Source: a virus. Taken from it: a stretch of DNA of 64,000 bases. The stretch spans positions 1-64,000 of the IMG/VR virus record IMGVR_UViG_3300025853_000044; one strand, 5' to 3'. Position numbers and translations under genes: made by a program. The notes below the pieces were generated by a model. The model was given only the letters and a program-made list of their open reading frames with translations, had not been told where the DNA came from and did not search any database. This document shows, piece after piece, positions 1 through 64,000 of the stretch (positions are counted from its first letter, which is position 1; each line of letters opens with the position of its first letter).

Positions 1-142
1 AGTTTGATTGCAACATGGCATCGCCTCGTGTACCTAAACCCGATTCTTCTCTTACTGGATTTGCATTTCTCGCAAATTCTCTTTCCATGGGAGACAATTG
101 AATCTGCTTTAGCAAAGCCCAAGCATCGTCAAAGAAAGGCAT
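1..142 (-). CDS. Unknown protein with N-terminal FxxAWxxLK motif (partial, 3' end off window)
   Basis: Reading leftward from an ATG at 142-140, an open frame of 47 codons runs off the left edge without a stop. The N-terminus reads MPFFDDAWALLKQ. The FDDAWALLK segment resembles PFEFAWTILKG in the gene just upstream (147-1382), so the two may share a short interaction motif. The start lies 5 nt after the stop of that gene, as in an operon. The function is not recognised. Position beside other minus-strand genes suggests a virion or assembly protein, which is inference. Confidence 0.6.
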   Translation of the reverse strand, partial: MPFFDDAWALLKQIQLSPMEREFARNANPVREESGLGTRGDAMLQSN

Positions 143-146
143 GTAA

Positions 147-1382
147 TCATCCTCTTTGTGCGGCACTATAGTCGGTCATTGGCATGTTGGGGCCACGGAA
201 TCCGGGTCGCTTAAATCGTGGCTTTCGGGCCGGGTCGCCTCGCTTGCGAGAGCGCATTGGGCCACGGGACATGGCTTCTGTGCCGCCCATCGGTGGGTCA
301 TCCTCTTGTCGCATTGGAGGAGGGGTTGAGGGTGGTTTTGCAGTGAATGGGTTGAATGGTTCTTGTTCACGCTGGCGTTGACGAATTGGCTCAAGTACAT
401 CATCAGCCATCGGCATAGGTAGGCTTGCACCCATCGGCCCATCTTCTCCGAATGGCTCTAAGCCGTGGATAGGCGATTCACGAGGAATTGAAATGTTGGC
501 ATAACTGGCCTCTTCACTGGTTTGTGGAACACGAGGATTGCCTCTTAAACCACGCCGTGCAAATGCCTCGTTGCTGGTTCGCTCACCGATTGAGCGACTT
601 TTTTCATCTGCTCTTCGTTGCCTGCGTCCCGCACTTTCCATTCCCGATGAGGCTGAAATAAGGGCATTTTGGATTGGAAGGGTAAAGTTTTGATTGATGT
701 GGTCGCTATATGCCCTACCTTCGGGATTAAACTCATTGTCAATTTTGTCTTGAGGAATACCCGCTTGTGATAATTGATGGCGATGTATTTGCTCCACCAT
801 TTCTGCCGCCTTTTCTCTATCAACGCCAAACATGTCTTGTACGGCATCAATGCTGTTAAGGTACCAATCAGCCTCGCCCTTGAGAATTGTCCAAGCAAAC
901 TCAAACGGGCTGGATTTTAGTTTGAAGGGGTTGGTAGGGTCATCGGGGAATTGCCGTAATTGTTCATAGGGGAGTGGGCCTTGAAGCGTGCTACCTCGCA
1001 TTCGTTGTGCTTCTGCGAATGAGAGAGGTGCAGGCATTTCATGTGCTTGTGGAAGACCTCTTCTTTGTGCATCACTCACCATATGCCCAATTTGTATTTC
1101 CGGTGGAACCGTTTTGTCTCGGTATCGGGTATCTTGATACATGTGTTGAGGTGCAGAATTTCTTGACATTTTTTCATTAATTACCATGTTCGGAGTCATG
1201 TTTTCTTCTGCGATTTCATCTGCTCTCTTGTCTCGGTTTCCTCGGTGCATATTGTGGAATTTTTCTGCGGCACTGGGTTTAACCCTCAATTTTCCCCCAG
1301 TTCCCCTCATTGTAGGGTCTGCAATTTCACTTACAAGGTTTTTCAAAATTTCAAGAGACTCCTCAAACGAGCGTCCTGCCAT
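147..1382 (-). CDS. Unknown hydrophilic protein, probably virion-associated
   Basis: This is a 411-residue protein if it starts at the ATG at 1382-1380. The frame stays open upstream to a TTG at 1454, but the upstream residues are Lys-rich and encoded partly by a homopolymer run. A TATA-like stretch at 1401-1409 lies about 20-27 nt before the ATG, which would suit a leaderless archaeal transcript. The protein is rich in Arg, Pro, Met and Glu. Its middle contains PFEFAWTILKG, similar to FDDAWALLK in the next gene, and the C-terminus is basic and proline-rich. No enzymatic motif is seen. It is transcribed away from the replication genes, in the same direction as the structural genes at the right of the window. 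Confidence 0.65.
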   Translation of the reverse strand: MAGRSFEESLEILKNLVSEIADPTMRGTGGKLRVKPSAAEKFHNMHRGNRDKRADEIAEENMTPNMVINEKMSRNSAPQHMYQDTRYRDKTVPPEIQIGHMVSDAQRRGLPQAHEMPAPLSFAEAQRMRGSTLQGPLPYEQLRQFPDDPTNPFKLKSSPFEFAWTILKGEADWYLNSIDAVQDMFGVDREKAAEMVEQIHRHQLSQAGIPQDKIDNEFNPEGRAYSDHINQNFTLPIQNALISASSGMESAGRRQRRADEKSRSIGERTSNEAFARRGLRGNPRVPQTSEEASYANISIPRESPIHGLEPFGEDGPMGASLPMPMADDVLEPIRQRQREQEPFNPFTAKPPSTPPPMRQEDDPPMGGTEAMSRGPMRSRKRGDPARKPRFKRPGFRGPNMPMTDYSAAQRG

Positions 1383-1546
1383 AGCACGCACAGGGGGTTT
1401 TGATATAAAAAATCCATTCTGTAATTTTTTTTTGGGAACGCTATGCGTGCCCAAAAGAAGTGCTATGGGATAGCACTGTGCTATGGCTCCTTCTAAGGGG
1501 GTGCTATGGGGCTGTGCTATGGGGTGGGTGGGCCGCAGTGCCCCGT

Positions 1547-1690
1547 TCTATAGACCGCTGTACTGCGTCAGGCTATGGCCCCCAGTCCCTCCCGTCGTGG
1601 GCGGGGGCGTGTCTATAGACAGGGGCGCAGGGGCGGGGTCTATAGAATCCCCACCCCTCTCGCCCGCCTATGTGTGAGCGTGTCTATAGA
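1547..1690. repeat. Cluster of four TCTATAGA palindromes
   Basis: The 8-bp palindrome TCTATAGA occurs at 1547-1554, 1612-1619, 1639-1646 and 1683-1690, in an otherwise G+C-rich background. A fifth copy is at 3129-3136, on the far side of the island gene. Elsewhere I noticed it only at 9987-9994 and 18185-18192, inside genes. The cluster could be sites for a dimeric DNA-binding protein. Its role is unknown. Confidence 0.75.
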
Positions 1691-1769
1691 TTCCAGACCC
1701 TTCGCCCCATGCCCCATAACCTAACACGCCCACAGGACGCAAGCCCCCATGAATAGCGACACCTTGACC

Positions 1770-1789
1770 CCAACCCATATGGGTGCGTT
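1770..1789. repeat. Left arm of 20-bp perfect inverted repeat
   Basis: CCAACCCATATGGGTGCGTT is the exact reverse complement of 3003-3022, on the other side of the gene at 1905-2798. Homology stops at both ends of the 20 bp. Each arm also contains the palindrome ACCCATATGGGT, so each arm could itself bind a dimer. Confidence 0.9.
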
Positions 1790-1810
1790 ATGCACCTCCC
1801 TCACGGTGCT

Positions 1811-1820
1811 TTGCGCTATG
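1811..1820. repeat. Left arm of inner 10-bp inverted repeat
   Basis: TTGCGCTATG is the reverse complement of CATAGCGCAA at 2929-2938. It is nested inside the 20-bp pair (1770-1789 and 3003-3022), giving a symmetric frame around the gene at 1905-2798. It is short enough that chance alone cannot be excluded; the nesting is what makes it notable. Confidence 0.6.
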
Positions 1821-1869
1821 TGCTATGTACGCACGGGGGAAGCAAAATCGGGGTACTGAAGGTCAGTAG

Positions 1870-1889
1870 GTTATAAATCGGCAAAGAAT
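1870..1889 (+). promoter_or_regulatory. Extended TATA promoter P1
   Basis: GGTTATAAATCGGCAAAGAA is one of nine near-identical elements. The TATA part differs at the first two positions from the consensus TATATAAATCRGCAAAGAAA, while the downstream part CGGCAAAGAA is fully kept. It lies 35 nt before the ATG at 1905. Confidence 0.8.
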
Positions 1890-1904
1890 GAAGGGTTGAT
1901 TCAC

Positions 1905-2798
1905 ATGGTACAAAACACCTACACCGAACCGTTGCCCGCCGTCAGCCTACCCCTCCCTGCCTTCGCTGTGCAGGTGGCCCCAGTGGTGGGGCGCATCGTG
2001 GCCTTCCTTGGCTCTCGTGCCAAGGTGTGCTCCCTGCCCCTGTCCACTACCTCCACGGTGTCGCCCCTTGAGTTGGCCCCTGCCGACAAGCAGGGCAACC
2101 GTGCCCACTCCACCTTCACGAAGGCCCAAGTCGTGGCCATCGCTCGTGAGGTCGTGGCCATCATGTCCGAGCGTCCATCTCCTGCCGATGTCCGTGGTCG
2201 TGTGCCCTCGTACTGGCTCGGCCCCAAGGCTCGCAACAGCGACTTGGCCAAGGCCCTCACCCTCACCTACACCCCGTCCAAGGGCAACAACGCTGATGTT
2301 GAGTTGAACGCCGCTGGCCACTGTGTCGCCGCCTTCCGCCGTGATGTCAAGCGGCTCAACAAGGCCAACAAACTCGCCTCCACCCTCAAGAGCGGTGATG
2401 GCTGGTTCGCTGTCGGTGTCCTTGACAACAAGGGCCAACCCCGTGCCTACACCTCCGAGAAGAAGGCTCGCAAAGCCTTCTGCCGCCTCAAGTACACGGT
2501 GTACGCCGCTGACGGCAAGACCGTGCTTGAGACTTGGTACGACACCGACAAGGCCAACCGCCTCGCCTCCGCTGAGGTGTACCAACAGGCCGACTCGGTG
2601 GGCAAGGCTGACCAAGGCCGTGTCTCTCGGTTCGCCGCCGCCACCCTTGACGACCTCAGCCCCTCCGCTGTCCGTGCCCTCGCAAAGAAGGCCGGTGCCC
2701 CAAAGCGTGTTCACACTGGCTCCGGTTCCACGGCCCGCTCCCGACAGTGGTTCAGCGACGACATCACACGCCTTGAGGGTGTCATGACCCCGCAGTGA
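1905..2798 (+). CDS. GC-rich island gene, Lys/Ala-rich protein of unknown function
   Basis: A protein of 297 residues. The ATG at 1905 is chosen over the in-frame TTG at 1896 because it lies 35 nt from the promoter element, as in other units. The N-terminal 60 residues are rich in Pro, Val, Leu and Ala; the rest is rich in Lys, Arg and Ala, with segments such as KKARKAFCRLKYTVYAADGK and a basic C-terminus. No known domain is recognised; the charge suggests nucleic-acid binding. Third codon positions are overwhelmingly C or G, unlike the AT-richer small genes that follow, which could mean recent acquisition or codon selection for very high expression. The gene stands alone between inverted repeats, with its own viral promoter and a hairpin terminator, so it is probably made in quantity as a monocistronic message. 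Confidence 0.8.
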   Translation: MVQNTYTEPLPAVSLPLPAFAVQVAPVVGRIVAFLGSRAKVCSLPLSTTSTVSPLELAPADKQGNRAHSTFTKAQVVAIAREVVAIMSERPSPADVRGRVPSYWLGPKARNSDLAKALTLTYTPSKGNNADVELNAAGHCVAAFRRDVKRLNKANKLASTLKSGDGWFAVGVLDNKGQPRAYTSEKKARKAFCRLKYTVYAADGKTVLETWYDTDKANRLASAEVYQQADSVGKADQGRVSRFAAATLDDLSPSAVRALAKKAGAPKRVHTGSGSTARSRQWFSDDITRLEGVMTPQ

Positions 2799-2846
2799 GC
2801 CGTTCACCGGCCCGCTTCCTCCTGCTCTCTGAGTAGTACACCGCTC

Positions 2847-2870
2847 ACCCATGCCCCACGGGGCGTGGGT
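2847..2870 (+). terminator. GC-rich hairpin (first of a tandem pair)
   Basis: The arms ACCCATGCCC and GGGCGTGGGT form a 10-bp stem with one T-G wobble and a four-base loop. It lies 48 nt after the stop of the island gene and just before a second, stronger hairpin. Alone it has no T-tract. Confidence 0.6.
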
Positions 2871-2877
2871 GGGCCTC

Positions 2878-2913
2878 GCCCACCTGCCCCACTGGGGGCG
2901 GGTGGGCTTTTTT
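2878..2913 (+). terminator. Strong intrinsic-type terminator of the island gene
   Basis: GCCCACCTGCCCC pairs with GGGGCGGGTGGGC (13 bp, one wobble) around a four-base loop, followed directly by six T (2908-2913). This is the textbook form of a bacterial factor-independent terminator. Archaeal RNA polymerase terminates mainly on T-tracts, so the T-run could work with or without the hairpin. It separates the island gene from the next transcription unit. Confidence 0.8.
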
Positions 2914-2928
2914 CATGTCACGCAACCC

Positions 2929-2938
2929 CATAGCGCAA
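2929..2938. repeat. Right arm of inner 10-bp inverted repeat
   Basis: CATAGCGCAA is the reverse complement of 1811-1820. See the left arm entry. Confidence 0.6.
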
Positions 2939-3002
2939 GGCTTTGGGGGTGCTGTTGCCACGCCTACGCCTGAACATAAGGTTCAGCCTTGCGTGTGAAA
3001 GC

Positions 3003-3022
3003 AACGCACCCATATGGGTTGG
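3003..3022. repeat. Right arm of 20-bp perfect inverted repeat
   Basis: AACGCACCCATATGGGTTGG is the exact reverse complement of 1770-1789. The two arms bracket about 1.25 kb carrying the island gene, its promoter and its terminator. Confidence 0.9.
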
Positions 3023-3182
3023 ACTCTTCACGCATCGTGTTCGTGTAGCGCAACGGCCAAAGAAAAAGTCTGGGTTCCGAGGCACGCACGCTCGCAAATC
3101 ATACGCTTATGACCATTCCTCGCCCACTTCTATAGAAAGAGACATCTCTTCGGGTGGGGGCATGACAGCCTCAACAATACGA

Positions 3183-3224
3183 ACATGTTCGCCCGTACAT
3201 GTTCGCCCTAACATGTTCGGTGTC
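3183..3224. repeat. Three 14-bp iterons (ACATGTTCG core)
   Basis: ACATGTTCG starts at 3183, 3197 and 3211, an exact 14-bp period; the first two units continue CCC. The first copy is preceded by GA, making the palindrome GAACATGTTC. Short iterons of this kind bind replication initiators or repressors in many plasmids and viruses; which applies here is unknown. Confidence 0.8.
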
Positions 3225-3279
3225 GCTTACCTCACCCCTTGACTCATCCTAAACGCTACACTGCAAGCCTGTTTATTCA

Positions 3280-3330
3280 CTTACCTCAAAAACCACTTCA
3301 CTCATTTGAGGTAAGCACCACTTCACTCAT
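3280..3330. repeat. Hairpin plus 14-bp direct repeat
   Basis: CTTACCTCAAA (3280-3290) pairs with TTTGAGGTAAG (3305-3315), an 11-bp perfect stem. The loop begins a direct repeat ACCACTTCACTCAT (3292-3305), which recurs at 3317-3330. Confidence 0.7.
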
Positions 3331-3420
3331 ACCCCCTACACTCAATAGGAAGAGAAGCCGCCACGCTTACTTCACTTATTCACTATGCTTGTTACATATA
3401 TACTATTGAGAGTAAGACCT

Positions 3421-3483
3421 ATGAGTAAAGTGAGTATTCGTAGGGGGGTCAAAACAGGTGAGTAAAGAAATGAGTAAAGTGAG
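3421..3483. repeat. Direct repeat ATGAGTAAAGTGAG
   Basis: Copies lie at 3421-3434 and 3470-3483, with a partial copy near 3459-3467. The core is roughly the inverse of the CTTCACTCAT motif upstream, so the region carries related repeats in both orientations. Confidence 0.65.
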
Positions 3484-3546
3484 GTAAGTGGGGTACATGA
3501 CACAGCCTGTAAGCGTGAACCAAAACGATGGACTGAAAGCCAACAG

Positions 3547-3566
3547 TATTTAAATCGGCAAAGAAT
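3547..3566 (+). promoter_or_regulatory. Extended TATA promoter P2
   Basis: TATTTAAATCGGCAAAGAAT matches the nine-copy consensus. It lies 29 nt before the ATG at 3576, the shortest spacing in the set. Confidence 0.85.
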
Positions 3567-3575
3567 AGAGAGCCG

Positions 3576-3899
3576 ATGTCAAACACAACGAATCCCATCC
3601 AAGCCGTACCACCATACCCCGAACAGGGTGCCTTCACCGCACAGTACAAGCGGTATGGGTGGGAAGCCAGTGTCCACTTCGTACTGGACAAGAGCAACAA
3701 CTACCGAGCGTATGTCTCCGACTACGCTGTGAGTGGGACACCTACCCTGCAAGACATCTCTCGCATCAGCACCAAAGTCCACGCCGACTTCAACAAGTGG
3801 GTGTCGCAGACTCGCCTCATCAACTGGGCCACTCGCAATGGGATGCACTTCACTCGCTGGCGACAGCAAGCAGACAACACCTTGGAGGTGATTGCATGA
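3576..3899 (+). CDS. Small unknown protein, first gene of unit 2
   Basis: A 107-residue protein that starts right after promoter P2. It is aromatic-rich, with YKRYGWEASVHFVLDKSNNYRAY in its first half, and ends NTLEVIA. The next gene also ends TVEVIA, and both have an aromatic core with a W near a charged helix, so they may be distant paralogues. No known domain is recognised. Its stop overlaps the next start (ATGA). Confidence 0.75.
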   Translation: MSNTTNPIQAVPPYPEQGAFTAQYKRYGWEASVHFVLDKSNNYRAYVSDYAVSGTPTLQDISRISTKVHADFNKWVSQTRLINWATRNGMHFTRWRQQADNTLEVIA

Positions 3900-4114
3900 T
3901 TGGGCCACAAGCATACGAGAACCTGTTCCAAACCTCGGTGGACTACAGCACCAAGGCTGTTCGCATCAAGCACGACGGCAAGCGATTCATCTACTACATC
4001 CAAACAAGCGATTGGGAGTTGTTCAATTCCTACGATGAGTTCATCACATGGTGCGAGGTTGACATCCGAGACAACAACGGCGGCTACGCTGACACCGTGG
4101 AGGTGATTGCATGA
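3896..4114 (+). CDS. Small unknown protein
   Basis: A 72-residue protein starting MIGPQAYENLFQ. The ATG overlaps the upstream stop by 4 nt, which decides the start over longer frames. It shares the C-terminal EVIA and the general pattern of the preceding protein. Function unknown. Confidence 0.7.
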   Translation: MIGPQAYENLFQTSVDYSTKAVRIKHDGKRFIYYIQTSDWELFNSYDEFITWCEVDIRDNNGGYADTVEVIA

Positions 4115-4308
4115 ACGACCACACCGATTGTGAAGACTGTGCCTACGAAGGTGAGTACGAAGTGGATGCTGAATACATCTGCGCTGATTGCGAGAGCGAC
4201 ATCTGCTTTGACCACATGAAGGTGTGGCCCCAACCGAAGTGGGAGAAGACCAAACCAATTCACTACTGCAAACAATGTTTCCAACACCGATGGGAGGCGA
4301 TGGTATGA
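4111..4308 (+). CDS. Small zinc-binding protein
   Basis: A 65-residue acidic protein with four CxxC-like pairs: CEDC, CADC, CESDIC and CKQC, plus His residues. The spacing suggests one or two treble-clef or B-box-like zinc sites. Such small zinc proteins usually mediate protein or nucleic-acid contacts. ATGA overlaps on both sides place it in the unit 2 operon. Confidence 0.75.
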   Translation: MNDHTDCEDCAYEGEYEVDAEYICADCESDICFDHMKVWPQPKWEKTKPIHYCKQCFQHRWEAMV

Positions 4309-4532
4309 GCATGGAGACAGCCGCCATCATCAGCGAAGTGTTTGCTACACACCCCGACCTCAAGGACAGCGACCCCTTGTTGGACAATGCTTACGCCGAC
4401 TTGCACACACTCGCCGTGTACCATTTGCTTGATGAGTTGATGCCCGACAAGAAGGAGAAACAACGGCTGGTCGCACAGTGGATGCTCACCATCTCAAAGA
4501 GCGAAGCCGCACGACGCACACAGGAGGAATGA
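4305..4532 (+). CDS. Small helical protein, unknown
   Basis: A 75-residue protein starting MSMETAAIISEVF. It is predicted largely helical from its Leu/Ala/Lys pattern. It overlaps the upstream stop by ATGA and ends with the GGAGGAATGA junction, so its C-terminus reads QEE. No known family. Confidence 0.65.
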   Translation: MSMETAAIISEVFATHPDLKDSDPLLDNAYADLHTLAVYHLLDELMPDKKEKQRLVAQWMLTISKSEAARRTQEE

Positions 4533-4534
4533 AC

Positions 4535-4768
4535 ATGAACACACAACAAGCACAGAAATTGATGGGCCGATACCAACTGACACACAAGGTGCCCTTTACT
4601 CAACCAGCGTATGTCATTGCCTACGCCATTGGCAAGAAAGGCATGGCCTACCTACCTGCACTCACATGGGTGAAGAAGTTCTACAAAGACGGCGGCTTCA
4701 CCTACTACACTGGCACATGGAAAGATACCATGAGCGTCATCAACATGTACATGGAGGCGAGCGAATGA
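4535..4768 (+). CDS. Small unknown protein
   Basis: A 77-residue protein, MNTQQAQKLMGRYQ, basic and aromatic (KKFYKDGGFTYYTGTWK). The start is placed at 4535, because the ribosome site GGAGG at 4523-4527 is well spaced for it and too close for the ATG at 4529. Function unknown. Confidence 0.65.
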   Translation: MNTQQAQKLMGRYQLTHKVPFTQPAYVIAYAIGKKGMAYLPALTWVKKFYKDGGFTYYTGTWKDTMSVINMYMEASE

Positions 4769-5034
4769 GCGAGAAACAAATCATCGGAAAAGAAAGCAGG
4801 TTCACGCACTACCCTGACACACTCATCAGTGCATTGGGTAAGGACAGAAACAGCATGGTAGACTCCTTCGTGGATGAGGCTGTGCGTTTCTACATCATCA
4901 TGAATGTCTATCCATCCTTCCCCGTTGAGGAAGCGATGGAGTTAGCCATGCGTCCCAAGAACTACTGGATAGAAGTTCGTGAGGAAGTAGGCACAGAAGG
5001 ATACCTCGTGTCCATCACGGAGGTGAGTGAGTGA
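4765..5034 (+). CDS. Small unknown protein
   Basis: An 89-residue protein starting MSEKQIIGKES; the start overlaps the upstream stop. It contains a helical middle (DSFVDEAVRFYIIMNVYP) and a likely beta-strand C-terminus. No recognised domain. Confidence 0.65.
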   Translation: MSEKQIIGKESRFTHYPDTLISALGKDRNSMVDSFVDEAVRFYIIMNVYPSFPVEEAMELAMRPKNYWIEVREEVGTEGYLVSITEVSE

Positions 5035-5405
5035 ACACTTACCAAGACTGGATGGCGTTCCTTGCCAAAGCAAAAGACCCAAGCAAAGGGCGGCCTGTTG
5101 CCAAGGCAACACGCATCAAGTTTCACATACATGGGAAGAATAGCGGCAGACTTCCAAGTGTGCTTCTCACATACCACGATAGTATCATTGCTGAGTGGAC
5201 ACCAACCAAAATGTACTTCACCAATGGTGGGTATATGACGCGGACCACAAAGAAAAGACTCAACGACTACCTCCCATCCGACTACTACATCCAACAGAAG
5301 AAAGGCGTGTGGTACCTACGGAACCATGCGAACACCATGATTAGGAAATTGAAGAACACATTCACAATCAAGTTCACCCACGAAGGAGAACGAATCAAGG
5401 ACTGA
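5031..5405 (+). CDS. Basic unknown protein, last gene of unit 2
   Basis: A 124-residue, Lys/Arg-rich protein with many aromatic residues. It starts at a GTG overlapping the upstream stop (GTGA). Strand-rich segments such as RIKFHIHGKNSGRLPSVLLT suggest a small nucleic-acid-binding fold, which is speculative. It ends 10 nt before promoter P3. Confidence 0.65.
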   Translation: MNTYQDWMAFLAKAKDPSKGRPVAKATRIKFHIHGKNSGRLPSVLLTYHDSIIAEWTPTKMYFTNGGYMTRTTKKRLNDYLPSDYYIQQKKGVWYLRNHANTMIRKLKNTFTIKFTHEGERIKD

Positions 5406-5415
5406 GGCTGAACAG

Positions 5416-5435
5416 TATATAAATCGGCAAAGAAA
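5416..5435 (+). promoter_or_regulatory. Extended TATA promoter P3
   Basis: TATATAAATCGGCAAAGAAA is an exact copy of the consensus, preceded by AACAG as at P2 and P4. It lies 36 nt before the ATG at 5452. Confidence 0.9.
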
Positions 5436-5437
5436 TG

Positions 5438-5491
5438 AGGAAGTGAATACCATGACAGAAGCAACACAAACCAAGGAAGTGAATACCATGA
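5438..5491 (+). repeat. Duplicated ribosome-site/start segment
   Basis: AGGAAGTGAATACCATGA occurs at 5438-5455 and again at 5474-5491, 36 nt apart and in the same frame. Each copy carries a purine-rich ribosome site and an ATG, so the following gene has two equivalent starts (5452 and 5488). Confidence 0.85.
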
Positions 5492-7746
5492 GCCAAAAAT
5501 ACGAAGCCCTGCAAGCATACAAAGCACTCAAAGACAACTACGATTGCAGTACCGAGTGGGATGTTCTCTCCACTTGTGCTGTTCACCTTGTACCCACAAG
5601 TGAGGACTTGCCCGACGACACCAACGCTTTCGTTGAACAGACAGTGGTTCATCTCATCAGCATGGTCAAGGAAAAGTTCACCAACGCCTCTTACCCTCTC
5701 TTCGTCCGTGCCTGTCCACTTGTGCCACGACCCGGTGTGCTTGAGTCCAGCCGTGCCGACAGCATCCTTGATGTTGAGGTCGTCGCTCACCGCATCATCA
5801 CCACCATGATGTCGCCCGACACATCCGACGAACCCATGTATGAGCATGGCTTCATTGACCCACACGGCACCGTCATGGTTCAGCCATTCATCAACGCCAC
5901 CGCATCAGCGGTGGCCGCACCCGACAACTACATTCTCATGGGCCGAGACAACGACGGCATCACCGCTGGTAAGGACGGCCTTCAAGTCGCTATCCCAATC
6001 GGTGATGACACACGCACTCGCTATGACTTGGGTAAGTTGGACATGGCTCCCGACAAGGTTGAGATTGAGTTCGTGTCCGAGTTGAAGCATGGCTCCCGAC
6101 CCAAGCGGGAGTTCCTTCGTGATACCCACCAATCATACATGAATCAAAAGGTAGCCATGGTTCAACTGCGTGGCTCCGAGGGTGTGCGTCCCATCTCCCC
6201 ACCTCCGAAGGGTGTCACCATCAGCGGCACCTTCCACGGTGCCGAGCGCATCAACATCAATCACATTCACCTCGTGAGCGACAACACCGACGAGCAACTT
6301 GACCTCATGGAGCAAGCACTTCGTGAGGGTATGCCCGAAGGCTCCGTTGTCCTCCATCCCAACGGCTCTCACCTGTCCCACCATGCAGGGCAGTGCTTCA
6401 AGTATGGTGTTCCTTACATTGCATCCACCGACCCGAAGGTTGGTGAGCAGTGGACTCAAGCCGCCCTCGGTTGGGTGGTGCTTGACAACGACGGCACCTA
6501 CGAGCCTCAACCCTACGACCCAATGGACTTCACTGATGAGTTCATCGCTGGCTTCAATGCTGGCTTCACCAACTTCGCTCGCCAGCATGGTTGGTTATCC
6601 AATCACTTCCACCAGTTCATCGGTGGGCCTATCGGCAACCCTGCTGAGACAGCACACCTCGCTGGTGGTTATGTTGCATGGCTCATCAATGGCACCTTGT
6701 CCGTTGGTCTTGGTGAGTTGCGGCACATCACTGGTAGTGTGCAGAATGCAACCATGCTACCCTTCGTAGCCGTCGCATCCATCTATGGTGTGGACAACTG
6801 GAAGGAGGTTTGGCCAAATGGTATCTCACAGAACCGCCGCCACTTCTACACCATGGTTGAGCAACACCCCGCCACCATTGAGTCGGTCATTGGTCTGCTC
6901 AAGTTCGCTGAGTCCTGCTACAAGTTGGAATGGCAATCGGGATACGGTGGCCACAAGTATGGCGAGTCGTGCAGGAATGCTCGGCAACTTACCGAGTCCA
7001 TGCTCTCCTTCCTTGCTGACCCAACCGAGGCTCACTTCAAGTCTATGATAGGTAAGGCCAACCTCACTGAGCACAATGTTCACAACAATGGTTTCTTCTT
7101 CAACAAGTTCATTTCCAAGACCGCACTTGATTGGGGTACCAATCCCGCCTTGGTTCGCCTTCAACCACGATACTTCTTCTCCATCTACTACGCCGCCGAG
7201 GACTTGATGAACAGCAAGCCCCGATTGGCTGGCGACTTCACAGACATTCTCAACACCGTGGCGAGTATCACCAAGACCGACATGCAGAAGAACCCATTGG
7301 GTAAGCGCAACGATGAACTGGGTCGTGCTGTTGCATACATCGGCAACAACTACCGACATCCAAACGGCATCTACTCCGACTACACTGCGAACACCTTCAT
7401 CCCCTGTGGTCATGTTGGTTGCGAAGTCTGCGCTCAACACACAGCGCACATCGCCAGCACTCTTACCAAGGGCTACTTACCCATCACTGATTCGTATGAG
7501 GCTTCGTTCCCCGTGGACAAGCAAGCCGAGAACAATAACGCATTCAAGATGTTGAGCAAGGAAGATGATGAAACATTCGCTCACCCAACCAAGGTTCCTC
7601 AAGCATTGGCCGTACTGATTCACGGGCTTACACATGGTGGGGTCAAGGATGTGGAGAAGTACATTGCACTCATCGTATCTAAAATGAATAGCGAGCAATT
7701 GATTGAGTTCTCAAATTACAAGAAAGCACTTGAAGGAGATGAATGA
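5452..7746 (+). CDS. Large protein with possible PEP-utiliser-like phosphohistidine domain
   Basis: A 764-residue protein and first gene of unit 3. Around residues 300-325 the segment VLHPNGSHLSHHAGQCFKYG followed by VPYIAS resembles the mobile domain of PEP-utilising enzymes, where a GG-x-TSHAA-x-GIP motif carries the phosphorylated His. Here the Ser-His is kept and Gly-Gly is replaced by Asn-Gly. No ATP-grasp domain or PEP-binding barrel is evident. The rest is unfamiliar; a cluster PCGHVGCEVCAQH near residue 655 could bind metal. The start is uncertain between 5452 and 5488 because the start region is duplicated. It is followed by a tyrosine-phosphatase-like gene, which makes phosphate-transfer chemistry plausible but unproven. 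The codon choice is C-rich, as in the island gene and thermosome, suggesting high expression. Confidence 0.6.
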   Translation: MTEATQTKEVNTMSQKYEALQAYKALKDNYDCSTEWDVLSTCAVHLVPTSEDLPDDTNAFVEQTVVHLISMVKEKFTNASYPLFVRACPLVPRPGVLESSRADSILDVEVVAHRIITTMMSPDTSDEPMYEHGFIDPHGTVMVQPFINATASAVAAPDNYILMGRDNDGITAGKDGLQVAIPIGDDTRTRYDLGKLDMAPDKVEIEFVSELKHGSRPKREFLRDTHQSYMNQKVAMVQLRGSEGVRPISPPPKGVTISGTFHGAERININHIHLVSDNTDEQLDLMEQALREGMPEGSVVLHPNGSHLSHHAGQCFKYGVPYIASTDPKVGEQWTQAALGWVVLDNDGTYEPQPYDPMDFTDEFIAGFNAGFTNFARQHGWLSNHFHQFIGGPIGNPAETAHLAGGYVAWLINGTLSVGLGELRHITGSVQNATMLPFVAVASIYGVDNWKEVWPNGISQNRRHFYTMVEQHPATIESVIGLLKFAESCYKLEWQSGYGGHKYGESCRNARQLTESMLSFLADPTEAHFKSMIGKANLTEHNVHNNGFFFNKFISKTALDWGTNPALVRLQPRYFFSIYYAAEDLMNSKPRLAGDFTDILNTVASITKTDMQKNPLGKRNDELGRAVAYIGNNYRHPNGIYSDYTANTFIPCGHVGCEVCAQHTAHIASTLTKGYLPITDSYEASFPVDKQAENNNAFKMLSKEDDETFAHPTKVPQALAVLIHGLTHGGVKDVEKYIALIVSKMNSEQLIEFSNYKKALEGDE

Positions 7747-7747
7747 T

Positions 7748-8965
7748 ATGGGTAAGAAAGGACGAGCACGACGAGCACAACGACGCAAGGACAAACAGAA
7801 CAAGAAGGAGATGAAGAACATGAGCAAGACACCACACAATTACAAGACGACGACGACCACCACATGGAAGGGCAACAATCTTTCCAAGCACAACTGTCAC
7901 ACAGGGCAGAAGAAAATCTTCACCACCACGGGTGGTGTTGATGTGTATGGTGGAGGCCGCAACCGTGACGGTGGTTGGTGGAAGGCACCCATCGTGGTGG
8001 ACTTAGCCATGGGGCCGGACGAAACCATGAAGCCATTCAACAAGTCTGCTTTGACAGGCGGCACCATCGTACCTGCTGGCTGGTCATGCGACGACCACAC
8101 CGGACGCATTGACCCGCCCAAGTATATCATTGAGTTGGACTTCCCCGACTTCGGCGTACCACAAGTGAACAAGTTGTTTTGGTATGCGCTGTGCGATGAC
8201 ATCCTTGAGCATGGTATCAAGTCCATCTCTACGCAGTGTGCTGGTGGCCATGGTCGCACGGGTGTGCAACTGTGCATCCTCTACTACCTACTCAACGATG
8301 ATGATGTCAAGTCCACCATCACCGATGCGGCTCAACTGATTGAACTCATCCGAGACTTGCACTGCCACCATGCGGTTGAGACTGACGGACAGCAACGCTA
8401 CATTGCGAATGTCCTTGACATCCCTGCTGGTGAGTCCAAGATTGAATCCACCTACGGTGGTTGGGGTGGCGGCTACTCCTATGGTGGTGGTGCTTCGGGA
8501 AAAGCGGGGAAGAAGACACCTACGACAAAGACTACGACTCCTACTGGGACGACCTCGCAGAAGGCTACGACGATTTCTGGCAAGTATGACCTCAATGAAG
8601 AATACAAGTTGCCTCCCCTACCACCGAAGCCTCAATCAAAGGCTCTCGCCTTTGAAGAGTGTGAGTGTTGTGGTGAGACTGATTACAATGTGGACACAGG
8701 GCAGTGTACATCATGTGGGTGGGAAGCACCCGACCCAACTGCTGAACGAATGCTGTGCTACACTTGTGGTAAAACGAAGTTGCCGCATGACTACCTCTCA
8801 CCATCCGACGACACTTGCATCACTTGTCTTGCGGATGAGATGAAGGTGAAGCACACTGACAACGAGGTTCAATGTTCAGTGTGCAAGCGTATGCGATACA
8901 CTGACATGTTCTCCGAGACAACGGATGAAGGATTCATCTGCATGTCATGTGAGGTGAAACAATGA
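7748..8965 (+). CDS. Tyrosine/dual-specificity phosphatase-like protein with C-terminal zinc ribbons
   Basis: A 405-residue protein. The catalytic loop QCAGGHGRTG (Cys near residue 164) fits the C-x5-R signature of the protein tyrosine phosphatase superfamily. FPDFGVP (residues 132-138) fits the WPD loop with its general-acid Asp. A Gly/Tyr-rich then Thr/Lys-rich linker (about 235-285) leads to three Cys pairs sets: CECC...CTSC, CYTC...CITC and CSVC...CMSC, each able to bind zinc. The N-terminus is very basic. The ATG at 7748 is 9 nt after AAGGAG; an alternative ATG at 7820 also follows a good ribosome site (GGAGATGAAGAACATG). Phosphatase plus tandem zinc ribbons is an unusual fusion; the target could be protein, RNA or phospholipid. 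Confidence 0.7.
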   Translation: MGKKGRARRAQRRKDKQNKKEMKNMSKTPHNYKTTTTTTWKGNNLSKHNCHTGQKKIFTTTGGVDVYGGGRNRDGGWWKAPIVVDLAMGPDETMKPFNKSALTGGTIVPAGWSCDDHTGRIDPPKYIIELDFPDFGVPQVNKLFWYALCDDILEHGIKSISTQCAGGHGRTGVQLCILYYLLNDDDVKSTITDAAQLIELIRDLHCHHAVETDGQQRYIANVLDIPAGESKIESTYGGWGGGYSYGGGASGKAGKKTPTTKTTTPTGTTSQKATTISGKYDLNEEYKLPPLPPKPQSKALAFEECECCGETDYNVDTGQCTSCGWEAPDPTAERMLCYTCGKTKLPHDYLSPSDDTCITCLADEMKVKHTDNEVQCSVCKRMRYTDMFSETTDEGFICMSCEVKQ

Positions 8966-9198
8966 CAATGAACGACCACCAAGACAGCGAGCACTTTGCT
9001 TACGACAAGACATGGGAAGAGATTGAAGCCATGCTGGACAGGGCGGAGCGCAAACAGAATCAACACTACACAGCCATGCTGGACGGGCCGAAGAAGAAAC
9101 GCATGTACCACATGAGGAACTACAAAGCATTGGAGGGCGTGGTCAAGGCTCTTCGTTGGGTGCTTGGAGATAAGGACATTGACCATCCATTGGAGTGA
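8962..9198 (+). CDS. Small helical charged protein
   Basis: A 78-residue protein starting MTMNDHQDSEHF, rich in Glu, Lys, His and Met, probably helical. It starts at an ATGA overlap with the phosphatase-like gene and ends just before the SNF2 gene. No family is recognised. Confidence 0.65.
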   Translation: MTMNDHQDSEHFAYDKTWEEIEAMLDRAERKQNQHYTAMLDGPKKKRMYHMRNYKALEGVVKALRWVLGDKDIDHPLE

Positions 9199-9203
9199 GA
9201 CAC

Positions 9204-11774
9204 ATGAACACCACAACAATCCACAGAATGATACGAGTCTTCACGGGCTACGGCAAGCCGGACATCAAGGATGATGTCGGGCCGAACAAAGCCGACTGGC
9301 CTTTCTTCCACAGGGTCGCAAGCCAAGATGATATGCAAGACCACCAACTGCTGGAAGCCGCCGAGCGATTCCACAAGTACCGCAACACACAACTGCCATC
9401 CATCATGCGTGATGCTGGACTCATCAGCAAAGCAAACCAAGTGGAGTCCTACCTTGACAAGATGAAGGTGCGAGGCACCGAGGCTAAGGTTGAGTACGAA
9501 GCACAGCAAGCCATCATCAGTGAACGCAATCGGGCACAAGCGCAAGCAAGGCTGATGGTCACCATGCGACTGAACCACCGTGATGAACCGATTGACGATG
9601 AAACGATTGATGCGTACATGGGTGCGTATGACTGTGAGCGTGATGAAGCCATGTCCCTCATTGAACAACGAGTGGCTGAATGGAAACCACCGGCCAGCAA
9701 GGTCGTGTCCTTCTCCAATGTGGATGACACATGGACAAACCGATGGGGCAAACAATTCACCAGCAAACGAATCGCACTTGACTACACATACAACCCTGAC
9801 CTCAACAACGCACTCAAGAATGCACTCGGCTTCCCTGCTGTCAAGTGGGACGGCAAGAAGAAGAAGTGGACACTGCAAGACGACGCTGATGTTCTCGCCA
9901 AGGCGAAGGACATCATGGTTGAGCAGGGCATGTTCTTCAACGAGTTATCCCTTGAGCGACTTGAGGTATCGGCACCGAAGGAGAAGTCTATAGAACGCAA
10001 GACTACGGAGTTGTCTGCTCGCCTTGTTGGTAAGTCAAGCATTGAGATGGAGTGGCCATACATTGGTGATGAGTTCATCCGTGGTCAGTTGTTGAATGTG
10101 GTCAAGGCTACACAAGGTCGCAAGTTCAACCCAAGCAACAAGACTTGGAGTGTGAGTGTAGGAGAAGCGGCACCACTGATTGACCGCTTGCGTAAGCATG
10201 ATGAGAATGATTGGTGCTTACGCTTAGCCGACGCACTGCAAGCCATACCTGAGATTGAGACTTACATGACTGAGCGTGCGGAGCGTATCGCTATCAGCGG
10301 TGCGGCATCCCTTGACCAAGAGATGATAGTCGCCCAGTTGCAGGAAGATTTGAGCAAGCACTTTCCCGTGGGCCGTGAACTTTATCCGTTCCAATATGTG
10401 GGTGTTCACTTCGCTCAACTCGCTGGTGGGCGTTGCCTCATCGGTGATGACATGGGCGTGGGTAAGACCATCCAAGCCCTTGCACACATCGCACTCAATG
10501 AAGAGCAACTACCCGCACTCGTCGTATGTCCTGCCTCAGTCAAATACAACTGGGCCAAAGAATGCAGGGCGTGGTTGCCTAACATGACCGTTGAGGTATT
10601 GGAAGGTCGCAAGGGTGTGATTCCCGATGCTGACATCATCGTGTGCAACTACGACATCATCAGTGGGCGCAAGGATTCACTGCTTGACTACGGCTTCAAC
10701 ATCGTGGTGTGCGACGAGAGCCACTACTTGAAGAACATCAAGGCGAAGCGTACTGCTTCCACCCTTGAGGTAGCCAGCGAGTCCGAGTCTGTCCTGTGTC
10801 TTTCGGGCACAGCCGTGACCAACCGACCAAGCGAGTTCTTCACCACACTCAACCTCCTTCGTCCCAACGAGTTCCCATCCTTTTTCCCCTACGGCCAACG
10901 CTACTGCGACGGACAGAACAACGGGTGGGGGTGGGACTTCACCGGAGCCAGCAACACCGATGAGTTGCACGCTCGCACACGGGACTTCTGTATTCGTCGC
11001 CTCAAGCAAGAGGTCTTGACTGAACTGCCCGACAAGGTGCGTACCATCATGGACATTCAACCAAGCAGGGCTGACCTCAAACGATACAGCGACCTCCATC
11101 GTTCATGGATGGATGAGTACGAGATGTATCAAAACCGACCTCCTCTACCTGCTGGCTTTGTTCTCAATATGCTCACTGCCTTACGACACGAGTGTGGACT
11201 CATCAAGATTCCATCAACCGTGGCTTACATCAAAGAGCACTACGACATCACGGACGGCAAACCGTTGGTTGTCTTTGCTCACCATACCGATGTATTGAAA
11301 GGCTGTGTTGATGCACTGCGAGCCGACAAAGACCGCAACTGGCGCATCGGTGGTATCACCGGAGACATGCCCGCACAGAAGAGGCAATCCAATGTTGAAG
11401 CATTCCAAGCAGGGCACATTGATGTCCTGTTCTGTTCTACCGTTGCCGCCAAGGAAGGTATCACTCTCACTGCCGCTAACACTGCGGTGTTCGTGGAGCG
11501 TGAGTGGGTGCCCGGATGGGAAGAACAGGCTGAGGACAGGGTGTACCGCATCGGTCAAGAGAGCGATTCAGTCCACGCCGTTTACCTCTCGGTGGCTCGC
11601 ACCATTGACGAGAAGTTCAACCAAGTGATTGAAGAGAAGCGCAAGGTCGTGAAGGCCGTGCTGGATGGCGGCGACCTCAACGAGCGTGAAGGCATCGCCA
11701 ACGCACTGATTCAGTCCATGATTGACAGTGGCGACCTGCCAGCGAACTTTGGAAAGATGAAGGTGAAAGCATGA
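9204..11774 (+). CDS. SNF2-family helicase/translocase with HARP-like repeats
   Basis: An 856-residue protein. Helicase motifs are clear: motif I GDDMGVGKT (about 413-421), motif II DESH (about 502), STVAAKEG in the C-terminal lobe and YRIGQ near residue 782, diagnostic of SNF2 enzymes. Before the ATPase core are two similar segments (about 180-240 and 280-335) with W-x-K-x-x-K-x-W patterns that resemble the HARP domain of SMARCAL1, an annealing helicase that rewinds DNA at stalled forks. The ATG at 9204 follows GGAG with good spacing; an upstream GTG at 9195 is less likely. In this virus it could remodel forks or strip host proteins from DNA. Confidence 0.88.
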   Translation: MNTTTIHRMIRVFTGYGKPDIKDDVGPNKADWPFFHRVASQDDMQDHQLLEAAERFHKYRNTQLPSIMRDAGLISKANQVESYLDKMKVRGTEAKVEYEAQQAIISERNRAQAQARLMVTMRLNHRDEPIDDETIDAYMGAYDCERDEAMSLIEQRVAEWKPPASKVVSFSNVDDTWTNRWGKQFTSKRIALDYTYNPDLNNALKNALGFPAVKWDGKKKKWTLQDDADVLAKAKDIMVEQGMFFNELSLERLEVSAPKEKSIERKTTELSARLVGKSSIEMEWPYIGDEFIRGQLLNVVKATQGRKFNPSNKTWSVSVGEAAPLIDRLRKHDENDWCLRLADALQAIPEIETYMTERAERIAISGAASLDQEMIVAQLQEDLSKHFPVGRELYPFQYVGVHFAQLAGGRCLIGDDMGVGKTIQALAHIALNEEQLPALVVCPASVKYNWAKECRAWLPNMTVEVLEGRKGVIPDADIIVCNYDIISGRKDSLLDYGFNIVVCDESHYLKNIKAKRTASTLEVASESESVLCLSGTAVTNRPSEFFTTLNLLRPNEFPSFFPYGQRYCDGQNNGWGWDFTGASNTDELHARTRDFCIRRLKQEVLTELPDKVRTIMDIQPSRADLKRYSDLHRSWMDEYEMYQNRPPLPAGFVLNMLTALRHECGLIKIPSTVAYIKEHYDITDGKPLVVFAHHTDVLKGCVDALRADKDRNWRIGGITGDMPAQKRQSNVEAFQAGHIDVLFCSTVAAKEGITLTAANTAVFVEREWVPGWEEQAEDRVYRIGQESDSVHAVYLSVARTIDEKFNQVIEEKRKVVKAVLDGGDLNEREGIANALIQSMIDSGDLPANFGKMKVKA

Positions 11775-11911
11775 GAGAAGAATTACGAGTGCGTCTTGAG
11801 GCTGAATACTTTGACAACCCCCAATGCACCTGCGATAAGTGCGATACGAAGTTTCGCTTCTTACATAGCAAGTATGGTTGTGTTGCGTGCAATCCCGAAG
11901 AGAACGATTGA
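11771..11911 (+). CDS. Tiny zinc-ribbon protein
   Basis: A 46-residue protein, MREELRVRLEAEYF, then CTCDKC ... CVAC. The ATG overlaps the stop of the SNF2 gene (ATGA). Two Cys pairs 15 residues apart fit a rubredoxin-like zinc ribbon. It closes unit 3. Confidence 0.75.
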   Translation: MREELRVRLEAEYFDNPQCTCDKCDTKFRFLHSKYGCVACNPEEND

Positions 11912-11925
11912 TTTCAATTGAACAG

Positions 11926-11945
11926 TATTTAAATCAGCAAAGAAA
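11926..11945 (+). promoter_or_regulatory. Extended TATA promoter P4
   Basis: TATTTAAATCAGCAAAGAAA matches the consensus with one TATA change. It is preceded by AACAG and lies 34 nt before the ATG at 11960. Confidence 0.88.
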
Positions 11946-11959
11946 GAGAGGATGATAAC

Positions 11960-12391
11960 ATGGTAAAGAAAACATACATCATACAAGAGCATGAACGAAA
12001 CGGTTTCACTATGGACACCAAGGTGTACGGTTCCAAAGCGAGAGCCATCAAAGCCTTCACCGAGGCGGTGAATCACCGAATCGCATATGACTATTTCAAG
12101 AACGCTGGACTCGCCCGAAATGACAAAGAGTTCTTTGAGGCTGAAAGGAAATTGAAAGAGTGGAATGACTGGTACAATGTACACACCACACACCATACCA
12201 TCGTCACCCGACCATACGATGAGAAGAAATGGTGGGCTGTGTTGCTCAAGGAATCAGCCGTCGCTCTTGAGTTCGGTGATGCAACCGAAGGAAAAACAGG
12301 TGGATATGTACACTTTCAACTCACAGAAGAATGTTCGGGAGAATACGACACTGTGGAATCAATCACACTTGAAGAGGTGGAACTACAATGA
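11960..12391 (+). CDS. Unknown protein, first gene of unit 4
   Basis: A 143-residue protein, MVKKTYIIQEHERNG, with mixed alpha/beta composition and many aromatic residues in the middle (WNDWYNVHTTHHT). Promoter spacing and GAGAGGATGATAACATG context support the start. No known domain. Confidence 0.7.
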   Translation: MVKKTYIIQEHERNGFTMDTKVYGSKARAIKAFTEAVNHRIAYDYFKNAGLARNDKEFFEAERKLKEWNDWYNVHTTHHTIVTRPYDEKKWWAVLLKESAVALEFGDATEGKTGGYVHFQLTEECSGEYDTVESITLEEVELQ

Positions 12392-12570
12392 GCATGGAGA
12401 ATAAAATAATTGAATGGATGAGCAAGGACAAGAACTTCGTCAAGTGGAATGGCTACAGCGACGGCATTGGGTGGTACGCATGTGTACCCATGACTGTACT
12501 GGCATCATCACTTGGCTTGAGCGTACTTGAACTTGAAGATGCAATTCGCTACAACAGCAAGGAGGAATGA
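12388..12570 (+). CDS. Small protein, possible DNA-binding helix-turn-helix
   Basis: A 60-residue protein. The segment PMTVLASSLGLSVLELEDAI has the look of a winged-helix recognition region (a short helix, a turn, then LSVLELEDAI). It starts at an ATGA overlap and ends with the GGAGGAATGA junction. A DNA-binding role is tentative. Confidence 0.55.
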   Translation: MSMENKIIEWMSKDKNFVKWNGYSDGIGWYACVPMTVLASSLGLSVLELEDAIRYNSKEE

Positions 12571-12572
12571 AC

Positions 12573-12728
12573 ATGACAAAGAAATGGAAAACACGAACAG
12601 TAAGCAGAACATACCAAGGCCGACCCATGCGGGAGGTAGAACGAATGAGTCTCAAGGAGAGGCACCGCCGTCACCGGCTGGCCCATCCCAATGACTTGAC
12701 CATGGCGGTGAAAGAATGTACCGAATGA
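12573..12728 (+). CDS. Small very basic protein
   Basis: A 51-residue protein starting MTKKWKTRTVSRTY. Arg, Lys and His make up about a third of it, so nucleic-acid binding is likely. The start is the ATG after the GGAGGAATGAACATG cassette. Confidence 0.65.
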   Translation: MTKKWKTRTVSRTYQGRPMREVERMSLKERHRRHRLAHPNDLTMAVKECTE

Positions 12729-12814
12729 CACCACAAGGCTTGGCCCGTCATGTCATGACGATTGAGAACGAGGCTACAGGTGTAGTTGAAGTCATCTTGG
12801 AGTTGGTTGAATGA
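12725..12814 (+). CDS. Putative 29-residue protein
   Basis: MTPQGLARHVMTIENEATGV is followed by VEVILELVE. Both its start and its end overlap the neighbours by ATGA, which is the main reason to call it. It is too short to assign. Confidence 0.45.
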   Translation: MTPQGLARHVMTIENEATGVVEVILELVE

Positions 12815-13116
12815 TTTATTCTGTAAAGCAGACGCAACTTGACCGAATGGTGGAGGACATCAAAGCGTTAGGGCTGGACAAAGTACCCGTTTACCACTAC
12901 AGCACAGACTTCACGAAGGGGCACACTCTAACCGTCTATGATGACAACCGTGGCGAAGATGTAGCGATTGGAACCATCAAAGACTTTTGGCTTCCCGAAT
13001 TGTTTTCTTCAGCACCCGAACTTGCTTTGGAAGTCCAGTGGTTGCGTAAAGAGTTGAGCAAGTACAAAAGCATAGATTGGCAGAAACAAATTGAACTGGG
13101 GAGTGATGAAGAATGA
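12811..13116 (+). CDS. Divergent member of the DAPLLLAEVxRLR family
   Basis: A 101-residue protein. The segment SSAPELALEVQWLRKELSKY matches the central helix (ADAPLLLAEVQRLREAL) of the four to five genes that follow, but the MIDTDKYEGH head is missing. It therefore looks like the most diverged copy of a local gene family. Known phage proteins carry similar DAPxLLAEVxRLR helices; their role is unclear. Confidence 0.65.
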   Translation: MIYSVKQTQLDRMVEDIKALGLDKVPVYHYSTDFTKGHTLTVYDDNRGEDVAIGTIKDFWLPELFSSAPELALEVQWLRKELSKYKSIDWQKQIELGSDEE

Positions 13117-13466
13117 TTGACACAGACAAATACGAAGGACACACAGAAGGACTGTGGGAATACGACAGTGCTACTATTCATGCTACTGCTAAAGGTGGTA
13201 ATGAAATCATAGCAGAATATCCTTGTTGGAATTACAACAAAGACCAACTGATAACCAAAGAGGAAGAGGCTAACCTACGACTCATGGCAGACGCACCACT
13301 TCTCTTAGCAGAAGTCCAGCGGTTGCGTGAAGCACTCATCAATGTTCAACGCTCACTCATATGGGATGAGAAAGATAGGGCGATGGATGGCGACCCCATT
13401 ACACTTGAAGCACTTGTCGCTCAAGTTGAGCAAGTGCGAAGCGACATAACGGAGATGATTGAATGA
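13113..13466 (+). CDS. MIDTDKYEGH paralogue 1
   Basis: A 117-residue protein with the head MIDTDKYEGH and the helix ADAPLLLAEVQRLREAL, followed by a coiled-coil-like tail. It is the longest complete copy of a tandem family spanning 13113-14368. ATGA overlaps join the copies, so they are translated together. Function unknown. Confidence 0.75.
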   Translation: MIDTDKYEGHTEGLWEYDSATIHATAKGGNEIIAEYPCWNYNKDQLITKEEEANLRLMADAPLLLAEVQRLREALINVQRSLIWDEKDRAMDGDPITLEALVAQVEQVRSDITEMIE

Positions 13467-13753
13467 TTGACACAGACAAATACGAAGAGACAGACCACCC
13501 CGAACTTATAGAGTTTGAAGGTGAAACATTAGGAGATACGCTAACAAACCTGCTCACAGAAGTCAAGCGGTTGCGTGGGAGACTACGAGATGCTGAGGAC
13601 TTGTTAGAGAACTGTGGCTACTGTCGTGAATGCTTTTGGGATAAAGAAAGTATCAGCGATGTTGCGGTGCAATTAACAGAACCTGTTTGGCCTAATGATT
13701 GCACACCGTTATGCGAGTCATGTATGGAAGACTTCAAGGAGATGTTTGAATGA
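13463..13753 (+). CDS. MIDTDKYEGH paralogue 2, with Cys insertion
   Basis: A 96-residue protein with head MIDTDKYEETDH and helix LLTEVKRLRGRL. Unlike its siblings, it carries two Cys pairs (CGYCREC and CESC) that could bind zinc, so this copy may have taken a new function. Confidence 0.72.
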   Translation: MIDTDKYEETDHPELIEFEGETLGDTLTNLLTEVKRLRGRLRDAEDLLENCGYCRECFWDKESISDVAVQLTEPVWPNDCTPLCESCMEDFKEMFE

Positions 13754-14052
13754 CGGAAGAAGAACTGGAAGAATGGAAGAATGAAAGCATTGACACAGAC
13801 GAATACGAAGGACACTCAACCGAATACACTTATGAGATATTGGATGTGGATGATGGAAAAGAACTGTTTGCTACTTATGCACTACTGAATGACGCACCAC
13901 TTCTCCTCGCAGAAGTCAAGCGGTTGCGTCGTGTCATTGAGGACATTGAATCAATGATACCCGACAACCACGAAGAGGTAAGTCCTATCTTGAGCGACAT
14001 CCTTAGCGAATGCCACAGGATGCTACCCATGTTCAACGAGGTGAGCGAATGA
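13750..14052 (+). CDS. MIDTDKYEGH paralogue 3
   Basis: A 100-residue protein. The head motif occurs as SIDTDEYEGH after a 12-residue acidic extension, and the helix is DAPLLLAEVKRLRRVI. The extension may have come from reading into the upstream junction after duplication. Confidence 0.72.
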   Translation: MTEEELEEWKNESIDTDEYEGHSTEYTYEILDVDDGKELFATYALLNDAPLLLAEVKRLRRVIEDIESMIPDNHEEVSPILSDILSECHRMLPMFNEVSE

Positions 14053-14291
14053 TTGACACAGACAAATACGAAGGGCACATTGAGAACATTGGGCGTTGGC
14101 AAATGTTCGCAAACACTCTCCCCCGATGGGCGGAAGATGCAGACAGGAAACTCGTAGCAGACGCACCACTTCTCCTTGAAGAAGTCAAGCAGTTGCGTGA
14201 AGCGATTGCTGATATTGCTAACAACATGGAGGCGGCAGACCCGTCATACTTGCAGGGATTTATTAGAGATTTACTTGAGGTGATTGAATGA
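14049..14291 (+). CDS. MIDTDKYEGH paralogue 4
   Basis: An 80-residue protein with MIDTDKYEGHIENIG, then ADAPLLLEEVKQLREAI. It is the shortest full copy and ends DLLEVIE. The start is set by the ATGA overlap. Confidence 0.72.
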   Translation: MIDTDKYEGHIENIGRWQMFANTLPRWAEDADRKLVADAPLLLEEVKQLREAIADIANNMEAADPSYLQGFIRDLLEVIE

Positions 14292-14368
14292 TTGACACCA
14301 ACGCACACAACCTCAAAATCAAAATTGAAACAGACGAGTACATTTACTGGGAATACTTGGAGGCATGA
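14288..14368 (+). CDS. MIDTD paralogue 5, probably truncated
   Basis: Only 26 residues long: MIDTNAHNLKIKIETDEYIY then WEYLEA. The MIDT head remains but the DAPLLL helix is gone, so it is likely a decayed copy that still has an ATGA start and a GGAGGC ribosome site for the next gene. It could also be an unrelated leader peptide. Confidence 0.5.
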   Translation: MIDTNAHNLKIKIETDEYIYWEYLEA

Positions 14369-14370
14369 AC

Positions 14371-14505
14371 ATGGCAGACACAAAGAAGGACATACTGGAA
14401 TGGGTGAAAGAGCGACTGGCATCCGTACCCGACGACGCAGAAATGACAGTGCGGGTTGAACTCGCATACTACGACGAAGAGAATGCAAGGATGGTAGAAG
14501 TATGA
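14371..14505 (+). CDS. Small acidic protein
   Basis: A 44-residue protein, MADTKKDILEWVKERL, then a likely beta hairpin (EMTVRVELAYYDEEN). The start follows GGAGGCATGAACATG, a variant of the junction cassette. Unknown. Confidence 0.6.
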   Translation: MADTKKDILEWVKERLASVPDDAEMTVRVELAYYDEENARMVEV

Positions 14506-14741
14506 AGAAGATGGATGAGAGAAACCTGCGCCTCTTGAATGAGGCGACTGTGATAGGTGAGTATTTCAGCGCACGACAGGCGTTGGAGAAGTTGATGAAT
14601 ATCCTCATTACAAAGAAGCAAAGCACGAAGTATGTACCTCATGCGAACAGGCTCTCCCACATCCTACGACTATCCAACCACTACAAGGTACATGAGAAGA
14701 ATGCAACACGAAGTCACACAATGTACGAGAGAATCAATTGA
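14502..14741 (+). CDS. Small basic protein related to the N-terminus of the next gene
   Basis: A 79-residue protein. GEYFSARQALEKLMNILITK and the following 25 residues align by eye with GDYISAKDAWERLVDKRG and the following residues of the gene at 14781 (shared pattern G-x-Y-x-S-A-x-x-A-x-x-x-L). Both look like small helical DNA-binding domains. It ends 4 nt before promoter P5. Confidence 0.6.
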   Translation: MKKMDERNLRLLNEATVIGEYFSARQALEKLMNILITKKQSTKYVPHANRLSHILRLSNHYKVHEKNATRSHTMYERIN

Positions 14742-14745
14742 AGAG

Positions 14746-14765
14746 TATATAAATCAGCAAAGAAA
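14746..14765 (+). promoter_or_regulatory. Extended TATA promoter P5
   Basis: TATATAAATCAGCAAAGAAA is an exact consensus copy, preceded by AAGAG. It lies 35 nt before the ATG at 14781. Confidence 0.9.
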
Positions 14766-14780
14766 GAAGAGATGAGAAAC

Positions 14781-15326
14781 ATGACGAAGACAAAGCGAGA
14801 TAAGAACGAAGGCAAGACGGCGTTTGCGGCAAGGGTGGTTTCCCTGTACGGTGATTACATCAGTGCAAAGGACGCATGGGAACGACTGGTGGACAAGCGA
14901 GGTATAGGTGTGAAGGATTGGCAACGATTCCAATCTAACCTCAGTGATGCTGTGCGTATGGGCTTGCTTGACAAGAAACGAGGTGAAGACATGAAGGGTA
15001 AGAGCCGTGTGCTGTACGGCCCGATGATTTCACCTGTGGTTTACAGTGTGAAGCATGAGGAGGATGCGATGACATCCTTTGAGTCCGAGAACTTCAAAGG
15101 CGAACTTGCGACCGAGGTAGTGGACGCAGTGCAACGACCCAACCGACCATCCATCAACGACATCCCCCTTGGCGACATCCTATCCTACAATCATGTGGAG
15201 CGTGATGACATCATGAGCGTGATTGAAGACCTACTCTACGACACACCCCTTGGTGAGTTGCGACAGCGATACCCTACCCTTGAGGACTTAGCGTGGAGCG
15301 TTGCACTTGATGGAGGTGAGCAGTGA
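14781..15326 (+). CDS. Unknown protein with helical DNA-binding-like N-terminus
   Basis: A 181-residue protein. The ATG at 14781 is preferred over 14772, as it gives the same 35-nt promoter spacing as other units. The N-terminal 70 residues resemble the protein encoded at 14502-14741; the rest contains a proline-rich hinge (QRPNRPSINDIPLGDILSYN) and an acidic C-terminus. It could be a regulator, but no family is certain. Confidence 0.6.
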   Translation: MTKTKRDKNEGKTAFAARVVSLYGDYISAKDAWERLVDKRGIGVKDWQRFQSNLSDAVRMGLLDKKRGEDMKGKSRVLYGPMISPVVYSVKHEEDAMTSFESENFKGELATEVVDAVQRPNRPSINDIPLGDILSYNHVERDDIMSVIEDLLYDTPLGELRQRYPTLEDLAWSVALDGGEQ

Positions 15327-16585
15327 TGCACTTTACCGGCTACCGTGACCCCGAAGTGTGGGCTGAACTTGGAGTGGTTGGCGAAAGCCTTTCATTCACA
15401 ACTGACGAAACCGTGACCAAGTTAGGAATTGGTTACATCAAGAACTGTAGTGTAGAGTGTGCCATGGACACGGCTGTTCGTTTCACCCTGCTCAACGCAG
15501 GTGAGAACGGTGAAATCAACGCCAAGCAAATGCTCAATCAACACACCCGACTGGCCGCACTCATTGAGACTGGCCTTGTGGCTGATGGTTGGTACATGGA
15601 TAACGATGACGAGAAGCAAAAAGGATGGGTCTTCCACGAAGATGGTATTCGCCTTCATTGGAATCGTATATCTTCTCGCTGGTCACACGATAACTCTCAC
15701 TTTGGTGGTCATATGATTGGCGCAACAGAACTGTGGCAATACGACACTGGATGGAGTGGGCGTTCTTGGACACTACGAGGCGACGGCGCAAGTTTCCGAA
15801 GAGATTACAAGAAGTTGTGGGAGAGTGAAGACGGTTTCTACCCTATCCCATTGGTGGGCAATGAGCGTACAGCAGTGAACATGCTTGAGGACAAAGAGGT
15901 ACTGAAGTGCATCAACAAATCTCTCAACCGTATGACCAAGAGTGGTAAGGCTGTCCAAGTCACGCAAGGTCGGGGCCGCACCTTCCGTTGGAACAAGTGG
16001 GGCTGGCTTGATGATTACCGACAGAAGCACCTCGTCACGATGGCGAAGCAACGCAAGTTGGGTGATGTGGTCAATGGGTGGGAGTTCACCAAAGGGAAGG
16101 TCACCAACATGTACGGTGTGGAGATTTGCGACCATGAGTGGCACCCTGTCTCTCCTGTCTCATACTTCACGGTGGAGCAAACCATCCCGTCTATCTCACA
16201 AGACCGATACGGGAGATACGACCATGATACAAATCGTTGGGTTCCAACATTGAACATTCAATGGCTCAACGCTCGCCTCCCTTACTTCTTCATGGATGAA
16301 GGTGAAGCGCAGGAAATTGTTGATGAACTTAACAGCCACTCTTACCCACGCAAGGGCATGGGTATTCGTTTCAACGGTGAACTTCTCACTCCAACCCACG
16401 AGGTTGTAGAAGTATCAGCACCAATGATTGTTCGTGGTGATGCAGTGATTGAAGACTACATGCACCCCGAAGAGATGTACAAGCGTATTCAACTGAGTAG
16501 CCCCGACATCAGCAAAGAATTGAATGCTCTACTGAAAAATACAATTGGTAAGCACTACGGAAGTATCACAGAAAAGGAGGAATGA
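15326..16585 (+). CDS. Unknown 419-residue protein
   Basis: MHFTGYRDPEVWAELG begins a Trp- and Asp-rich globular protein. The ATG at 15326 follows GGAGGTGAG with good spacing; a GTG at 15323 is less likely. No membrane segment, P-loop or metal cluster is seen. It is encoded directly after the possible regulator at 14781 with a 1-nt stop/start overlap, so the two may work together. Not recognised. Confidence 0.65.
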   Translation: MHFTGYRDPEVWAELGVVGESLSFTTDETVTKLGIGYIKNCSVECAMDTAVRFTLLNAGENGEINAKQMLNQHTRLAALIETGLVADGWYMDNDDEKQKGWVFHEDGIRLHWNRISSRWSHDNSHFGGHMIGATELWQYDTGWSGRSWTLRGDGASFRRDYKKLWESEDGFYPIPLVGNERTAVNMLEDKEVLKCINKSLNRMTKSGKAVQVTQGRGRTFRWNKWGWLDDYRQKHLVTMAKQRKLGDVVNGWEFTKGKVTNMYGVEICDHEWHPVSPVSYFTVEQTIPSISQDRYGRYDHDTNRWVPTLNIQWLNARLPYFFMDEGEAQEIVDELNSHSYPRKGMGIRFNGELLTPTHEVVEVSAPMIVRGDAVIEDYMHPEEMYKRIQLSSPDISKELNALLKNTIGKHYGSITEKEE

Positions 16586-16587
16586 AC

Positions 16588-17061
16588 ATGGAAAAAGGAA
16601 TGACACAAGAAGAAAAAGAACAATGGAAAAAAGTAATGAAGATTGAAAACGACAAGCCGCTTATTCAAGTGAGGCGAACTACTGGGACAAACCTGCTTCA
16701 CCTACAGGTGTTTGGTGAGAACGCTTCGGAGTTGAGCAACCGTCCATACGGATACGCTGACAAGTTCAGTGTCCCACCCGTGGTCACTGCTTCAGTAGCA
16801 ACGGTGGAAGCACCTTACCCTTCTTTCGCATCAGCGCAAGAAATCTACATTCGGGACATCGCCACCGTTCACGGCTACGCTGACGGCGTGCAGTTGCACA
16901 TCACCGCCCCGTCCACTGAATGGAACGCACCCCATGGCTTTGTCCTTGACCTACCTGCTCTACGGTTCTCGGAGTTCATCGCCTTCGTTGAGGCGGTTGG
17001 TTTGCTGACCAATCATGAAGGCGAGCAACGCTTTGTTGCACCATTACAGGAGGAAGAGTGA
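16588..17061 (+). CDS. Unknown 157-residue protein
   Basis: It starts MEKGMTQEEKEQWKK after the GGAGGAATGAACATG cassette. It has a charged N-terminal helix, then an apparently beta-rich domain (VVTASVATVEAPYPSF...). The C-terminus QEEE comes from the overlapping ribosome site of the next gene. No known domain. Confidence 0.65.
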   Translation: MEKGMTQEEKEQWKKVMKIENDKPLIQVRRTTGTNLLHLQVFGENASELSNRPYGYADKFSVPPVVTASVATVEAPYPSFASAQEIYIRDIATVHGYADGVQLHITAPSTEWNAPHGFVLDLPALRFSEFIAFVEAVGLLTNHEGEQRFVAPLQEEE

Positions 17062-17214
17062 ATGGGTGACGCTTCCAAGGTTGACAAACTCACTCTCATT
17101 CGTGCCATCCTTTCGGACTACGACATTCGTGATTTACTTCGCAGTGTGTCCGAAGACGAGCGTAACTTTGAGGAGCGAGCATTGGTGAAGATTTGGCAGG
17201 TGGTGAAGGAATGA
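17062..17214 (+). CDS. Small helical protein
   Basis: A 50-residue protein, MGDASKVDKLTLIRAILSDY, strongly helical and charged. It follows AGGAGGAAGAGTGA with short spacing and overlaps the next start by ATGA. Unknown. Confidence 0.6.
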   Translation: MGDASKVDKLTLIRAILSDYDIRDLLRSVSEDERNFEERALVKIWQVVKE

Positions 17215-17816
17215 CTTGGCTTGAGCAATTGAATACCCTTCAATCAAAACTGGTGGATGCCAGTCCCATTGATGTGAGCAACGAACTGTTTGATGCAGTG
17301 AACTTGTTCCAAGACGCATACAGCGAGGTGGCTCAACGGGCTACTGAGAGCCTACACATCAGTCCATACTGGGCTGAGGCTGGTCGTTTGATGCCACCGT
17401 TCAACTCGGAGATGGTAGTGTACCTTGCCGTGCGGGACATCGCTAAGATGTATGGTGTTCCCATGACATGGATTTACCTCCTCCCCTTCAAGATTCAAAT
17501 TGACAATGCGGCACGCTCGGTTATTTTCATCAGTGAACAAATCATGTATGTGAACAAGGAAGGCTACGCCACACCTACGACACTGATGGCTTGGCATGAT
17601 GGGAAGAAAGCGGGGCTGATTGATGAGGACGATGAGTTGTTGTTCGCTCAAAGCGACTTCACGAAAGACTACACGGCCAACGCTAATCAAACGCTTGAGG
17701 ACATGGCGAAGTCCATGGGTGCATCCAAGGAGCAGGTTCAACAGATGATGTCGTCCACGCACATTGAGGCACCATTCCCGCACGAGAATGATGATAGTCC
17801 TTGGGGGGATGTGTGA
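17211..17816 (+). CDS. Unknown 201-residue protein
   Basis: MTWLEQLNTLQSKLVD is followed by a mostly helical protein with one hydrophobic stretch (MTWIYLLPFKIQI, about residues 84-96), too short for a confident membrane span. The C-terminal part has a helix ANQTLEDMAKSMGASKEQVQ that resembles a UBA-like or small three-helix element. Start fixed by the ATGA overlap. Function unknown. Confidence 0.65.
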   Translation: MTWLEQLNTLQSKLVDASPIDVSNELFDAVNLFQDAYSEVAQRATESLHISPYWAEAGRLMPPFNSEMVVYLAVRDIAKMYGVPMTWIYLLPFKIQIDNAARSVIFISEQIMYVNKEGYATPTTLMAWHDGKKAGLIDEDDELLFAQSDFTKDYTANANQTLEDMAKSMGASKEQVQQMMSSTHIEAPFPHENDDSPWGDV

Positions 17817-18043
17817 TGACTCCCATTGACATCAACACACTCACCAAATTGGCTTTTAATGCCCACATGCACGGTGGTGGCGACATTACGCTTGAAGACC
17901 TTGCGATGCGGGACTGGGACACCAAAGAACATATCGCTGAAATTATGAAGCAAGTAAATGCTTACATCGGTGTGTGGGAAGACACTCTCATGAACATACA
18001 CGATGCACTCAACGAATTGCGAGACAGGGAGATGAGTGAATGA
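17816..18043 (+). CDS. Small acidic helical protein
   Basis: A 75-residue protein, MTPIDINTLTKLAFN, with helical heptad-like spacing toward the C-terminus. It overlaps the upstream stop by 1 nt and the next start by 4 nt. Unknown. Confidence 0.62.
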   Translation: MTPIDINTLTKLAFNAHMHGGGDITLEDLAMRDWDTKEHIAEIMKQVNAYIGVWEDTLMNIHDALNELRDREMSE

Positions 18044-18282
18044 AAGGACGACTTGAGATTGGACAGAACAAGTGGCTGATGCTTGAACAAGTGGTGGGCG
18101 AGTGGTTTCAAATCACCGAGTCCCACCGATGTACCGAGGTTGAGGTTGGCGAGATGGGGCGGCAGATGACCCGTGGTTGGTCGTTCTATAGAACGCTGGA
18201 CACACCCACACCTACACATACCTATCCTCCCGCAGTGCGCTTTGTTTTGATTGCTGATGAAACGGATGGTGAAGAAGAATGA
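18040..18282 (+). CDS. Small unknown protein ending GEEE
   Basis: An 80-residue protein, MKGRLEIGQNKWLMLE, probably beta-rich, with a Thr/Pro-rich loop. Its C-terminus GEEE is encoded by the GGTGAAGAAGAATGA ribosome-site/stop of the next gene. Unknown. Confidence 0.62.
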   Translation: MKGRLEIGQNKWLMLEQVVGEWFQITESHRCTEVEVGEMGRQMTRGWSFYRTLDTPTPTHTYPPAVRFVLIADETDGEEE

Positions 18283-18500
18283 TGCCCGAAGACTACATAC
18301 AGAATCATATTGAAATTGAAACCCCACACTTGCGTGAAACGGGAATGACCCGATACGAACAATGTTGGGAAGCGTTGATGGAGCAGATGCATAAGCATGC
18401 CAAGACTATTCATGGCGGAGGTTGGCCTATCTTTGTGCTTGAACGAATGCGTTTAATTGAAGATGAGGTTTGTGGAAAAATGGATGGTGAAGAAGAATAA
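18279..18500 (+). CDS. Small unknown protein ending GEEE
   Basis: A 73-residue protein, MMPEDYIQNHIEIETP, with a helical middle rich in Met, His and Trp. It has the same GEEE C-terminus as its neighbour. An ATG at 18282 is an equal alternative start. Confidence 0.62.
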   Translation: MMPEDYIQNHIEIETPHLRETGMTRYEQCWEALMEQMHKHAKTIHGGGWPIFVLERMRLIEDEVCGKMDGEEE

Positions 18501-18531
18501 CCGTTAAACAAAATGACCCCATGCGATAACC

Positions 18532-19182
18532 ATGTCACCTTTTGAACAAGCGTTTGACTACCTGCGGCAGAACAGGCCGCAGGGACGCTTCATGGGTGGC
18601 AGTACAGGGGCACGAGGCTACGACCTACCGATGGGACGATTCGTTGGTAAGCGTGGCGACAGCCCACAACACATTCAAAATGAATACGACATGAACAGGT
18701 ACCTCAACGAACTGGGTGTACCCGTACCACAAGCACAGATGCAAGACGGACTCATGCTGACACAAATGGAGGAGGGACAACGATTGGGCTTCAATCCATC
18801 AGCAAGAGATGTTCGCCAGTTGCGTAGGGACTTCGTTCCCCACGCCACGATTGCGAACTGGGACATGCTCGGCTTAGACCGAGACAATGTTATTCGCCGT
18901 CCCGATGGAACGCTCTCCTATGTTGATGTAGGAGGCGCAGGGGCGTTCCGTGCCCAAGGCGCACCGAAGGGTGGGGCATTCGGCTCCACGGTTGGCGAAC
19001 TTGACACGCTACGAGATAAGAATCCCGAACTGGCAGGTATCAGCGAGGCTGACCTTGGCCGTTCTTACGACGCATACGGAGGCGAGGATGCCATGACCCA
19101 AGCACTTGATGTGCTGAGGCAACCCGACACCCGCCGTATCATGCAACAACGCGTACAGGATGTTGCACGACGAGTTGCTTGA
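18532..19182 (+). CDS. Small kinase-fold protein (HipA/PI3-kinase-like)
   Basis: A 216-residue protein. Features of a kinase fold appear in order: a Gly-rich start (GGSTGARG), a strand with Lys (RFVGKRGD, about 36-43), a following helix with Glu (NEYDMNRYLNELGVPVP), then NWDMLGLDRDNVI (about 109-121) and YVDVGG (about 130-135). The last two match the catalytic and metal-binding loops of HipA-like and PI3/4-kinase-like enzymes. HipA proteins phosphorylate host translation factors; viral homologues are often found in structural or effector genes. The start MSPFEQAFDYLRQ recalls the FxxAWxxLK motif of the minus-strand genes at the left. It is the last gene of unit 5, separated by 31 nt from the previous one. 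Confidence 0.6.
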   Translation: MSPFEQAFDYLRQNRPQGRFMGGSTGARGYDLPMGRFVGKRGDSPQHIQNEYDMNRYLNELGVPVPQAQMQDGLMLTQMEEGQRLGFNPSARDVRQLRRDFVPHATIANWDMLGLDRDNVIRRPDGTLSYVDVGGAGAFRAQGAPKGGAFGSTVGELDTLRDKNPELAGISEADLGRSYDAYGGEDAMTQALDVLRQPDTRRIMQQRVQDVARRVA

Positions 19183-19196
19183 AATTATTTCAGCAG

Positions 19197-19216
19197 TATA
19201 TAAATCGGCAAAGAAT
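19197..19216 (+). promoter_or_regulatory. Extended TATA promoter P6
   Basis: TATATAAATCGGCAAAGAAT matches the consensus except the last base. It lies 50 nt before the ATG at 19247, so this leader is about 15 nt longer than in the other units. Confidence 0.88.
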
Positions 19217-19246
19217 GAATGGTTAGCGAAAGCAAGGTGATTAAAC

Positions 19247-19999
19247 ATGAAAGAAAATTGGAAGCAATGGACACGAGGAGATGGCTACATCTACCTCAAG
19301 AGCGATGAAGACCACGAGAAGCGCAAGGTGAAAGCCCTTGCCTCACAGGGGGGAGTTGCCAAGGGCGAGAGCATCGCACTGGCAAAGAACAGTCAAGCGA
19401 TTTACTGCGGCAAGTGCTACCAGTACACCTACCACACTTACTCGGTAGGAGAAGACATCAGTGCTGACTATGGCGACTACGAGAACATGACGATGAGGGA
19501 CGGGGTTGCGGTGACTGGCGACGGCAAGGAGATTCCAAAGGAACTGTGCGCTAATTGCGGCGACTTCCATCCTGTCACCTCGTGGGCAGGGCCAACTCGC
19601 TTTGAGTTGTCATGGCTTGACCTACCTGAAAAGGTGAAGGCGTTAGAGTGGTTCTACAACGAACACAGCGAAGACGATGTTCTCTATCGCTACGAAGTAC
19701 GGTGGGAGCGTGAGGGTATGCACCACAATGCACAAAAGTTTCACTGCTTGATGCGATACCAGCGCAGTGAGAATGGATGGTACCCCGACCAATACTCTTC
19801 AAAACTCCTCTTCCTCGGTCATGACTACGCCGATGCTCAGTACACTGTACACTCTTACATTCGTACCCTATTGGATTTGGGTACCATCACTGAACCGGAG
19901 TTTGAATATCAACTCAAAAAGTTCCGTGCCAAGCGGGACGAATTGTACGGTGAGGACGGGCGTATCATTGGTATGCCCTTCCCCGGAGAGGAGGAATGA
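19247..19999 (+). CDS. Unknown protein with a zinc-binding insert
   Basis: A 250-residue protein. CGKC (about residue 54) and CANCG (about 103) could form one zinc site. The rest is rich in Tyr, Trp and charged residues. An AAGGTGA ribosome site lies 10-15 nt before the ATG. First gene of unit 6. No known family. Confidence 0.68.
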   Translation: MKENWKQWTRGDGYIYLKSDEDHEKRKVKALASQGGVAKGESIALAKNSQAIYCGKCYQYTYHTYSVGEDISADYGDYENMTMRDGVAVTGDGKEIPKELCANCGDFHPVTSWAGPTRFELSWLDLPEKVKALEWFYNEHSEDDVLYRYEVRWEREGMHHNAQKFHCLMRYQRSENGWYPDQYSSKLLFLGHDYADAQYTVHSYIRTLLDLGTITEPEFEYQLKKFRAKRDELYGEDGRIIGMPFPGEEE

Positions 20000-20001
20000 A
20001 C

Positions 20002-20229
20002 ATGACCGAATACGAAGAATACAGAATTGAGATACATAGAGGAAACAGCGGCAGTGGGTGGTGGTGCCAAAAGCGCATCCAATTACCCGTGAAAGGGAAT
20101 GGATGGGATGAAGAAGACCTGCACTCCATGTTGGAGTATGAACTCTTTGAGAAAATGATGGCCGTTATCACGGGTTGGCTCGGCCCCAAATCCGACTGGG
20201 AAGATGTGTACGGAGGCGAGGAAGAATGA
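20002..20229 (+). CDS. Small acidic protein ending GEEE
   Basis: A 75-residue protein, MTEYEEYRIEIHRGNSG. Start after the cassette GGAGGAATGAACATG. The strand-like beginning followed by a helix suggests a small alpha/beta fold. Unknown. Confidence 0.62.
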   Translation: MTEYEEYRIEIHRGNSGSGWWCQKRIQLPVKGNGWDEEDLHSMLEYELFEKMMAVITGWLGPKSDWEDVYGGEEE

Positions 20230-20459
20230 CTAATGTACAGTGCAGTAAGTGTGGGGAGTGGTGTGTGATAGATGACACTGACTTTTCGCAAGGCGACCTT
20301 GAGGACTTTGCTGATGATAATTTGATTTTCCGATTCACTGATTACTGTGAAGGCGTGATTGATTTAGACGGTGATGATTGGGAAACATGTGGACAGGCGA
20401 TTGAGGTACTGCGCTACGCAACCGTACTTGAACACCGAGATATTGAACAGGAGGAATGA
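20226..20459 (+). CDS. Small acidic protein with Cys pair
   Basis: A 77-residue protein beginning MTNVQCSKCGEWCVIDD. One CxxC with two more Cys (C13 and later) could bind zinc. It is strongly acidic, ends QEE, and overlaps the upstream stop by ATGA. Confidence 0.65.
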   Translation: MTNVQCSKCGEWCVIDDTDFSQGDLEDFADDNLIFRFTDYCEGVIDLDGDDWETCGQAIEVLRYATVLEHRDIEQEE

Positions 20460-20462
20460 AAC

Positions 20463-20942
20463 ATGGGATGGAATAATTTGAATGACGAACAATTGAAAGC
20501 ATCGCTTTGGATAAATGTGACAGAAGAAATGGGCGTGACGGCTGAGGGTATTGCTCTCGCCATCCACCTCAAAGACAAGGGTACCTTTACGGCTTCGGAC
20601 TTTGAGGAAGCGCAACACGAAGTTGACATGGAGAACTACTTGGTTCTCACAGACGAGCAAGCAGACGAGTGGTGTAAAGAAGAGATTGAAGAGATGGTGT
20701 GGGCGTTCTCCCCATCGTTCCTGCAAGCATACACAGGAGTTGATGCTGATGCAATCACGAAAATACAGGAGATGTGTGAGGGTGCAAACGAACCACTCAA
20801 GGCGATGATAAAGGATTTTGATTACTTCGTTAAAGACGCAATGAGTTGCGACGGGCGAGGGCAATTCCTCGCTGGCTACGACCATGAGGAGAATTATGTC
20901 ACTTACAATGACACGATTTACTACATCTATCGGAGGAACTGA
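20463..20942 (+). CDS. Phage-type hypothetical protein with LTDEQA and DGRGQFL motifs
   Basis: A 159-residue protein. LTDEQADEWCKEEIEEMVWA and, later, CDGRGQFLAGYDHEE with YYIYRRN at the end form a pattern I associate with conserved hypothetical proteins of many bacteriophages. No biochemical role is known to me for that family. Its presence here points to gene exchange between archaeal and bacterial viruses. Confidence 0.65.
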   Translation: MGWNNLNDEQLKASLWINVTEEMGVTAEGIALAIHLKDKGTFTASDFEEAQHEVDMENYLVLTDEQADEWCKEEIEEMVWAFSPSFLQAYTGVDADAITKIQEMCEGANEPLKAMIKDFDYFVKDAMSCDGRGQFLAGYDHEENYVTYNDTIYYIYRRN

Positions 20943-20943
20943 C

Positions 20944-21243
20944 ATGACACGAGAAGAACAAATTGCTGATGAATTGAAACAAGAGATGGCCGCTCTCAAC
21001 CGTCGTATTGCACGGTTGAATGCGTGGAAAGAAAGTGGGTACGAAGAACCGTGCCAAGAACACGATTGGTTTTACACTGAGATGCGTGAAGAGGTTGGTA
21101 GCGACCCCACGACTTGGTACATTATACGATACAAGTGCCATCGTTGCGGTATGACGATGGAACAACATGCTGTTGTTAAGCAGGAAATCCTGTTTGACGA
21201 ATGGCAAGAATACCGAGAAAACAAAGGAGATGAAGAAGAATGA
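20944..21243 (+). CDS. Small zinc-binding protein ending GDEEE
   Basis: A 99-residue protein: a basic coiled helix at the N-terminus (EEQIADELKQEMAALNRRIA), then C-x-x-H, then CHRCG. Together these could form one zinc site. The start follows GGAGGAACTGACATG. Unknown. Confidence 0.65.
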   Translation: MTREEQIADELKQEMAALNRRIARLNAWKESGYEEPCQEHDWFYTEMREEVGSDPTTWYIIRYKCHRCGMTMEQHAVVKQEILFDEWQEYRENKGDEEE

Positions 21244-21338
21244 AGACACAACGGCAACGGAAAGCAGGATTGGCAAGACAACGAGCCAAGTACAAGAAAG
21301 CGAAAATGAAGAACGCACTACGAGGTGAAGAAGAATGA
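21240..21338 (+). CDS. Tiny very basic protein
   Basis: Only 32 residues: MKTQRQRKAGLARQRAKYKK followed by AKMKNALRGEEE. Arg and Lys make up about 40%. It is called because both junctions are ATGA/GAAGAATGA overlaps of the local type. It may bind nucleic acid. Confidence 0.5.
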   Translation: MKTQRQRKAGLARQRAKYKKAKMKNALRGEEE

Positions 21339-21502
21339 AGACATATAGCGTAGAGGTCACCTACCAAGGTGAGATTGAGGCGAAGAGCAAAGAAGAATTG
21401 GAAGAGGCGTTGTTTGTGGTTATTGCCCTGTTTGGTAAGCCGTTCACAAATGACACCTTTGAGGCTGTGGACTGGACGATTGAAGGAGATGAAGAAGAAT
21501 GA
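21335..21502 (+). CDS. Small acidic protein ending GDEEE
   Basis: A 55-residue protein, MKTYSVEVTYQGEIEAKSKE, with a likely beta-alpha-beta arrangement. ATGA overlaps at both ends. Unknown. Confidence 0.58.
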   Translation: MKTYSVEVTYQGEIEAKSKEELEEALFVVIALFGKPFTNDTFEAVDWTIEGDEEE

Positions 21503-21666
21503 GTGATTATACTGAAGAAGAAGTGCAACAGATGATTGAAGAAATCCGTGAATCGTACAATGTGCGAGAAGTTGTTTGTTTGAAAACGATGCGACGATTC
21601 CGTGTGAAGACATGGGCATACGCTACAGGAGTTGTCACGATTGATACGACGGAGGGAGTTGAATGA
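21499..21666 (+). CDS. Small protein, unknown
   Basis: A 55-residue protein, MSDYTEEEVQQMIEEIRESY, then a basic strand-rich half (MRRFRVKTWAYATGVVTI). ATGA overlaps at both ends. Unknown. Confidence 0.58.
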   Translation: MSDYTEEEVQQMIEEIRESYNVREVVCLKTMRRFRVKTWAYATGVVTIDTTEGVE

Positions 21667-21962
21667 AACTGGCACTGACAATGGAGAAGTTTACCTTTTG
21701 GGGTAACGATACGGACGACTTGGCTGACAGCATCAAGGAACTGCTGTTCAAAGAACATTTCGTGAAACTACGAATGACGACCAGCACAGCACTTGCGAAT
21801 GACTTGTACACGCTTGATTGCATGGCGCAAATGTGGAAAGTGCAAATGCAAATTGGCTACGAGATTGACGAGAGTTACAGCAACAAACCTGCACGGGTAG
21901 TTGTCCACCTCAATCCCAACTTTGGCTACAGCGGCAAGAGCAAATCGGAGAGTGATGAGTGA
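21663..21962 (+). CDS. Small unknown protein
   Basis: A 99-residue protein, MKLALTMEKFTFWGND, mixed alpha/beta, with a Lys/Ser-rich tail. The start overlaps the previous stop by ATGA. Unknown. Confidence 0.62.
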   Translation: MKLALTMEKFTFWGNDTDDLADSIKELLFKEHFVKLRMTTSTALANDLYTLDCMAQMWKVQMQIGYEIDESYSNKPARVVVHLNPNFGYSGKSKSESDE

Positions 21963-22288
21963 TGTGGATTGCACTGACAGAAGGATGGTTGAGCATCGTT
22001 GCTCACCGTGACAAGCCCGACCACCTACTGGTGCGGGCACGCAACCCTAAGCACATTCGTCGCACATTCGGAGAGCAGGTCATGTACACTGACGCTAACG
22101 CTGACTATCCGTTCCGTGCTGATGTGCCACGGGGTGCCGTCATTGATTTCCTCATCAATCGTTTGGAGCGCATGACCTATGACAACTTCAAGAACACGAT
22201 TGATGAAGGGCGATACCACGATGTGGCACTGGATATATGGCGGGTTATGTACCGATACGGAGAGAACTACCGAGGTGATGCAGAATGA
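21962..22288 (+). CDS. Small unknown protein
   Basis: A 108-residue protein, MWIALTEGWLSIVAHRDKPD, followed by LLVRARNPKHIRRTF. The early strands with DKPDHLLVRARNPKHI recall short phage-encoded proteins annotated only as hypothetical. It lies directly before the phosphatase gene, with a 4-nt overlap. Confidence 0.63.
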   Translation: MWIALTEGWLSIVAHRDKPDHLLVRARNPKHIRRTFGEQVMYTDANADYPFRADVPRGAVIDFLINRLERMTYDNFKNTIDEGRYHDVALDIWRVMYRYGENYRGDAE

Positions 22289-22737
22289 ACACACCAATCA
22301 AACTGGGCGAAGGCTCGCTGACGATGTGTGGTATTGACGACTTCCGTGACACACTTCGCAAGGAGCATACGGTAGTCACGCTGTGCCGCTACACTCCCAA
22401 GTGGAGCATGGTGGACAAGAACGAGCGACACCACTACTACTTCCGGGCGCACAACAAAGACCCCGCCATTTGGACACACGCTATTCAAATCGTCATGGAC
22501 GCTATCGCTGAGGGCAAGGATGTTCTCTTGCACTGCGTCCATGGCCGTGACCGCACGGGTGGCGTAGGCTACGCCGTGCTACGACTCCACGATTATGAAC
22601 ACGACCAAGCGCACTTTGCCATGGCGGAGGCTCGCCCCTGCATGGCATCAATGTGGGACAACATTATCCCGCAACGCCGTGAAATGTACGAGGAAATAAT
22701 TGAGGAGTATATAAATCAGCAAAGAGAGAGGAGATGA
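22285..22737 (+). CDS. Dual-specificity protein phosphatase
   Basis: A 150-residue protein. HCVHGRDRTGG (Cys near residue 84) is an exact HC-x5-R(S/T) signature, and a candidate general-acid Asp sits upstream in the HHYYFRAHNKD segment. The length suits a minimal phosphatase with no extra domain. The likely substrates are phosphotyrosine or phosphoserine/threonine, but such small enzymes can also act on RNA 5' ends or lipids. The last ten codons (EEYINQQRERR) are the promoter P7 element read as protein, so this end is shaped by the promoter. It is the second C-x5-R enzyme in the window. Confidence 0.82.
   Translation: MNTPIKLGEGSLTMCGIDDFRDTLRKEHTVVTLCRYTPKWSMVDKNERHHYYFRAHNKDPAIWTHAIQIVMDAIAEGKDVLLHCVHGRDRTGGVGYAVLRLHDYEHDQAHFAMAEARPCMASMWDNIIPQRREMYEEIIEEYINQQRERR
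22708..22727 (+). promoter_or_regulatory. Extended TATA promoter P7, inside coding sequence
   Basis: TATATAAATCAGCAAAGAGA differs from the consensus at one base. It lies inside the last codons of the phosphatase gene and 35 nt before the ATG at 22743. Confidence 0.85.
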
Positions 22738-22742
22738 GAAAC

Positions 22743-22946
22743 ATGACCAACAACAGGAGAAAAAGTATCACACGAGGCTACAGCCTCATGGTGAATCAAA
22801 TTGACGAACACTTCAGCATGACCAGTGACCCATTGACAGAACTGCAATTCCGTGAAATTGAATTGATGGCATACGAGAATGTAGAGTGTATGAAAGACTA
22901 CTGCGAAATGCTGAGGAAAGAAACTATACCACTATTGGAGGAATGA
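22743..22946 (+). CDS. Small unknown protein, first gene of unit 7
   Basis: A 67-residue protein, MTNNRRKSITRGYSLMVN, with a basic head and acidic helical body. The ATG at 22743 gives the common 35-nt promoter spacing; the upstream ATG at 22734 is less likely. Unknown. Confidence 0.62.
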   Translation: MTNNRRKSITRGYSLMVNQIDEHFSMTSDPLTELQFREIELMAYENVECMKDYCEMLRKETIPLLEE

Positions 22947-22948
22947 AC

Positions 22949-23092
22949 ATGGCAGTACAGATTACGATAACGATTGAGAAAGAATTTGAAGTTGAAATGG
23001 AAGAACTGAAGTGCATGACACTCTTTGAGTATATCAAAGAACATGTGCTTGACGACATACAAGAAGAAGAAATAAACATAACGGGGGAATGA
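22949..23092 (+). CDS. Small acidic protein
   Basis: A 47-residue protein, MAVQITITIEKEFEVEMEEL, one strand pair and a helix. It starts after the cassette GGAGGAATGAACATG. Unknown. Confidence 0.6.
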   Translation: MAVQITITIEKEFEVEMEELKCMTLFEYIKEHVLDDIQEEEINITGE

Positions 23093-23094
23093 AT

Positions 23095-24111
23095 ATGGCG
23101 CACAATTTAGCACAGACAAGAAACGGACAATACATGACGGCTTGGGCAGGGGATACACCTTGGCACGGGCTTGGGACACAAGCAGAAGCACTGATGACGG
23201 CTACCGAGGCGTTGAAACTCGGCAACCTTGATTGGACTGTAGAGAAGCGACCACTGTACAACCGCACCGAACTCGGTGAGGTTGAGGTGGTGGAGAACAC
23301 CTTTGGTGTGTTCCGTAAGCAAATCAACGAAGACGGTTCACACTCGTGGATTGCACTCAACCGTGGCACAGCCGTGGGCCGAGTGTGGAAGCCCTTCCAA
23401 AACATTGAGGCGATGGACTTCCTTGATGAGTTGGTGCAAACCCAAGAGGCCAAGATTGAGGTCGTGGGTGCATTGGGTAAGGGTGAGAAAGTATGGGTGC
23501 TTGCGAAGTTGCCCGACAGCATTCTCATCAACGGCGTGGACAAGGTTGACCAGTACATCCTCATCGTGAACAGCCACGATGGTAGCGGCTCACTCAAAAT
23601 TTTCCTCACACCCATTCGTGTGGTGTGCAACAACACGCTCACCATGGCACTACAAGGACGAAAGGGTGGCTACAACATCCGACACACCGGCAAACTGCAT
23701 GACCGCTTGGAGCAAGCACGAGAAGTCTTGGGCTTGGTGAACACAGACTTCATGGCGTGGGGTGAGATGGCACAGTCGTTGGTTGAGGTCAAACTCACCG
23801 AAGACGAGATGGAGTCCTACTTCATTGACGCACTCAACCTCACCTTCAACGACGAAGGTGACCTTACGACCCGCTCATCTAACATGCTCAAGACCGTGAA
23901 GGGCTTGCTCGGCAACGAGAAGAACACCCTCAACGGTATGGAAGGCACGGCATGGGCGGCATACAACGCACTCACCGAAGCGGTTGACCACAACTTCACT
24001 CGCCTCGCCAACGGCAAGGTAAGTTCCAAGCGCATGGAGTCGGCACTCTTCGGTACCTACTCCCGCACCAAGCAGAAGGCATTCGTGAAGGCATTGGAGT
24101 TGACGGTATAA
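23095..24111 (+). CDS. DUF932 / phage-plasmid-like protein
   Basis: A 338-residue protein. The N-terminus (AHNLAQTRNGQYMTAWAGDTP then WHGLG) and the RPLYN, FGVFRK and RVVCNNTL segments fit the DUF932 family (phage/plasmid-like protein), widespread in phages, plasmids and some archaeal elements. It is often found near replication or recombination genes, but its activity is not established. The length is typical for the family. The ATG at 23095 follows GGGGGAATGAAT. Confidence 0.82.
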   Translation: MAHNLAQTRNGQYMTAWAGDTPWHGLGTQAEALMTATEALKLGNLDWTVEKRPLYNRTELGEVEVVENTFGVFRKQINEDGSHSWIALNRGTAVGRVWKPFQNIEAMDFLDELVQTQEAKIEVVGALGKGEKVWVLAKLPDSILINGVDKVDQYILIVNSHDGSGSLKIFLTPIRVVCNNTLTMALQGRKGGYNIRHTGKLHDRLEQAREVLGLVNTDFMAWGEMAQSLVEVKLTEDEMESYFIDALNLTFNDEGDLTTRSSNMLKTVKGLLGNEKNTLNGMEGTAWAAYNALTEAVDHNFTRLANGKVSSKRMESALFGTYSRTKQKAFVKALELTV

Positions 24112-24620
24112 TGAACATCTTCGTACTTGACAACGACCCCGTGAAAGCGGCGCAGTACATGGACGACCAGCGAGTGAGCAAGATGATAATTGAGTCCGGC
24201 CAAATGATGCGAGCGGCTCTCGGTCGTCACGGTATGACTGAGGATGACTGTCGGCAGTTTGGCATCCTCACCAAGAGCGGAACGCCGTGGCGCATCACAC
24301 ACAAGAACCATCCTTGCACACTGTGGGCTGGCGAGTCACGCATGAACTTCATGTGGCTGGCGACCCACGCTCTTGCATTGTGTCGGGAGTTTGAGCAACG
24401 CTACCTCAAGGAACATGCTTGTCGGCAACCCATCATGCACATGATTGAGTACATGGAGCAGTACATCCCCGAAGGAGACTACACCCCATTCGCTCAAGCG
24501 ATGCCTGTGGAGTACAAGCACGACAACGCAGTGACGGCCTACCGTCGCTACTACCAAAGCAAAGACAACATCCGGTACAGGAAGACGGATGTACCCACAT
24601 GGTGGGGGGTGACGGCGTGA
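24111..24620 (+). CDS. Pyrimidine-dimer DNA glycosylase-like protein
   Basis: A 169-residue protein. The start MNIFVLDNDPVKAAQYMDDQ then RVSKMIIESGQMM, and the later THKNHPCTLWAGESRMNFMW, match a family of phage proteins often annotated as pyrimidine-dimer DNA glycosylase-like. True members cut DNA at ultraviolet damage, useful in surface waters, but the activity of this branch is uncertain. The stop of DUF932 and this start share one base (TAATG). Confidence 0.6.
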   Translation: MNIFVLDNDPVKAAQYMDDQRVSKMIIESGQMMRAALGRHGMTEDDCRQFGILTKSGTPWRITHKNHPCTLWAGESRMNFMWLATHALALCREFEQRYLKEHACRQPIMHMIEYMEQYIPEGDYTPFAQAMPVEYKHDNAVTAYRRYYQSKDNIRYRKTDVPTWWGVTA

Positions 24621-24751
24621 TACAAGTACAATGTACAAAGTGCGATAGAATCAGCGAAGTACCACACACCAACTTCACTGCCATATTGTGTCAAACATGT
24701 ATCACTGATGGTGACATCGGTTTCATGAAAGTCGTGGAGGTGAAAGCATGA
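24617..24751 (+). CDS. Tiny zinc-ribbon protein
   Basis: A 44-residue protein that starts at a GTG overlapping the upstream stop. CTKC and CQTC, 16 residues apart, form a simple zinc ribbon. It overlaps the methyltransferase start by ATGA. Confidence 0.65.
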   Translation: MIQVQCTKCDRISEVPHTNFTAILCQTCITDGDIGFMKVVEVKA

Positions 24752-25329
24752 GCCTGCACGAGAACTTCGGCAGTGGCAACGCTGATGCCAACCCCGACCT
24801 CAAGCCCAATGACATGGTGATGACCCCACGGCACATCGCCAAGCAGATGATTTCTTTCTACACACATGACTTGGTGAGATTATGGGGGCCAACAGTGGGC
24901 GGTATCTCGCAAACCAAACATGATGTTGTACTTGACCCATGCCGTGGTGATGGTGCATTCTACGACCAATACCCCGAATACTGTACGAAAGACTGGTGCG
25001 AAATTACTGAGGGCCGTGACTTCTTTGACTGGCCCTACAAGGTGGACTGGATTATCACCAACCCACCCTACAGCATTTTCCCTCAGTTCTTGGAGAAGTG
25101 CTTTGAGGTGGCTGACAATGTGGCCTTGCTGATACCACTTGCGAAGTTGGTGTCAAGCCTCAAGCGCATAAATATGGTCATGGACTACGGAGGCATTGTG
25201 TCAATGCGAGTTATTGGAGCAAGCAAGTGCGGGTTCCCCTTCGGGTTCCCTGCCGCCGCCATCCACATGAAGCGAGGCTTCAACGGCAAAACGCTGATTG
25301 AGATGTGGCCAACAGACGAGGAGGAATGA
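24748..25329 (+). CDS. Adenine-N6 DNA methyltransferase-like protein
   Basis: A 193-residue protein. DPCRGDGAFYD (about 62-72) fits the AdoMet-binding motif I, and NPPYS (about 105-109) is the catalytic motif IV of N6-adenine or N4-cytosine methyltransferases. Motif X-like residues (TPRHIAKQMISFY) come first, giving the gamma-like order. There is no obvious target recognition domain, so specificity is unclear. The protein may protect viral DNA from host restriction; no restriction enzyme partner is visible nearby. Confidence 0.78.
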   Translation: MSLHENFGSGNADANPDLKPNDMVMTPRHIAKQMISFYTHDLVRLWGPTVGGISQTKHDVVLDPCRGDGAFYDQYPEYCTKDWCEITEGRDFFDWPYKVDWIITNPPYSIFPQFLEKCFEVADNVALLIPLAKLVSSLKRINMVMDYGGIVSMRVIGASKCGFPFGFPAAAIHMKRGFNGKTLIEMWPTDEEE

Positions 25330-25331
25330 AC

Positions 25332-25478
25332 ATGGGACAAATGACTGATGGAACCGAATGCTTACTGTGCGAACTGTGGCAAGACCTTGACAGCACTGAC
25401 GACTTGGACAAGTGCTGTGCTGAATGCCGAGGCGAGATTGAATGGATGCTCGCACGACGAAGGGCAGGTGATGAATGA
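25332..25478 (+). CDS. Small Cys-rich protein
   Basis: A 48-residue protein, MGQMTDGTECLLCELW, with CLLC and CCAEC pairs that could hold one zinc ion. It starts after the cassette GGAGGAATGAACATG. Unknown. Confidence 0.62.
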   Translation: MGQMTDGTECLLCELWQDLDSTDDLDKCCAECRGEIEWMLARRRAGDE

Positions 25479-25744
25479 TGGCAGGTACTTACACAGGCTA
25501 CAAATGTAAATGCGGTCACGGTATCCATACCACTTTTGATGGTTCGGGAATCGTACCGTGTAAAAAATGTGGAAACACTTCAGGAACGATGAAGCGACAA
25601 ATGCACAAGTGGGTGCTTTCGGGATGGGAGGATAGGGGGCGAAAGCCCCGTGCTGATGAATGGGAATGCGTTCATTGTGGACTTGTAGTTGATGATGGCG
25701 AGCGTGCCCCTTCACGCTACTGCGAGGAAGGTGAGCAAGAATGA
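25475..25744 (+). CDS. Double zinc-ribbon protein
   Basis: An 89-residue protein. CKC...CKKC (residues about 10-32) and CVHC followed by a later Cys form two probable zinc sites around a basic middle (KRQMHKWVLSGWEDRGRKPR). The form suggests nucleic-acid binding. The ATG at 25478 is an equal alternative start. Confidence 0.7.
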   Translation: MMAGTYTGYKCKCGHGIHTTFDGSGIVPCKKCGNTSGTMKRQMHKWVLSGWEDRGRKPRADEWECVHCGLVVDDGERAPSRYCEEGEQE

Positions 25745-25932
25745 CTGAAGTGCTTGACGCTGAGATGAAGGACGAGTGCCACATCATGCTCCTCGTGCGA
25801 CGAGACAGCGGTGATGTGTGGGAGGACTACGGTTCCATCCTGCGAGTTCAATGCAACATATACGACAGACTCCTTGTTTGGGTAGGCGATGAAGAGCCAC
25901 CCACATGGTGGGAGGGAAAGAAGAATGGATGA
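25741..25932 (+). CDS. Small unknown protein
   Basis: A 63-residue protein, MTEVLDAEMKDECHIMLLVR, beta-rich with two Trp near the end. ATGA overlap with the upstream gene. Unknown. Confidence 0.6.
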   Translation: MTEVLDAEMKDECHIMLLVRRDSGDVWEDYGSILRVQCNIYDRLLVWVGDEEPPTWWEGKKNG

Positions 25933-25967
25933 ACAACTTGATAACGGAAAGGTAAGTGGTGAGGACA

Positions 25968-26687
25968 ATGGAATGGCAACCGAGTGAAGAATTGATTGCA
26001 TGGGGGAACGAACACTTTCACGGTATGCCTGTGGACAGTGTATGGTCGCCCGACGACAGCGGTGTGCAGTATCGCAAGATGAGTGAGACAAGTTACGCAC
26101 TCATCTTCATGCTCAACCACCCGCTGGCACAGGAACACCACGAGAAGTTCACGCTCCTCATGGAAGCGTGTGGCTACACCGTGGAGAAGCCCGATGGGTT
26201 GGAGATGGTGACACCACCGATTGACCCGGCGGCACAGGCTGAGATGAACTTCCGTGCGAAGCAGGAGGTTGCTCAGTCATGGACTTGTGAGTGCGGTTTC
26301 CCGTTGGCGAACAACGACTTCTCCAAGTCGGTGTACGAGTATGTGGAAACGATTGATGCTGAAACAAGCAACGGCGGCACGACCCCCATTGACCTGTGGC
26401 GTGTCGTGTTGAGTTGCGATAACTGCGGCAAGGATAACACGATTGACCCCGATGACTTTCACCTGCTGGCTGGCGACGACGAGTTCATGCGCTGGCGCAA
26501 CGGAGACAAGGAGTACATTGCTCTCACACGAGAACAACTCAAGGACTTCGCTGACAGCGGTATGTTTGATGAAGGCTACAGCAACCGCACCGTGACCGTC
26601 ATGGGTAAGTTCCGTGGCGAGGACAGGGTACCACCTTGGTTGTGGGGTATCACTTGCCTCATCAAGAGCAACACCGAAGAGGAGTGA
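25968..26687 (+). CDS. Unknown protein with zinc site
   Basis: A 239-residue protein. CECG (about 105) and CDNCG (about 150) make one likely zinc site in the middle. The ATG at 25968 follows GGTGAGG; longer GTG starts exist at 25956. The C-terminus reads TEEE, again from the next ribosome site. Not recognised. Confidence 0.65.
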   Translation: MEWQPSEELIAWGNEHFHGMPVDSVWSPDDSGVQYRKMSETSYALIFMLNHPLAQEHHEKFTLLMEACGYTVEKPDGLEMVTPPIDPAAQAEMNFRAKQEVAQSWTCECGFPLANNDFSKSVYEYVETIDAETSNGGTTPIDLWRVVLSCDNCGKDNTIDPDDFHLLAGDDEFMRWRNGDKEYIALTREQLKDFADSGMFDEGYSNRTVTVMGKFRGEDRVPPWLWGITCLIKSNTEEE

Positions 26688-26691
26688 GCAC

Positions 26692-27939
26692 ATGCTTACA
26701 CTGGCGAGGGCCAGTGATTTGTTCGCTCGGATGCCAAACAAATTACTGGTGAAAGAAATTAGCAAGCGTGAGTGTGAGGAACTTTGGGAGTTCGTCAATA
26801 CCAATGACAAACTCTCAATCTCACAACACAAACTCAAGACAGCCATGGCTGATGAGTGCGGTGTGATGCTTGAGCGTTTGCTTGAGGTGTTAGGTGATAG
26901 TCCCTTTGTAGATGGGCTGGTCATGGAGGCTGGCGAGGAGGAGAGTGATTACACACTCAAAGAGGCAGTACAACTCATGCGCTCCGCTCACCTTGTGGAC
27001 AACTGGATTCTACCCTTCTGTCATTCAATCAGTAAGGAAGAGGCCACAGTCATTTGGCGGTGGGCGATTGGCTATTACTGGACAGCCTACCGGAACCGCT
27101 TCCTCAAGTGGATTAAAATCATGAGTAAATTAAATGGAGATTTTTCTTTTGATGTTCATTTGGCTGTCATTTATGATGGCCTTCAAATCTCGGACGACAT
27201 CAAGCCGTTCAAGCGGTTAGAGCCATGGGAGGGCGGAGTACCCGACAAGTGGTGGTTCGTGCCCGACTGTGGTACGCTGAAACATGTGGGTGATGGAGTG
27301 GTTAGGAACCGAAACGGCACACTGAACACCAAGTTCACACCGTTGCTGGATAGTGACGCTGAGTGTTGGATGTGGGAAAACCCACTTGGCACGGGCTACC
27401 ATCACTCAACAAACGACAAACTACCTTTTTCATCGTACAAGAACGCTATGGCAGATAAGTTTCACTGGAATGAATCACAGGTACTACTGGATTCATATGC
27501 CAAGGGTGGATTTTTAATTGCTCATGAAACGACAGGTGGATATAAAGAACCCAAAAATTTGACCTACTATTTACTGAGTAAAGGAAGCAATACACTGTAC
27601 GGACAAGTCATGACTGTACGCAACATGAACAAAGGAGGGTATGAGATTGTTATCGGTTTTAGCGATGCTGGCGAAGTTGTGGAGACAACGACACATAGAA
27701 TGAATGAACTGCCGCTTCAATTGAATGAAGCACTACTAAGGCGTGGGGTGAGTGCAAGTGTTCGCTACGCCTTTCAACATGTAGAGGATTGCTTGGTTGC
27801 CAAGTTCATGTACACTTGGAGTCCTAACGAAGAGTGGCACTTGAAGTTCATAGAAGTAGAGAACAACAAAGGTGAGAGCGATGTGGATGACATACTGGAT
27901 TACTTCGCAGTGGTAGGTGGCGAGGATGAATCATCTTGA
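26692..27939 (+). CDS. Unknown protein, possibly a degenerate ATP-dependent ligase fold
   Basis: A 415-residue protein. An all-helical N-terminal region is followed by a segment (about residues 190-235) where VVRNRNGTLNTKFTPLL resembles the SRNG-x-x-T-x-x-FP region of ATP-dependent DNA ligases, then GGFLIAHETTGGYKEP and NLTYYLLSKG, which loosely recall motifs IV and V, and a strand-rich C-terminus like an OB fold. However the nucleotidyl Lys motif KxDG is absent (PDCG stands in its place). It could be an inactive ligase-like protein kept as a scaffold, or an unrelated fold. The gene lies just upstream of the replisome unit. Confidence 0.4.
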   Translation: MLTLARASDLFARMPNKLLVKEISKRECEELWEFVNTNDKLSISQHKLKTAMADECGVMLERLLEVLGDSPFVDGLVMEAGEEESDYTLKEAVQLMRSAHLVDNWILPFCHSISKEEATVIWRWAIGYYWTAYRNRFLKWIKIMSKLNGDFSFDVHLAVIYDGLQISDDIKPFKRLEPWEGGVPDKWWFVPDCGTLKHVGDGVVRNRNGTLNTKFTPLLDSDAECWMWENPLGTGYHHSTNDKLPFSSYKNAMADKFHWNESQVLLDSYAKGGFLIAHETTGGYKEPKNLTYYLLSKGSNTLYGQVMTVRNMNKGGYEIVIGFSDAGEVVETTTHRMNELPLQLNEALLRRGVSASVRYAFQHVEDCLVAKFMYTWSPNEEWHLKFIEVENNKGESDVDDILDYFAVVGGEDESS

Positions 27940-28366
27940 ATCAATTGGCCTCGGTCTTGCTCTCACCAAACTACAGTTCGTGGTACAGGTAAAGCGGCAT
28001 CCATTTGCATACGGCTTCAAGACCGTGACTCATATTCGTTTCAAGCGTTCAAGCACGGAAGAACAGAAGAAGTGCATTGAGGTGTGGCTACAATCGCACG
28101 GGCTTTCCTTGTTAGGTAGATTCCAATTGGGTGGTGAAGACATGTGGCGGGTACTGGAACTGCTTGAACCGTATCACTCACTGATGGGGAAGTCCGACAT
28201 TATCAACATCAAGAAGATGAACTGGCTCAAAGAGAACCCCATCCCCAAGGTATCGTTCAAGGATGATGGTACACGACGCAGTAAGAAAATTGGGAAGGAC
28301 TGGAAGAAGTTCATGTATTGGGCTGAGGCTTGGGACGCATACGGCGATTCCTTGAAGAGTATATAA
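27926..28366 (+). CDS. Unknown basic protein, last gene of unit 7
   Basis: A 146-residue protein, MNHLESIGLGLALTKLQFVV, basic. The strand-helix pattern (THIRFKRSSTEEQKKCIEVW... and a second similar pattern after WLKENPIPKVSFKDDG) might reflect a small endonuclease-like or RNA-binding fold, but no catalytic motif is clear. Its last codons AGT ATA TAA form the TATA box of promoter P8, so stop codon and promoter coincide. Confidence 0.6.
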   Translation: MNHLESIGLGLALTKLQFVVQVKRHPFAYGFKTVTHIRFKRSSTEEQKKCIEVWLQSHGLSLLGRFQLGGEDMWRVLELLEPYHSLMGKSDIINIKKMNWLKENPIPKVSFKDDGTRRSKKIGKDWKKFMYWAEAWDAYGDSLKSI

Positions 28367-28379
28367 ATCAGCAAAGAAA
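28360..28379 (+). promoter_or_regulatory. Extended TATA promoter P8, overlapping a stop codon
   Basis: TATATAAATCAGCAAAGAAA is an exact consensus copy. The TAA of the upstream gene (28364-28366) lies within its TATA box. It sits 36 nt before the ATG of the clamp-loader gene at 28396 and drives the replisome unit. Confidence 0.9.
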
Positions 28380-28395
28380 GAGAGGTTGAGAAGAA

Positions 28396-29337
28396 ATGAC
28401 TTGGAACGAAGTATTACGACCTGTTCACCCATCCGAAGTGGTGGGCAACCAGCAGTTCGTAGAGGATGCCGCTGAATGGGAGAAGACGGGGGATTACCCC
28501 TCGGCCCTTCTGTTCATCGGGGAGCCGGGTACTGGCAAGACCAGTGCCGCCAATGCAATTTCTCGCACCATGCTCAGTGGTGCCTACAATGACATGAATG
28601 TAATGTGGACGAATGCCAGCGACGACCGAGGTATCTCTCACATCCGAGAGGAAGTGAAGAACTTCGCACGACTCAGCGGTGTTGGAGCAAAGAGGAAAGT
28701 GGTGGTACTTGATGAGGCCGATGGCCTTACCAATCAAGCCCAAGATGCCATGCGTGGTATCATGGAGAAATATGCCGCCAAGGTTCTCTTCATCCTCACC
28801 GCCAACTATGCTGACAAAATCCGCCCTGCAATCAAGAGTAGATGCACGGTGTACACCTTTCGCCGTGTCTCCGCTGAGCATGGTGCATCTCACCTTACAC
28901 GGCTCACCGAGTCGTGCGGTGTCCCTACTGACTGGGAACCGTTCTACGGTGATGTCGTGGAGTATCACGGTGGCGACTTGCGAGCGGCTGTCGCCTCCCT
29001 TGAGCGCATCCCCAAGACGGCTGATGCAATCAAACAATTCACGGTCAAACAAAGTGATGATGATTGGTGGGACTTTACCATCAGCAACAAGTGGAACGAG
29101 TTGCGAGAACATCTCATTGAGGTATTACATTCATCGGGCGATAAGTTGTCATTCATGAACAACTTCCATCGTGCCATTCGGAAGCATTTTGATAACGATG
29201 CTGACACCACATTTGCCATCATGGTAGTGTGGGGAGACATGATGAAGTATGTCTATGAATGGGGCGGGTCGGGGGAATCCTATGTGGATGTCCTTGTCGC
29301 ACGATTGAAGAAACAAATAGAGGTGAAAGAAACATGA
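28396..29337 (+). CDS. rfcS: Replication factor C small subunit (clamp loader ATPase)
   Basis: A 313-residue AAA+ ATPase. Walker A GEPGTGKT (about 42-49), Walker B VVVLDEADGL (about 102-111), sensor 1 LTANYADKI and the SRC motif (KSRC, about 147-150) are all present, with the usual helical C-terminal collar. RFC small subunits load PCNA onto primed DNA; the length is typical of archaeal ones. No large subunit is seen, so the viral protein may form a homopentamer or join host RFC-L. It opens unit 8, next to PCNA and polymerase genes with which it should act. Confidence 0.93.
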   Translation: MTWNEVLRPVHPSEVVGNQQFVEDAAEWEKTGDYPSALLFIGEPGTGKTSAANAISRTMLSGAYNDMNVMWTNASDDRGISHIREEVKNFARLSGVGAKRKVVVLDEADGLTNQAQDAMRGIMEKYAAKVLFILTANYADKIRPAIKSRCTVYTFRRVSAEHGASHLTRLTESCGVPTDWEPFYGDVVEYHGGDLRAAVASLERIPKTADAIKQFTVKQSDDDWWDFTISNKWNELREHLIEVLHSSGDKLSFMNNFHRAIRKHFDNDADTTFAIMVVWGDMMKYVYEWGGSGESYVDVLVARLKKQIEVKET

Positions 29338-30671
29338 GTACATGGAAAGACACAGATGAATACGAAGACATTGATGATAACACAAGTAACGGTTTTGGGG
29401 CGGCTTCCGAAAGCAACGCCAACGCTGGACTACCAAGCGGTGTCATTGACAGATTGAAAGCATACGCTGAGCGGGTGAGCCTACCATTGGCTGACATCAC
29501 AAAGCAGTTCGTTGAGAACATTGCTACCGAATACGGTTGCGCTGACCCAAGCACAGAAGACGAAGACCTACTGGTTGATTGGGCTGAACAACTTGTTGTT
29601 GAGACACGCCGCTCAAGCGGTGGCGGCAACAGCCGACTACAAACATGGGTTGGATGCTTCCTCGGTGTGGCTGACAAGAAGCGTGACAGGCTCGCCAACA
29701 TTGTGCGTTCCAATCTCAAACTGTTCAAGGACGACCCCGAACAGGCCATCAGCAGTGGTCGCCTTGGTGTATATTCCAAGAACGATGGTGTGTGGCACTT
29801 GACCAACAAAGAAGGGCAAGTCTCCACCGAGATTCCTGTGGAGGGTAATCCCACTCCACCATACGCAATCAAGCATGAGAACATGTTTGTGTGTCTCACG
29901 ACATGGGACGGCAAGGCCGCTCCATCCAAGAAGATGGGTCGCTACGCTTACTTCCTCGGTGGCGAGGAAGAAGACTTCGTGAAGAACGGCAACATTGGTA
30001 TGTGGCGCATTGACCTCACTGGTGCCAATGTGTACGCTAATCTCACCGTTGGTCGCCCATGCAAGGTGCCGGTCATCCCACCCCGTGAGGGTGGGAGTGA
30101 GGCATTCAAGGATGTGCTGACCACCTACGACGATTTCTCCGTGAACTACACTGATGAGTTCGTGAACGACGACCTGCGCCCTCTCCTTACACCATCACGA
30201 TTTTGGACGAACCCCGACTTCCATGAGTTGTTTGTCCCTGTTGACTCGTTGGAGGAAGCATACGAAGAGCGCAAGCAGTTCTACGATGCTGGCGGAGAAC
30301 GCCGTTCCTTCGGGCCACTGGTCATCACCAAGGGCACGGTCACTCGCATGAGTACCGAGCCTCGTGAGAGCGAGTACGACGAGGAAGGCCACAACTACAA
30401 CATGACGCTTTCAAGCAGTATCAGTGGAGACATTGACTGTTGGGTGCCCGGTGCCGTTGGTAAGTGTACCCAACCGTTCACCTCCCACTGGGGCGAAGAC
30501 TCCTTCCCCTACGCTGAGCGTTCCACCGTCTTCGTGTTTGGTCGCATTGGACTCAAGACACGAGATGGACTCACTACTCCAAAACTAACGGTGTTCGGTG
30601 TCTATGCAGACCCACGCCGTTCTCGCCGCCGAATGACCGGCGGAGACACTGGTACGGAGCAATTCAACTGA
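29334..30671 (+). CDS. Possible single-stranded DNA-binding protein (OB-fold)
   Basis: A 445-residue acidic-headed protein. The C-terminal part shows strands (GPLVITKGTVTRMSTEPRES ... STVFVFGRIGLKTRDG ... PKLTVFGVYADPRR) that fit an OB fold like that of RPA. Its place between the clamp loader and the RecA-like ATPase supports a single-stranded DNA-binding role. The N-terminal 200 residues (mostly helices, one Gly-rich loop) are not recognised. The call is structural inference, not a motif match. Confidence 0.5.
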   Translation: MSTWKDTDEYEDIDDNTSNGFGAASESNANAGLPSGVIDRLKAYAERVSLPLADITKQFVENIATEYGCADPSTEDEDLLVDWAEQLVVETRRSSGGGNSRLQTWVGCFLGVADKKRDRLANIVRSNLKLFKDDPEQAISSGRLGVYSKNDGVWHLTNKEGQVSTEIPVEGNPTPPYAIKHENMFVCLTTWDGKAAPSKKMGRYAYFLGGEEEDFVKNGNIGMWRIDLTGANVYANLTVGRPCKVPVIPPREGGSEAFKDVLTTYDDFSVNYTDEFVNDDLRPLLTPSRFWTNPDFHELFVPVDSLEEAYEERKQFYDAGGERRSFGPLVITKGTVTRMSTEPRESEYDEEGHNYNMTLSSSISGDIDCWVPGAVGKCTQPFTSHWGEDSFPYAERSTVFVFGRIGLKTRDGLTTPKLTVFGVYADPRRSRRRMTGGDTGTEQFN

Positions 30672-30682
30672 GGTGAAGAAAC

Positions 30683-31657
30683 ATGGCAGGATTTGGACAA
30701 ACAGCAAACGCACAAAAAGAAATCAAGAAAGAAGAGAAGGCTCAGCCGCCTATGGCTGTCACCACCATGACAGGTGGAGACATGTTCGCTGACATGCGAG
30801 CAGAAGAGGCGAAGATGACTGAACAAGACATTCAGCACATGTTCATTGGATTGGCTGGTTTTGATGGTACCTGTAAATCGGGTGTCGTCACTCACGCTTT
30901 TGGAGAATACCTCAAGAAGCATCCCGACGCTATCATGCCTGCGATTGATTTTGACATGGGAGTTGCCATGCTTAATTCAGCAGTGAACAACAACCCCAAC
31001 ATCAAGTCATGGAAGCCATGGCAGATGGGGGTCAATGACCGCACGGCTTACGACTACCCCGGTACGCATGACCGAGTGATGAAAATCATGCGCTACATTC
31101 TCCAACAAGTGGAGAGTGGAGAGGCACATGTTTGGGGTGTACTCGTGAGTGGCCTTGATTCATGGTTGGAGATTTGTACCAACAACATGCGTATCATTGA
31201 CTTGGGACTGGCCAAGGACGGCATTGAGTCGGCTGACATCCGTGGTGCTGGTGAGGCCAAGCGTGTGGAGCGACAGTCCGATTGGGCGATTCGCAACACT
31301 CGGTTCCACCAACTCACGGCTCTTTCTCGTAGCCTTGTGCGTGCTGGTGTTCGTGTCTTTTGGGAGACTCACCTTCGTGCTACGAACTTCTCCTACGGCA
31401 AGGAGAGCGACAAGACAACGCTCGCCCCGGAGTGGGAGAAGAAGACCAACAACTACCTTCCTACCATCATTTGGATGGAGCAGGAACAACACTACAACGA
31501 CGAGAACGAATTGGTCAAGACGGAGTACAAGGCTCGCTTCAAGAAATGCAAGACGAACCCGGAACTTCAAGACCAAACACGCACTGTGTTTGTGACTCGT
31601 CCTAATGGTGAACCCGAATGGTTTGGCTTGCCCGAACTGTATGATGGGAGTTTGTGA
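30683..31657 (+). CDS. RecA-fold ATPase (Sak4/RadA-like) with variant P-loop
   Basis: A 324-residue protein. GFDGTCKSG (about 60-68) stands at the Walker A position, with Cys where GxxxxGK[ST] has Gly before Lys. VWGVLVSGLDSW (about 150-161) fits Walker B. The layout after a flexible charged N-terminus resembles Sak4-type phage recombinases (AAA_24), which are short RecA/RadA relatives that help single-strand annealing. The following ETHLRATNFSY region could hold the sensor residues. It lies between the OB-fold protein and PCNA, consistent with recombination-dependent replication. Confidence 0.68.
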   Translation: MAGFGQTANAQKEIKKEEKAQPPMAVTTMTGGDMFADMRAEEAKMTEQDIQHMFIGLAGFDGTCKSGVVTHAFGEYLKKHPDAIMPAIDFDMGVAMLNSAVNNNPNIKSWKPWQMGVNDRTAYDYPGTHDRVMKIMRYILQQVESGEAHVWGVLVSGLDSWLEICTNNMRIIDLGLAKDGIESADIRGAGEAKRVERQSDWAIRNTRFHQLTALSRSLVRAGVRVFWETHLRATNFSYGKESDKTTLAPEWEKKTNNYLPTIIWMEQEQHYNDENELVKTEYKARFKKCKTNPELQDQTRTVFVTRPNGEPEWFGLPELYDGSL

Positions 31658-31814
31658 TACTCGTTGCATCCCGGTAATTGAGAGAGGTTTTAGCAGGTAA
31701 TGAATGGACAATGTTTCATGGCTTGTGCAATTTAGGTTGCACGCTAAGGGGGCTTTGTATCTTGGTTCGGTGTTTCCCCTCCTTCCATTCCCCTCTCTTA
31801 CAAGGTGATTTGAT
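31658..31814. other. 157-nt intergenic gap before PCNA
   Basis: The gap is long for this packed unit. It has a 6-bp hairpin (GTGCAA at 31725-31730 and TTGCAC at 31737-31742), a short T-run upstream (GGTTTTAG) and an AAGGTGAT ribosome site just before 31815. No consensus promoter, tRNA or convincing small gene is seen. It may hold a processing site or a weak promoter for PCNA. Confidence 0.5.
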
Positions 31815-32567
31815 ATGACGAAAGTAGTAATTGACAGAAAGAGTTTGCTGGACTTCCTTACCTCGTTTGGTAAGGGCGTGACTGATGTACGCATGAGTTG
31901 TGCTGGCAACCGCTTGACGGTTGAGGTGGGCTTCGCAACCTACTACCTGCGTAAGCAACTCGTTGGTGTCACCATTGAGGATGAGGGCATCATCCACATT
32001 GCTTTACTGGAAAAAGCAATTGCTTTCCTCAAGGCCAGCAAGCAGGATAGCGTGACGCTACGGCAGACGGCTGAGACAAAGCCACTTCACTTGGAGGCTG
32101 GTGGGAACAAACTGCAACTACCAAGCACTGACGACATTACCTCAGCGGCCAAGACCGTGGTAGTGCGTGCCCTACTTGAGAAGGCATCGGCACAGGGATG
32201 GAGCAAGTTCGCTGATGATGAACTGTCCGTACACGCTACGCTCAAGACGAAGGACTTGATTTCACTGGCTGGTATGAAAGGATTGCTGGCCAAAGACTCC
32301 ATGTACAAGATGCGTATCCACTGCGGCGAGGGTGAGTTTGGTATCGTGGCTGGCAAGGCGGCTACTGGTCGCCTGTTTACCACTCTACCTGCCCTTGACA
32401 CGGACGGCCCGAATGCTACCGTACAGACACACTTCGGTGAATGGCTACCCACTTGTTTGCAGTATCTTGACGATGGTGAGGCCCGCCTCTACATGGGTGA
32501 TGATACACTGGTCATCTTTGAGCAACAGAATACTTTACTGATGATTGTAAACGAGAGTGATGTTTGA
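31815..32567 (+). CDS. pcn: PCNA-like sliding clamp
   Basis: A 250-residue protein, the usual PCNA length. Repeating beta-alpha-beta units are visible: LLEKAIAFLKASKQDSVTLR then PLHLEAGGNKLQLPS in the first half, and KDLISLAGMKGLLAKDS with MRIHCGEGEFGIVAG and a C-terminal ARLYMGDDTLVIFEQQ in the second, like the two PCNA domains. It would form a trimeric ring that tethers the viral polymerase encoded 4 nt downstream. Sequence divergence from cellular PCNA looks high. Confidence 0.82.
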   Translation: MTKVVIDRKSLLDFLTSFGKGVTDVRMSCAGNRLTVEVGFATYYLRKQLVGVTIEDEGIIHIALLEKAIAFLKASKQDSVTLRQTAETKPLHLEAGGNKLQLPSTDDITSAAKTVVVRALLEKASAQGWSKFADDELSVHATLKTKDLISLAGMKGLLAKDSMYKMRIHCGEGEFGIVAGKAATGRLFTTLPALDTDGPNATVQTHFGEWLPTCLQYLDDGEARLYMGDDTLVIFEQQNTLLMIVNESDV

Positions 32568-34963
32568 TGATTATTGACTTCATCTCCGATGACCCCTACG
32601 AACCGCTCACCATTTACGAGCGTACTCGTAGGGCTGACGGGGTGTTGAAGGAACGCTACATCACCCACGAAGACAGGGGGTATGTGTATCCATTCTGTTG
32701 GGTACGACAAGGTGCACCGAACTGGGTGCTTAATCGCTTACGCAACATCCATGCCCGTGTACTCAAGGACGAGGTTGGTGTAGGACTTGACGGTGGAAAG
32801 TTGTGGAAGGTGCAGGTGAACCACCCCAATCAATTGTGGGAAATCAAAGACTTGGTAGGCAAGTGGACATACGAAGCCGATTTGAATTACCTTGACCAAA
32901 TCCTTCTTACCAACTATCCCGATGAGTTGCCGGAGTTTCACCCACGCAAGTGGTACTACGACTTGGAGTGGGAAACATCGGGCGACGGTGCCATCACGGT
33001 CATGGCTGTGGCTGACACACACGCTGAACACAATGTGGTGTTCGCTTGGAGTCAAGAGTCCATTCGTGATACCATCACCAAGACCGAGTGGATTGACCGC
33101 TACGAAGGGTACGAGTTGCGTACCTACCCCAATGAGGACAAGATGCTCATGGGTTTCCTTGAACACCTCAAGGAGTGCGACCCCGACATGCTGATTGCTC
33201 ACGCTGGTGGATGGGCTGACCTACCCAAGTTGCACGAGCGTATGGGTGCCCTGCGTCACGACATGTCTCCCATTGGTTACTTCCTCCCACCGAAGAAGGA
33301 CGGGTCGGGATACAAGTCCACGGCTCAACCCATCAAAGGGCGGCTGGTGTTTGACACAGCGGCTCAAGCGGCTGAGGGTAGTGGCTTTGAGGGTGTGTGG
33401 CAGAAGAGCGGGCGTGGGCAAGCACAGCAACGCAAGTTGAATTGGTTCGCCACCGAACTCGGACTTGGTCACAAACTTACTGATGAAATAGAAGGCATGA
33501 CCGTACACAACGGTTGGGCTGAATACTATGATGACTTCGTGGATTACTGTTTGGTGGATACTACACTGCTTCGTGACATTGACAAGAAACTCAACTGCAC
33601 TGATTTCCACCTCGCACTACAGCAAGTTGCTGGTGTACAGTTCGGTAGCACGCACAATGTGAGCCGATACTTCCGTGGTTTAATTGGTCGTAAAACAAAT
33701 CTCAAGGCACCAACCTCCTACATTGAGGAACGGCCCGAACTACAGGCCGCATGGGTAATGCCTCCTGTACCGGGTCGTCACATGAATGTGGCGTTGAAGG
33801 ATTTCGCATCCCTATACCCGAACATCATTCTCTCCGCCAACTTGTGTCACACAACACTTACTGACCAACCCGGCCCCAATGTTCTCACACTTGACATCCC
33901 ACCTAAGTTGGGTGATGATGGTAACTACATTCCCGGCACGGGTGGTGTATTCCATTGGAAGCAAGACAAGGAAGGTTTGCTTCCGAAGGTTGTCAAAGAC
34001 CTACTCGCTCTTCGTAAGCACTACAAAGGTATGATGAAAGAGGCTACCGACCCCGATGAGAAGTTGGGATACAACATGCTACAGATGGCTGTCAAGGTTT
34101 CAGTGAATGCCATCTACGGTATGGTGGGTAGTCGCAAGGTTCGTGGGCAGTGGAGCAGTTATGAGATTGCTCAGTCCATCACTTACCTTGGGCGACAATC
34201 CATCGCCATGCTGGTAGAGCGTAGCGAAGAGATGGGGTACCGTGCGTTGGCTGGCCACACTGATTCATGCTACATCCAAGTACCCTTTGAGGAGGCTGAA
34301 GAAGTAGCACAGAAACTCACCACCATCGCACAAGAAGAGATGGGGCTGAAGTACCTTGATGTGGAGTTGGAGGCGTTCTTCCCGTACTGGTTTACTGGTA
34401 ATGTGAAGAACCGTAACTTCGGTGTCAAGTCATGGCCACCCGAAGAAGAGGGTGGTATGAAAGTGACTGGCTTCTCCATCAAAGCCTCAAGTGCGCCACC
34501 GCTGACAAAAGAATTACTGGGTAAAGTATTCCGAATGGTTTCCACTGGAAGTGAGGAAGAGGAAATCTTTGATGAGATTCGTCCCGCTATCCGTGAGGTG
34601 TACTTGGGTGAGCGGCCCGCTACTGATGCCTCTTCGTATGGGCGTGTCAATAAGAACTTGGACGACTACGACAAGGTGGTACCCAACCCCGCTAAGGCGG
34701 CACGATATTCCAACGAGCATCTTGGTACAGGCTACAAGAAGAACGACAGCGTAAGGTGGGTGTTTGTAGATGATGTACCCGAAGGACAACCATACTGCAA
34801 TGTGGTGGCCTACGAGGATGAGCGACAACTCAGTGAGTACGGCATTGACTGGACAACCATCGTTGACAAATGGATTCATCGTAAATTAAAATTGGTGTAT
34901 GAAACACTTGATTGGGATTTGGAAAGGCTGACGGCACGCCGAGTGCCGAGAAAACTGTGGTGA
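32564..34963 (+). CDS. polB: Family B DNA polymerase with 3'-5' exonuclease
   Basis: A 799-residue protein. Exonuclease motifs: YYDLEWE (Exo I, about 130-136), AHAGGWADLPKL in the Exo II place, and YCLVD (Exo III, about 328). Polymerase motifs: DFASLYPNII (motif A, about 412-421), KVSVNAIYGMVGS (motif B, about 510-522) and AGHTDS (motif C, about 563-568). Motif C has His where nearly all B polymerases have the first Asp of DTD; the second Asp is kept. The length is typical. The start overlaps the PCNA stop by ATGA, so clamp and polymerase are translationally coupled. Confidence 0.94.
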   Translation: MMIIDFISDDPYEPLTIYERTRRADGVLKERYITHEDRGYVYPFCWVRQGAPNWVLNRLRNIHARVLKDEVGVGLDGGKLWKVQVNHPNQLWEIKDLVGKWTYEADLNYLDQILLTNYPDELPEFHPRKWYYDLEWETSGDGAITVMAVADTHAEHNVVFAWSQESIRDTITKTEWIDRYEGYELRTYPNEDKMLMGFLEHLKECDPDMLIAHAGGWADLPKLHERMGALRHDMSPIGYFLPPKKDGSGYKSTAQPIKGRLVFDTAAQAAEGSGFEGVWQKSGRGQAQQRKLNWFATELGLGHKLTDEIEGMTVHNGWAEYYDDFVDYCLVDTTLLRDIDKKLNCTDFHLALQQVAGVQFGSTHNVSRYFRGLIGRKTNLKAPTSYIEERPELQAAWVMPPVPGRHMNVALKDFASLYPNIILSANLCHTTLTDQPGPNVLTLDIPPKLGDDGNYIPGTGGVFHWKQDKEGLLPKVVKDLLALRKHYKGMMKEATDPDEKLGYNMLQMAVKVSVNAIYGMVGSRKVRGQWSSYEIAQSITYLGRQSIAMLVERSEEMGYRALAGHTDSCYIQVPFEEAEEVAQKLTTIAQEEMGLKYLDVELEAFFPYWFTGNVKNRNFGVKSWPPEEEGGMKVTGFSIKASSAPPLTKELLGKVFRMVSTGSEEEEIFDEIRPAIREVYLGERPATDASSYGRVNKNLDDYDKVVPNPAKAARYSNEHLGTGYKKNDSVRWVFVDDVPEGQPYCNVVAYEDERQLSEYGIDWTTIVDKWIHRKLKLVYETLDWDLERLTARRVPRKLW

Positions 34964-34964
34964 T

Positions 34965-35570
34965 ATGATGAGCAGAATTGAAGACGAAGTGTGTAAGAAG
35001 ATTGCACAGCGAGCGGAAGTAGGCAAGAACAAGTACGGGGTGACTATGGAGACAGCCCCGTTGTCTCGCCTTGAATGGCTCATTCATGCACAGGAAGAGG
35101 CCATGGACTTGGCCGTGTACTTGCAGAAGTTGATTGAGATGGAAACACCTGTAGAAGAAAAATTCTTTCCTGTTAAAGAAGCATACGAAGAACTCACCGA
35201 CGATAATTCCCCTGTTCCTTTACACAAAGTAGTGTCGCAGATAATTGAAACTCAAAAAATTCCTTATGGTGAGGCTATCAAGTTGTTGGAACAAGAAAAG
35301 AGAGAATATATTTTTAATTTCAAAGAGGGTATCAGCATGATTCAAATGGCACCTCATCCAAACAAAGAAGAGATATACTCACAAGACCAGCACAATACAC
35401 ATCCTAAACGATGTGAGGCAATTACTGTACATGGCACACGATGTCAAGTTCCCGTTCACCACGACAGACCTCACTACAACAACCCACACAACCCTTGTAA
35501 GAAGGAAAAGTTGCTTTGCTGGCAACATTGTGATTGTGGTGGCTCTCATTTCAATGAGGTGGAAGAATGA
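34965..35570 (+). CDS. MazG-like N-terminal domain fused to Cys/His-rich C-terminus
   Basis: A 201-residue protein. RAEVGKNKYGVTMETAPLSR then LEWLIHAQEEAMDLAVYL is the start of the MazG-like nucleotide pyrophosphohydrolase pattern common in phages (helix, KYG, then HxxEExxDxxxY). The catalytic helix pair is shorter than in true MazG. The C-terminal 60 residues (RCEAITVHGTRCQVPVHH ... LCWQHCDCG) carry Cys and His for at least one zinc site. The enzyme may act on nucleotide pools, fitting the polymerase next door. Two ATGs (34965 and 34968) are equally likely. Confidence 0.6.
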   Translation: MMSRIEDEVCKKIAQRAEVGKNKYGVTMETAPLSRLEWLIHAQEEAMDLAVYLQKLIEMETPVEEKFFPVKEAYEELTDDNSPVPLHKVVSQIIETQKIPYGEAIKLLEQEKREYIFNFKEGISMIQMAPHPNKEEIYSQDQHNTHPKRCEAITVHGTRCQVPVHHDRPHYNNPHNPCKKEKLLCWQHCDCGGSHFNEVEE

Positions 35571-36595
35571 GATGGAACCCCAACGGTGATGATAGTCGTC
35601 CACTCATTGAGGACTACCTCGCTGAGACAGGCCACGAGGAGGAGGCCGAGTCCTACCGCATGAGTACCTATGCGTGGAGTCCACTGCTCACGCCCGACAA
35701 GAAACTGCGGGTCACCAAGTCAAGCCTCGGTACCTTCGGTTGGTGTCGCCAGCAATACTACCTTGAGAAGTTCAAGGGCTTGCGTGGAGAGACAGTCGCT
35801 CACCACATTCGTGGGTTGAATGTCCACGACATGATGGAATGGTTTTGGGCAAACTTCACTACTGAACAAGAGGTTGAGGTATTGGCACTGGCTGATGATG
35901 TACCCAAGGCTCGCCAATTGTTTTACGCCGCTATCCCTACACCACCCGAACCTTACATTTATGGTGAGGATGAGCAGATTGCTCAGTGGACTGAGTGGCA
36001 GTTCCAACGCCTCCTGCACACTGGTGGTAAGCAATGGCGACCTACGGGAGTTGAGGCCAATGTCCACGCTACACGGTTTGTAGAAGTGGACGGCGAGGCT
36101 ATTCCTATTCACATCAATGGATTCATTGATACGCTGTTTGCTGATGATGACGGCTTTGCTCTCATGGAATTGAAGACGGGTAAGTACAAAGCCCGTAGCA
36201 AAGTCCCATCCATGCGAAAAGAAATGGCGTTTTACAAGATGATGCTGGAACACAGCAAGCACGCTGAGTTCCTACCCATCACCCATTGGGGATGGGAGTT
36301 TCCCGGTGGGGGTATCAACGGGGGCGAAGGCCCAACGATTTACTACGAGCCTACTGAGAAGAAGTGGGCGGCGATGAAGTCTGTGGAGAAGGCACTTGAA
36401 AAACTGGTGAAGGCTCACATAGACATGGACTTCCCTCCCGACCCATGGATGGGTAGGAAGCGAGAAGATGAAACACTTGAGGACTTGTTGGAACGCAACG
36501 GCATGAAATGTTCGTGGTGCGACCACAGGGAACACTGTTCCTTTTGGTCACTAACTGATGAGTTCCTTGACGATATAATGGAGGAAAAACAATGA
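35567..36595 (+). CDS. RecB/Cas4-type PD-(D/E)XK nuclease with Fe-S cysteines
   Basis: A 342-residue protein. GFIDTLFADDDGFALMELKT with GK gives the D-x(n)-E-x-K active site (about 187-206), followed by a helix with a basic QhxxY-like segment (MRKEMAFYKMML). Cys in GWCRQQYY (about 58) and three Cys in KCSWCDHREHC (about 314-324) match the four-Cys Fe-S cluster seen in Cas4 and AddB-like nucleases. Such enzymes resect DNA ends during recombination. It is not near CRISPR repeats, so a role in viral recombination or replication is more likely than spacer capture. Confidence 0.82.
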   Translation: MRWNPNGDDSRPLIEDYLAETGHEEEAESYRMSTYAWSPLLTPDKKLRVTKSSLGTFGWCRQQYYLEKFKGLRGETVAHHIRGLNVHDMMEWFWANFTTEQEVEVLALADDVPKARQLFYAAIPTPPEPYIYGEDEQIAQWTEWQFQRLLHTGGKQWRPTGVEANVHATRFVEVDGEAIPIHINGFIDTLFADDDGFALMELKTGKYKARSKVPSMRKEMAFYKMMLEHSKHAEFLPITHWGWEFPGGGINGGEGPTIYYEPTEKKWAAMKSVEKALEKLVKAHIDMDFPPDPWMGRKREDETLEDLLERNGMKCSWCDHREHCSFWSLTDEFLDDIMEEKQ

Positions 36596-36900
36596 GAAAT
36601 GCAGTGATGCTATTGGAAAAAGTGTTGAACGACACAGTGAACGAAGAGAAGTACAGGGTGCGAGTCCAAGTGACGAAGCAAGGCAATTTGCCAAACCGTG
36701 CGGCTTTCATCCGAAAGTCGTACAGGCAAACAACTTTGCATCAATTCATGGACAGCGGTATTGGTGAAACACCACACACCGTTGGCCCACTGGACATCAT
36801 CTACACCGTGCAAGCATGGTACATGAAGAGTGAAAACATTTCCGATACGCAAGATAGTTTGAAGAAAGATTTGAACGAATACCTGTTTAGCCTACGGTGA
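36592..36900 (+). CDS. Small unknown protein
   Basis: A 102-residue basic protein, MRNAVMLLEKVLNDTV, with probable beta strands and a helix near its C-terminus. It sits between the nuclease and primase genes with 4-nt overlaps on both sides. No known domain. Confidence 0.65.
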   Translation: MRNAVMLLEKVLNDTVNEEKYRVRVQVTKQGNLPNRAAFIRKSYRQTTLHQFMDSGIGETPHTVGPLDIIYTVQAWYMKSENISDTQDSLKKDLNEYLFSLR

Positions 36901-37994
36901 TTGTAGTGCCCTTCGTGCCCATTGATTATCCTCGTGAGGTGCTTGAGTTATCAAGCACTGGGGATAAGGGCTGGCGGCGCATGGTAAAAAACGCTGAGGA
37001 ATTAGAATCCTATTGGCGAGGCAAGAGTGGTAGCGGTAATGTGTACTTCACTGCCTACGGCTACACAGCGACACAGGCACCAAAGCACCACCGTGTGGAC
37101 TACAACACACCACTCATTCATCACTTTGTGATGGACTTTGATTGCAAGGACTTTAACAACAAAGGTGCTGATGTAGCGTTTGATGTACCACAGGAAGAGG
37201 TACGCCGCCTGCATCAATATCTTATGAGTAGCAACACCCTACACTACATTTGGTTTAGCGGTGGTGGATTCCATGTATGGATTCCGTTGGCTGAAACACT
37301 CGTACCGAAAAGTGGTAGCGAGGTTTCTCGCATCAAACAGTCGGGGCGGGTGTTGATTAAATCATGGGAAAAAGAAATTGGGCCGTTAAACTGTAACGAC
37401 CCAACTGTGATGTTTGATACCAGTGGTATGATTCGCATACCCAACTCGTACAACGCCAAGCGCGGTGCGTGGTCTGTACCACTCACCAGTGAAGAGGTGA
37501 TGACCCTCTCGTTTGACGGTTTGATGGACAAGGGTATGGAAGCACACAGTGGGTACATCGCCCACGGCGAAAATAAATTACTGATGAATTTAATTGAAAA
37601 TAAGTTTGCTGTCAATTATGACCTCAAGCCGGTGGACTTGCCTACCGTATCACTCAACGACATTCACATCCTCCCTTGTTTATCTCAAGCGGCCATGGGT
37701 GGGGGCAACCCACCGCACCGGGCAAGGTATCATTTCGCATCGTACTTGGCTGACCGTTTCCGTATGTTCTTCCCTGCTTGGCGTGTAGGAAACGAAGAGA
37801 AGGAAGAACACATAAGGAACATCGTGAGTATCTGTGAACAACAGGAATGGGTGGACTACCGATACGAGAAGACTGAGGAACAAGTGAGGAGCATTGTCAT
37901 GACAGGATACTCTCATGCCACCTGTTCAACATTATATACTGAAGGCTTCTGTATGGGAAAGTGCAAGTATTACGATGGTACGGGTGTGAATTAA
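36897..37994 (+). CDS. Archaeo-eukaryotic primase with PriL-like Fe-S C-terminal domain
   Basis: A 365-residue protein starting at a GTG that overlaps the upstream stop. Catalytic AEP motifs: FVMDFD (motif I, about 78-83), WFSGGGFHVWIP (motif II, about 120-131) and a third-motif region at MIRIPNSYNAKRG. The C-terminal third has LPCLSQ (about 260) and then CSTLYTEGFCMGKC (about 342-355), four Cys in the order seen in the iron-sulfur domain of the primase large subunit PriL, including the HRARYHFASYL helix. It thus looks like PriS and the PriL C-terminal domain in one chain. It makes primers for the viral polymerase. Confidence 0.85.
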   Translation: MIVVPFVPIDYPREVLELSSTGDKGWRRMVKNAEELESYWRGKSGSGNVYFTAYGYTATQAPKHHRVDYNTPLIHHFVMDFDCKDFNNKGADVAFDVPQEEVRRLHQYLMSSNTLHYIWFSGGGFHVWIPLAETLVPKSGSEVSRIKQSGRVLIKSWEKEIGPLNCNDPTVMFDTSGMIRIPNSYNAKRGAWSVPLTSEEVMTLSFDGLMDKGMEAHSGYIAHGENKLLMNLIENKFAVNYDLKPVDLPTVSLNDIHILPCLSQAAMGGGNPPHRARYHFASYLADRFRMFFPAWRVGNEEKEEHIRNIVSICEQQEWVDYRYEKTEEQVRSIVMTGYSHATCSTLYTEGFCMGKCKYYDGTGVN

Positions 37995-38207
37995 ATGAGG
38001 AATAAATGGGTTATCAAGAGATTAACTAAAATGCTCTACGAAACAAATGGTGCTGTTTCAATTGAAACACTGTACGATGGGTGTCTCAGTTTGAAACAAT
38101 CACCAACAAGACAGCACATAGGCACAATCCTCTCATCCATGAAGAATGTAGAGTTTGTAGAAGAAGGTGTATGGAGGTTAAAGGATGAAACCCCAACTGA
38201 TAATTGA
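37995..38207 (+). CDS. Small winged-helix-like protein
   Basis: A 70-residue protein, MRNKWVIKRLTKMLYETNG then AVSIETLYDGCLSLKQSPTR and ending GVWRLKDE. Helix-helix-turn-helix spacing followed by a strand pair suggests a winged helix that binds DNA. It ends inside the next gene's start by 23 nt. Confidence 0.6.
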   Translation: MRNKWVIKRLTKMLYETNGAVSIETLYDGCLSLKQSPTRQHIGTILSSMKNVEFVEEGVWRLKDETPTDN

Positions 38208-38883
38208 CAGCAATGAGCGTGGCTTGCTTTGCGAATCCGTAGAGCGCAAGGCCACTAAAGCAGGATTAACCGTGGCACGCCAAGTGTTGGTGGTTGGAGA
38301 CTACCAACTTGGTGGGGCGTGCGTTGAAGCCAAGAGCATAGGTGATTTGTTTCAGTCAAGCCACAGTGGACACCTGTGGCGACAACTGGATAACATGGAT
38401 GCCAACTACGAGCGTTTCTTCCTTGTCGTACACGGCGACATCGCCAAATACATCGCCATGGCGAAAAGGAATGGGCGAACAAAAATTTCATATTCAAAAG
38501 TGCAAAATGAATTGATAGGCACAATGGCTCGGTTGATGGCTGATTTTGATTGCCAAGTGTTTTACTGCAACAATGTGAGTGAAGCCGCATCGTTCATTGT
38601 GCGTTTGCATGGTAAACTACACAAGCCAGCGAGCAAGCACGGAGCGCAGGCGATACGCCGTGTAGCCTCCAATGACTTACGCCTTGACATGCTGATGACT
38701 GTACCGGGTATCGGACAGGAGACAGCCGAGAAGTTGCTTGAGAAGTGTGGGAACATTGAGGAGATGTGCTTCCCCGAATCCATCAAGCAGGTGAAAGGGC
38801 TTGGAGAAGTGAGAAGAAAGATGCTTGTTGATGTACTAACGAGTGAGGAGCCTGTGCGTCAAGAGCGCAGGGTTCGTCGTTGA
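38185..38883 (+). CDS. ERCC4 (XPF/Mus81-type) nuclease with helix-hairpin-helix
   Basis: A 232-residue protein. The ERCC4 nuclease pattern is clear: LIIDSNERG, VGDYQLGG (about 37-44) and VEAKSIGDL (about 47-55). In most family members the motif is ERKxxxD; here Arg is replaced by Ala, keeping the acidic and Lys residues. VPGIGQETAEKLLEKCGNIE (about 173-192) is a helix-hairpin-helix (HhH2) domain that binds DNA. Archaeal XPF works with PCNA to cut branched DNA, which fits this unit. Stop TGA (38881-38883) abuts promoter P9. Confidence 0.85.
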   Translation: MKPQLIIDSNERGLLCESVERKATKAGLTVARQVLVVGDYQLGGACVEAKSIGDLFQSSHSGHLWRQLDNMDANYERFFLVVHGDIAKYIAMAKRNGRTKISYSKVQNELIGTMARLMADFDCQVFYCNNVSEAASFIVRLHGKLHKPASKHGAQAIRRVASNDLRLDMLMTVPGIGQETAEKLLEKCGNIEEMCFPESIKQVKGLGEVRRKMLVDVLTSEEPVRQERRVRR

Positions 38884-38884
38884 G

Positions 38885-38904
38885 TATATAAATCGGCAAA
38901 GAAA
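38885..38904 (+). promoter_or_regulatory. Extended TATA promoter P9
   Basis: TATATAAATCGGCAAAGAAA is an exact consensus copy, placed 1 nt after the stop of the nuclease gene and 35 nt before the ATG at 38920. Confidence 0.9.
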
Positions 38905-38919
38905 GAGGGGATGAAGAAC

Positions 38920-40317
38920 ATGTTACTCAAAGAATACCGTGCCGTTGAACGATTCCCCATTTTGAAGGCTTACCTTCATCACTTTTCACAGACCTCAATG
39001 AAGAATGAGATGCCGGGTTTGCTGTCATTCTTTTTCATTCAAGGACAAACTACACTACCATACCTCCGGTTACCTACTGGTGATACTCACCTTGACTTGC
39101 GAGTGCATGTCTTTTGGATTCAACCGTCCCGTACAGGGAAATCAATCGCTTGGAACTTTATCAGTGACATTATGGAGCAGGCTGAGATTCCCTTTGAGTT
39201 GTTTGCATCGGGTACTGATGCAGGTTTGATTGGCTCAACCAACGCTATTCTTGATGACAAAGGAAAACCTACTGGTGATGTAGAAACTGTAGAGGGTCTT
39301 CTTGCGGGGCGTAAGGGTATCAATTTTGACGAAGGTTCCATCCTTCTTACACCCAACAAGCACAGCCAAGAGACAGTATTGTACCTACAGACGGCGTGCA
39401 ACCCTGTGGGTAGCGGCAACAACACACTCGTGAAGCACATGAAGGGAAACAAAATTGAGTGTCCCTCAATGGTGTCGTTGTGGATTACCACTTACCCACC
39501 AAAGGGTGTCAAAGATTATGTTCTCACGAAGGGTATCTTTCAGCGTGTGCTGTTGTACTATCGCCACTGGGACATGGATGAGCGACAGGAGGTAAGCAAT
39601 CGCCGTCTTGGTACATTCTTTGGCCGACCGCCCAAGAATGAAATCACCAAGGATGATTTGTATGCGTACTTCAAGGATACAGACAAGCGTATTCGTGACC
39701 GCCTACTTGACATGGGTGAACTCACCTTCACACAGTGGTCGGAGATGAGCGGTGATGACAAAGAGATAGTTGTACAGGAGCACATGTGGGAGATGTTTAC
39801 CCCATCCGACGATTATCAAACGGCTTTGTATCAAGCGTCCGATGAGTTGTACGACCTGTTGCGAAACATGAGTCCATCCATGTCCGAGATTGTGGCATCG
39901 TTTACTCCCGCCATTGAGAACTACTTGGGTATCTTCTCAGTACACATGGCTATCCTTGATGAGAAGTGGGAGGTCACTGCGGAGCATGTGGACTTGGCTC
40001 ACGAGATTTTGATTGACTTATTCCAAAACCTCATCGCATGGCTTGAGGATTCAGTTGAGGTTGGTGGCAACAAGCAGAAAGAGTCTAAGGCTCATGAGGG
40101 TATGATTGCCGCTTACAATGAATGTCAAGCCTACGAGATTGATGGGCATGGCGACGGGTGGCGATTACGCTCCATGTTCTTCAACATCTACATGGAGAAA
40201 GCCAAGGTGTCCAAGAGCACCGCCGAAAGACACTTCAAGGATTACGGTGGCTCCCTGTTTAAGAGCAAGAAGAGCGGTGGGCGTGTGTTCATTCGCAAGG
40301 TAGGCGATGCACAATGA
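38920..40317 (+). CDS. P-loop ATPase, candidate replicative helicase
   Basis: A 465-residue protein. PSRTGKS (about 70-76) is a Walker A loop, NFDEGS (about 138-143) a Walker B, LWITTYPP a sensor-like strand and GIFQRVLLYYR (about 205-215) a possible arginine-finger helix. The arrangement resembles MCM-like or DUF3987-type viral helicases. The C-terminal 70 residues (SKSTAERHFKDYGGSLFKSK ... RVFIRK) look like a winged helix, as in MCM. No other clear replicative helicase is seen in the window, which supports the role. The ATG at 38920 fits the promoter spacing better than the one at 38911. Confidence 0.68.
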   Translation: MLLKEYRAVERFPILKAYLHHFSQTSMKNEMPGLLSFFFIQGQTTLPYLRLPTGDTHLDLRVHVFWIQPSRTGKSIAWNFISDIMEQAEIPFELFASGTDAGLIGSTNAILDDKGKPTGDVETVEGLLAGRKGINFDEGSILLTPNKHSQETVLYLQTACNPVGSGNNTLVKHMKGNKIECPSMVSLWITTYPPKGVKDYVLTKGIFQRVLLYYRHWDMDERQEVSNRRLGTFFGRPPKNEITKDDLYAYFKDTDKRIRDRLLDMGELTFTQWSEMSGDDKEIVVQEHMWEMFTPSDDYQTALYQASDELYDLLRNMSPSMSEIVASFTPAIENYLGIFSVHMAILDEKWEVTAEHVDLAHEILIDLFQNLIAWLEDSVEVGGNKQKESKAHEGMIAAYNECQAYEIDGHGDGWRLRSMFFNIYMEKAKVSKSTAERHFKDYGGSLFKSKKSGGRVFIRKVGDAQ

Positions 40318-40916
40318 GCGACATACTGGCACTGGATATTGAAACTGCGAACTTTTCTCATGAAATAGGTGGGTGGCACAACACTCACTTGTTTGAGCCA
40401 TCGGTGGTCGCTACATGGGACGGGCACGATGGAACGATTTACTGCAACGAGGGATTGGATGTGGACAACAAGGTGAAAGCCTTGCACCCACGCACCCTCG
40501 GTGACGATTTAGCCAACCATGTGGAGAAGGGTGGTAAAATCCTTGGACACAACATAAAGGCATTTGACTTACCAGTGCTGAGGGATGCACTGGATTGCTG
40601 GACAGCCAGCGACTTGATGAAGTCGGATGCTGTCGTTGATACTCGCAACTTGGTACGCAGTGCCGCATTAAGTGTTGGGAGGGTGGATACATCGCTTGGT
40701 ATGCTTACCAAGCACACCTTCAACACCAATAAGTTGATGAACAGTGCGGATGCACCCGTGGCTTGGAGAGAAGGCCGGTATGATGAGGTGGCGAAGTATT
40801 GCTTAAGCGATGCTCAACTTACCTACGACTTGTATCAGTTTGGAAAAGCCGAGGGACATGTCCTCTCAAGGAGCCTTGAGTCGGGAGAAGTTGTAGAAAT
40901 AGAAGTGGAATGGTGA
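40314..40916 (+). CDS. 3'-5' exonuclease of the DnaQ/DEDDy type
   Basis: A 200-residue protein. The three exonuclease motifs are present: LALDIETA (Exo I), GHNIKAFDLPVL (Exo II, about 79-90) and YCLSDAQLTYDL (Exo III with Tyr, about 162-173). The polymerase already carries its own exonuclease domain, so this separate one may process recombination or RNA ends. ATGA overlaps with the helicase-like gene upstream. Confidence 0.85.
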   Translation: MSDILALDIETANFSHEIGGWHNTHLFEPSVVATWDGHDGTIYCNEGLDVDNKVKALHPRTLGDDLANHVEKGGKILGHNIKAFDLPVLRDALDCWTASDLMKSDAVVDTRNLVRSAALSVGRVDTSLGMLTKHTFNTNKLMNSADAPVAWREGRYDEVAKYCLSDAQLTYDLYQFGKAEGHVLSRSLESGEVVEIEVEW

Positions 40917-40921
40917 AGAAC

Positions 40922-42427
40922 ATGACAGAAAAAGATAGCGCAAAAGGCGGAAAAGCACAGATACACAACATTCGGGCGGCGAAGACGGTTGCAGAAACCG
41001 TCAAGACAACGCTTGGCCCGATGGGTATGGACAAAATGATGGTTGATGGTGGCGGTAATGTCATCGTCACGAATGACGGAGCAACAATCCTGCGAGAGTT
41101 GGATGTCTCCCACCCCGGTGGGAAGATGATTGCAGAAGTCGCTCGTACCCAAGAGTCGCTGTGTTACGATGGAACAACAAGTACGGTCGTCCTTTCGGGA
41201 CAACTGCTCGGCAACAGCGAGATGCTGTTTGAGAAGGGGTTGCACCCCAATGTGATTTGCCGTGGTTATCACGAAGCCGCTCAAATGGCGGTGAAGTATC
41301 TCGTTAATGAGGTAGCCCAAGACAGCGATGACCGTGACAGGCTCGTGCATGTAGCCAAGACCGCCATCACTGGTAAGACCCTTGAAACGGCTCTTGATGC
41401 CGTGGCGGAACTGTGCGTGAGCGCAGTGGAGAAGGCTGGCGATGCTGAAAGTGTCAAGGTTGTTTCGTTCCCCGGTGGCTCACTTGAGGACTCATACCTG
41501 TACAACGGTGTGATTGTCAACAAGGACTTCGTGCTTGAAGGTGACAACGATTACCAAAGCATGTTGCTCATCAACACGGGTCTTGAGACTGAGAAGGCTG
41601 AGGACAATGTGCAGGTGCAACTTGATGCTAAGTCGTATCAGTCCTTCAAGGGTGCAAGTAAAGCCGACTTGGTGGCCAGTGCAAAGCACATCGTAGATGC
41701 CATGCCCAAGGGCGGTGTCGTGTTCGTGCGTGATGGTGTGAGCGACATGGTGTGTTCGTACCTCAAGAAGAACGGTATCATGGTCGTGCGTCGTATGCCT
41801 GAATCATCCATGCGTGCCTTGGGTCGCATGTCCGGTCTTGACATCGTGCAGGTGCCCGAAGAGATTGAAGGTGCCGCCGATGTTTCAATTACTCGTGAAA
41901 GAAAAAATGATATTTGGTATTTATTTGTTGGTAGCGAACAAGAGAATGAAGAGGCCACGCTGGTCTTGCACGGTGCTACCTCGCACACGCTGGAAGAAGT
42001 TGAGCGTGGGTTTGATGACGCACTGGGTGTTGTCTCGCTGGTCATGAAGAGTGGGCAGTTCGTCGTTGGTGGAGGCAACGCCTATGTGCGTATGGCCACG
42101 CACCTGCGCCAACATGCCGCCTCAGTGGGTGGACGGGCACAGATGGCCATTGAGTCGTTTGCTGATGCCTTGGAGGTCATTCCTGCCACCATCGCTGAGA
42201 ATGCTGGTCATGACCCACTGGACACGATTCTCGCTATGCGCCACGAAATCCTACAGGGTAGGGTGTCGGTTGGCCCGGATGTCACCGAAGGTGGTGTGCG
42301 GGACTTGCTGGCTGATGGTGTGATTGAACCTGTAGCATTGGTGCGTCAAGCCGTGCTGAGTGCTGGTGAGGTCACTAACGCTATTCTACGCATTGATGAC
42401 ATCGTGGCTCGTCGCCCTACGCAGTGA
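40922..42427 (+). CDS. ths: Group II chaperonin (thermosome subunit)
   Basis: A 501-residue protein. The N-terminal AAKTVAETVKTTLGPMGMDK, VTNDGATIL, the ATP-site loop CYDGTTSTVVL (usual GDGTT, catalytic Asp kept), and the C-terminal GGGNAYVRMATHLR and DPLDTI are diagnostic of thermosome/CCT proteins. It is about 40 residues shorter than cellular subunits and lacks the Gly-Gly-Met tail. It would form a ring that folds viral proteins, perhaps the very long structural proteins. Virus-encoded thermosomes are a known trait of Marine Group II viruses. The codon usage is C-rich, suggesting strong expression. Confidence 0.95.
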   Translation: MTEKDSAKGGKAQIHNIRAAKTVAETVKTTLGPMGMDKMMVDGGGNVIVTNDGATILRELDVSHPGGKMIAEVARTQESLCYDGTTSTVVLSGQLLGNSEMLFEKGLHPNVICRGYHEAAQMAVKYLVNEVAQDSDDRDRLVHVAKTAITGKTLETALDAVAELCVSAVEKAGDAESVKVVSFPGGSLEDSYLYNGVIVNKDFVLEGDNDYQSMLLINTGLETEKAEDNVQVQLDAKSYQSFKGASKADLVASAKHIVDAMPKGGVVFVRDGVSDMVCSYLKKNGIMVVRRMPESSMRALGRMSGLDIVQVPEEIEGAADVSITRERKNDIWYLFVGSEQENEEATLVLHGATSHTLEEVERGFDDALGVVSLVMKSGQFVVGGGNAYVRMATHLRQHAASVGGRAQMAIESFADALEVIPATIAENAGHDPLDTILAMRHEILQGRVSVGPDVTEGGVRDLLADGVIEPVALVRQAVLSAGEVTNAILRIDDIVARRPTQ

Positions 42428-42431
42428 TACC

Positions 42432-42656
42432 ATGGGAAAACTGATGGACAAGTTGAGGCAGAAGTGCCCTGTGTGCAAAGCGTATGAGATACCTCGCCGC
42501 CTTCGTGGTCGCTTCATTGACTACGGTAGTGAGCGTGTGTATCTCTTGCACTGTCGCAAGTGTGGCTTCTTTTGGCTTGACCCATCAGTGAAGAAACTCA
42601 AGCCGTATCGTTTGAAGGGTATTTATTTGCACCCGTCAATGGACGAAGAGGAGTAA
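42432..42656 (+). CDS. Small zinc-ribbon protein, last plus-strand gene
   Basis: A 74-residue basic protein with CPVC (about 12-15) and CRKCGFFW (about 41-48), a classic zinc ribbon similar to those of transcription factors and RNA polymerase subunits. The TAA stop at 42654-42656 directly abuts the stop codon of the convergent gene. A role in transcription is possible but only inferred. Confidence 0.75.
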   Translation: MGKLMDKLRQKCPVCKAYEIPRRLRGRFIDYGSERVYLLHCRKCGFFWLDPSVKKLKPYRLKGIYLHPSMDEEE

Positions 42657-43847
42657 TCACTGCAACCGCACAAAAGTCGGGTCGGTGGCGTGGCTCACCG
42701 TACATACAAAGCGTGCATACCCACCGTCAGCGTCAGCGGTATCACCAATGGCTGATGTGGTAGAGTTGGTCAGTGCGAAGGTGCCGGTATTTGAACCATG
42801 AGTGTTTTTTATCTCAATGATGTAACCAGCAGGGAATGGGCCACTTGTAGTAACTGCAAACGACCCACCGGGTGTTAGCACGAGGATGTTTGCATCAGCC
42901 GAGGTGATGTCAATGCTCGTGGCTGTGCTGGTCAACACACGGTCAAACACGGAACGGGTAAAGCGGGCGGCGTGGGTGCCGCTGTAGTACAGTACATCTT
43001 TCGCACTATCGCCAGCAGTTGTGCTTCCAATTTGAGAGCCGAATGATTGCCACAACGCACCAAAGCGGCTTGCGGTGAAATTACCTGTATCTTGGTTGTA
43101 AGCATCAAGTTCAGTGTGTATGTCCACAGGGGTTGTAGCACCTACGGCCCCACTGGTCACTGGTGAAAGGTACATTGGGGTAGGGCGCACAAACACTCGC
43201 TTGTCATTGCTTTCACTGATGGACAACTTAAGGTCGCCACCCGATGCAGAATAAACAACACGAAGAACTGCAAGCACAACACTTTGCTTTACATCAAGAC
43301 TTGCTAAAGGAGTGCTAAGAAATGCCGAAGGTGTAGTGGGATAGGTGTTAGATGATGTAGCCACAGGTGTGCCCAATTCCCATGTGATGCACTCTTCCGC
43401 AGTGTTGGTGCTTACATACACGACAATCAAGGCTTCCTGTCCACTGGTCAGTGCACTGTAATTTGAAGTGCTGGTATGGCTCCCTTGACGAGCATGATGG
43501 CTACTTGTTTGCAACTCCACATCTTGGGAAGAACCCGGCCCACCTGCAAACTTGTACAACACTCCATCAAGCACTGCGTGACCACCCGCTACCCGCACAG
43601 TGTATGTGTTCGTGACTTGTTCACAAACACCCGGTAGGTCTTCGGGATTATCACGAATGCTTGCCGTACCTGCTGTGTCTTCTTCAAGGATGATACCGTT
43701 CCCATGCACACCCTCAAGCATGTTTGTGAGGGAGGGGCTGGTGATATGTTCACCGTCTTCTAAACTGTCTGTAAAGACCCCGCTACCAGTCATTGCTGAT
43801 GCGTGGTTTGCCGCTGTATGTCCCGATAATGGATTGCCTGTCATCAT
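42657..43847 (-). CDS. Structural protein, probable tail or fibre component
   Basis: A 396-residue protein rich in Ser, Thr, Gly and Ala, with few Lys and Cys, and repeated beta-strand patterns (VTNTYTVRVAGGHAVLDGVL, SSIGSTT). Composition and position at the end of the minus-strand structural module fit a tail-fibre or baseplate protein. The N-terminus overlaps the end of the upstream gene (43844-43847). No named domain. Confidence 0.7.
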   Translation of the reverse strand: MMTGNPLSGHTAANHASAMTGSGVFTDSLEDGEHITSPSLTNMLEGVHGNGIILEEDTAGTASIRDNPEDLPGVCEQVTNTYTVRVAGGHAVLDGVLYKFAGGPGSSQDVELQTSSHHARQGSHTSTSNYSALTSGQEALIVVYVSTNTAEECITWELGTPVATSSNTYPTTPSAFLSTPLASLDVKQSVVLAVLRVVYSASGGDLKLSISESNDKRVFVRPTPMYLSPVTSGAVGATTPVDIHTELDAYNQDTGNFTASRFGALWQSFGSQIGSTTAGDSAKDVLYYSGTHAARFTRSVFDRVLTSTATSIDITSADANILVLTPGGSFAVTTSGPFPAGYIIEIKNTHGSNTGTFALTNSTTSAIGDTADADGGYARFVCTVSHATDPTFVRLQ

Positions 43848-44188
43848 GCCACCTCAATTGCGATTTGGATTTTTAATTCATTTGCTGATGATTTAGTTAT
43901 AGGGGAAATTGTGTACCGAGCCACGGGCGTGAAATCGCTTGTATCACGGAACTGGATGTACACCTCCTTTATTTGGTCAGCAAATGTAGTGTCATAGGGT
44001 AGTTTGGCCTCAACGAGTAGAGAGGTGTCGTCCACGATGGTGATGGTGGGGGTAAGGGTGATAGCAGGGCGACCCGCCGAGCCATCGTCAGTGGTGGCTG
44101 GTGTGCCGTCAAAGCCCAAAATCACCTCGTTGATGTTGCTGGCGAGTGTGTCAAGCAACAACCTTCGCATGTAATCGCTAATCGGCAT
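43844..44188 (-). CDS. Small structural protein
   Basis: A 114-residue protein, MPISDYMRRLLLDTLASNIN, then a beta-rich body (AITLTPTITIVDDTSLLVEA). It overlaps the next upstream gene by 11 nt and the downstream one by 4 nt. It may be a tail or baseplate connector, as judged only from place and composition. Confidence 0.65.
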   Translation of the reverse strand: MPISDYMRRLLLDTLASNINEVILGFDGTPATTDDGSAGRPAITLTPTITIVDDTSLLVEAKLPYDTTFADQIKEVYIQFRDTSDFTPVARYTISPITKSSANELKIQIAIEVA

Positions 44189-45593
44189 AGATGTTCCTCC
44201 TTTCCACTGTCTTGTTTACTCCAATAGGCAAGCCATTTCCGCCTATCAGTCCACGATTATGTGTTCCCTTCACACCACCGATAAGGTATGCTGTGTTAAA
44301 TACTCCTCTTTCCTTAACGACCGATACGATACGCAACTCCACCTTGCCAAACAAGGCCAAGTTCTGTTCCACCACCTGCACATAGGTGGCGGGGTTGCTG
44401 TCGTTTGCGCCCACGCTACTGCCCTCGGCCACGCCCTGTAGGATGCCCTCAATACCCGTATCTAAGTTCATCATTGTGAGGTCGCTCATGTTCTTCATTG
44501 GCATGTGTTTAACCTCAGTAACTACTTTGTTACCACCGTCATACTTGACAGTCATACCGGGACGCAGATTGAGTAGGTTGAGGTGGCCAGCACTGGATAT
44601 AGAGCCACGGATGAGCGAGCGTGATTTGAGTACCTGCCGTGCTACACGACGGGCGGCGTTGGTGGTGCGGGCGGTGTTGTCCACGATAGGTGCGCTGTCC
44701 TCTCGCACTTCCTCTACCTGTCCTTCTACATCGTCCACCGTGACAATCACCAAGTCATTGAGAGCCAACGGCTGGCCTTGCACAGTGACACGGTTAGCGA
44801 TGTTCTCAATCGGGTTATCGGTCTTGGCACCGAATCGCAGGTTCTTGTCCACGAACACGCTTGCCTCGCTGAATGTGATGGGAATGTACAACAGGTTGCC
44901 GAAGCGGTCAAGCAGGAGCATACGGCTGTCGTGACGGCCAAGGAAGCGCAGAGCGGTCATGAGGTTCATGTTGTTGAAGTCTTGACCCACGAAGCGTGTG
45001 CTATGCTTGCGTGCTGATGATGCGGTGACATTCTGTGGGCGTGAGATGTTCACGCTGGTTGCACCGCTGTTGATGGACTCACCAAGGCGCACAGCCAAGT
45101 CTGTGGTACGCAGGCCCACATCCACAGGCTGGCCGAGTTTGACAGTGCGACCAGTGAACCCGATACCATCCAGCGTCTTACCCTTCATGTTGCGTAGGTT
45201 TACCAACACACCAAACGATGATGATTCAACCGTGTGCGGCAACAGGCGTTGCGCTGATGCGTCAGCGTTGTAGATGAGCATGGGGCTGTTGGTGCTGGAA
45301 ATTAAATCATCAGCAAAGAAAGGGGCAGTATTGAGTGAATGACCGGGGGTATTGTTATGCGACAACTGGATGTACGATTCACCCTCAAGGATGCGGTAAT
45401 TGCGTTGCGGCATCACTTGTAAATTACGAGTGTTTTTCTTTTCTACCGTGACCTTAGCCTTGTTTGCCTTCTGCACGCTGATGCGACCGTGATGAATGGC
45501 GTTGTCCACGAACACGGGCTTACGCACATGCGTCATGACCTCATCTGCATCAGTGCTGTACCGACCAGTCCTTGTGTTCTTGAGGACGGTCAT
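44178..45593 (-). CDS. Structural protein, possible baseplate hub or tail protein
   Basis: A 471-residue protein. Its C-terminal two thirds contains strand-rich segments such as RFGNLLYIPITFSEASVFVD and RPGMTVKYDGGNKVVTEVKH, which recall the multi-domain hubs of phage baseplates (for example gpD or gp27-like proteins), but no motif is decisive. It sits between a small basic protein and the fibre-like proteins in the minus-strand module. Confidence 0.6.
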   Translation of the reverse strand: MTVLKNTRTGRYSTDADEVMTHVRKPVFVDNAIHHGRISVQKANKAKVTVEKKNTRNLQVMPQRNYRILEGESYIQLSHNNTPGHSLNTAPFFADDLISSTNSPMLIYNADASAQRLLPHTVESSSFGVLVNLRNMKGKTLDGIGFTGRTVKLGQPVDVGLRTTDLAVRLGESINSGATSVNISRPQNVTASSARKHSTRFVGQDFNNMNLMTALRFLGRHDSRMLLLDRFGNLLYIPITFSEASVFVDKNLRFGAKTDNPIENIANRVTVQGQPLALNDLVIVTVDDVEGQVEEVREDSAPIVDNTARTTNAARRVARQVLKSRSLIRGSISSAGHLNLLNLRPGMTVKYDGGNKVVTEVKHMPMKNMSDLTMMNLDTGIEGILQGVAEGSSVGANDSNPATYVQVVEQNLALFGKVELRIVSVVKERGVFNTAYLIGGVKGTHNRGLIGGNGLPIGVNKTVERRNIYAD

Positions 45594-45602
45594 GGCTTAA
45601 CC

Positions 45603-45938
45603 TCAGCAGTTCCATCGCTTCAAGGATGCTCCCTTTGGTGTGAGTTTACCACCTTTACTGGTCGGGCCTTTGACACCCGACATGCGAGCGCAAAACGATT
45701 TACGACGCTTTGCCTTCTTTGAGCCGGGTTTGAGTTTGCTTGGTTTGGTTGTCACGGGAGGTTTGAGGTTTGCACCACTCTTACGCTTGGCGGCGGCACG
45801 ACCTTTAGCGTTCAGTCCACCTTTCTTACTGTGCTTATTTGGGTTATAACCATGAAATGGCTTACTTTTTTTGGCCTTCATTACAGCAAAGGCTAATTCA
45901 GCAGGCGAACAACAATCACAAAAATCGTAATCCATCAC
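45603..45938 (-). CDS. Small basic Cys-containing protein (DUF6321-like)
   Basis: A 111-residue protein. GGLNAKGRAAAKRKSGANLK followed by PPVT, then RRKSFCARMSGVKGP and the C-terminal SLKRWNC match a pattern I recall from marine phage proteins (DUF6321). Lys and Arg make up about a quarter, so it may bind DNA in the virion. It starts inside the end of the giant gene by a 4-nt overlap. Confidence 0.7.
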   Translation of the reverse strand: MMDYDFCDCCSPAELAFAVMKAKKSKPFHGYNPNKHSKKGGLNAKGRAAAKRKSGANLKPPVTTKPSKLKPGSKKAKRRKSFCARMSGVKGPTSKGGKLTPKGASLKRWNC

Positions 45939-48900
45939 GAAGCATCACCACTATGGTCATTTGAATTGTAGGAGACATCTCCTTTATGTCCTTTGGGATG
46001 CAGGGATTGGGAGAAACGAGGCTGGACGGTGTAATCCATGCGCTCTTCCTTGCTCTCGCCCTCTTGATGGGTGCGGCGGCGAGCGGCATCTGCACGGTAG
46101 TGTTGCAGGGTGTTTTCACTCATCACGACACGAGTAATCTCGTTGTCCAATAACGATGAATCAAAGCCCGTGGCGGCGGTGCCGATGATTTTCGGGCCTT
46201 GACTCATTGGCACAGTGTCACTTGTACTGATGTCCATGTAGTATGCGGGCGCATAAGGTGGGTTGGTGTCGGGGTTGGTGCTACGAATGTAGGAGCCTGC
46301 CGATGCTTGACCGTTGGTTGTCTCGTACACATATAGCCCGTACTTACCACCAGCGGTGGCACCGAAGTAGTTGCTACCATACTGTGGGCTTGATGAGTGC
46401 AAGTTGAGGTTGGAGCGGAACATCTCGGCATGTTGTTTGTCCAGTAAACGAACTGGGCGCAACATGTAGGAAATGCGCTTGTCGGTGAGGTTGGTACGCT
46501 GGTGCCCGTTGGTGTCGGTTTGATATGGGTTGCTGGACTTCCATTGTGAAACATTGTTTGTGAATCCGTATTTTTCCGCAAGGTAGCCTTCTACTTGTTG
46601 TCTTTCTGTTGTACTCATAGCCCGATTATACTGAATGATTTCTGCAATTTTACCTTTTAATTCAAACGAACCTACATGGCCGATACCATATGGGTCTTCA
46701 TCAGCCACATACCAAGCACCAGTGCTACTTCCTACACTAACACCTTGTAAAAATAGTTCAAAGTTAGCGTTGCTACCTGCGCCATCTCCACCTGCTATGG
46801 TTCCAGTAACCAATTCTGCTTGATTAACGACTACAGCATTACTTGGGGAGTTTACAACAGTGTAAGTAGTGTCAGCACCACCTCTCCACTGCCACTTGTC
46901 GCTTGAATCCCACCGAATAAACAACGAATGACCAGCACGGGTTACTGGGCTGTTTGCGAATGTTTCCAAAACCCCTTGAGCATTTCCATCGTCGTCATCC
47001 GACCAAGCAACGACAAAGAGTGTTACATCGGTAGTGTTTAAGCGAGCATCAAATGGTGTACTCATAATGTCTGTTCCATCACAATCTACAACTGGCATGT
47101 TGTTCACATTGGATGATGACGCAATATAGACTGGTTGTTTGGATGCAGTAGATTGTGTGAACTCAAAGCCATGCGGCCCGCTGTCTTTCCATGATGTTAC
47201 AGCCGCCCCGTCTGCCAAATCAAGGCTATCGGCTTTGAGCCACAACGCCATGCCGGATGTGGGAATGCCGCCCCATTCAGTATCGTCAATAGGTGATACG
47301 AAGTTGCGGGCTTCTGCAATGTAGGTACCGCCGAGTGGGTTGAAGTTGGAGGTATGGGAGAGTCGCATAGCACCACCCTGCGGCTGGCCGCTGAAGTCAA
47401 GGGCGGTGAGGTCGTAATGGCCAATCGTCTGCGAGCCTGCTTGCATACCACCATGCACGATAACACGCTGGCCTACACCACGGTCGGAGTGTAGGCTGTG
47501 AGCCTCGGTGTTGATGGCAATGAGGTTATCATCCACACCCTCTACATTCTCAGTGTCAAGTCCAATGCGGGGTGCACTGCGGCTTACAGCGTCTTTGTGT
47601 GGAGAGTCACCGCTCACGGTTTCTACACGGTCGCTTACCACGGCTTCCGGCTTGAGCAAGCCGTCTTCTGCGATGTCAAGGCGTGCGCTGATACCACGAG
47701 GCACCTCGTCAGCCTGCAACACATCGTTGCGAGCACGGATGTAGCCGTCGTTCATGTTCGGCTCAGCGGTGTGATGAGACAACACAACACCCGATGCGTG
47801 ATACGGCTCGTCAAGGGCTGTCAACACATCCTCGTTAAAGGCAGTAGGGTATCGCAAACCACGCCCGTGCCCGTCGTCGCCAACACGGTGAGCGTTGGTG
47901 GGGAAGTACACATCCACAAGTTCAGTAGCGTCGTTAGAGTTTACATTGTTAAGCCGTCCAGCAAAGCGTGGTATAGTAAAGCCCGTCGTGACACTGATGT
48001 TGCCCGAAGCATCTATCAACGCTTTCGTATTCATGATTGGGAAGCCACCGTTGTAGATTCTGTCAAACGGTGTTTTGTTGCCGGTGCGGTCATATTCGTA
48101 CACATCACCAGCATCCCACGCAGGGCGAATACCGAAACCACGAACAGGGTGACGGCGTACTTCTTCACCACGGGTGTTACCCCACCAGTCCACCAAATAG
48201 TACGCTACAGCCTCATCCAACTTGTAGATGCCCTTTCCTTCTCCATCTCCCCACCAATCTCGTAGCACGCCGCTTGCGTTGCGTAGTGTGCGTACAGGAC
48301 AACCGAAAGCACGAGCCATACGCATTCCATCACTGTAGCGCACCTGCCATTCGGGTTTATCCACACCGAGCATACCGGAGAAGTTGGTCTGCCGTTCCAT
48401 AATACCGAGTTGAGTGTTGGGGTATGTGCCATTGGAAAGACCGCTACCACCTGCGTATGTCCATGTTTCAGTCTCGCCTTGCACAAGTGGGCCGTGTGGA
48501 TAACCCACGCTGGTGTTTGTCCCAGTTACAGCGGCTTCTCGGAATGCACGCATACCATACAACGACCATTGTGGTTTGTTGTAGGGTTGGCGTAGGCCAA
48601 TACGATAACCGAATGGTCGGGTGCGTGTTTGTACAGGAGTGAATGTGAGCGTGCCATTCGTCACAGACCCACCCGTGGTGGACGCACTCAACTCAAAGGT
48701 CGTAGCGTTGGTGATGGATGAAACCGTGGCACTTCCCGGTATGCCTGTGCCACTTACTCCCATACCGACTACAAGTTTTGCCGTAGAATCCATGGTGATG
48801 GTCGGGTCATTGTTGTAGTCGCATGTTGCATCGGTAAACGCATCGTATGTGGATTTGACCACACCGTTGGTGACAACATACGAACCGTCATCGTCTTGGT

Positions 48901-51900
48901 CAGCCCACACCGGGCCGTCAAAGGTGTATTCTCGTGGGAAGTCCCATGAGGTAGAAACATACCCATACCCGTCAAGTCGGCTGATGAGTGGGCCACCACG
49001 ACTACCACACGGCCAGTAGTGGTTGAGATTGGTTTTGGTTGCGGCATCGGAAGCATCGGCCTGCCCACCCTGTGGGTCAAAGTTACCAGCAATTATCGGA
49101 CTACCAAAGGTGGTGTCAAGTACATCGGCTGTTAGCATACTTCCGATAGCGTGTGCCATTATGGTAGAACCAATTGGTATGGTAGCGACTATTGGTTCAA
49201 TAACAGGCATAACACCAAGTACATGATTGTCAAATACACTACCACCGTCGTCTTGTACCGTGTAAGCGATACCATCAATCATTATTTTTGTTCCACCGAC
49301 AAGTTTTGCAGTTCTGCGAGTTGTGGTGATGAGTTTATTGGGAATATCTACCGATACTACAGTAGATGGCACATTAGTTCCAACTGAGGCGTGAGCAATG
49401 ATTTCGTATGGAGGGGCCGGCGTTTTGCGGTCAAACGCAAACGGGCCGAGGCTGGCGTAGTATGCCGCATCATGGTAGTGTACAGTCTCAAAGTGTTCGG
49501 GCATACTGTTCAATGGTTTTTGGGCAACAGCACGGTCAGTCAACGGGTTGAGCCATGTACGGCTGGAATCCGAGTAGAAGGTGTGTGGTCGGCCAAGGTT
49601 GGGGTGCCATAGACACAGGAAGGCATCGGCCACATGTAGGCTGTTGGTATCTCGGCTACCCTGTAGCATCTGCGGTAAAATGCGTGTCACCATGCTGGTC
49701 TTGGAGTCTGTAAAGATGGCACCAGCAGGGCGGAAGTCGTAGGCACGGGTAAGGCGCAATTTTGTGCCAGCGGTCAGATTGCTGGTGAAAGAAGACTTGG
49801 CTGTGATGGTAAACTGCTTTGGTTTGTTCATGTTGCTTGAATCGTACCCGCTACGCTCAGTGTAAGTGTGTGTGCGTCGTACACCGTTTACATCCGTGTA
49901 TTCCAACTTGTTGCCGTAATACGGTTTCTGTGGGAAGCCACGAGCATCATCAACAGTGATTTGAGTTGTAGAATCAACGCTTACTACAGTACACACAGGA
50001 TTGAGGCTGATGTTTTCAAGCACCTCGTGGTAGATGTCGGGGTAAATGCTTGGATAACCTGCGAGTGTGATTTGACACGCTATGCTTCCTGTGCTTGCAC
50101 GAAGGAACTCGTAGTAGTTGTCAAGTCGGTGATGGTTGAGATGGCGGAACCCTGTAGCGTCAGCGTGGTCGGGGCCGTCTTTATGGACAATACTCCACCA
50201 TGGTATGTTGGTCGTCATACCCGGTGTAGCGTTATCAAACATTTGTGGTTGATATGGAAGTGAACGCTTGACAAAGGCGGGGCTTTCGGTTGCCTGTACA
50301 CCCAATGCGTTGTACAGCATCAACGGTGGGATGTTGGTGAATTGGCTACCGTGGTCGGGGTCATGGTCAAGAATCAACTCATTGACAAACACCTCACAGC
50401 CTCGTACATCGGCCATCGTAGCCTCAGCCAACACAAGACCAACAGCACCCGTGGCACTGTCGGGTTCTCGTAGGCCAATAACCAGTGCAACCTGCTGGCT
50501 GGTCAATTCATTAACCGAACCATCGGGTAGTGCTGTTGCTCCACCATTGGCGTGATAACCCATGAGTTGTGATTTGTGGATGTTAGGTTGAATGACGATT
50601 TGGTATGCTCCCACTTCACTTGGGTCGGGGAAGTGATGACGCAGGGTGTAGGTAGCGGCGGCTTCCAACACGATGGTGTGTCCACCAGCGGCATTGATGA
50701 CACCAGCCTGTCCTTCGGATGCCAGCACACCGTATCCGTCGCTACGAATCTTGGACTCAAACATCAGCGTGAAAGCCCCACCGTGTATGTCGCTTGGCCC
50801 ACTGGGTGTGGCCGTGAGCGCACCGAAAGTATGCAGGGTATCGTAACCGTGTAAATTGTTTGTGAGTGTTGTTGAGATGTCAGTCTTCAAATTGCTCATG
50901 GTTTGCTCTTCCATCAACAAGGTTTCGTGCGGTTTAACCGTAGCAGAACGGATTGCTCGGTGTTTGTTGTACAACCCTTGGTATGCAGGATGAGCGAAAT
51001 GGCCGGGGAGCATGGCCATTGTAGGGTTGACAAAGTGATGCCCCATTCTTGGTAATGCCATTGGTGTCATTTTCGGCCTTGAATAAACCGTATGACACAA
51101 CAAAGCGTTGAGGGTTAATCCTGTGATATAGGTGCTGTGTACAATGTCGGGACTGTTGCCACTCACTTCCGCATGGTCACGCAAGCGGCGTGATGCAAAG
51201 AAGCGAGTGCTACCAGCAGGGATGTAATACGAAGGTACGACCTTGAGCGTTGTGATAGATGACTTGACCAATTCGGCAAAGTCGGCATCACCTACACAAC
51301 CTGTGAAAGTAGAACTGCTGATACCCGTGAACGATGCAACTCCACCTTTATCGGTTGTGGGGTCATACAACCGTAGGAATTTGCGGCCATCACGAATAGA
51401 TTCGTTAAACAGCGAAGCGTTAGGAGCAGTGTTGACAGTGAGAGTGGTGCCGCTAAACGATACAGCCGTCAATTCAGCGTTGACTACACCACCCGCATGT
51501 GTGTAGAAAGTTGGGTGGCGGTGGCTGTGCGTGTTGCCGTTCTTCGTGATGTGGAAGAACAGTGTGCGGTCGTGCAATTCGTAGGATGTTTCAAGTGGTG
51601 CGTTGCCCGTGGCTGTTTCCCATCCTGCGTATGTCGGGTCGGGGAACGAACCTTGGCTGATGTGTTCCCAGTTGTGGTCGCTGAATGTACCACCAAGGCG
51701 TGGCCCCTTTGTATCATCAGTAAACAAATGCTTGATGCTACTGCTTGACATTGGGCGCATCATACCGCCAGTGCCCATGCTTTCGTTTTGGTAGGCTTGC
51801 AGGCGGTCAAATCCAGCACGAATGAGAAGGTTGCCGGGGATGCTATCGGGATGGGGCAGACGCACTTTGAGGTTAGGCTCTACACCACTACCTGCGGTTG

Positions 51901-54900
51901 CAGGCGCAAACCCTTCTGCGCTACGGTCGGACACGGCGTTGAAGGTGCGAATAATCGTACCGAATGGCGAGCCGCCCTCAATGATGTGGATTTGGCCCGT
52001 GTCGTCTTCAACTTGCATCTCTTCAAACTGCAATTCCTCATTGGGGATGGCCAATACATTTCGCAACTCATCGGGATGTGCGGCGGCGATTTGTGGGTGT
52101 GCCAACTCTTGCGCCTGTATGATGGGGAACATGGCACTGTTGGTTGTTTCAAACGAGAATCGGTTGATACCGTACAATTTCTCTCCCATCGTATGCGGTG
52201 TGTTACTCAAGACACGAGTGACAAATGGAACAGCACCAAGACCACGAGCATTGACGGCTGGTAACGATAGATTACCTCCATCCATACGCTTCCACACAAC
52301 ATGCTCAACGGAGAAGTTCTTGGCGGGTGAGCGTTGATTCATCTTGAAAGCGTTGGTGTCGCCAAGCCAGTAGTTGGCATCGTCGCCATATCGGTCAAGT
52401 TCAGCACTGGTACTCGTTTTGAGGTCTGTAATGAGGTTGCGCTCTACACTGGTAGCGTCTTCCAAAAAGAAACTACCGGGGCTTTCATCAAGGTCAAAGA
52501 ATAAATCACCAGTCTTTGCATAGCATGGTTCAGCGTTAAACAGTTCAATATCAGCGGCAAGAGGCGCATTGAACAAAAATGGGTCTGCTGGTATATCATC
52601 AGCAGGTAGAGACAAATTGGTCACAAGAGCCTCAATGTTTGGCCCACCGTGAGCAGGTGCAACGAACCTGTCAACACTGTGGATTCGCTCGTCCCACTGT
52701 GCAGTACCAGCAAAGGTGATGGCTGTAGCGGCGGCTACACCACCAGCAGTTTTGTTGACAACAGCCAACCAATCACCCATAGCAGTCACACCGTCACGGT
52801 CACGCTTTGCTACAAGACCCAATTCACCCTCATACGATATGACAAGGAAGGCACGACCAAAGACACCTTGTGGGTGATGAAGAGCACGAGGCACTGCATC
52901 TGCATCACCGATGTGTACGGGATTAGCGAAGTAGTCCGAGTGTTCCGCATCTGTTTTATCAGTATTATATGCAGGATTTGTATTTGTAGAAGCGTAAGTC
53001 CATGAGTAGGGTGTAGTGAGCATGGTTTCATCGTTATCTGTTCCACTTATTGGCCCACTGGCTTCGGGTGAGTTTCGCATTGGTGCGTAGTGTGGTAAAT
53101 GGCTGTATGTACTCATTACACTTGATGCTGGCCCGTAAGGTGAGAAGCCCAATTTAGCGTGCCATGCACCCAAGCCCGCACCGTACAGGTTCGTGGTGAA
53201 GGTAAGCGTACCGTTTGTCACAGCCCCACCAGTTGTGCTTGCTGATAATTCAAAGGTCGTAGCATTGGTGATTGAAACCACAAACGCACCCGCTGGTATG
53301 CCTGTTCCGCTCACCAGCATGTTTTTCTTGAGTAAAGCAGTTGAGTCCATTGTAATGGTCGTAGCGTTGTTGTAATCACAAGTCGCATCGGTAAATGATG
53401 AAGTTGTAACTTTCAACGAATTAAGGTATGAGTATCGCTCACCCGACCAGCCCATTGCACCTACGGGTCGTGTGCGGTCTATGGCATCCACAAGGCCACT
53501 AAAGTGAGAACGAGTCATGTGGTCACGAGGTGTGTCGTAAGCGTTGTTGTGGTAATGTACGCCCGACTTGCTCCACACATACAATTTAGTTGGAAGGTTT
53601 GGTGGCACAGCCGTGAGGTCAAAGTCGGGCACAGTTATACCCGCACTTTCACACCTATTGTGCCAAGTTGTCATGTCCTCAAACTGTGCTTTACCAGTAA
53701 TTTTGTTTGGTGCCAACCAAAATCGCACAGTCAGCACACCAGCCTTTTCATAAATTTCACGAGAATGATATGGAGCAAATGCAGGACAGGAATTATTTGG
53801 CGCAGTGGACGGGTGGCTTCTTCCACCCGTATCGGTACGAATCCAACCACATGCTGGTATTTGCTCTAAAACATCTCTTGTTGAACCCGCAATTGAACCT
53901 TCAATGTATGATTGTGAACTGCCACCAGTGGTAGCATTTTGATAAGAATTTGATGGGTCACCATAGTCCATTTCAATCCAACCGTAGCGGTCTTGGCGTT
54001 GAGCGTTGCTCATGCTTGGCATAAAGGTACCACCCATGGCTTTGAGTGCGCCCTTGCCGGGATTTTCGTTAATGGCTTGGCCGATGATAGTCGCTAACTC
54101 TTCACCGTTTTGACAGCGTGTGCCATCTACGACAATTATTTCACGGTCAAAGTCTGTCGCTGTTTCACCCAATGAACCAGCAAGCACGCTTTTGGCAATC
54201 ACACCCGACACACGGTAAGCCGTAGGTTGTACAGCGTTTGCAAACAGTTTACTGATTTGCAAGTCGTCCTTTTCCATGGGTGGGTTGAATGCCATTTGGT
54301 TGTCCATCCATGAACCACCGGGGTGGTAGCCACCGTCCATGTGGAAAGTCATGTCAGCACTCATAGCAATGCCGTAGTATGCCATGGCGCAATGTTGGTA
54401 GGGATGTGCTTTCTTGTAATCAGCCTCGTTGTTTGCTACCACTCTACCACTTACGGGATTCATGAAATGCTCACCGTAATGGTAGCCGTGTTCGGGTCGT
54501 TGTTTCAACCCATAACCACTCGCTCCTGTGTCGCCAATGTTTGGTGTCCCTTGTGCTGGCGACCAATTCAATGTTGTTTGCCAGTGGAAACGATTCCGTC
54601 TTGATTGGTAATTAGCATCGGGTGGGCCGTAATCGTTGTCGTTGTTGGTAATCTCGTTGGGTAGGTTCTTGCTGTGAGGTACCTTACTCCATGAGTTTCC
54701 TGTTGTGACAACATATCCGGGGTGAGGCTCTACAACACCGAGGTTGCTTGCTGTTTCATTGAATGGGAAGGCTTGACCGGGGCCGTAGATGAGGTAAGTC
54801 GTGAAATACGGCGTGGCGGTCTTGTGGTCGGTATAGCGTGCCGTTTGATGAGGCATACGCATGATGAGTGGGATTGGACGCTGGCGTACAATTCCCGCAG

Positions 54901-57900
54901 TGTAGCGTGCTGTGACATGCGAAGGTTGACCCGATGCCAAATTGGGTAGAGTTCCACTGTCAATATCGGCAGATAGCACATTGTTTTGATTGTAGGCTGG
55001 TGGGTTGATGCTACCACGATGTTGATTGAGATATGGGGTACCGGGGAAGAAAGCAAGCAGGGCGTTGCAATCCATCAACGCATACGCTGTGCTGATTTCG
55101 TTAGCGTTCTGTATGCCTGCTGTACCAGTCGGGCCGTTGGAGTATGGATGTGTGTAGAATGACGAGTAATCGTTTTGCGAACCGTCGTTGACATCCAACA
55201 CCACACCGCTAAATCCACCACCAAAGTAGAGTGGAACGCTGTGGTCGTTGCTGTCACGCCCGTTCTTGAAGTAAGTAACTGGTTCACTCTCAATGCTTCC
55301 ATACAAACGATAACCGCTGAAATCCTTGTCAGCATGAAGCATCAACAAAACATCGGCCCTATCAGCACTTGCTCCGTACAATGTATTCCATTCTTCGTTG
55401 TAATTTATTGCAACAACTTTCAGTTTGGTTGCAGAATTAGCACCTTGAACAGAAGTCACAGTAGCGAACCTGTTGCTTCCCGACCAAATGACCTTTGCAT
55501 CACCGAAAGAAACCAACTTGGTAAGGCTGTCAAATGTAGCCGCTTCTTCCCCTGCCGGAACAAGTATATGTGTCGTTGTTTCACCGGAATTTGTAGTAAA
55601 AACATCATCACTGTGGGTAAAGTCTGTAGTCACCAAGGCGTTGTCAAGAGCGGGTAAAATGTGGTCGCCGCTACGAGAAGTGTAAGTCAATCCTTTGAGG
55701 TTATTCGCCCAAGTCTTGGTAGGCACAGGGTCGTTATAGGAGTCAACAAGAATGGGTGTGGGTGTGTTGGTGTGATAACCACGGGCTTTTGTGCGAATCT
55801 GTAAGACAGTGTGGGGTAAGTAGCCGCAATCTACTTTGCGGTGATTGTCTTCAATATCAGCATCCGATACAGGTTTGTTGAAAGCCGCCGGTGCCGTGAC
55901 CGTCCATTGACTGTTTGATGACTGGTCAAGTTTTTCGTACTCACCAAATTCAAGATGTGGTGCCTCAATACCCAAGTCTCGGTGCAGTGATGCCTCAAAC
56001 ATTGTGGACAGTGGGCGTGCGCCACGCTGTGGGTTGTGGGCACGGATTCGGATGGCATCAGCGGCCACACCCCACTCTCCAAAGGTACGCCCGTCAACCG
56101 CATACATGTGTCGGCAATCAAACGGAATGCCTTCGGGTGTGTTTGGGTCGGCCATGTTGATAGCCTCGGCAGTGACAGCCGCCATCAACTCATCAGTCAT
56201 CAGCGTTGTCCAATTGATTCGTGGTGAAATAAGTGCTTTGATGATGCGGTCTGTAGATGCGTTAAACATTGACACCGCAGTATTGGTGAGAGAAGTTGCC
56301 GTAAGACCGGTCAATGAGTGAGATGCTGTAAACTCACTTCCTCTCACACCGTAGAATGTGTGAACTCCCGAATCACCAGCACTGTTCAGTTGTGTACGGC
56401 TTTCGTAAGAGATGACATTCCCCACAGTTCCCTTATCCGTTGTACCAGTCATCGGGTCAGTGATTTGAATGACACCGTTTTGACGAGGGAAACCGAGATA
56501 ACCAAGAATGTCGGGGTGGTTGCCAAGTTCTTGCCCGCTATCAAACGGCGCACCAAGTTGTACCGTAAGCGTGGTTGCACTTGCATCCCAAGAAATAGCA
56601 CAATCAATTCCAGCCGAAGGAGCATACACCCCTCGCCATTGATTCCCTCGCCAACTGTTCATCGTGACAGTAGTGACATCCAATCGCCCTGTAGCATCAC
56701 CAAAGCCAAGCATGTGCTGTCCAATGGTAAAACCACCCTTAGCCACATCCCCATCGTTAAAGTAAACGCAAATCTCATCATCAAGTGTAGAGGGTATGGT
56801 TGTCAAATCGTTGGCAAACGCTTCATCCATTTTGCGATAAATGAAACGCACACCGTAACCTTGTCCTCGGTGGTCGTTAAAGCGGAAACCGTACAATGGT
56901 GTGTCTCCTACCGCATCGTCTGTTATTTCAGCAGTGTTTACATGTCCACTGTATGAAGTGATGGCTGTAGGGGATGTGCCCGCTTTGGGTAAGCCTTCGT
57001 TGTACAACTTGTCAAACTCGTCATCACCCTTGCGCCCAAGCCCATGCTTACCAGCGATAGGTGAAAATCCCGGTACCCCCGACGCTACAAGCCCACCGAA
57101 GTTGATACGACCAGTTGCTTGTTTGCCCATTCGCAATCCCTTAACCAACGCAGTGGACGGGCTTTGTGTTTCAAACGATTCGTCGTTTACGCTGTTATGT
57201 GCGATACCACCAAGATGAGCGGAAATGTTTCGTCCCTTGGGGTTAGCCGTTTCATTACGGCGTGGGGTAATATCGTGATTACTGGTGAAAGCCTCATCCG
57301 GTTCTTCTTGTGCTACGAACTCACGCAAAGTAGAGACTGGTGCAAATGGCCTTCCATCCTTGTTAAGCGGCATAGGGGCAGGGTGCATGTTTTCACTCAG
57401 TATTTCATCGGGTTGTGCCCAAAAATTGCGGAAACGACCACCATGACCGATGAGGAATTGCGGTTGATAGGAAGATTGCCCTTTGCTGTTGTCAAGCCAC
57501 ACACAGAAGTTGCGACCCGATGCACCGGGAATAGTAGAGTGAATAACAATGCTATAGCCCTCGTTGCCGTTGATGTCTTCAACAACCCGACCCATGTGCG
57601 CCCGAACATAACCCATGTGTGAACCACGGTCATGTGAGTCAAAGGCGATGTCTCCATACCAAAAGGGAGCAGGGTCATAGGTAGAGCCTGTAGCCGCAAA
57701 ATCAGCGTTGATGTGAGCGGAGGTTGGGTCTTTGTTCGGGTCTGCTGTGTCTTGTCGCACACCAATACGAGTGAGGTCAAGCCGCTCACTTTCACCGGGG
57801 TATTGTTGTGATGGACGACGAGCATGTGTGCGACCGTTAAGCGCACCCCCTTGATTGATGAGGCGCACCATTTCTCGTGCCGCCGCCTCAATATCCGTGA

Positions 57901-60900
57901 CACCTTCCTTCACACCAACTTCACCCAAATCAAGTGTCATGCGGCGTACAAAGTCCATCTGTGTCCAATGTTTGAGGTGTTGCAAGCGAGACTCTTCATG
58001 GCTGGCAAGTTCAAGTGTAGTGTTTCTTTTCCCCTTCAAACAAAGGAATGCTGAGATAACACGAGTACCATCGGGTGTGTCAAAGAGCGTGCTTGCATCT
58101 TTCAAAGAGTGCGTAGCGGGGTTTTGAGTTGCACGGTGTAATTTTAGTTCACGCAACAACAAATCTCCTTCTTTTGCTTTGCGAATCAACTTGTGAATTT
58201 CATTTGCGTAATACACTGATGCCACAGCAGGTTGTACACGAGGAAGCACGCTATCACCCACAGTATGTGTGTTCCCTGTTTCTTCGTGATATAATCCAGT
58301 ATGTACAAAGTGTCCGTGTCCCTTACCTCGCAACAACGGATTGTTCCCAAGGCTACTTGGGTCTTGTAGGGTGTATTTGGTATCGGAGCCGGGTGTGCCG
58401 TCCACGAGGTCTTGTGATGCTGTATTGGGCACATTGTGTGCGTAGGCACTCTCAATGAATTTTGATTGTTGCGTAGAGCGCACATACTTGTTCTCCGATG
58501 GGAACCCATTGGCTACATCTATCTGCGTAGTGAAGTAATGGGGAGCACCGCCGTTGACACTGATAAGATGCTTGTCAAGTTTGATGGTGCCACCTTCGTA
58601 TGCGATGTTGCGAGTAAAACCAATTGTTGGTGTATCGGCACTGGATTGCACTTGCATGTGAAGGTCGTGAAAGGCAATGAACTCACGGTCATGTCCCACA
58701 TCAAACAAAAGGACACGAGCATTACCGTCAGTAGAAAGGTATGGGTCAATGTAGGCCACGGTGGGAGCCTGCGTTGCGTCCAGCCCCATAGCCTCGTAAT
58801 TCATCTCCACTGTCTTGTTTACATGCTGAGCAAAGTTTTGCGCTGTTTCAAGACACGAGTTGCCAATCAAGAAGTTTTCAAGCGGAATAGAATCTCTTGG
58901 ACGATTTGCCAGTGCCCCTTCGCCACCGTTAAATCCACTCCAAACAAAAGCCTCATTCATTACACCTCTACTTTTGGCGAACAACCCTTCCACAGCATGT
59001 GGATTATTGATGGTCATGTTCATCCAAACGGTATCTCCATCTCGTAGTCCACCTTGAGCGAATGGATAGACCCAACTTCGGTTGAGAATGGCATCAGCGT
59101 CATTCTGCACAACGGTGCCTACACCTATACGCACATCGTCGCCATTTGCTACAGCAACAGCATTTGCGGCCACAAGCGTGACAACTGTGTGTGCCCCGCT
59201 TGTCAAATTGGACTTTACATCTGCAACTTCACCCACATATTTTATGACATTGCTTGAATCTTCAAGGAATAACAAATCACCAGTACGAATGTTCGTACCG
59301 ATGGTGTTAGCATGAGCAAAGCGATTATTTCCGTTTGTGATGTTTAGCGTTGTGGATGCACCTGCTGATGTGGCACCTACAAATGTCCACTGCTCGGCTG
59401 ATGTAGATGGATGGAAAGTAGCCGTTTGCAACTCTTGGTTTTGCATGTTTGCGGGATTCACTATGGATTGGAAGGCGTTTCCTGCTTTTACAAGTTTAAA
59501 CTCAGCCCCAACGAAGTCTCCAACAGTCAGCGAAACATTTTTTGGTGTTGTTACCAATACAGAATTTGCACCTGCTATTGAATCCAACTTGCCTAAATAG
59601 TACACTTCAAGCGGAGTGTCTGTGCCAATTTCAGCAATGTAGGTTAAATCGCCTTGTTCAGCGATGCTGTTATTATTGCTGTCCCTTGAGTATGGAACAT
59701 CGGGAAAAAGTGAAGCATCATCAAGAATGATGTTGAATTGAAAGCCATCGGTTGCATTACCACTTATTTCTTGTACTTGCATGATGGTTGATTTTGCTCG
59801 TTTTGATATGGTGCGAGGTGCGTGTGGGTTGGCCAATGGGCCAGCCTTGAACTCCACGGCTGAAACATACTGGCGCAGGCCGTAATCAAGGTTCCCACCT
59901 TGCGTTTTCATGTTTGCCGCATCGTAATAAAATGGTGAGCGGCCTTCCAAATCCGACGATGGTAACTCAGCATCGGAGTCAATCGGCATGAGCGTTTCAT
60001 TTCGGAAGCCGCCACCTGTATGGATTTTTGCCCCAACAATGGCGTTTTGGAAGAATGTCTCGGAATACCCATCAAAATAACCTCCTGTAGCATTGATTGG
60101 AATTGACAAAAACCCATCCAACGCTGGATTATTGTCATACACAGCCCATTCTCCGCTGGTGAGAAATACCCTGCGTAGGCGGTTAATCCCCTTGAGATTA
60201 CCCACATCATCAGCCGCTACAATTGTAGGCGTAGCATCGGAAGAGTTTGTGGCATCGGGGAACATGTTTGGATGAGATACAAAAATGTGGAAGTGGTTGG
60301 TGTAAGTCGTGCCTCCTGTGCCTGTGCCTGTGCTTGTGTGTTTGTGGCTTGCAGTAGCATCTTCAATACGAAGAATGGTAGCCGACTCAATGTAATTTTG
60401 ATTATTGATAGTGTACGAATACGCTGATTTTGCGCTCTTATCCGCTGTGGCAACATCGTTTGCTCTTCTACCCACTGGTGTTGGGTTCCATGTGTGAGCG
60501 GTGTAGGTAGCATCTACATGCACTTTCATGCTGTTATCGGGGCCGGGGAAAATACCAAGGTCGGTGTGGTCAAAGAATTGCTGAGGAAATATCGGTATCT
60601 CAACCATGGCACGGGTACTGGCATATTGAGTGCCCAACTGATAGTCGTGCGTTACATCGTCAAGCGATTGGAACAAGCGGTCATTGACGGTGCTACCGTC
60701 CTGTGTCAATGAGTCGTTGTCAAAGTCTCCATCGTTGAAGATGTAAACCGAGGTCAAATAAGTGCCTGCTGAGCCTTGACTGATGATACCTGTGGCGTTA
60801 CACCACTCGTGGAAAGTCGCATACGCCGTACCTGCACCATCCAAAAATGTTCTACTGGCCACTGCATTGCTTTCACTGAAATAGAATCCTGCGCCCGTTT

Positions 60901-63900
60901 TTTCTGTGTATGCCGCACTTGCACCGTCTTCAAGGAATATGCGCCCTACCTGTGGGAAACAAATAGTTCCCCATGATTTAAGGTCGGGGGAGTCGTTGTT
61001 GAGCGGTGTGACGCTCATGCTAAAGGCACCAGTGGTGGTGACTATTCGTGCCTGTGTAGCGCAACTGCGACGAGTAGAACCCGGAAGTCGCATCAGCGGG
61101 CTTGGGTCAAAGGTAGGCTTGGTGTTCACACCGCCCTGCCCCGGCCCACCAAGCGTGACCGTGACCACGGGTGCGTTGGGTTCAATCTCCTTTACCACAT
61201 GCGAGTCGGGCGAGCCACTACCAACAGCAGAGACATTCTCATTCACGAAGGAGTCAGCGATGCCCGAAGCAGTGATAACCACCGTGGTCATGTTGGTTTC
61301 GGGGCTTTCTTGCTTGGATACTCCACGCACACGACAGCGGCTCATGAGGAACATGATGCTGGCGATGTTGGGTGAATCACCTGCGCCAAGGGAACGCACC
61401 AGCGACAATTGATTTACTCGTGATTTAACAGACGGCTGAACGAAAATCTTCGCCATGATGCCCGCTTCATCAGTAATCAAAACATTGTCAATGATGTTAA
61501 ACATCTCAAAGACACGACTTGAATGTGTGGTGGGGCCGAGGTCAAACACACCTGTGCCCGACTTGTCGGTGGTGGGCTGGCGTGTGCGTTTGCCTGCGCC
61601 TTCGTCGGTGATGGTGTCGCTTTGACTGGACGACATCGCTTCAATGGCAAGACGGTGGTACACGGATTCGTGCGTGCCTCCGTTGTGGGAACGAGCGACG
61701 GCCTTTGGTGGGCCTGCTGGTTCAGCATTGACATCGTTTGGTGGTGTGTACAATGCAGGTGTACGGCTAAGGTCAAGTTCAGTGTCGCTGTCCTGCCCGC
61801 CCGTGTTGTCACCAATCAGCGTGTGTGACTCCTGCATGAGTGAACCGTAGCCACTGATGGCGTTTGACAGGTAAATCACACCACCGGGCGAATAGAGTGT
61901 GGTGTTGGCAAGGTCGGAGGTGATGACATCCAACACCCGTGTTGTGCCAGTGAGAATGTGAGAACCTGCTGGTACGGTCTTGGTGACCATGAGCATGGGG
62001 GTGGATTGTCCCATGCTTGCTCCTGTGAGGTCTATGGCGTTGTAATGCACCTCAACATACGGGGCAAGGTCATGCGAAGTCCTCAAGGCAGGGACATGCA
62101 GAAGGGCCACACGGCTTTCGCTTTCGGGTGTAAGGTGGAAGAGGCGGTTGTTCTCGTCAATGTCGCCTGCTTCGGGCACCGGGCCTTTGAGCATAAACGG
62201 AGCATACTTGAAGCCGCTACCGCCAATGGCGATGAGTTCCTTCTTGCTGGCAGGCATACCGTTGTTGACGATGGTAGCAACGCTGGACGAGTTCTCAATG
62301 CGAGCGATGGGTGCTTCCAGTGTTTCGCTGTAGAAGTCAAGAAGTGAGTTCATTGGGAACATCTCGTCAATGTCACGAGTGTTGGAGTCATACGCCATCT
62401 GCACGATGTCAGCGGAGCCGTCAGCCTGCTGGTCAATGATGAGTTCACTGGGCTTGGGATAGCGGCGCATGTACTCGTGGCCGATGATGTGCGAGAAAGT
62501 GTGCCGCCCACTGTGTCCTACTTGGAACAGGGTGTCAAGAGTGGCTGGCCATGTCACGGCGTAAGGGTTGTTGGTGGTGTCAGTGGCCATCTGCGAAGAG
62601 TACACCAGCCCGTGATTACTGGCATTACCTTCGTCAAGCACCATCTGTCCCGTCTTGTCAAAGATTTGAGTGCCGTAGTGCGGAGGTTGGTATGGCTTAC
62701 CCGTGCCGTTGTCAATGAGCAGGTCGGCCCCGATGACCACGAAATAATTGTCCACATTGGCTGTACGGCTGTGCAAAGCACCTCGCAGACCACTTGTACC
62801 GTTGATGAAATCTACATGAATGCTGTTGAATGTCACAACACCCGTGTTTCCATTGATGCTTTCCAGTCGTACCCTTTCGGGTGGGGATTGGTTGGGCTTC
62901 TGCGTGTTGCGATTGATGGCACCGGGGTTGATGAGTAGGTTGTAAGGTGTGTGCGCTACGCTTAGGGTAGCGGCTGTGCCACTGTTAGTGTAGTAGTCCA
63001 CGACCTTGTAGTTGCCCATGCTATACGGTGTGCTTGTGAATGTGGTTGTTGGTGAAGTAGCGTCGTATGCCTTGCCGGTCAAGCGAGCGATAAGCGTCTG
63101 TGCATCAGCCGCCGTCATGGTTAGCGTTTTTGTTGTTCCATCGCTGGCCGCTGTAAATGCAGAAAACTCGTAAGTTCCCTCTACGATGTCTATTGGCTCT
63201 TCAAATCGGAAGAGTGCCGAAGTTGTATTACCCTTGATGGCCATAGATGGTTGAAGCATATTCTCATCAAATTCGTTTGAGAAGTGAATGGCTTCAATTG
63301 CACCACGGAACTCACCACCTTTACCACCGAGGTACACATGCTCAGTAGAGCGTGCAAGGCGTGTTTCGGGCGGAATGTCTTGTTGAGACACAATTTCACC
63401 GTTGACAGCCAAGAACACACGGTTCTTTTGAATACCAGCCACGACATGATATAGCGGTCGGTTGTTGAAGTTGAGGTTGGTGGCATCACCGTAGTTGCTC
63501 TTGTCGTAGCGATTGTACGAGTCGTGGATGCCGCCGTGTTCTTGCTGTGGGTACACGATACCGTCCCATCGTGTACTGGCATCGTAGGCAGTAGCCAAGC
63601 GGAAATACGATGGGCCAGCGATAGATTCAACATTAACGCTGAACACAGCGGGGCCGGGAGTATCCACGGTACCCATTTCAAGTGTAAACTGCCCCTCTCG
63701 GTGAGCAATCACACCGCCACAGTCGGGTACAACCCATGCCTCAATTACGAAGTCTCCCGCCGCCTTATCGTTGATTGTGGCAGAATCTCCAACTCCTTGC
63801 AGTGTCTTGGTCATGACCTTAGTACCACTACTGTCCTTTACACCCGTCTTGGTGAAGCGTCCTTGAGGGATAATCACTGAATCGCTCACGCCATCAAAGA

Positions 63901-63934
63901 AGAAGGCGTGACTACTGCGACCGATTGCAACCAT
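45935..63934 (-). CDS. Giant 5,999-residue structural protein with two LamG-like domains
   Basis: This single uninterrupted 18.0-kb frame is 28% of the window. The N-terminal 270 residues (HAFFFDGVSDSVIIP ... FVIEAWVVPDCGGV ... IEAIHFSNEFDENM) form a laminin-G/concanavalin-like domain. A second one lies near residues 5556-5790 (GMALWLKADSLDLADG ... AEIIQYNRAMSTTERQ), typical of sugar-binding lectin folds. A 68-residue unit is repeated near 3511-3580 and 5030-5098. The protein is low in Cys and rich in Asn, Thr, Gly and His, with no membrane segment or signal peptide. A GAGGTGA ribosome site lies just before the ATG. The most likely role is a host-recognising fibre or side-protein of the virion, which would need the viral thermosome for folding (inference). 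Confidence 0.8.
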   Translation of the reverse strand: MVAIGRSSHAFFFDGVSDSVIIPQGRFTKTGVKDSSGTKVMTKTLQGVGDSATINDKAAGDFVIEAWVVPDCGGVIAHREGQFTLEMGTVDTPGPAVFSVNVESIAGPSYFRLATAYDASTRWDGIVYPQQEHGGIHDSYNRYDKSNYGDATNLNFNNRPLYHVVAGIQKNRVFLAVNGEIVSQQDIPPETRLARSTEHVYLGGKGGEFRGAIEAIHFSNEFDENMLQPSMAIKGNTTSALFRFEEPIDIVEGTYEFSAFTAASDGTTKTLTMTAADAQTLIARLTGKAYDATSPTTTFTSTPYSMGNYKVVDYYTNSGTAATLSVAHTPYNLLINPGAINRNTQKPNQSPPERVRLESINGNTGVVTFNSIHVDFINGTSGLRGALHSRTANVDNYFVVIGADLLIDNGTGKPYQPPHYGTQIFDKTGQMVLDEGNASNHGLVYSSQMATDTTNNPYAVTWPATLDTLFQVGHSGRHTFSHIIGHEYMRRYPKPSELIIDQQADGSADIVQMAYDSNTRDIDEMFPMNSLLDFYSETLEAPIARIENSSSVATIVNNGMPASKKELIAIGGSGFKYAPFMLKGPVPEAGDIDENNRLFHLTPESESRVALLHVPALRTSHDLAPYVEVHYNAIDLTGASMGQSTPMLMVTKTVPAGSHILTGTTRVLDVITSDLANTTLYSPGGVIYLSNAISGYGSLMQESHTLIGDNTGGQDSDTELDLSRTPALYTPPNDVNAEPAGPPKAVARSHNGGTHESVYHRLAIEAMSSSQSDTITDEGAGKRTRQPTTDKSGTGVFDLGPTTHSSRVFEMFNIIDNVLITDEAGIMAKIFVQPSVKSRVNQLSLVRSLGAGDSPNIASIMFLMSRCRVRGVSKQESPETNMTTVVITASGIADSFVNENVSAVGSGSPDSHVVKEIEPNAPVVTVTLGGPGQGGVNTKPTFDPSPLMRLPGSTRRSCATQARIVTTTGAFSMSVTPLNNDSPDLKSWGTICFPQVGRIFLEDGASAAYTEKTGAGFYFSESNAVASRTFLDGAGTAYATFHEWCNATGIISQGSAGTYLTSVYIFNDGDFDNDSLTQDGSTVNDRLFQSLDDVTHDYQLGTQYASTRAMVEIPIFPQQFFDHTDLGIFPGPDNSMKVHVDATYTAHTWNPTPVGRRANDVATADKSAKSAYSYTINNQNYIESATILRIEDATASHKHTSTGTGTGGTTYTNHFHIFVSHPNMFPDATNSSDATPTIVAADDVGNLKGINRLRRVFLTSGEWAVYDNNPALDGFLSIPINATGGYFDGYSETFFQNAIVGAKIHTGGGFRNETLMPIDSDAELPSSDLEGRSPFYYDAANMKTQGGNLDYGLRQYVSAVEFKAGPLANPHAPRTISKRAKSTIMQVQEISGNATDGFQFNIILDDASLFPDVPYSRDSNNNSIAEQGDLTYIAEIGTDTPLEVYYLGKLDSIAGANSVLVTTPKNVSLTVGDFVGAEFKLVKAGNAFQSIVNPANMQNQELQTATFHPSTSAEQWTFVGATSAGASTTLNITNGNNRFAHANTIGTNIRTGDLLFLEDSSNVIKYVGEVADVKSNLTSGAHTVVTLVAANAVAVANGDDVRIGVGTVVQNDADAILNRSWVYPFAQGGLRDGDTVWMNMTINNPHAVEGLFAKSRGVMNEAFVWSGFNGGEGALANRPRDSIPLENFLIGNSCLETAQNFAQHVNKTVEMNYEAMGLDATQAPTVAYIDPYLSTDGNARVLLFDVGHDREFIAFHDLHMQVQSSADTPTIGFTRNIAYEGGTIKLDKHLISVNGGAPHYFTTQIDVANGFPSENKYVRSTQQSKFIESAYAHNVPNTASQDLVDGTPGSDTKYTLQDPSSLGNNPLLRGKGHGHFVHTGLYHEETGNTHTVGDSVLPRVQPAVASVYYANEIHKLIRKAKEGDLLLRELKLHRATQNPATHSLKDASTLFDTPDGTRVISAFLCLKGKRNTTLELASHEESRLQHLKHWTQMDFVRRMTLDLGEVGVKEGVTDIEAAAREMVRLINQGGALNGRTHARRPSQQYPGESERLDLTRIGVRQDTADPNKDPTSAHINADFAATGSTYDPAPFWYGDIAFDSHDRGSHMGYVRAHMGRVVEDINGNEGYSIVIHSTIPGASGRNFCVWLDNSKGQSSYQPQFLIGHGGRFRNFWAQPDEILSENMHPAPMPLNKDGRPFAPVSTLREFVAQEEPDEAFTSNHDITPRRNETANPKGRNISAHLGGIAHNSVNDESFETQSPSTALVKGLRMGKQATGRINFGGLVASGVPGFSPIAGKHGLGRKGDDEFDKLYNEGLPKAGTSPTAITSYSGHVNTAEITDDAVGDTPLYGFRFNDHRGQGYGVRFIYRKMDEAFANDLTTIPSTLDDEICVYFNDGDVAKGGFTIGQHMLGFGDATGRLDVTTVTMNSWRGNQWRGVYAPSAGIDCAISWDASATTLTVQLGAPFDSGQELGNHPDILGYLGFPRQNGVIQITDPMTGTTDKGTVGNVISYESRTQLNSAGDSGVHTFYGVRGSEFTASHSLTGLTATSLTNTAVSMFNASTDRIIKALISPRINWTTLMTDELMAAVTAEAINMADPNTPEGIPFDCRHMYAVDGRTFGEWGVAADAIRIRAHNPQRGARPLSTMFEASLHRDLGIEAPHLEFGEYEKLDQSSNSQWTVTAPAAFNKPVSDADIEDNHRKVDCGYLPHTVLQIRTKARGYHTNTPTPILVDSYNDPVPTKTWANNLKGLTYTSRSGDHILPALDNALVTTDFTHSDDVFTTNSGETTTHILVPAGEEAATFDSLTKLVSFGDAKVIWSGSNRFATVTSVQGANSATKLKVVAINYNEEWNTLYGASADRADVLLMLHADKDFSGYRLYGSIESEPVTYFKNGRDSNDHSVPLYFGGGFSGVVLDVNDGSQNDYSSFYTHPYSNGPTGTAGIQNANEISTAYALMDCNALLAFFPGTPYLNQHRGSINPPAYNQNNVLSADIDSGTLPNLASGQPSHVTARYTAGIVRQRPIPLIMRMPHQTARYTDHKTATPYFTTYLIYGPGQAFPFNETASNLGVVEPHPGYVVTTGNSWSKVPHSKNLPNEITNNDNDYGPPDANYQSRRNRFHWQTTLNWSPAQGTPNIGDTGASGYGLKQRPEHGYHYGEHFMNPVSGRVVANNEADYKKAHPYQHCAMAYYGIAMSADMTFHMDGGYHPGGSWMDNQMAFNPPMEKDDLQISKLFANAVQPTAYRVSGVIAKSVLAGSLGETATDFDREIIVVDGTRCQNGEELATIIGQAINENPGKGALKAMGGTFMPSMSNAQRQDRYGWIEMDYGDPSNSYQNATTGGSSQSYIEGSIAGSTRDVLEQIPACGWIRTDTGGRSHPSTAPNNSCPAFAPYHSREIYEKAGVLTVRFWLAPNKITGKAQFEDMTTWHNRCESAGITVPDFDLTAVPPNLPTKLYVWSKSGVHYHNNAYDTPRDHMTRSHFSGLVDAIDRTRPVGAMGWSGERYSYLNSLKVTTSSFTDATCDYNNATTITMDSTALLKKNMLVSGTGIPAGAFVVSITNATTFELSASTTGGAVTNGTLTFTTNLYGAGLGAWHAKLGFSPYGPASSVMSTYSHLPHYAPMRNSPEASGPISGTDNDETMLTTPYSWTYASTNTNPAYNTDKTDAEHSDYFANPVHIGDADAVPRALHHPQGVFGRAFLVISYEGELGLVAKRDRDGVTAMGDWLAVVNKTAGGVAAATAITFAGTAQWDERIHSVDRFVAPAHGGPNIEALVTNLSLPADDIPADPFLFNAPLAADIELFNAEPCYAKTGDLFFDLDESPGSFFLEDATSVERNLITDLKTSTSAELDRYGDDANYWLGDTNAFKMNQRSPAKNFSVEHVVWKRMDGGNLSLPAVNARGLGAVPFVTRVLSNTPHTMGEKLYGINRFSFETTNSAMFPIIQAQELAHPQIAAAHPDELRNVLAIPNEELQFEEMQVEDDTGQIHIIEGGSPFGTIIRTFNAVSDRSAEGFAPATAGSGVEPNLKVRLPHPDSIPGNLLIRAGFDRLQAYQNESMGTGGMMRPMSSSSIKHLFTDDTKGPRLGGTFSDHNWEHISQGSFPDPTYAGWETATGNAPLETSYELHDRTLFFHITKNGNTHSHRHPTFYTHAGGVVNAELTAVSFSGTTLTVNTAPNASLFNESIRDGRKFLRLYDPTTDKGGVASFTGISSSTFTGCVGDADFAELVKSSITTLKVVPSYYIPAGSTRFFASRRLRDHAEVSGNSPDIVHSTYITGLTLNALLCHTVYSRPKMTPMALPRMGHHFVNPTMAMLPGHFAHPAYQGLYNKHRAIRSATVKPHETLLMEEQTMSNLKTDISTTLTNNLHGYDTLHTFGALTATPSGPSDIHGGAFTLMFESKIRSDGYGVLASEGQAGVINAAGGHTIVLEAAATYTLRHHFPDPSEVGAYQIVIQPNIHKSQLMGYHANGGATALPDGSVNELTSQQVALVIGLREPDSATGAVGLVLAEATMADVRGCEVFVNELILDHDPDHGSQFTNIPPLMLYNALGVQATESPAFVKRSLPYQPQMFDNATPGMTTNIPWWSIVHKDGPDHADATGFRHLNHHRLDNYYEFLRASTGSIACQITLAGYPSIYPDIYHEVLENISLNPVCTVVSVDSTTQITVDDARGFPQKPYYGNKLEYTDVNGVRRTHTYTERSGYDSSNMNKPKQFTITAKSSFTSNLTAGTKLRLTRAYDFRPAGAIFTDSKTSMVTRILPQMLQGSRDTNSLHVADAFLCLWHPNLGRPHTFYSDSSRTWLNPLTDRAVAQKPLNSMPEHFETVHYHDAAYYASLGPFAFDRKTPAPPYEIIAHASVGTNVPSTVVSVDIPNKLITTTRRTAKLVGGTKIMIDGIAYTVQDDGGSVFDNHVLGVMPVIEPIVATIPIGSTIMAHAIGSMLTADVLDTTFGSPIIAGNFDPQGGQADASDAATKTNLNHYWPCGSRGGPLISRLDGYGYVSTSWDFPREYTFDGPVWADQDDDGSYVVTNGVVKSTYDAFTDATCDYNNDPTITMDSTAKLVVGMGVSGTGIPGSATVSSITNATTFELSASTTGGSVTNGTLTFTPVQTRTRPFGYRIGLRQPYNKPQWSLYGMRAFREAAVTGTNTSVGYPHGPLVQGETETWTYAGGSGLSNGTYPNTQLGIMERQTNFSGMLGVDKPEWQVRYSDGMRMARAFGCPVRTLRNASGVLRDWWGDGEGKGIYKLDEAVAYYLVDWWGNTRGEEVRRHPVRGFGIRPAWDAGDVYEYDRTGNKTPFDRIYNGGFPIMNTKALIDASGNISVTTGFTIPRFAGRLNNVNSNDATELVDVYFPTNAHRVGDDGHGRGLRYPTAFNEDVLTALDEPYHASGVVLSHHTAEPNMNDGYIRARNDVLQADEVPRGISARLDIAEDGLLKPEAVVSDRVETVSGDSPHKDAVSRSAPRIGLDTENVEGVDDNLIAINTEAHSLHSDRGVGQRVIVHGGMQAGSQTIGHYDLTALDFSGQPQGGAMRLSHTSNFNPLGGTYIAEARNFVSPIDDTEWGGIPTSGMALWLKADSLDLADGAAVTSWKDSGPHGFEFTQSTASKQPVYIASSSNVNNMPVVDCDGTDIMSTPFDARLNTTDVTLFVVAWSDDDDGNAQGVLETFANSPVTRAGHSLFIRWDSSDKWQWRGGADTTYTVVNSPSNAVVVNQAELVTGTIAGGDGAGSNANFELFLQGVSVGSSTGAWYVADEDPYGIGHVGSFELKGKIAEIIQYNRAMSTTERQQVEGYLAEKYGFTNNVSQWKSSNPYQTDTNGHQRTNLTDKRISYMLRPVRLLDKQHAEMFRSNLNLHSSSPQYGSNYFGATAGGKYGLYVYETTNGQASAGSYIRSTNPDTNPPYAPAYYMDISTSDTVPMSQGPKIIGTAATGFDSSLLDNEITRVVMSENTLQHYRADAARRRTHQEGESKEERMDYTVQPRFSQSLHPKGHKGDVSYNSNDHSGDAS
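48641..48845 (-). repeat. Copy 2 of a duplicated domain in the giant gene
   Basis: It encodes NNDPTITMDSTAKLVVGMGV ... SITNATTFELSASTTGGSV ... GTLTF (about residues 5030-5098), closely similar to the copy at 53196-53402. Similar NATTFxLSxxAT repeats are common in marine phage structural proteins. Confidence 0.8.
53196..53402 (-). repeat. Copy 1 of a duplicated domain in the giant gene
   Basis: It encodes NNATTITMDSTALLKKNMLV ... SITNATTFELSASTTGGAV ... GTLTF (about residues 3511-3580). The high DNA identity to 48641-48845 suggests a recent internal duplication or gene conversion. Confidence 0.8.
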
Positions 63935-63943
63935 CCATTCACC

Positions 63944-64000
63944 TCAAAATATCCAATCAATCGGTGCAAAGTTGATGGTGTAAGAATAAATCGGCTCACC
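63944..64000 (-). CDS. C-terminal end of a further minus-strand gene (partial)
   Basis: Reading leftward from the right edge, 18 codons end GEPIYSYTINFAPIDWIF then TGA at 63946-63944. The stop lies 9 nt before the ATG of the giant gene, with its ribosome site overlapping the stop. The short sequence is aromatic and strand-like, as in tail proteins. The start lies outside the window. Confidence 0.6.
   Translation of the reverse strand, partial: GEPIYSYTINFAPIDWIF

Follow-up and report, generated by a model that had tools for sequence, protein, structure and literature searches.

What does a virus do with a tyrosine-phosphatase-like protein that carries a string of putative zinc ribbons, and does this protein act alone? 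The question is raised by a 64,000-nt stretch of viral DNA (hereafter, the window), which corresponds to positions 1-64,000 of the 95,367-bp IMG/VR virus record IMGVR_UViG_3300025853_000044. The phosphatase gene, for which homologues were found, occupies positions 7748-8965 (+) and encodes 405 aa between an ATG at 7748 and a stop codon at 8963-8965; an alternative in-frame ATG is present at 7739.

Source virus

The virus carrying this gene looks archaeal and appears to be a marine, magrovirus-like virus. Besides a PolB whose nearest relatives are from haloviruses, the record encodes a thermosome (E 4e-100 against solved thermosomes) and an RFC small subunit of archaeal type, a gene set that agrees with published descriptions of magroviruses (PMC10768690, PMC12999244). 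It also displays features described for the Magrovirales, namely a size of ~90-110 kb, PolB, a clamp loader and a chaperonin (compare PMC10768690). Among 40 phosphatase-bearing contigs, PolB and the chaperonin family were each found in 37, while PolA was found in 1. On account of this genome content, both in the record and across the phosphatase contigs, the host is likely to be archaeal, in keeping with the archaeal-virus setting assumed in the initial annotation. The window additionally contains a single ORF of 5,999 aa (45935-63934, -), which returned a weak lectin-like (Laminin_G_3) match toward its C-terminal end only.

The phosphatase domain

Alignments revealed a basic Lys/Arg-rich N-terminal tail (residues 1-48, 7748-7892), present mainly in the near clade, followed by a PTP/DSP domain (residues 50-228, 7895-8431) that was delimited by profile, alignment and model and that includes an N-terminal CHTG...GGGRNR segment. 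Within this domain lie the acid loop FPDFGVP (8141-8161), with D134 as the candidate general acid, and the P-loop QCAGGHGRTG (8234-8263), with C164 as the putative nucleophile, R170 as the second catalytic residue and a Thr immediately thereafter (C164-X5-R170-T171). This CX5R-Thr arrangement is kept in 50/50 homologues, as are the GGHG, R and TGV of the P-loop and the acid-loop Asp, and the whole P-loop is unchanged in six full-length homologues of ~40% identity. The N-terminal CHTG...VYAGG segment, which falls within the modelled domain, is conserved almost as strongly as the P-loop.

As a single sequence, the window protein stayed below the Pfam cut-off (PTP-SAK, PF22784: 14.2 bits, cut-off 27; weak matches in 5/6 relatives); however, the assignment became firm once homologues were included. 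Four of six family members matched Pfam Y_phosphatase (best E 1.9e-4), and the phosphatase profile retrieved RPTP chains from the PDB (E 2.4e-5 to 1.5e-6), with RPTP-alpha as the best match at 1.5e-6. An AlphaFold2 model from four sequences was poor (pLDDT 44); hence, we used a 14-sequence alignment instead, which returned a phosphatase core of pLDDT ~90 in which both the P-loop and the acid loop are intact. Foldseek matched this model to VHZ, Tk-PTP (Thermococcus), SsoPTP (Sulfolobus) and VH1 (best E 1.2e-5), and VIA structure comparison with PTP/DSP phosphatases gave Z 11.4-12.8; these matches are informative for residues 46-238 only, and no fold match is claimed for the ribbons. The window protein is a Cys-based phosphatase-fold protein of the PTP/DSP superfamily with predicted activity, confirming the tyrosine-phosphatase-like domain that had been proposed from the sequence. 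Two giant-virus NADAR proteins, A0A481Z467 and A0A481YXL4, one of which is annotated with a tyrosine phosphatase, were returned as structural matches from BFVD. Two pattern scans of GTDB genomes, using short patterns by which distant relatives could be missed, found no cellular relatives.

Tk-PTP, SsoPTP, VH1 and VHZ share the fold and the catalytic residues of the window phosphatase, but they differ from it in the N-terminal segment; we know of neither a zinc tail nor a dikinase-like partner in any of these archaeal, viral and human DSPs. The mere presence of a phosphatase would not be a novelty in archaeal viruses, since dual-specificity phosphatases have already been reported in the archaeal tailed viruses HGTV-1 and Mincapvirus (PMC8651126). 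Those reports, the PTP/DSP fold and the presence of protein phosphatases from archaea and viruses among the closest structural matches are all consistent with the role suggested by the initial annotation, that of a protein phosphatase acting on its own in host takeover, which would dephosphorylate host Tyr, Ser or Thr sites and be steered to host RNA polymerase or ribosomes by its ribbons. We consider this role unlikely in view of the genomic context described below.

The zinc-ribbon tail

The Gly/Thr-rich linker and the six Cys pairs of the initial annotation are present as described. The linker covers residues 233-302 (8444-8653) and was modelled with low confidence (pLDDT <50), and the CxxC pairs begin at residues 305, 320, 337, 357, 376 and 398; composition shuffles gave a mean of 0.85 CxxC pairs and reached six in 1/20,000. 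The pairs are arranged as ribbon 1 (C305/C308/C320/C323, 8660-8716), ribbon 2 (C337/C340/C357/C360, 8756-8827) and ribbon 3 (C376/C379/C398/C401, 8873-8950), the tail as a whole (residues 301-405) was modelled at pLDDT 70-93, and it probably binds zinc.

All 12 ribbon Cys are invariant in the near clade (six full-length homologues, ~40% identical), and they are almost invariant in the 14-sequence alignment, where some members possess a fourth ribbon. Across 37 homologues, the ribbon count varies from none in some members to four: the four Cys of ribbon 1 are present in 31/37, ribbon 2 is complete in 22/37 and ribbon 3 in 17/37, which makes the tail a partly lineage-specific feature. The proposal of three zinc ribbons therefore holds in that the Cys pairs are conserved in homologues, but the triple layout is a property of only part of the family. 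The number of CxxC pairs in phosphatase relatives ranges from 0 to 8, and homologues from bacteriophages are devoid of such a tail. Ribbon 1 of the window protein is weakly eL37-like (E 0.001 to 0.005); membership of the eL37 family was rejected, as Pfam PF01907 returned 19.5 bits (cut-off 27.6) and matched only one of six family members.

Among eukaryotic proteins, YVH1/DUSP12 parallels this combination of a PTP domain and a zinc tail in layout, a DSP domain being followed there by a C-terminal Cys-rich zinc domain (PMC9404827). The Yvh1 phosphatase domain scored Z 11.5 against the window model, with structure matches mainly in residues 46-238. In yeast, the Mrt4-release function of Yvh1 maps to the zinc domain and not to the phosphatase (PMC9404827), and this precedent, the equal layout and the weak eL37 resemblance of ribbon 1 would suit a viral protein whose tail is the working part, remodelling ribosomes or ribonucleoproteins, with catalysis being secondary. 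Such a division of labour strikes us as quite improbable: the viral family keeps its catalytic residues (invariant in 50/50) whereas its ribbons range from none to four, and the bacteriophage homologues lack the tail altogether.

Coupling to an upstream partner gene

Immediately upstream of the phosphatase, positions 5488-7746 (+) encode a 752-aa protein (alternative GTG start at 5443) in which alignments and profile comparisons distinguished a dikinase-like N-terminal half and an HNNG domain. Across contigs, this partner is usually 750-870 aa in length. It was also found in 51 of 54 distinct phosphatase contigs, and in 50 of these 51, it lies directly upstream of the phosphatase within ~70 nt, mostly with a 4-nt overlap; the sole exception is L085, with a gap of 1,850 nt. 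The three contigs without the partner are L062, where the phosphatase is located at the contig edge, and L088 and L089, where an HNNG protein overlaps the phosphatase in place of the fused partner. Among 21 thermosome-bearing contigs (at least 43 kb, obtained from a thermosome search and including several fragments, which makes absence soft), both genes were found in 9 and neither in 12, but never one alone. The linkage between phosphatase and partner, which the initial annotation had not picked up, is near-strict, although gene coupling alone is not proof of a common substrate.

A stand-alone phosphatase for host takeover does not predict this linkage, nor the bacteriophage equivalent described below, and the linkage is retained in family members that have lost ribbons 2 and 3, as is often the case.

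Several further observations concern the surroundings of the pair. Neither gene was seen in L104 (G042) or L128 (G043), whose thermosomes are 100% identical to that of the window; these contigs may be fragments that end short of the module, or its presence may vary. In a distant relative, the partner (L016:1524-5648) is 1,374 aa in length, with an extensive additional N-terminal region, and it still adjoins the phosphatase. The module is adjoined by a SNF2-type helicase gene (9195-11774, +); a functional tie between this helicase and the phosphatase was dropped because the helicase lies downstream of the phosphatase in one arrangement (window, L007) and upstream of the partner in another (L005, L006).

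Identity of the partner

The N-terminal half of the partner contains the putative swivelling motif GSxxSHxxxxxRxxxxPYI, the His of which (His298, 6379-6381) is invariant in 42/42 sequences and aligns with the phosphohistidine of PEP-utilising enzymes. When this half was compared with cellular and phage dikinases using hhalign, the PEP synthase phosphohistidine was aligned at E=4e-5, against E 0.12 or worse for the controls (one reversed, five shuffled). The alignment comprised the swivelling part alone, with a best probability of 70%, and the full-length partner profile reached 2% probability against phage PPDKs, though the His motif was aligned. Five candidate ATP-site residues (K4, R74, E194, Q226 and R228), each present in 42/42, were matched by eye, on order and local spacing, to the invariant K26, R95, E329, Q341 and R343 of phage PPDK; ATP is bound by their counterparts in Clostridium symbiosum PPDK.

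Pfam PF00391 returned weak matches in 6/33 partner relatives (best E=0.0084) and nothing in the window's own record, and the window's own partner had no PEP-utilising match in Pfam. No Pfam match to the PPDK_N ATP-binding domain was found. For the PEP/pyruvate-binding C-terminal barrel, there was no Pfam match in the partner, the C-terminal half of which matches the HNNG protein instead. The partner is reminiscent of PPDK and PpsA in its putative swivelling-histidine motif and in its invariant candidate ATP-site residues, but it differs from them in that an HNNG domain replaces the PEP/pyruvate barrel and in that it falls below Pfam cut-offs. On the basis of these sequence comparisons, the partner is probably dikinase-like.

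A split counterpart in bacteriophages

Searches by tblastn converged on the same phage isolates, whether the query was the phosphatase or E. coli PpsA. Vibrio phages V-YDF132, PG28, VH2_2019 and KarBoss and Rhodobacter phage RcZahn share a cluster with the order PPDK-like gene, small ORFs, PTP1, ~330-aa HNNG protein and PTP2, and the published table for Stenotrophomonas phage DLP3 lists an equal gene order (PMC7326821). In the archaeal-virus partner, the C-terminal half is a homologue of the HNNG protein (hhalign E=6e-10; single-model hmmsearch E 5e-6), which is free-standing in Vibrio, Stenotrophomonas, Rhizobium and Rhodobacter phages and has no Pfam match. The two have in common the motifs E-x-R-H, YGG and HNNGxxFNK, which define the HNNG domain of the window's partner (6700-7110, +). 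As its C-terminal half is homologous to this free-standing protein and its N-terminal half is dikinase-like, the archaeal-virus partner appears to join in one chain what bacteriophages encode as two proteins.

PTP2, encoded by siphophages of Vibrio, Rhodobacter, Stenotrophomonas and Rhizobium, is a homologue of the window phosphatase across the phosphatase domain (E=6e-18). It shares with it a GGHGRTG...YCxxAVExxxQ signature and a position right after the HNNG protein, but it lacks the zinc tail, its HNNG and PPDK-like companions are encoded by separate genes and its hosts are bacterial. Among 50,697 phage records, the HNNG protein was found in 40, and 39 of those 40 carry a PPDK-like gene; PTP2 was detected in 15 records, all with the HNNG protein, which amounts to only 15/40 of the HNNG records. 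A CsrA-like domain (E 1.7e-7) is encoded between the PPDK-like gene and PTP1 of a vibriophage (L092:5649-6125).

Annotations of siphophage PTP2 vary (hypothetical, tyrosine phosphatase or 'thymidylate synthase'). The last of these labels is attached to PTP-fold phosphatases in phrog_17568, MT110073.1 (90813-91343) and MG189906.1 (90360-90782). We regard the PHROG label as a mislabel, given that PMC7326821 lists a PTP domain for DLP3 gp141, and it has probably been propagated in PHROGs and GenBank; the 'thymidylate synthase' annotation of this homologous phosphatase family should be questioned in both.

Vibriophage genes annotated as PPDK have been termed auxiliary metabolic genes (PMC9229204), from which one might suppose that the dikinase-like protein feeds glycolysis or gluconeogenesis. 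This supposition is very hard to sustain: the phage enzymes match PPDK_N and PEP-utilizers domains only, the PEP/pyruvate-binding barrel being absent in Pfam searches, and the archaeal-virus partner has its HNNG domain where that barrel would stand. The absence of the PEP/pyruvate domain calls into question the annotation of phage 'PPDK' as a glycolysis gene. Vibriophage PPDK genes, L092:3586-5649 and L095:3025-5229 among them, show no such barrel and co-occur with the HNNG protein.

The phage cluster adjoins nucleotide and replication genes, and further Foldseek matches of the window phosphatase include the Baculovirus RNA 5'-phosphatase, the human capping-enzyme phosphatase domain and PIR1. 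Both observations would accord with phosphate processing on nucleic acids or nucleotides (end healing, cap-like trimming or base modification), with the partner phosphorylating, the phosphatase trimming and the ribbons binding. We nevertheless view such processing as rather unlikely, as the RNA-phosphatase matches are not better than those to protein phosphatases, the neighbouring genes may merely mark an early gene region and none of the module's proteins was identified as a base-modifying enzyme.

Proposed role of the module

Our preferred reading, which we put at somewhat less than an even chance, is that phosphatase and partner constitute a viral phosphate-transfer/phosphatase module to which zinc ribbons were added in magrovirus-like viruses. 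The ATP site of the partner would charge the swivelling His298, and the phosphate on His298 would pass to an acceptor that the fused HNNG domain holds, and it would be stripped from that acceptor or from its product by the phosphatase. The pair may in this way set a reversible phosphorylation or drive a phosphorylate-then-hydrolyse step. The one to four ribbons that most phosphatases of the magrovirus-like lineage bear on a flexible linker would probably act as a tether to nucleic acid or ribonucleoprotein. That both proteins are catalytically active and act on a common substrate, and that the ribbons bind zinc and serve as a tether, is what we infer from the domains and their arrangement.

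A broader form of this idea, possible but distinctly speculative, is that archaeal and bacterial tailed viruses have in common a three-part phosphorelay that writes and erases a phosphate mark during infection. It would consist of a minimal dikinase that uses a swivelling histidine to phosphorylate a non-pyruvate acceptor, an HNNG domain serving as acceptor or as substrate, and a dedicated PTP-fold eraser, which in magrovirus-like viruses would be aimed by the ribbons. We found no description of a three-part PPDK-like/HNNG/phosphatase module in open-licence papers. The archaeal viruses are uncultured; however, the split form is present in cultivable Vibrio and Rhodobacter phages, and the function is therefore testable at the bench. 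The retention of the module in both archaeal and bacterial tailed viruses, fused in the former and split in the latter, is a strong hint at a common, as yet unnamed, task during infection.

Follow-up and report, generated by a model that had tools for sequence, protein, structure and literature searches.

A single gene of 18 kb, located in the tail module of an ocean virus, encodes a protein of 5,999 residues (hereafter the giant), and this gene is real and widespread in a very common group of ocean archaeal tailed viruses. Its product is probably a single-chain scaffold of the tail tip or baseplate, furnished with exchangeable surface modules and with a lectin-like N-terminal domain for host contact. 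The window, that is, the whole stretch of DNA that was analysed, comprises the first 64 kb of a record of 95,367 bp and contains the giant as follows.

45935..63934, minus strand: giant tail protein gene, a single ATG-started frame of 5,999 aa plus stop, 650 kDa, pI 5.4

The frame accounts for 28% of the 64-kb window and 19% of the record, and its 6,000 codons include one terminal stop and no internal one. Given the base composition, 5,999 open codons would arise by chance with a probability of approximately 10^-121, and the longest open run in the other five frames across the same stretch is 256 codons. The initial annotation, which had been made from the sequence alone and had described an unbroken 18-kb frame covering more than a quarter of the window, was borne out in this respect. 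Its view that such a length is extreme for a virus of microbes holds only partly, since a cyanophage protein of 6,376 aa exists and huge-phage proteins, tentatively regarded as structural, reach 7,694 aa in genomes larger than 200 kb (PMC7162821). The giant belongs to the same size class as the latter, but it fills about a fifth of a genome of approximately 95 kb.

The make-up of the genome fits the published description of the magroviruses (PMC10768690, PMC12999244). The plus strand harbors a PolB gene (E=1.4e-40), a Cpn60/TCP-1 chaperonin gene (E=5e-124), and apparent clamp, clamp-loader, primase and ERCC4-type genes, the last four being read from sequence only, while the virion module is transcribed in the opposite direction from the minus strand, and the size lies within the 90-110 kb of the group. 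The MCP is 36% identical over 99% of its length to that of HVTV-1, an isolated tailed virus, in keeping with the Druskaviridae-related MCP of the Magrovirales; terminase, portal, MCP, major tail protein and tape measure follow each other in the order of a non-contractile tail module of the Caudoviricetes. Judged by these genes, the record appears to be a magrovirus-type tailed virus, the magroviruses being tailed viruses of Poseidoniales archaea.

The integrity of the gene is mirrored in its relatives. The IMG/VR contigs L005 and L004 carry a giant frame that is identical or different by 2 nt, and complete frames of 5,579, 5,574, 5,659 and 5,634 aa were found in diverged relatives at 80, 80, 69 and 50% identity, respectively. 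Scans of IMG/VR yielded 20 close relatives; broader profiles raised the number of matches to at least 116-119. The roughly 500 stretches positive for the MCP hint at further members of the family. Pooled over three profile searches, 82 distinct records contain the N-terminal part of the giant, and in 78 of them the frame stays open until its stop or until the contig ends, the complete frames spanning about 5,215-6,793 codons and the conserved core roughly 5,200-5,500 residues. In every 250-codon block tested the pN/pS of the giant was 0.04-0.54, which indicates purifying selection along its whole length. The remaining four records (G016, G080, G091 and G110) show breaks that look like frameshifts, three of the four having been examined; these frameshifted giants may represent either sequencing error or real decay. 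The largest member found (G021/L352) is an open frame of 6,793 codons.

When records were collected by their MCP, the giant was present in 29 of 46; the other 17 all end no more than 8.7 kb from the MCP gene and so stop short of the giant, which starts about 10.7 kb away, and it is consequently found in 29 of the 29 records that reach far enough. By profile search it is absent from HVTV-1, HCTV-1 and one 104-kb relative of HVTV-1 (MCP 64% identical). A separate observation concerns the 91,888-bp record G104/L353, whose MCP is 35% identical to that of HVTV-1 and whose first ~10 kb past the MCP hold ORFs of 851, 726 (with a LamG domain) and 525 aa and nothing that matches the giant; the record stops near the expected start of the giant, and it may be a giant-less lineage or a truncated record. 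Among cellular genomes, two short fragments of the giant gene were encountered on 4-kb contigs (L184 and L185) of the bacterial Maricaulis MAG IN14, which are probably mis-binned virus contigs. Neither a paper describing this giant nor a virion proteomics study of a magrovirus was found in the literature searched; a prior mention is possible, and the likeliest papers lay outside that search.

On the minus strand, the virion genes are arranged in the order TerL, portal, protease, MCP, major tail protein, tail assembly chaperone, tape measure, Dit-like gene and giant, the names protease, tail assembly chaperone and Dit-like being assigned from position and reading only. The giant is followed by the DUF6321 gene and by genes for proteins of 471, 114 and 396 aa. 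The features of this neighbourhood, given in window coordinates unless marked as record coordinates, are listed below.

record 75733-77112: prohead-protease-like gene
record 67472-69574: major tail protein, 700 aa, matching HVTV-1 gp128 (E=1.5e-8)
record 65119-66372: tape measure, 417 aa, matching a PHROG (E=4.8e-22) and HVTV-1 gp131 (E=2.1e-11)
record 63944-65119 (3' end = window 63944..64000), minus strand: Dit-like gene, 391 aa, directly upstream of the giant
45603..45938, minus strand: DUF6321 protein, 111 aa, PF19846 (E=2e-16)
44178..45593, minus strand: conserved 471-aa protein, hub-like by position and by a weak motif match to HVTV-1 gp133
43844..44188, minus strand: 114-aa tail-module protein, with no family match
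42657..43847, minus strand: 396-aa protein closing the tail module, with no family match

The succession of tape measure, Dit-like gene, giant, DUF6321 gene and hub-like gene is kept in the relatives, and the start of the DUF6321 gene overlaps the stop of the giant by 4 bases here as in most of them. The name of the Dit-like protein, for which no family match was obtained, rests on its position. The alignment of the 471-aa protein with HVTV-1 gp133 (hhalign E 0.0024, probability 12%) is suggestive only of a baseplate-hub-like neighbour.

LamG/ConA-like lectin domains (Laminin_G_3) are common in phage tail proteins, and the initial annotation had placed LamG folds at both ends of the giant. Both domains do possess this fold, whereas their standing is different: the N-terminal one belongs to the core, and the C-terminal one is an optional insert.

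63200..63934, minus strand: N-terminal LamG/ConA-like jelly-roll domain, residues 1-245, core
59063..59848, minus strand: largest hypervariable segment, residues 1363-1624, with identity under 60% against an average of 81% among close relatives
46553..47263, minus strand: C-terminal LamG domain, residues 5558-5794, optional insert

By sequence, the N-terminal domain gave a Pfam LamG match below the cut-off (E=0.053, 14.1 bits); its occupancy is 0.97-1.0, and it was found in the relatives that cover that part (alignment A3). An AlphaFold2 model of residues 1-1150 (m5e36651384e0), constructed from 40 relatives at a pLDDT of 70.6, presents a chain of globular beta-rich domains, and in Foldseek the first of them resembles laminin LG5 (1qu0, TMt 0.51) and the neurexin LNS domain, so that the LamG fold of the N-terminal domain is confirmed at the level of the predicted structure. 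Matches to the fold of clostridial neurotoxin binding domains were also obtained, and a toxin reading of them was rejected, only the LamG-like jelly roll being shared. Among viral models the best match was A0A1B1IU10 (UniProt/BFVD), a deposited but unnamed member of the family, which is 46% identical to residues 1-1150 across 1,182 aligned columns. For residues 4480-5550 modelling was unsuccessful (pLDDT 37.9) and its result was discarded; the modelled fold covers roughly the first 1,070 residues only.

The C-terminal LamG domain is borderline, scoring 28.2 bits against a Pfam cut-off of 27.6 within the whole frame and 22.3 bits within a 699-aa piece. It is present in the window, in L004/L005 and in L010, is replaced or absent in most others, and is missing in L012, L013, L020, L021 and L023; the idea of a conserved cap at this end was discarded, as the domain is an insert that most relatives lack. 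The approximately 5,000 residues between the two domains are indeed unassigned, as had been stated at the outset, with no convincing Pfam or PHROGs match. A PDB profile search with residues 1-2230 and 3480-5550 gave no match, nor could a solved or otherwise recognisable baseplate fold be identified in the core. Pairwise identity extends along the full chain (80% to L012 and 50% to L023) and declines in hypervariable segments at residues ~1179-1264, 1363-1624, 2759-2893, 3318-3388, 3602-3696 and 4818-4987, of which the segment 1363-1624 also serves as an insertion site for modules in other members.

These modules are small (about 45-90 aa) and beta-rich, and two copies of one type, M1, reside in the giant of the window.

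53195..53416, minus strand: M1 insert module, first copy, residues 3507-3580 (~75 aa), missing in most relatives
48638..48859, minus strand: M1 insert module, second copy, residues 5026-5099, 77% identical to the first

Both M1 copies, together with the C-terminal LamG domain, correspond to clean gaps in most relatives. A profile search of the members revealed 103 module copies of three types (66 of M1, 29 of M3 and 8 of M2) at ~24 sites, occurring in 40 of 68 non-redundant members, which are often partial; the insertion counts rest on pairwise alignments. Several sites are of mixed type, accommodating M1 or M2 at 637-657, M1 or M3 at 1843-1867, and M1, M2 or M3 at 2418-2512. Outside the giants, modules were detected in 20 major-tail-protein-like matches and in the gene that immediately precedes the giant, at the Dit-like position (L037, L160 and L045/L144); one further match comes from L133, whose giant is frameshifted, and represents the second piece of that giant. 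In the present genome the major tail protein itself carries M1 at residues 62-128 of 700. Since the modules outside the giant occur essentially only in major tail and Dit-like proteins, the giant can be argued to be an exposed component of the tail. The inserted modules are probably adhesins. M1 had no tblastn match in other phages and is therefore known here only from this virus group. M3, which is present in relatives and not in the window's own giant, was found by tblastn in 39 phage records, nearly all of them cyanophages, and the proteins listed are mostly annotated as baseplate wedge or structural, the best domain (E=2.2e-7) being located in P-HM2 gp7.

Marine T4-like cyanophages also supply the nearest known counterparts in size, giant structural or baseplate wedge proteins, namely Syn33_092 (6,376 aa; its gene lies between those for gp6 and gp9) and P-HM2 gp7 (4,454 aa), with PHROG 701 having a profile length of 6,136. 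Like the giant, they come from marine tailed viruses, are each the product of one baseplate-region gene of 13-19 kb and share the M3-type module; unlike it, they belong to contractile myoviruses of bacteria and adjoin gp6 and gp9 rather than tape-measure and Dit-like genes. No homology of the core to Syn33_092 or P-HM2 gp7 was detected with profiles A4-A8, and tblastn of both halves of the giant against 50,697 phage records returned the LamG domain only. As Syn33 and P-HM2 carry M3 in their giants, module-bearing giant proteins of the baseplate region already exist in marine bacterial viruses, and the magrovirus giant appears, on these comparisons, to be an archaeal-virus instance of such a protein with a core unrelated to theirs. 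The Druskaviridae HVTV-1 and HCTV-1 share a homologous MCP, and the tape measure and major tail protein of HVTV-1 are homologous as well; HVTV-1 gp137 possesses a LamG-like domain. In contrast, these haloviruses have proteins of about 150-1,050 aa in place of the giant, and no sequence match was found between its core and the Druskaviridae tail genes.

The preference for a tail-tip scaffold derives from the conserved placement of the gene behind tape measure and Dit-like gene, from the homology of tape measure, major tail protein and MCP to those of HVTV-1, from module inserts in common with other tail proteins and, for M3, with cyanophage gp7, and from a frame that is unbroken in 78 of 82 records, with purifying selection in every block and a lectin fold at the N-terminus. 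The chain, which begins with the LamG/ConA-like domain, would be deposited following the tape measure and the Dit-like protein, and would stand as one molecule where the related haloviruses use several proteins of about 150-1,050 aa. About two dozen of its loops would accept small beta-rich modules or, in some viruses, a whole LamG domain. These inserts, most likely situated on the outside, are gained, lost and swapped between viruses, and together with the hypervariable core segments they may make contact with the Poseidoniales host surface. What was observed is an intact and conserved gene in a syntenic position, modular insertion, and modules in common with other tail proteins; placement at the tail tip, exposure, binding to the host and stoichiometry are what we infer. 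More tentatively, and with rather less than even confidence, the magroviruses may have evolved a one-gene baseplate independently of bacterial phages, in which a docking board of ~5,500 residues replaced several tail-tip genes and a common pool of beta modules is swapped at fixed loops so as to alter which hosts are recognised; such a baseplate would be convergent on the cyanophage gp7-type giants that share module types.

The proposal of a virion protein in the initial annotation is supported by the place of the gene in the tail module and by the modules shared with major tail and Dit-like proteins, and host binding is plausible in view of the lectin fold and the swappable and hypervariable segments, although it stays an interpretation and a lectin fold alone is no demonstration of sugar binding. 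The giant fibre, which had also been suggested, acquired no positive support. One or more long side or central fibres, anchored by the N-terminus at the tail tip and binding the receptor through variable parts, would agree with the lectin folds, the hypervariable segments, the position in the tail module and a chain length that would allow a very long fibre; this is nevertheless unlikely, as neither fibre-type repeats nor collagen-like GXY runs were found, the lone internal duplication is a mobile module, the first 1,150 residues model as globular beta domains, conservation extends over the whole chain instead of being concentrated at one end, and the best precedent in size and modules is the wedge protein at the gp7 position of cyanophages. 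The surface coat of the same annotation found no evidence. A coat on the capsid or tail surface would suit modules held in common with the major tail protein, which are also compatible with a sheath or coat that covers the tail, but the gene order after the tape measure and the Dit-like gene and the lack of any sequence relation to decoration proteins (Pfam, PHROGs) make it very improbable.

That the region might comprise several proteins had been foreseen as a refutation of the single-protein reading, and split genes are refuted as a general explanation by the 78 unbroken frames among 82. A polyprotein, in which one frame is cut into several tail proteins by a viral or host protease, would recall the several genes of HVTV-1 and HCTV-1 at the place of the giant, and the virus does carry the prohead-protease-like gene; still, the parts were not seen as individual genes in any relative, breaks are confined to the four apparent frameshifts, which lie inside conserved sequence at different places, and a Pfam scan found no protease domain in the chain, so that this option is held to be improbable. 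The metagenomic origin of the record could have pointed to a chimeric assembly or an artefactual gene fusion, likewise foreseen in the initial annotation, but the same unbroken gene beside the same neighbours in 78 independent records refutes it and leaves it a negligible probability.

As a conserved, single-gene, module-accepting tail protein that occupies about a fifth of the genome, the giant is an obvious candidate for the host-recognition machine. The tail-tip scaffold reading predicts that module content tracks the type of host surface and that virion proteomics will find one chain of ~650 kDa. The sharing of modules between archaeal and cyanobacterial ocean viruses suggests a common pool of tail-surface modules. 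In four magrovirus groups Laminin_G_3 has been listed among the 'AMGs' of sporadic occurrence (PMC10160649); in contrast with that entry, the LamG domains here are parts of a tail protein and not metabolic genes, and those recorded as magrovirus auxiliary metabolic genes can be pieces of the giant.

Several other genes of the record deserve mention. Two lie outside the window. An ORF of 1,928 aa (record 77152-82938, L002/L003), which lies between the portal and protease genes of the capsid module, contains a domain of the ATP-dependent DNA ligases (PF01068; E about 3e-5, under the Pfam cut-off); it looks like a ligase embedded in a long, otherwise unassigned and apparently morphogenetic protein. 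Between terminase and portal, an ORF of 438 aa (record 86135-87451), with no Pfam match at E<=0.01, looks from its sequence like a LAGLIDADG homing endonuclease (AYTAGFVDADGSI) fused to an N-terminus of virion-module type. In the window, the plus strand harbors a 420-aa ORF (7703-8965) in which zinc-ribbon-like repeats come after a CX5R phosphatase-like motif (CAGGHGRTG), and a pyrimidine dimer DNA glycosylase (24111-24620; PF03013, E=6e-8).
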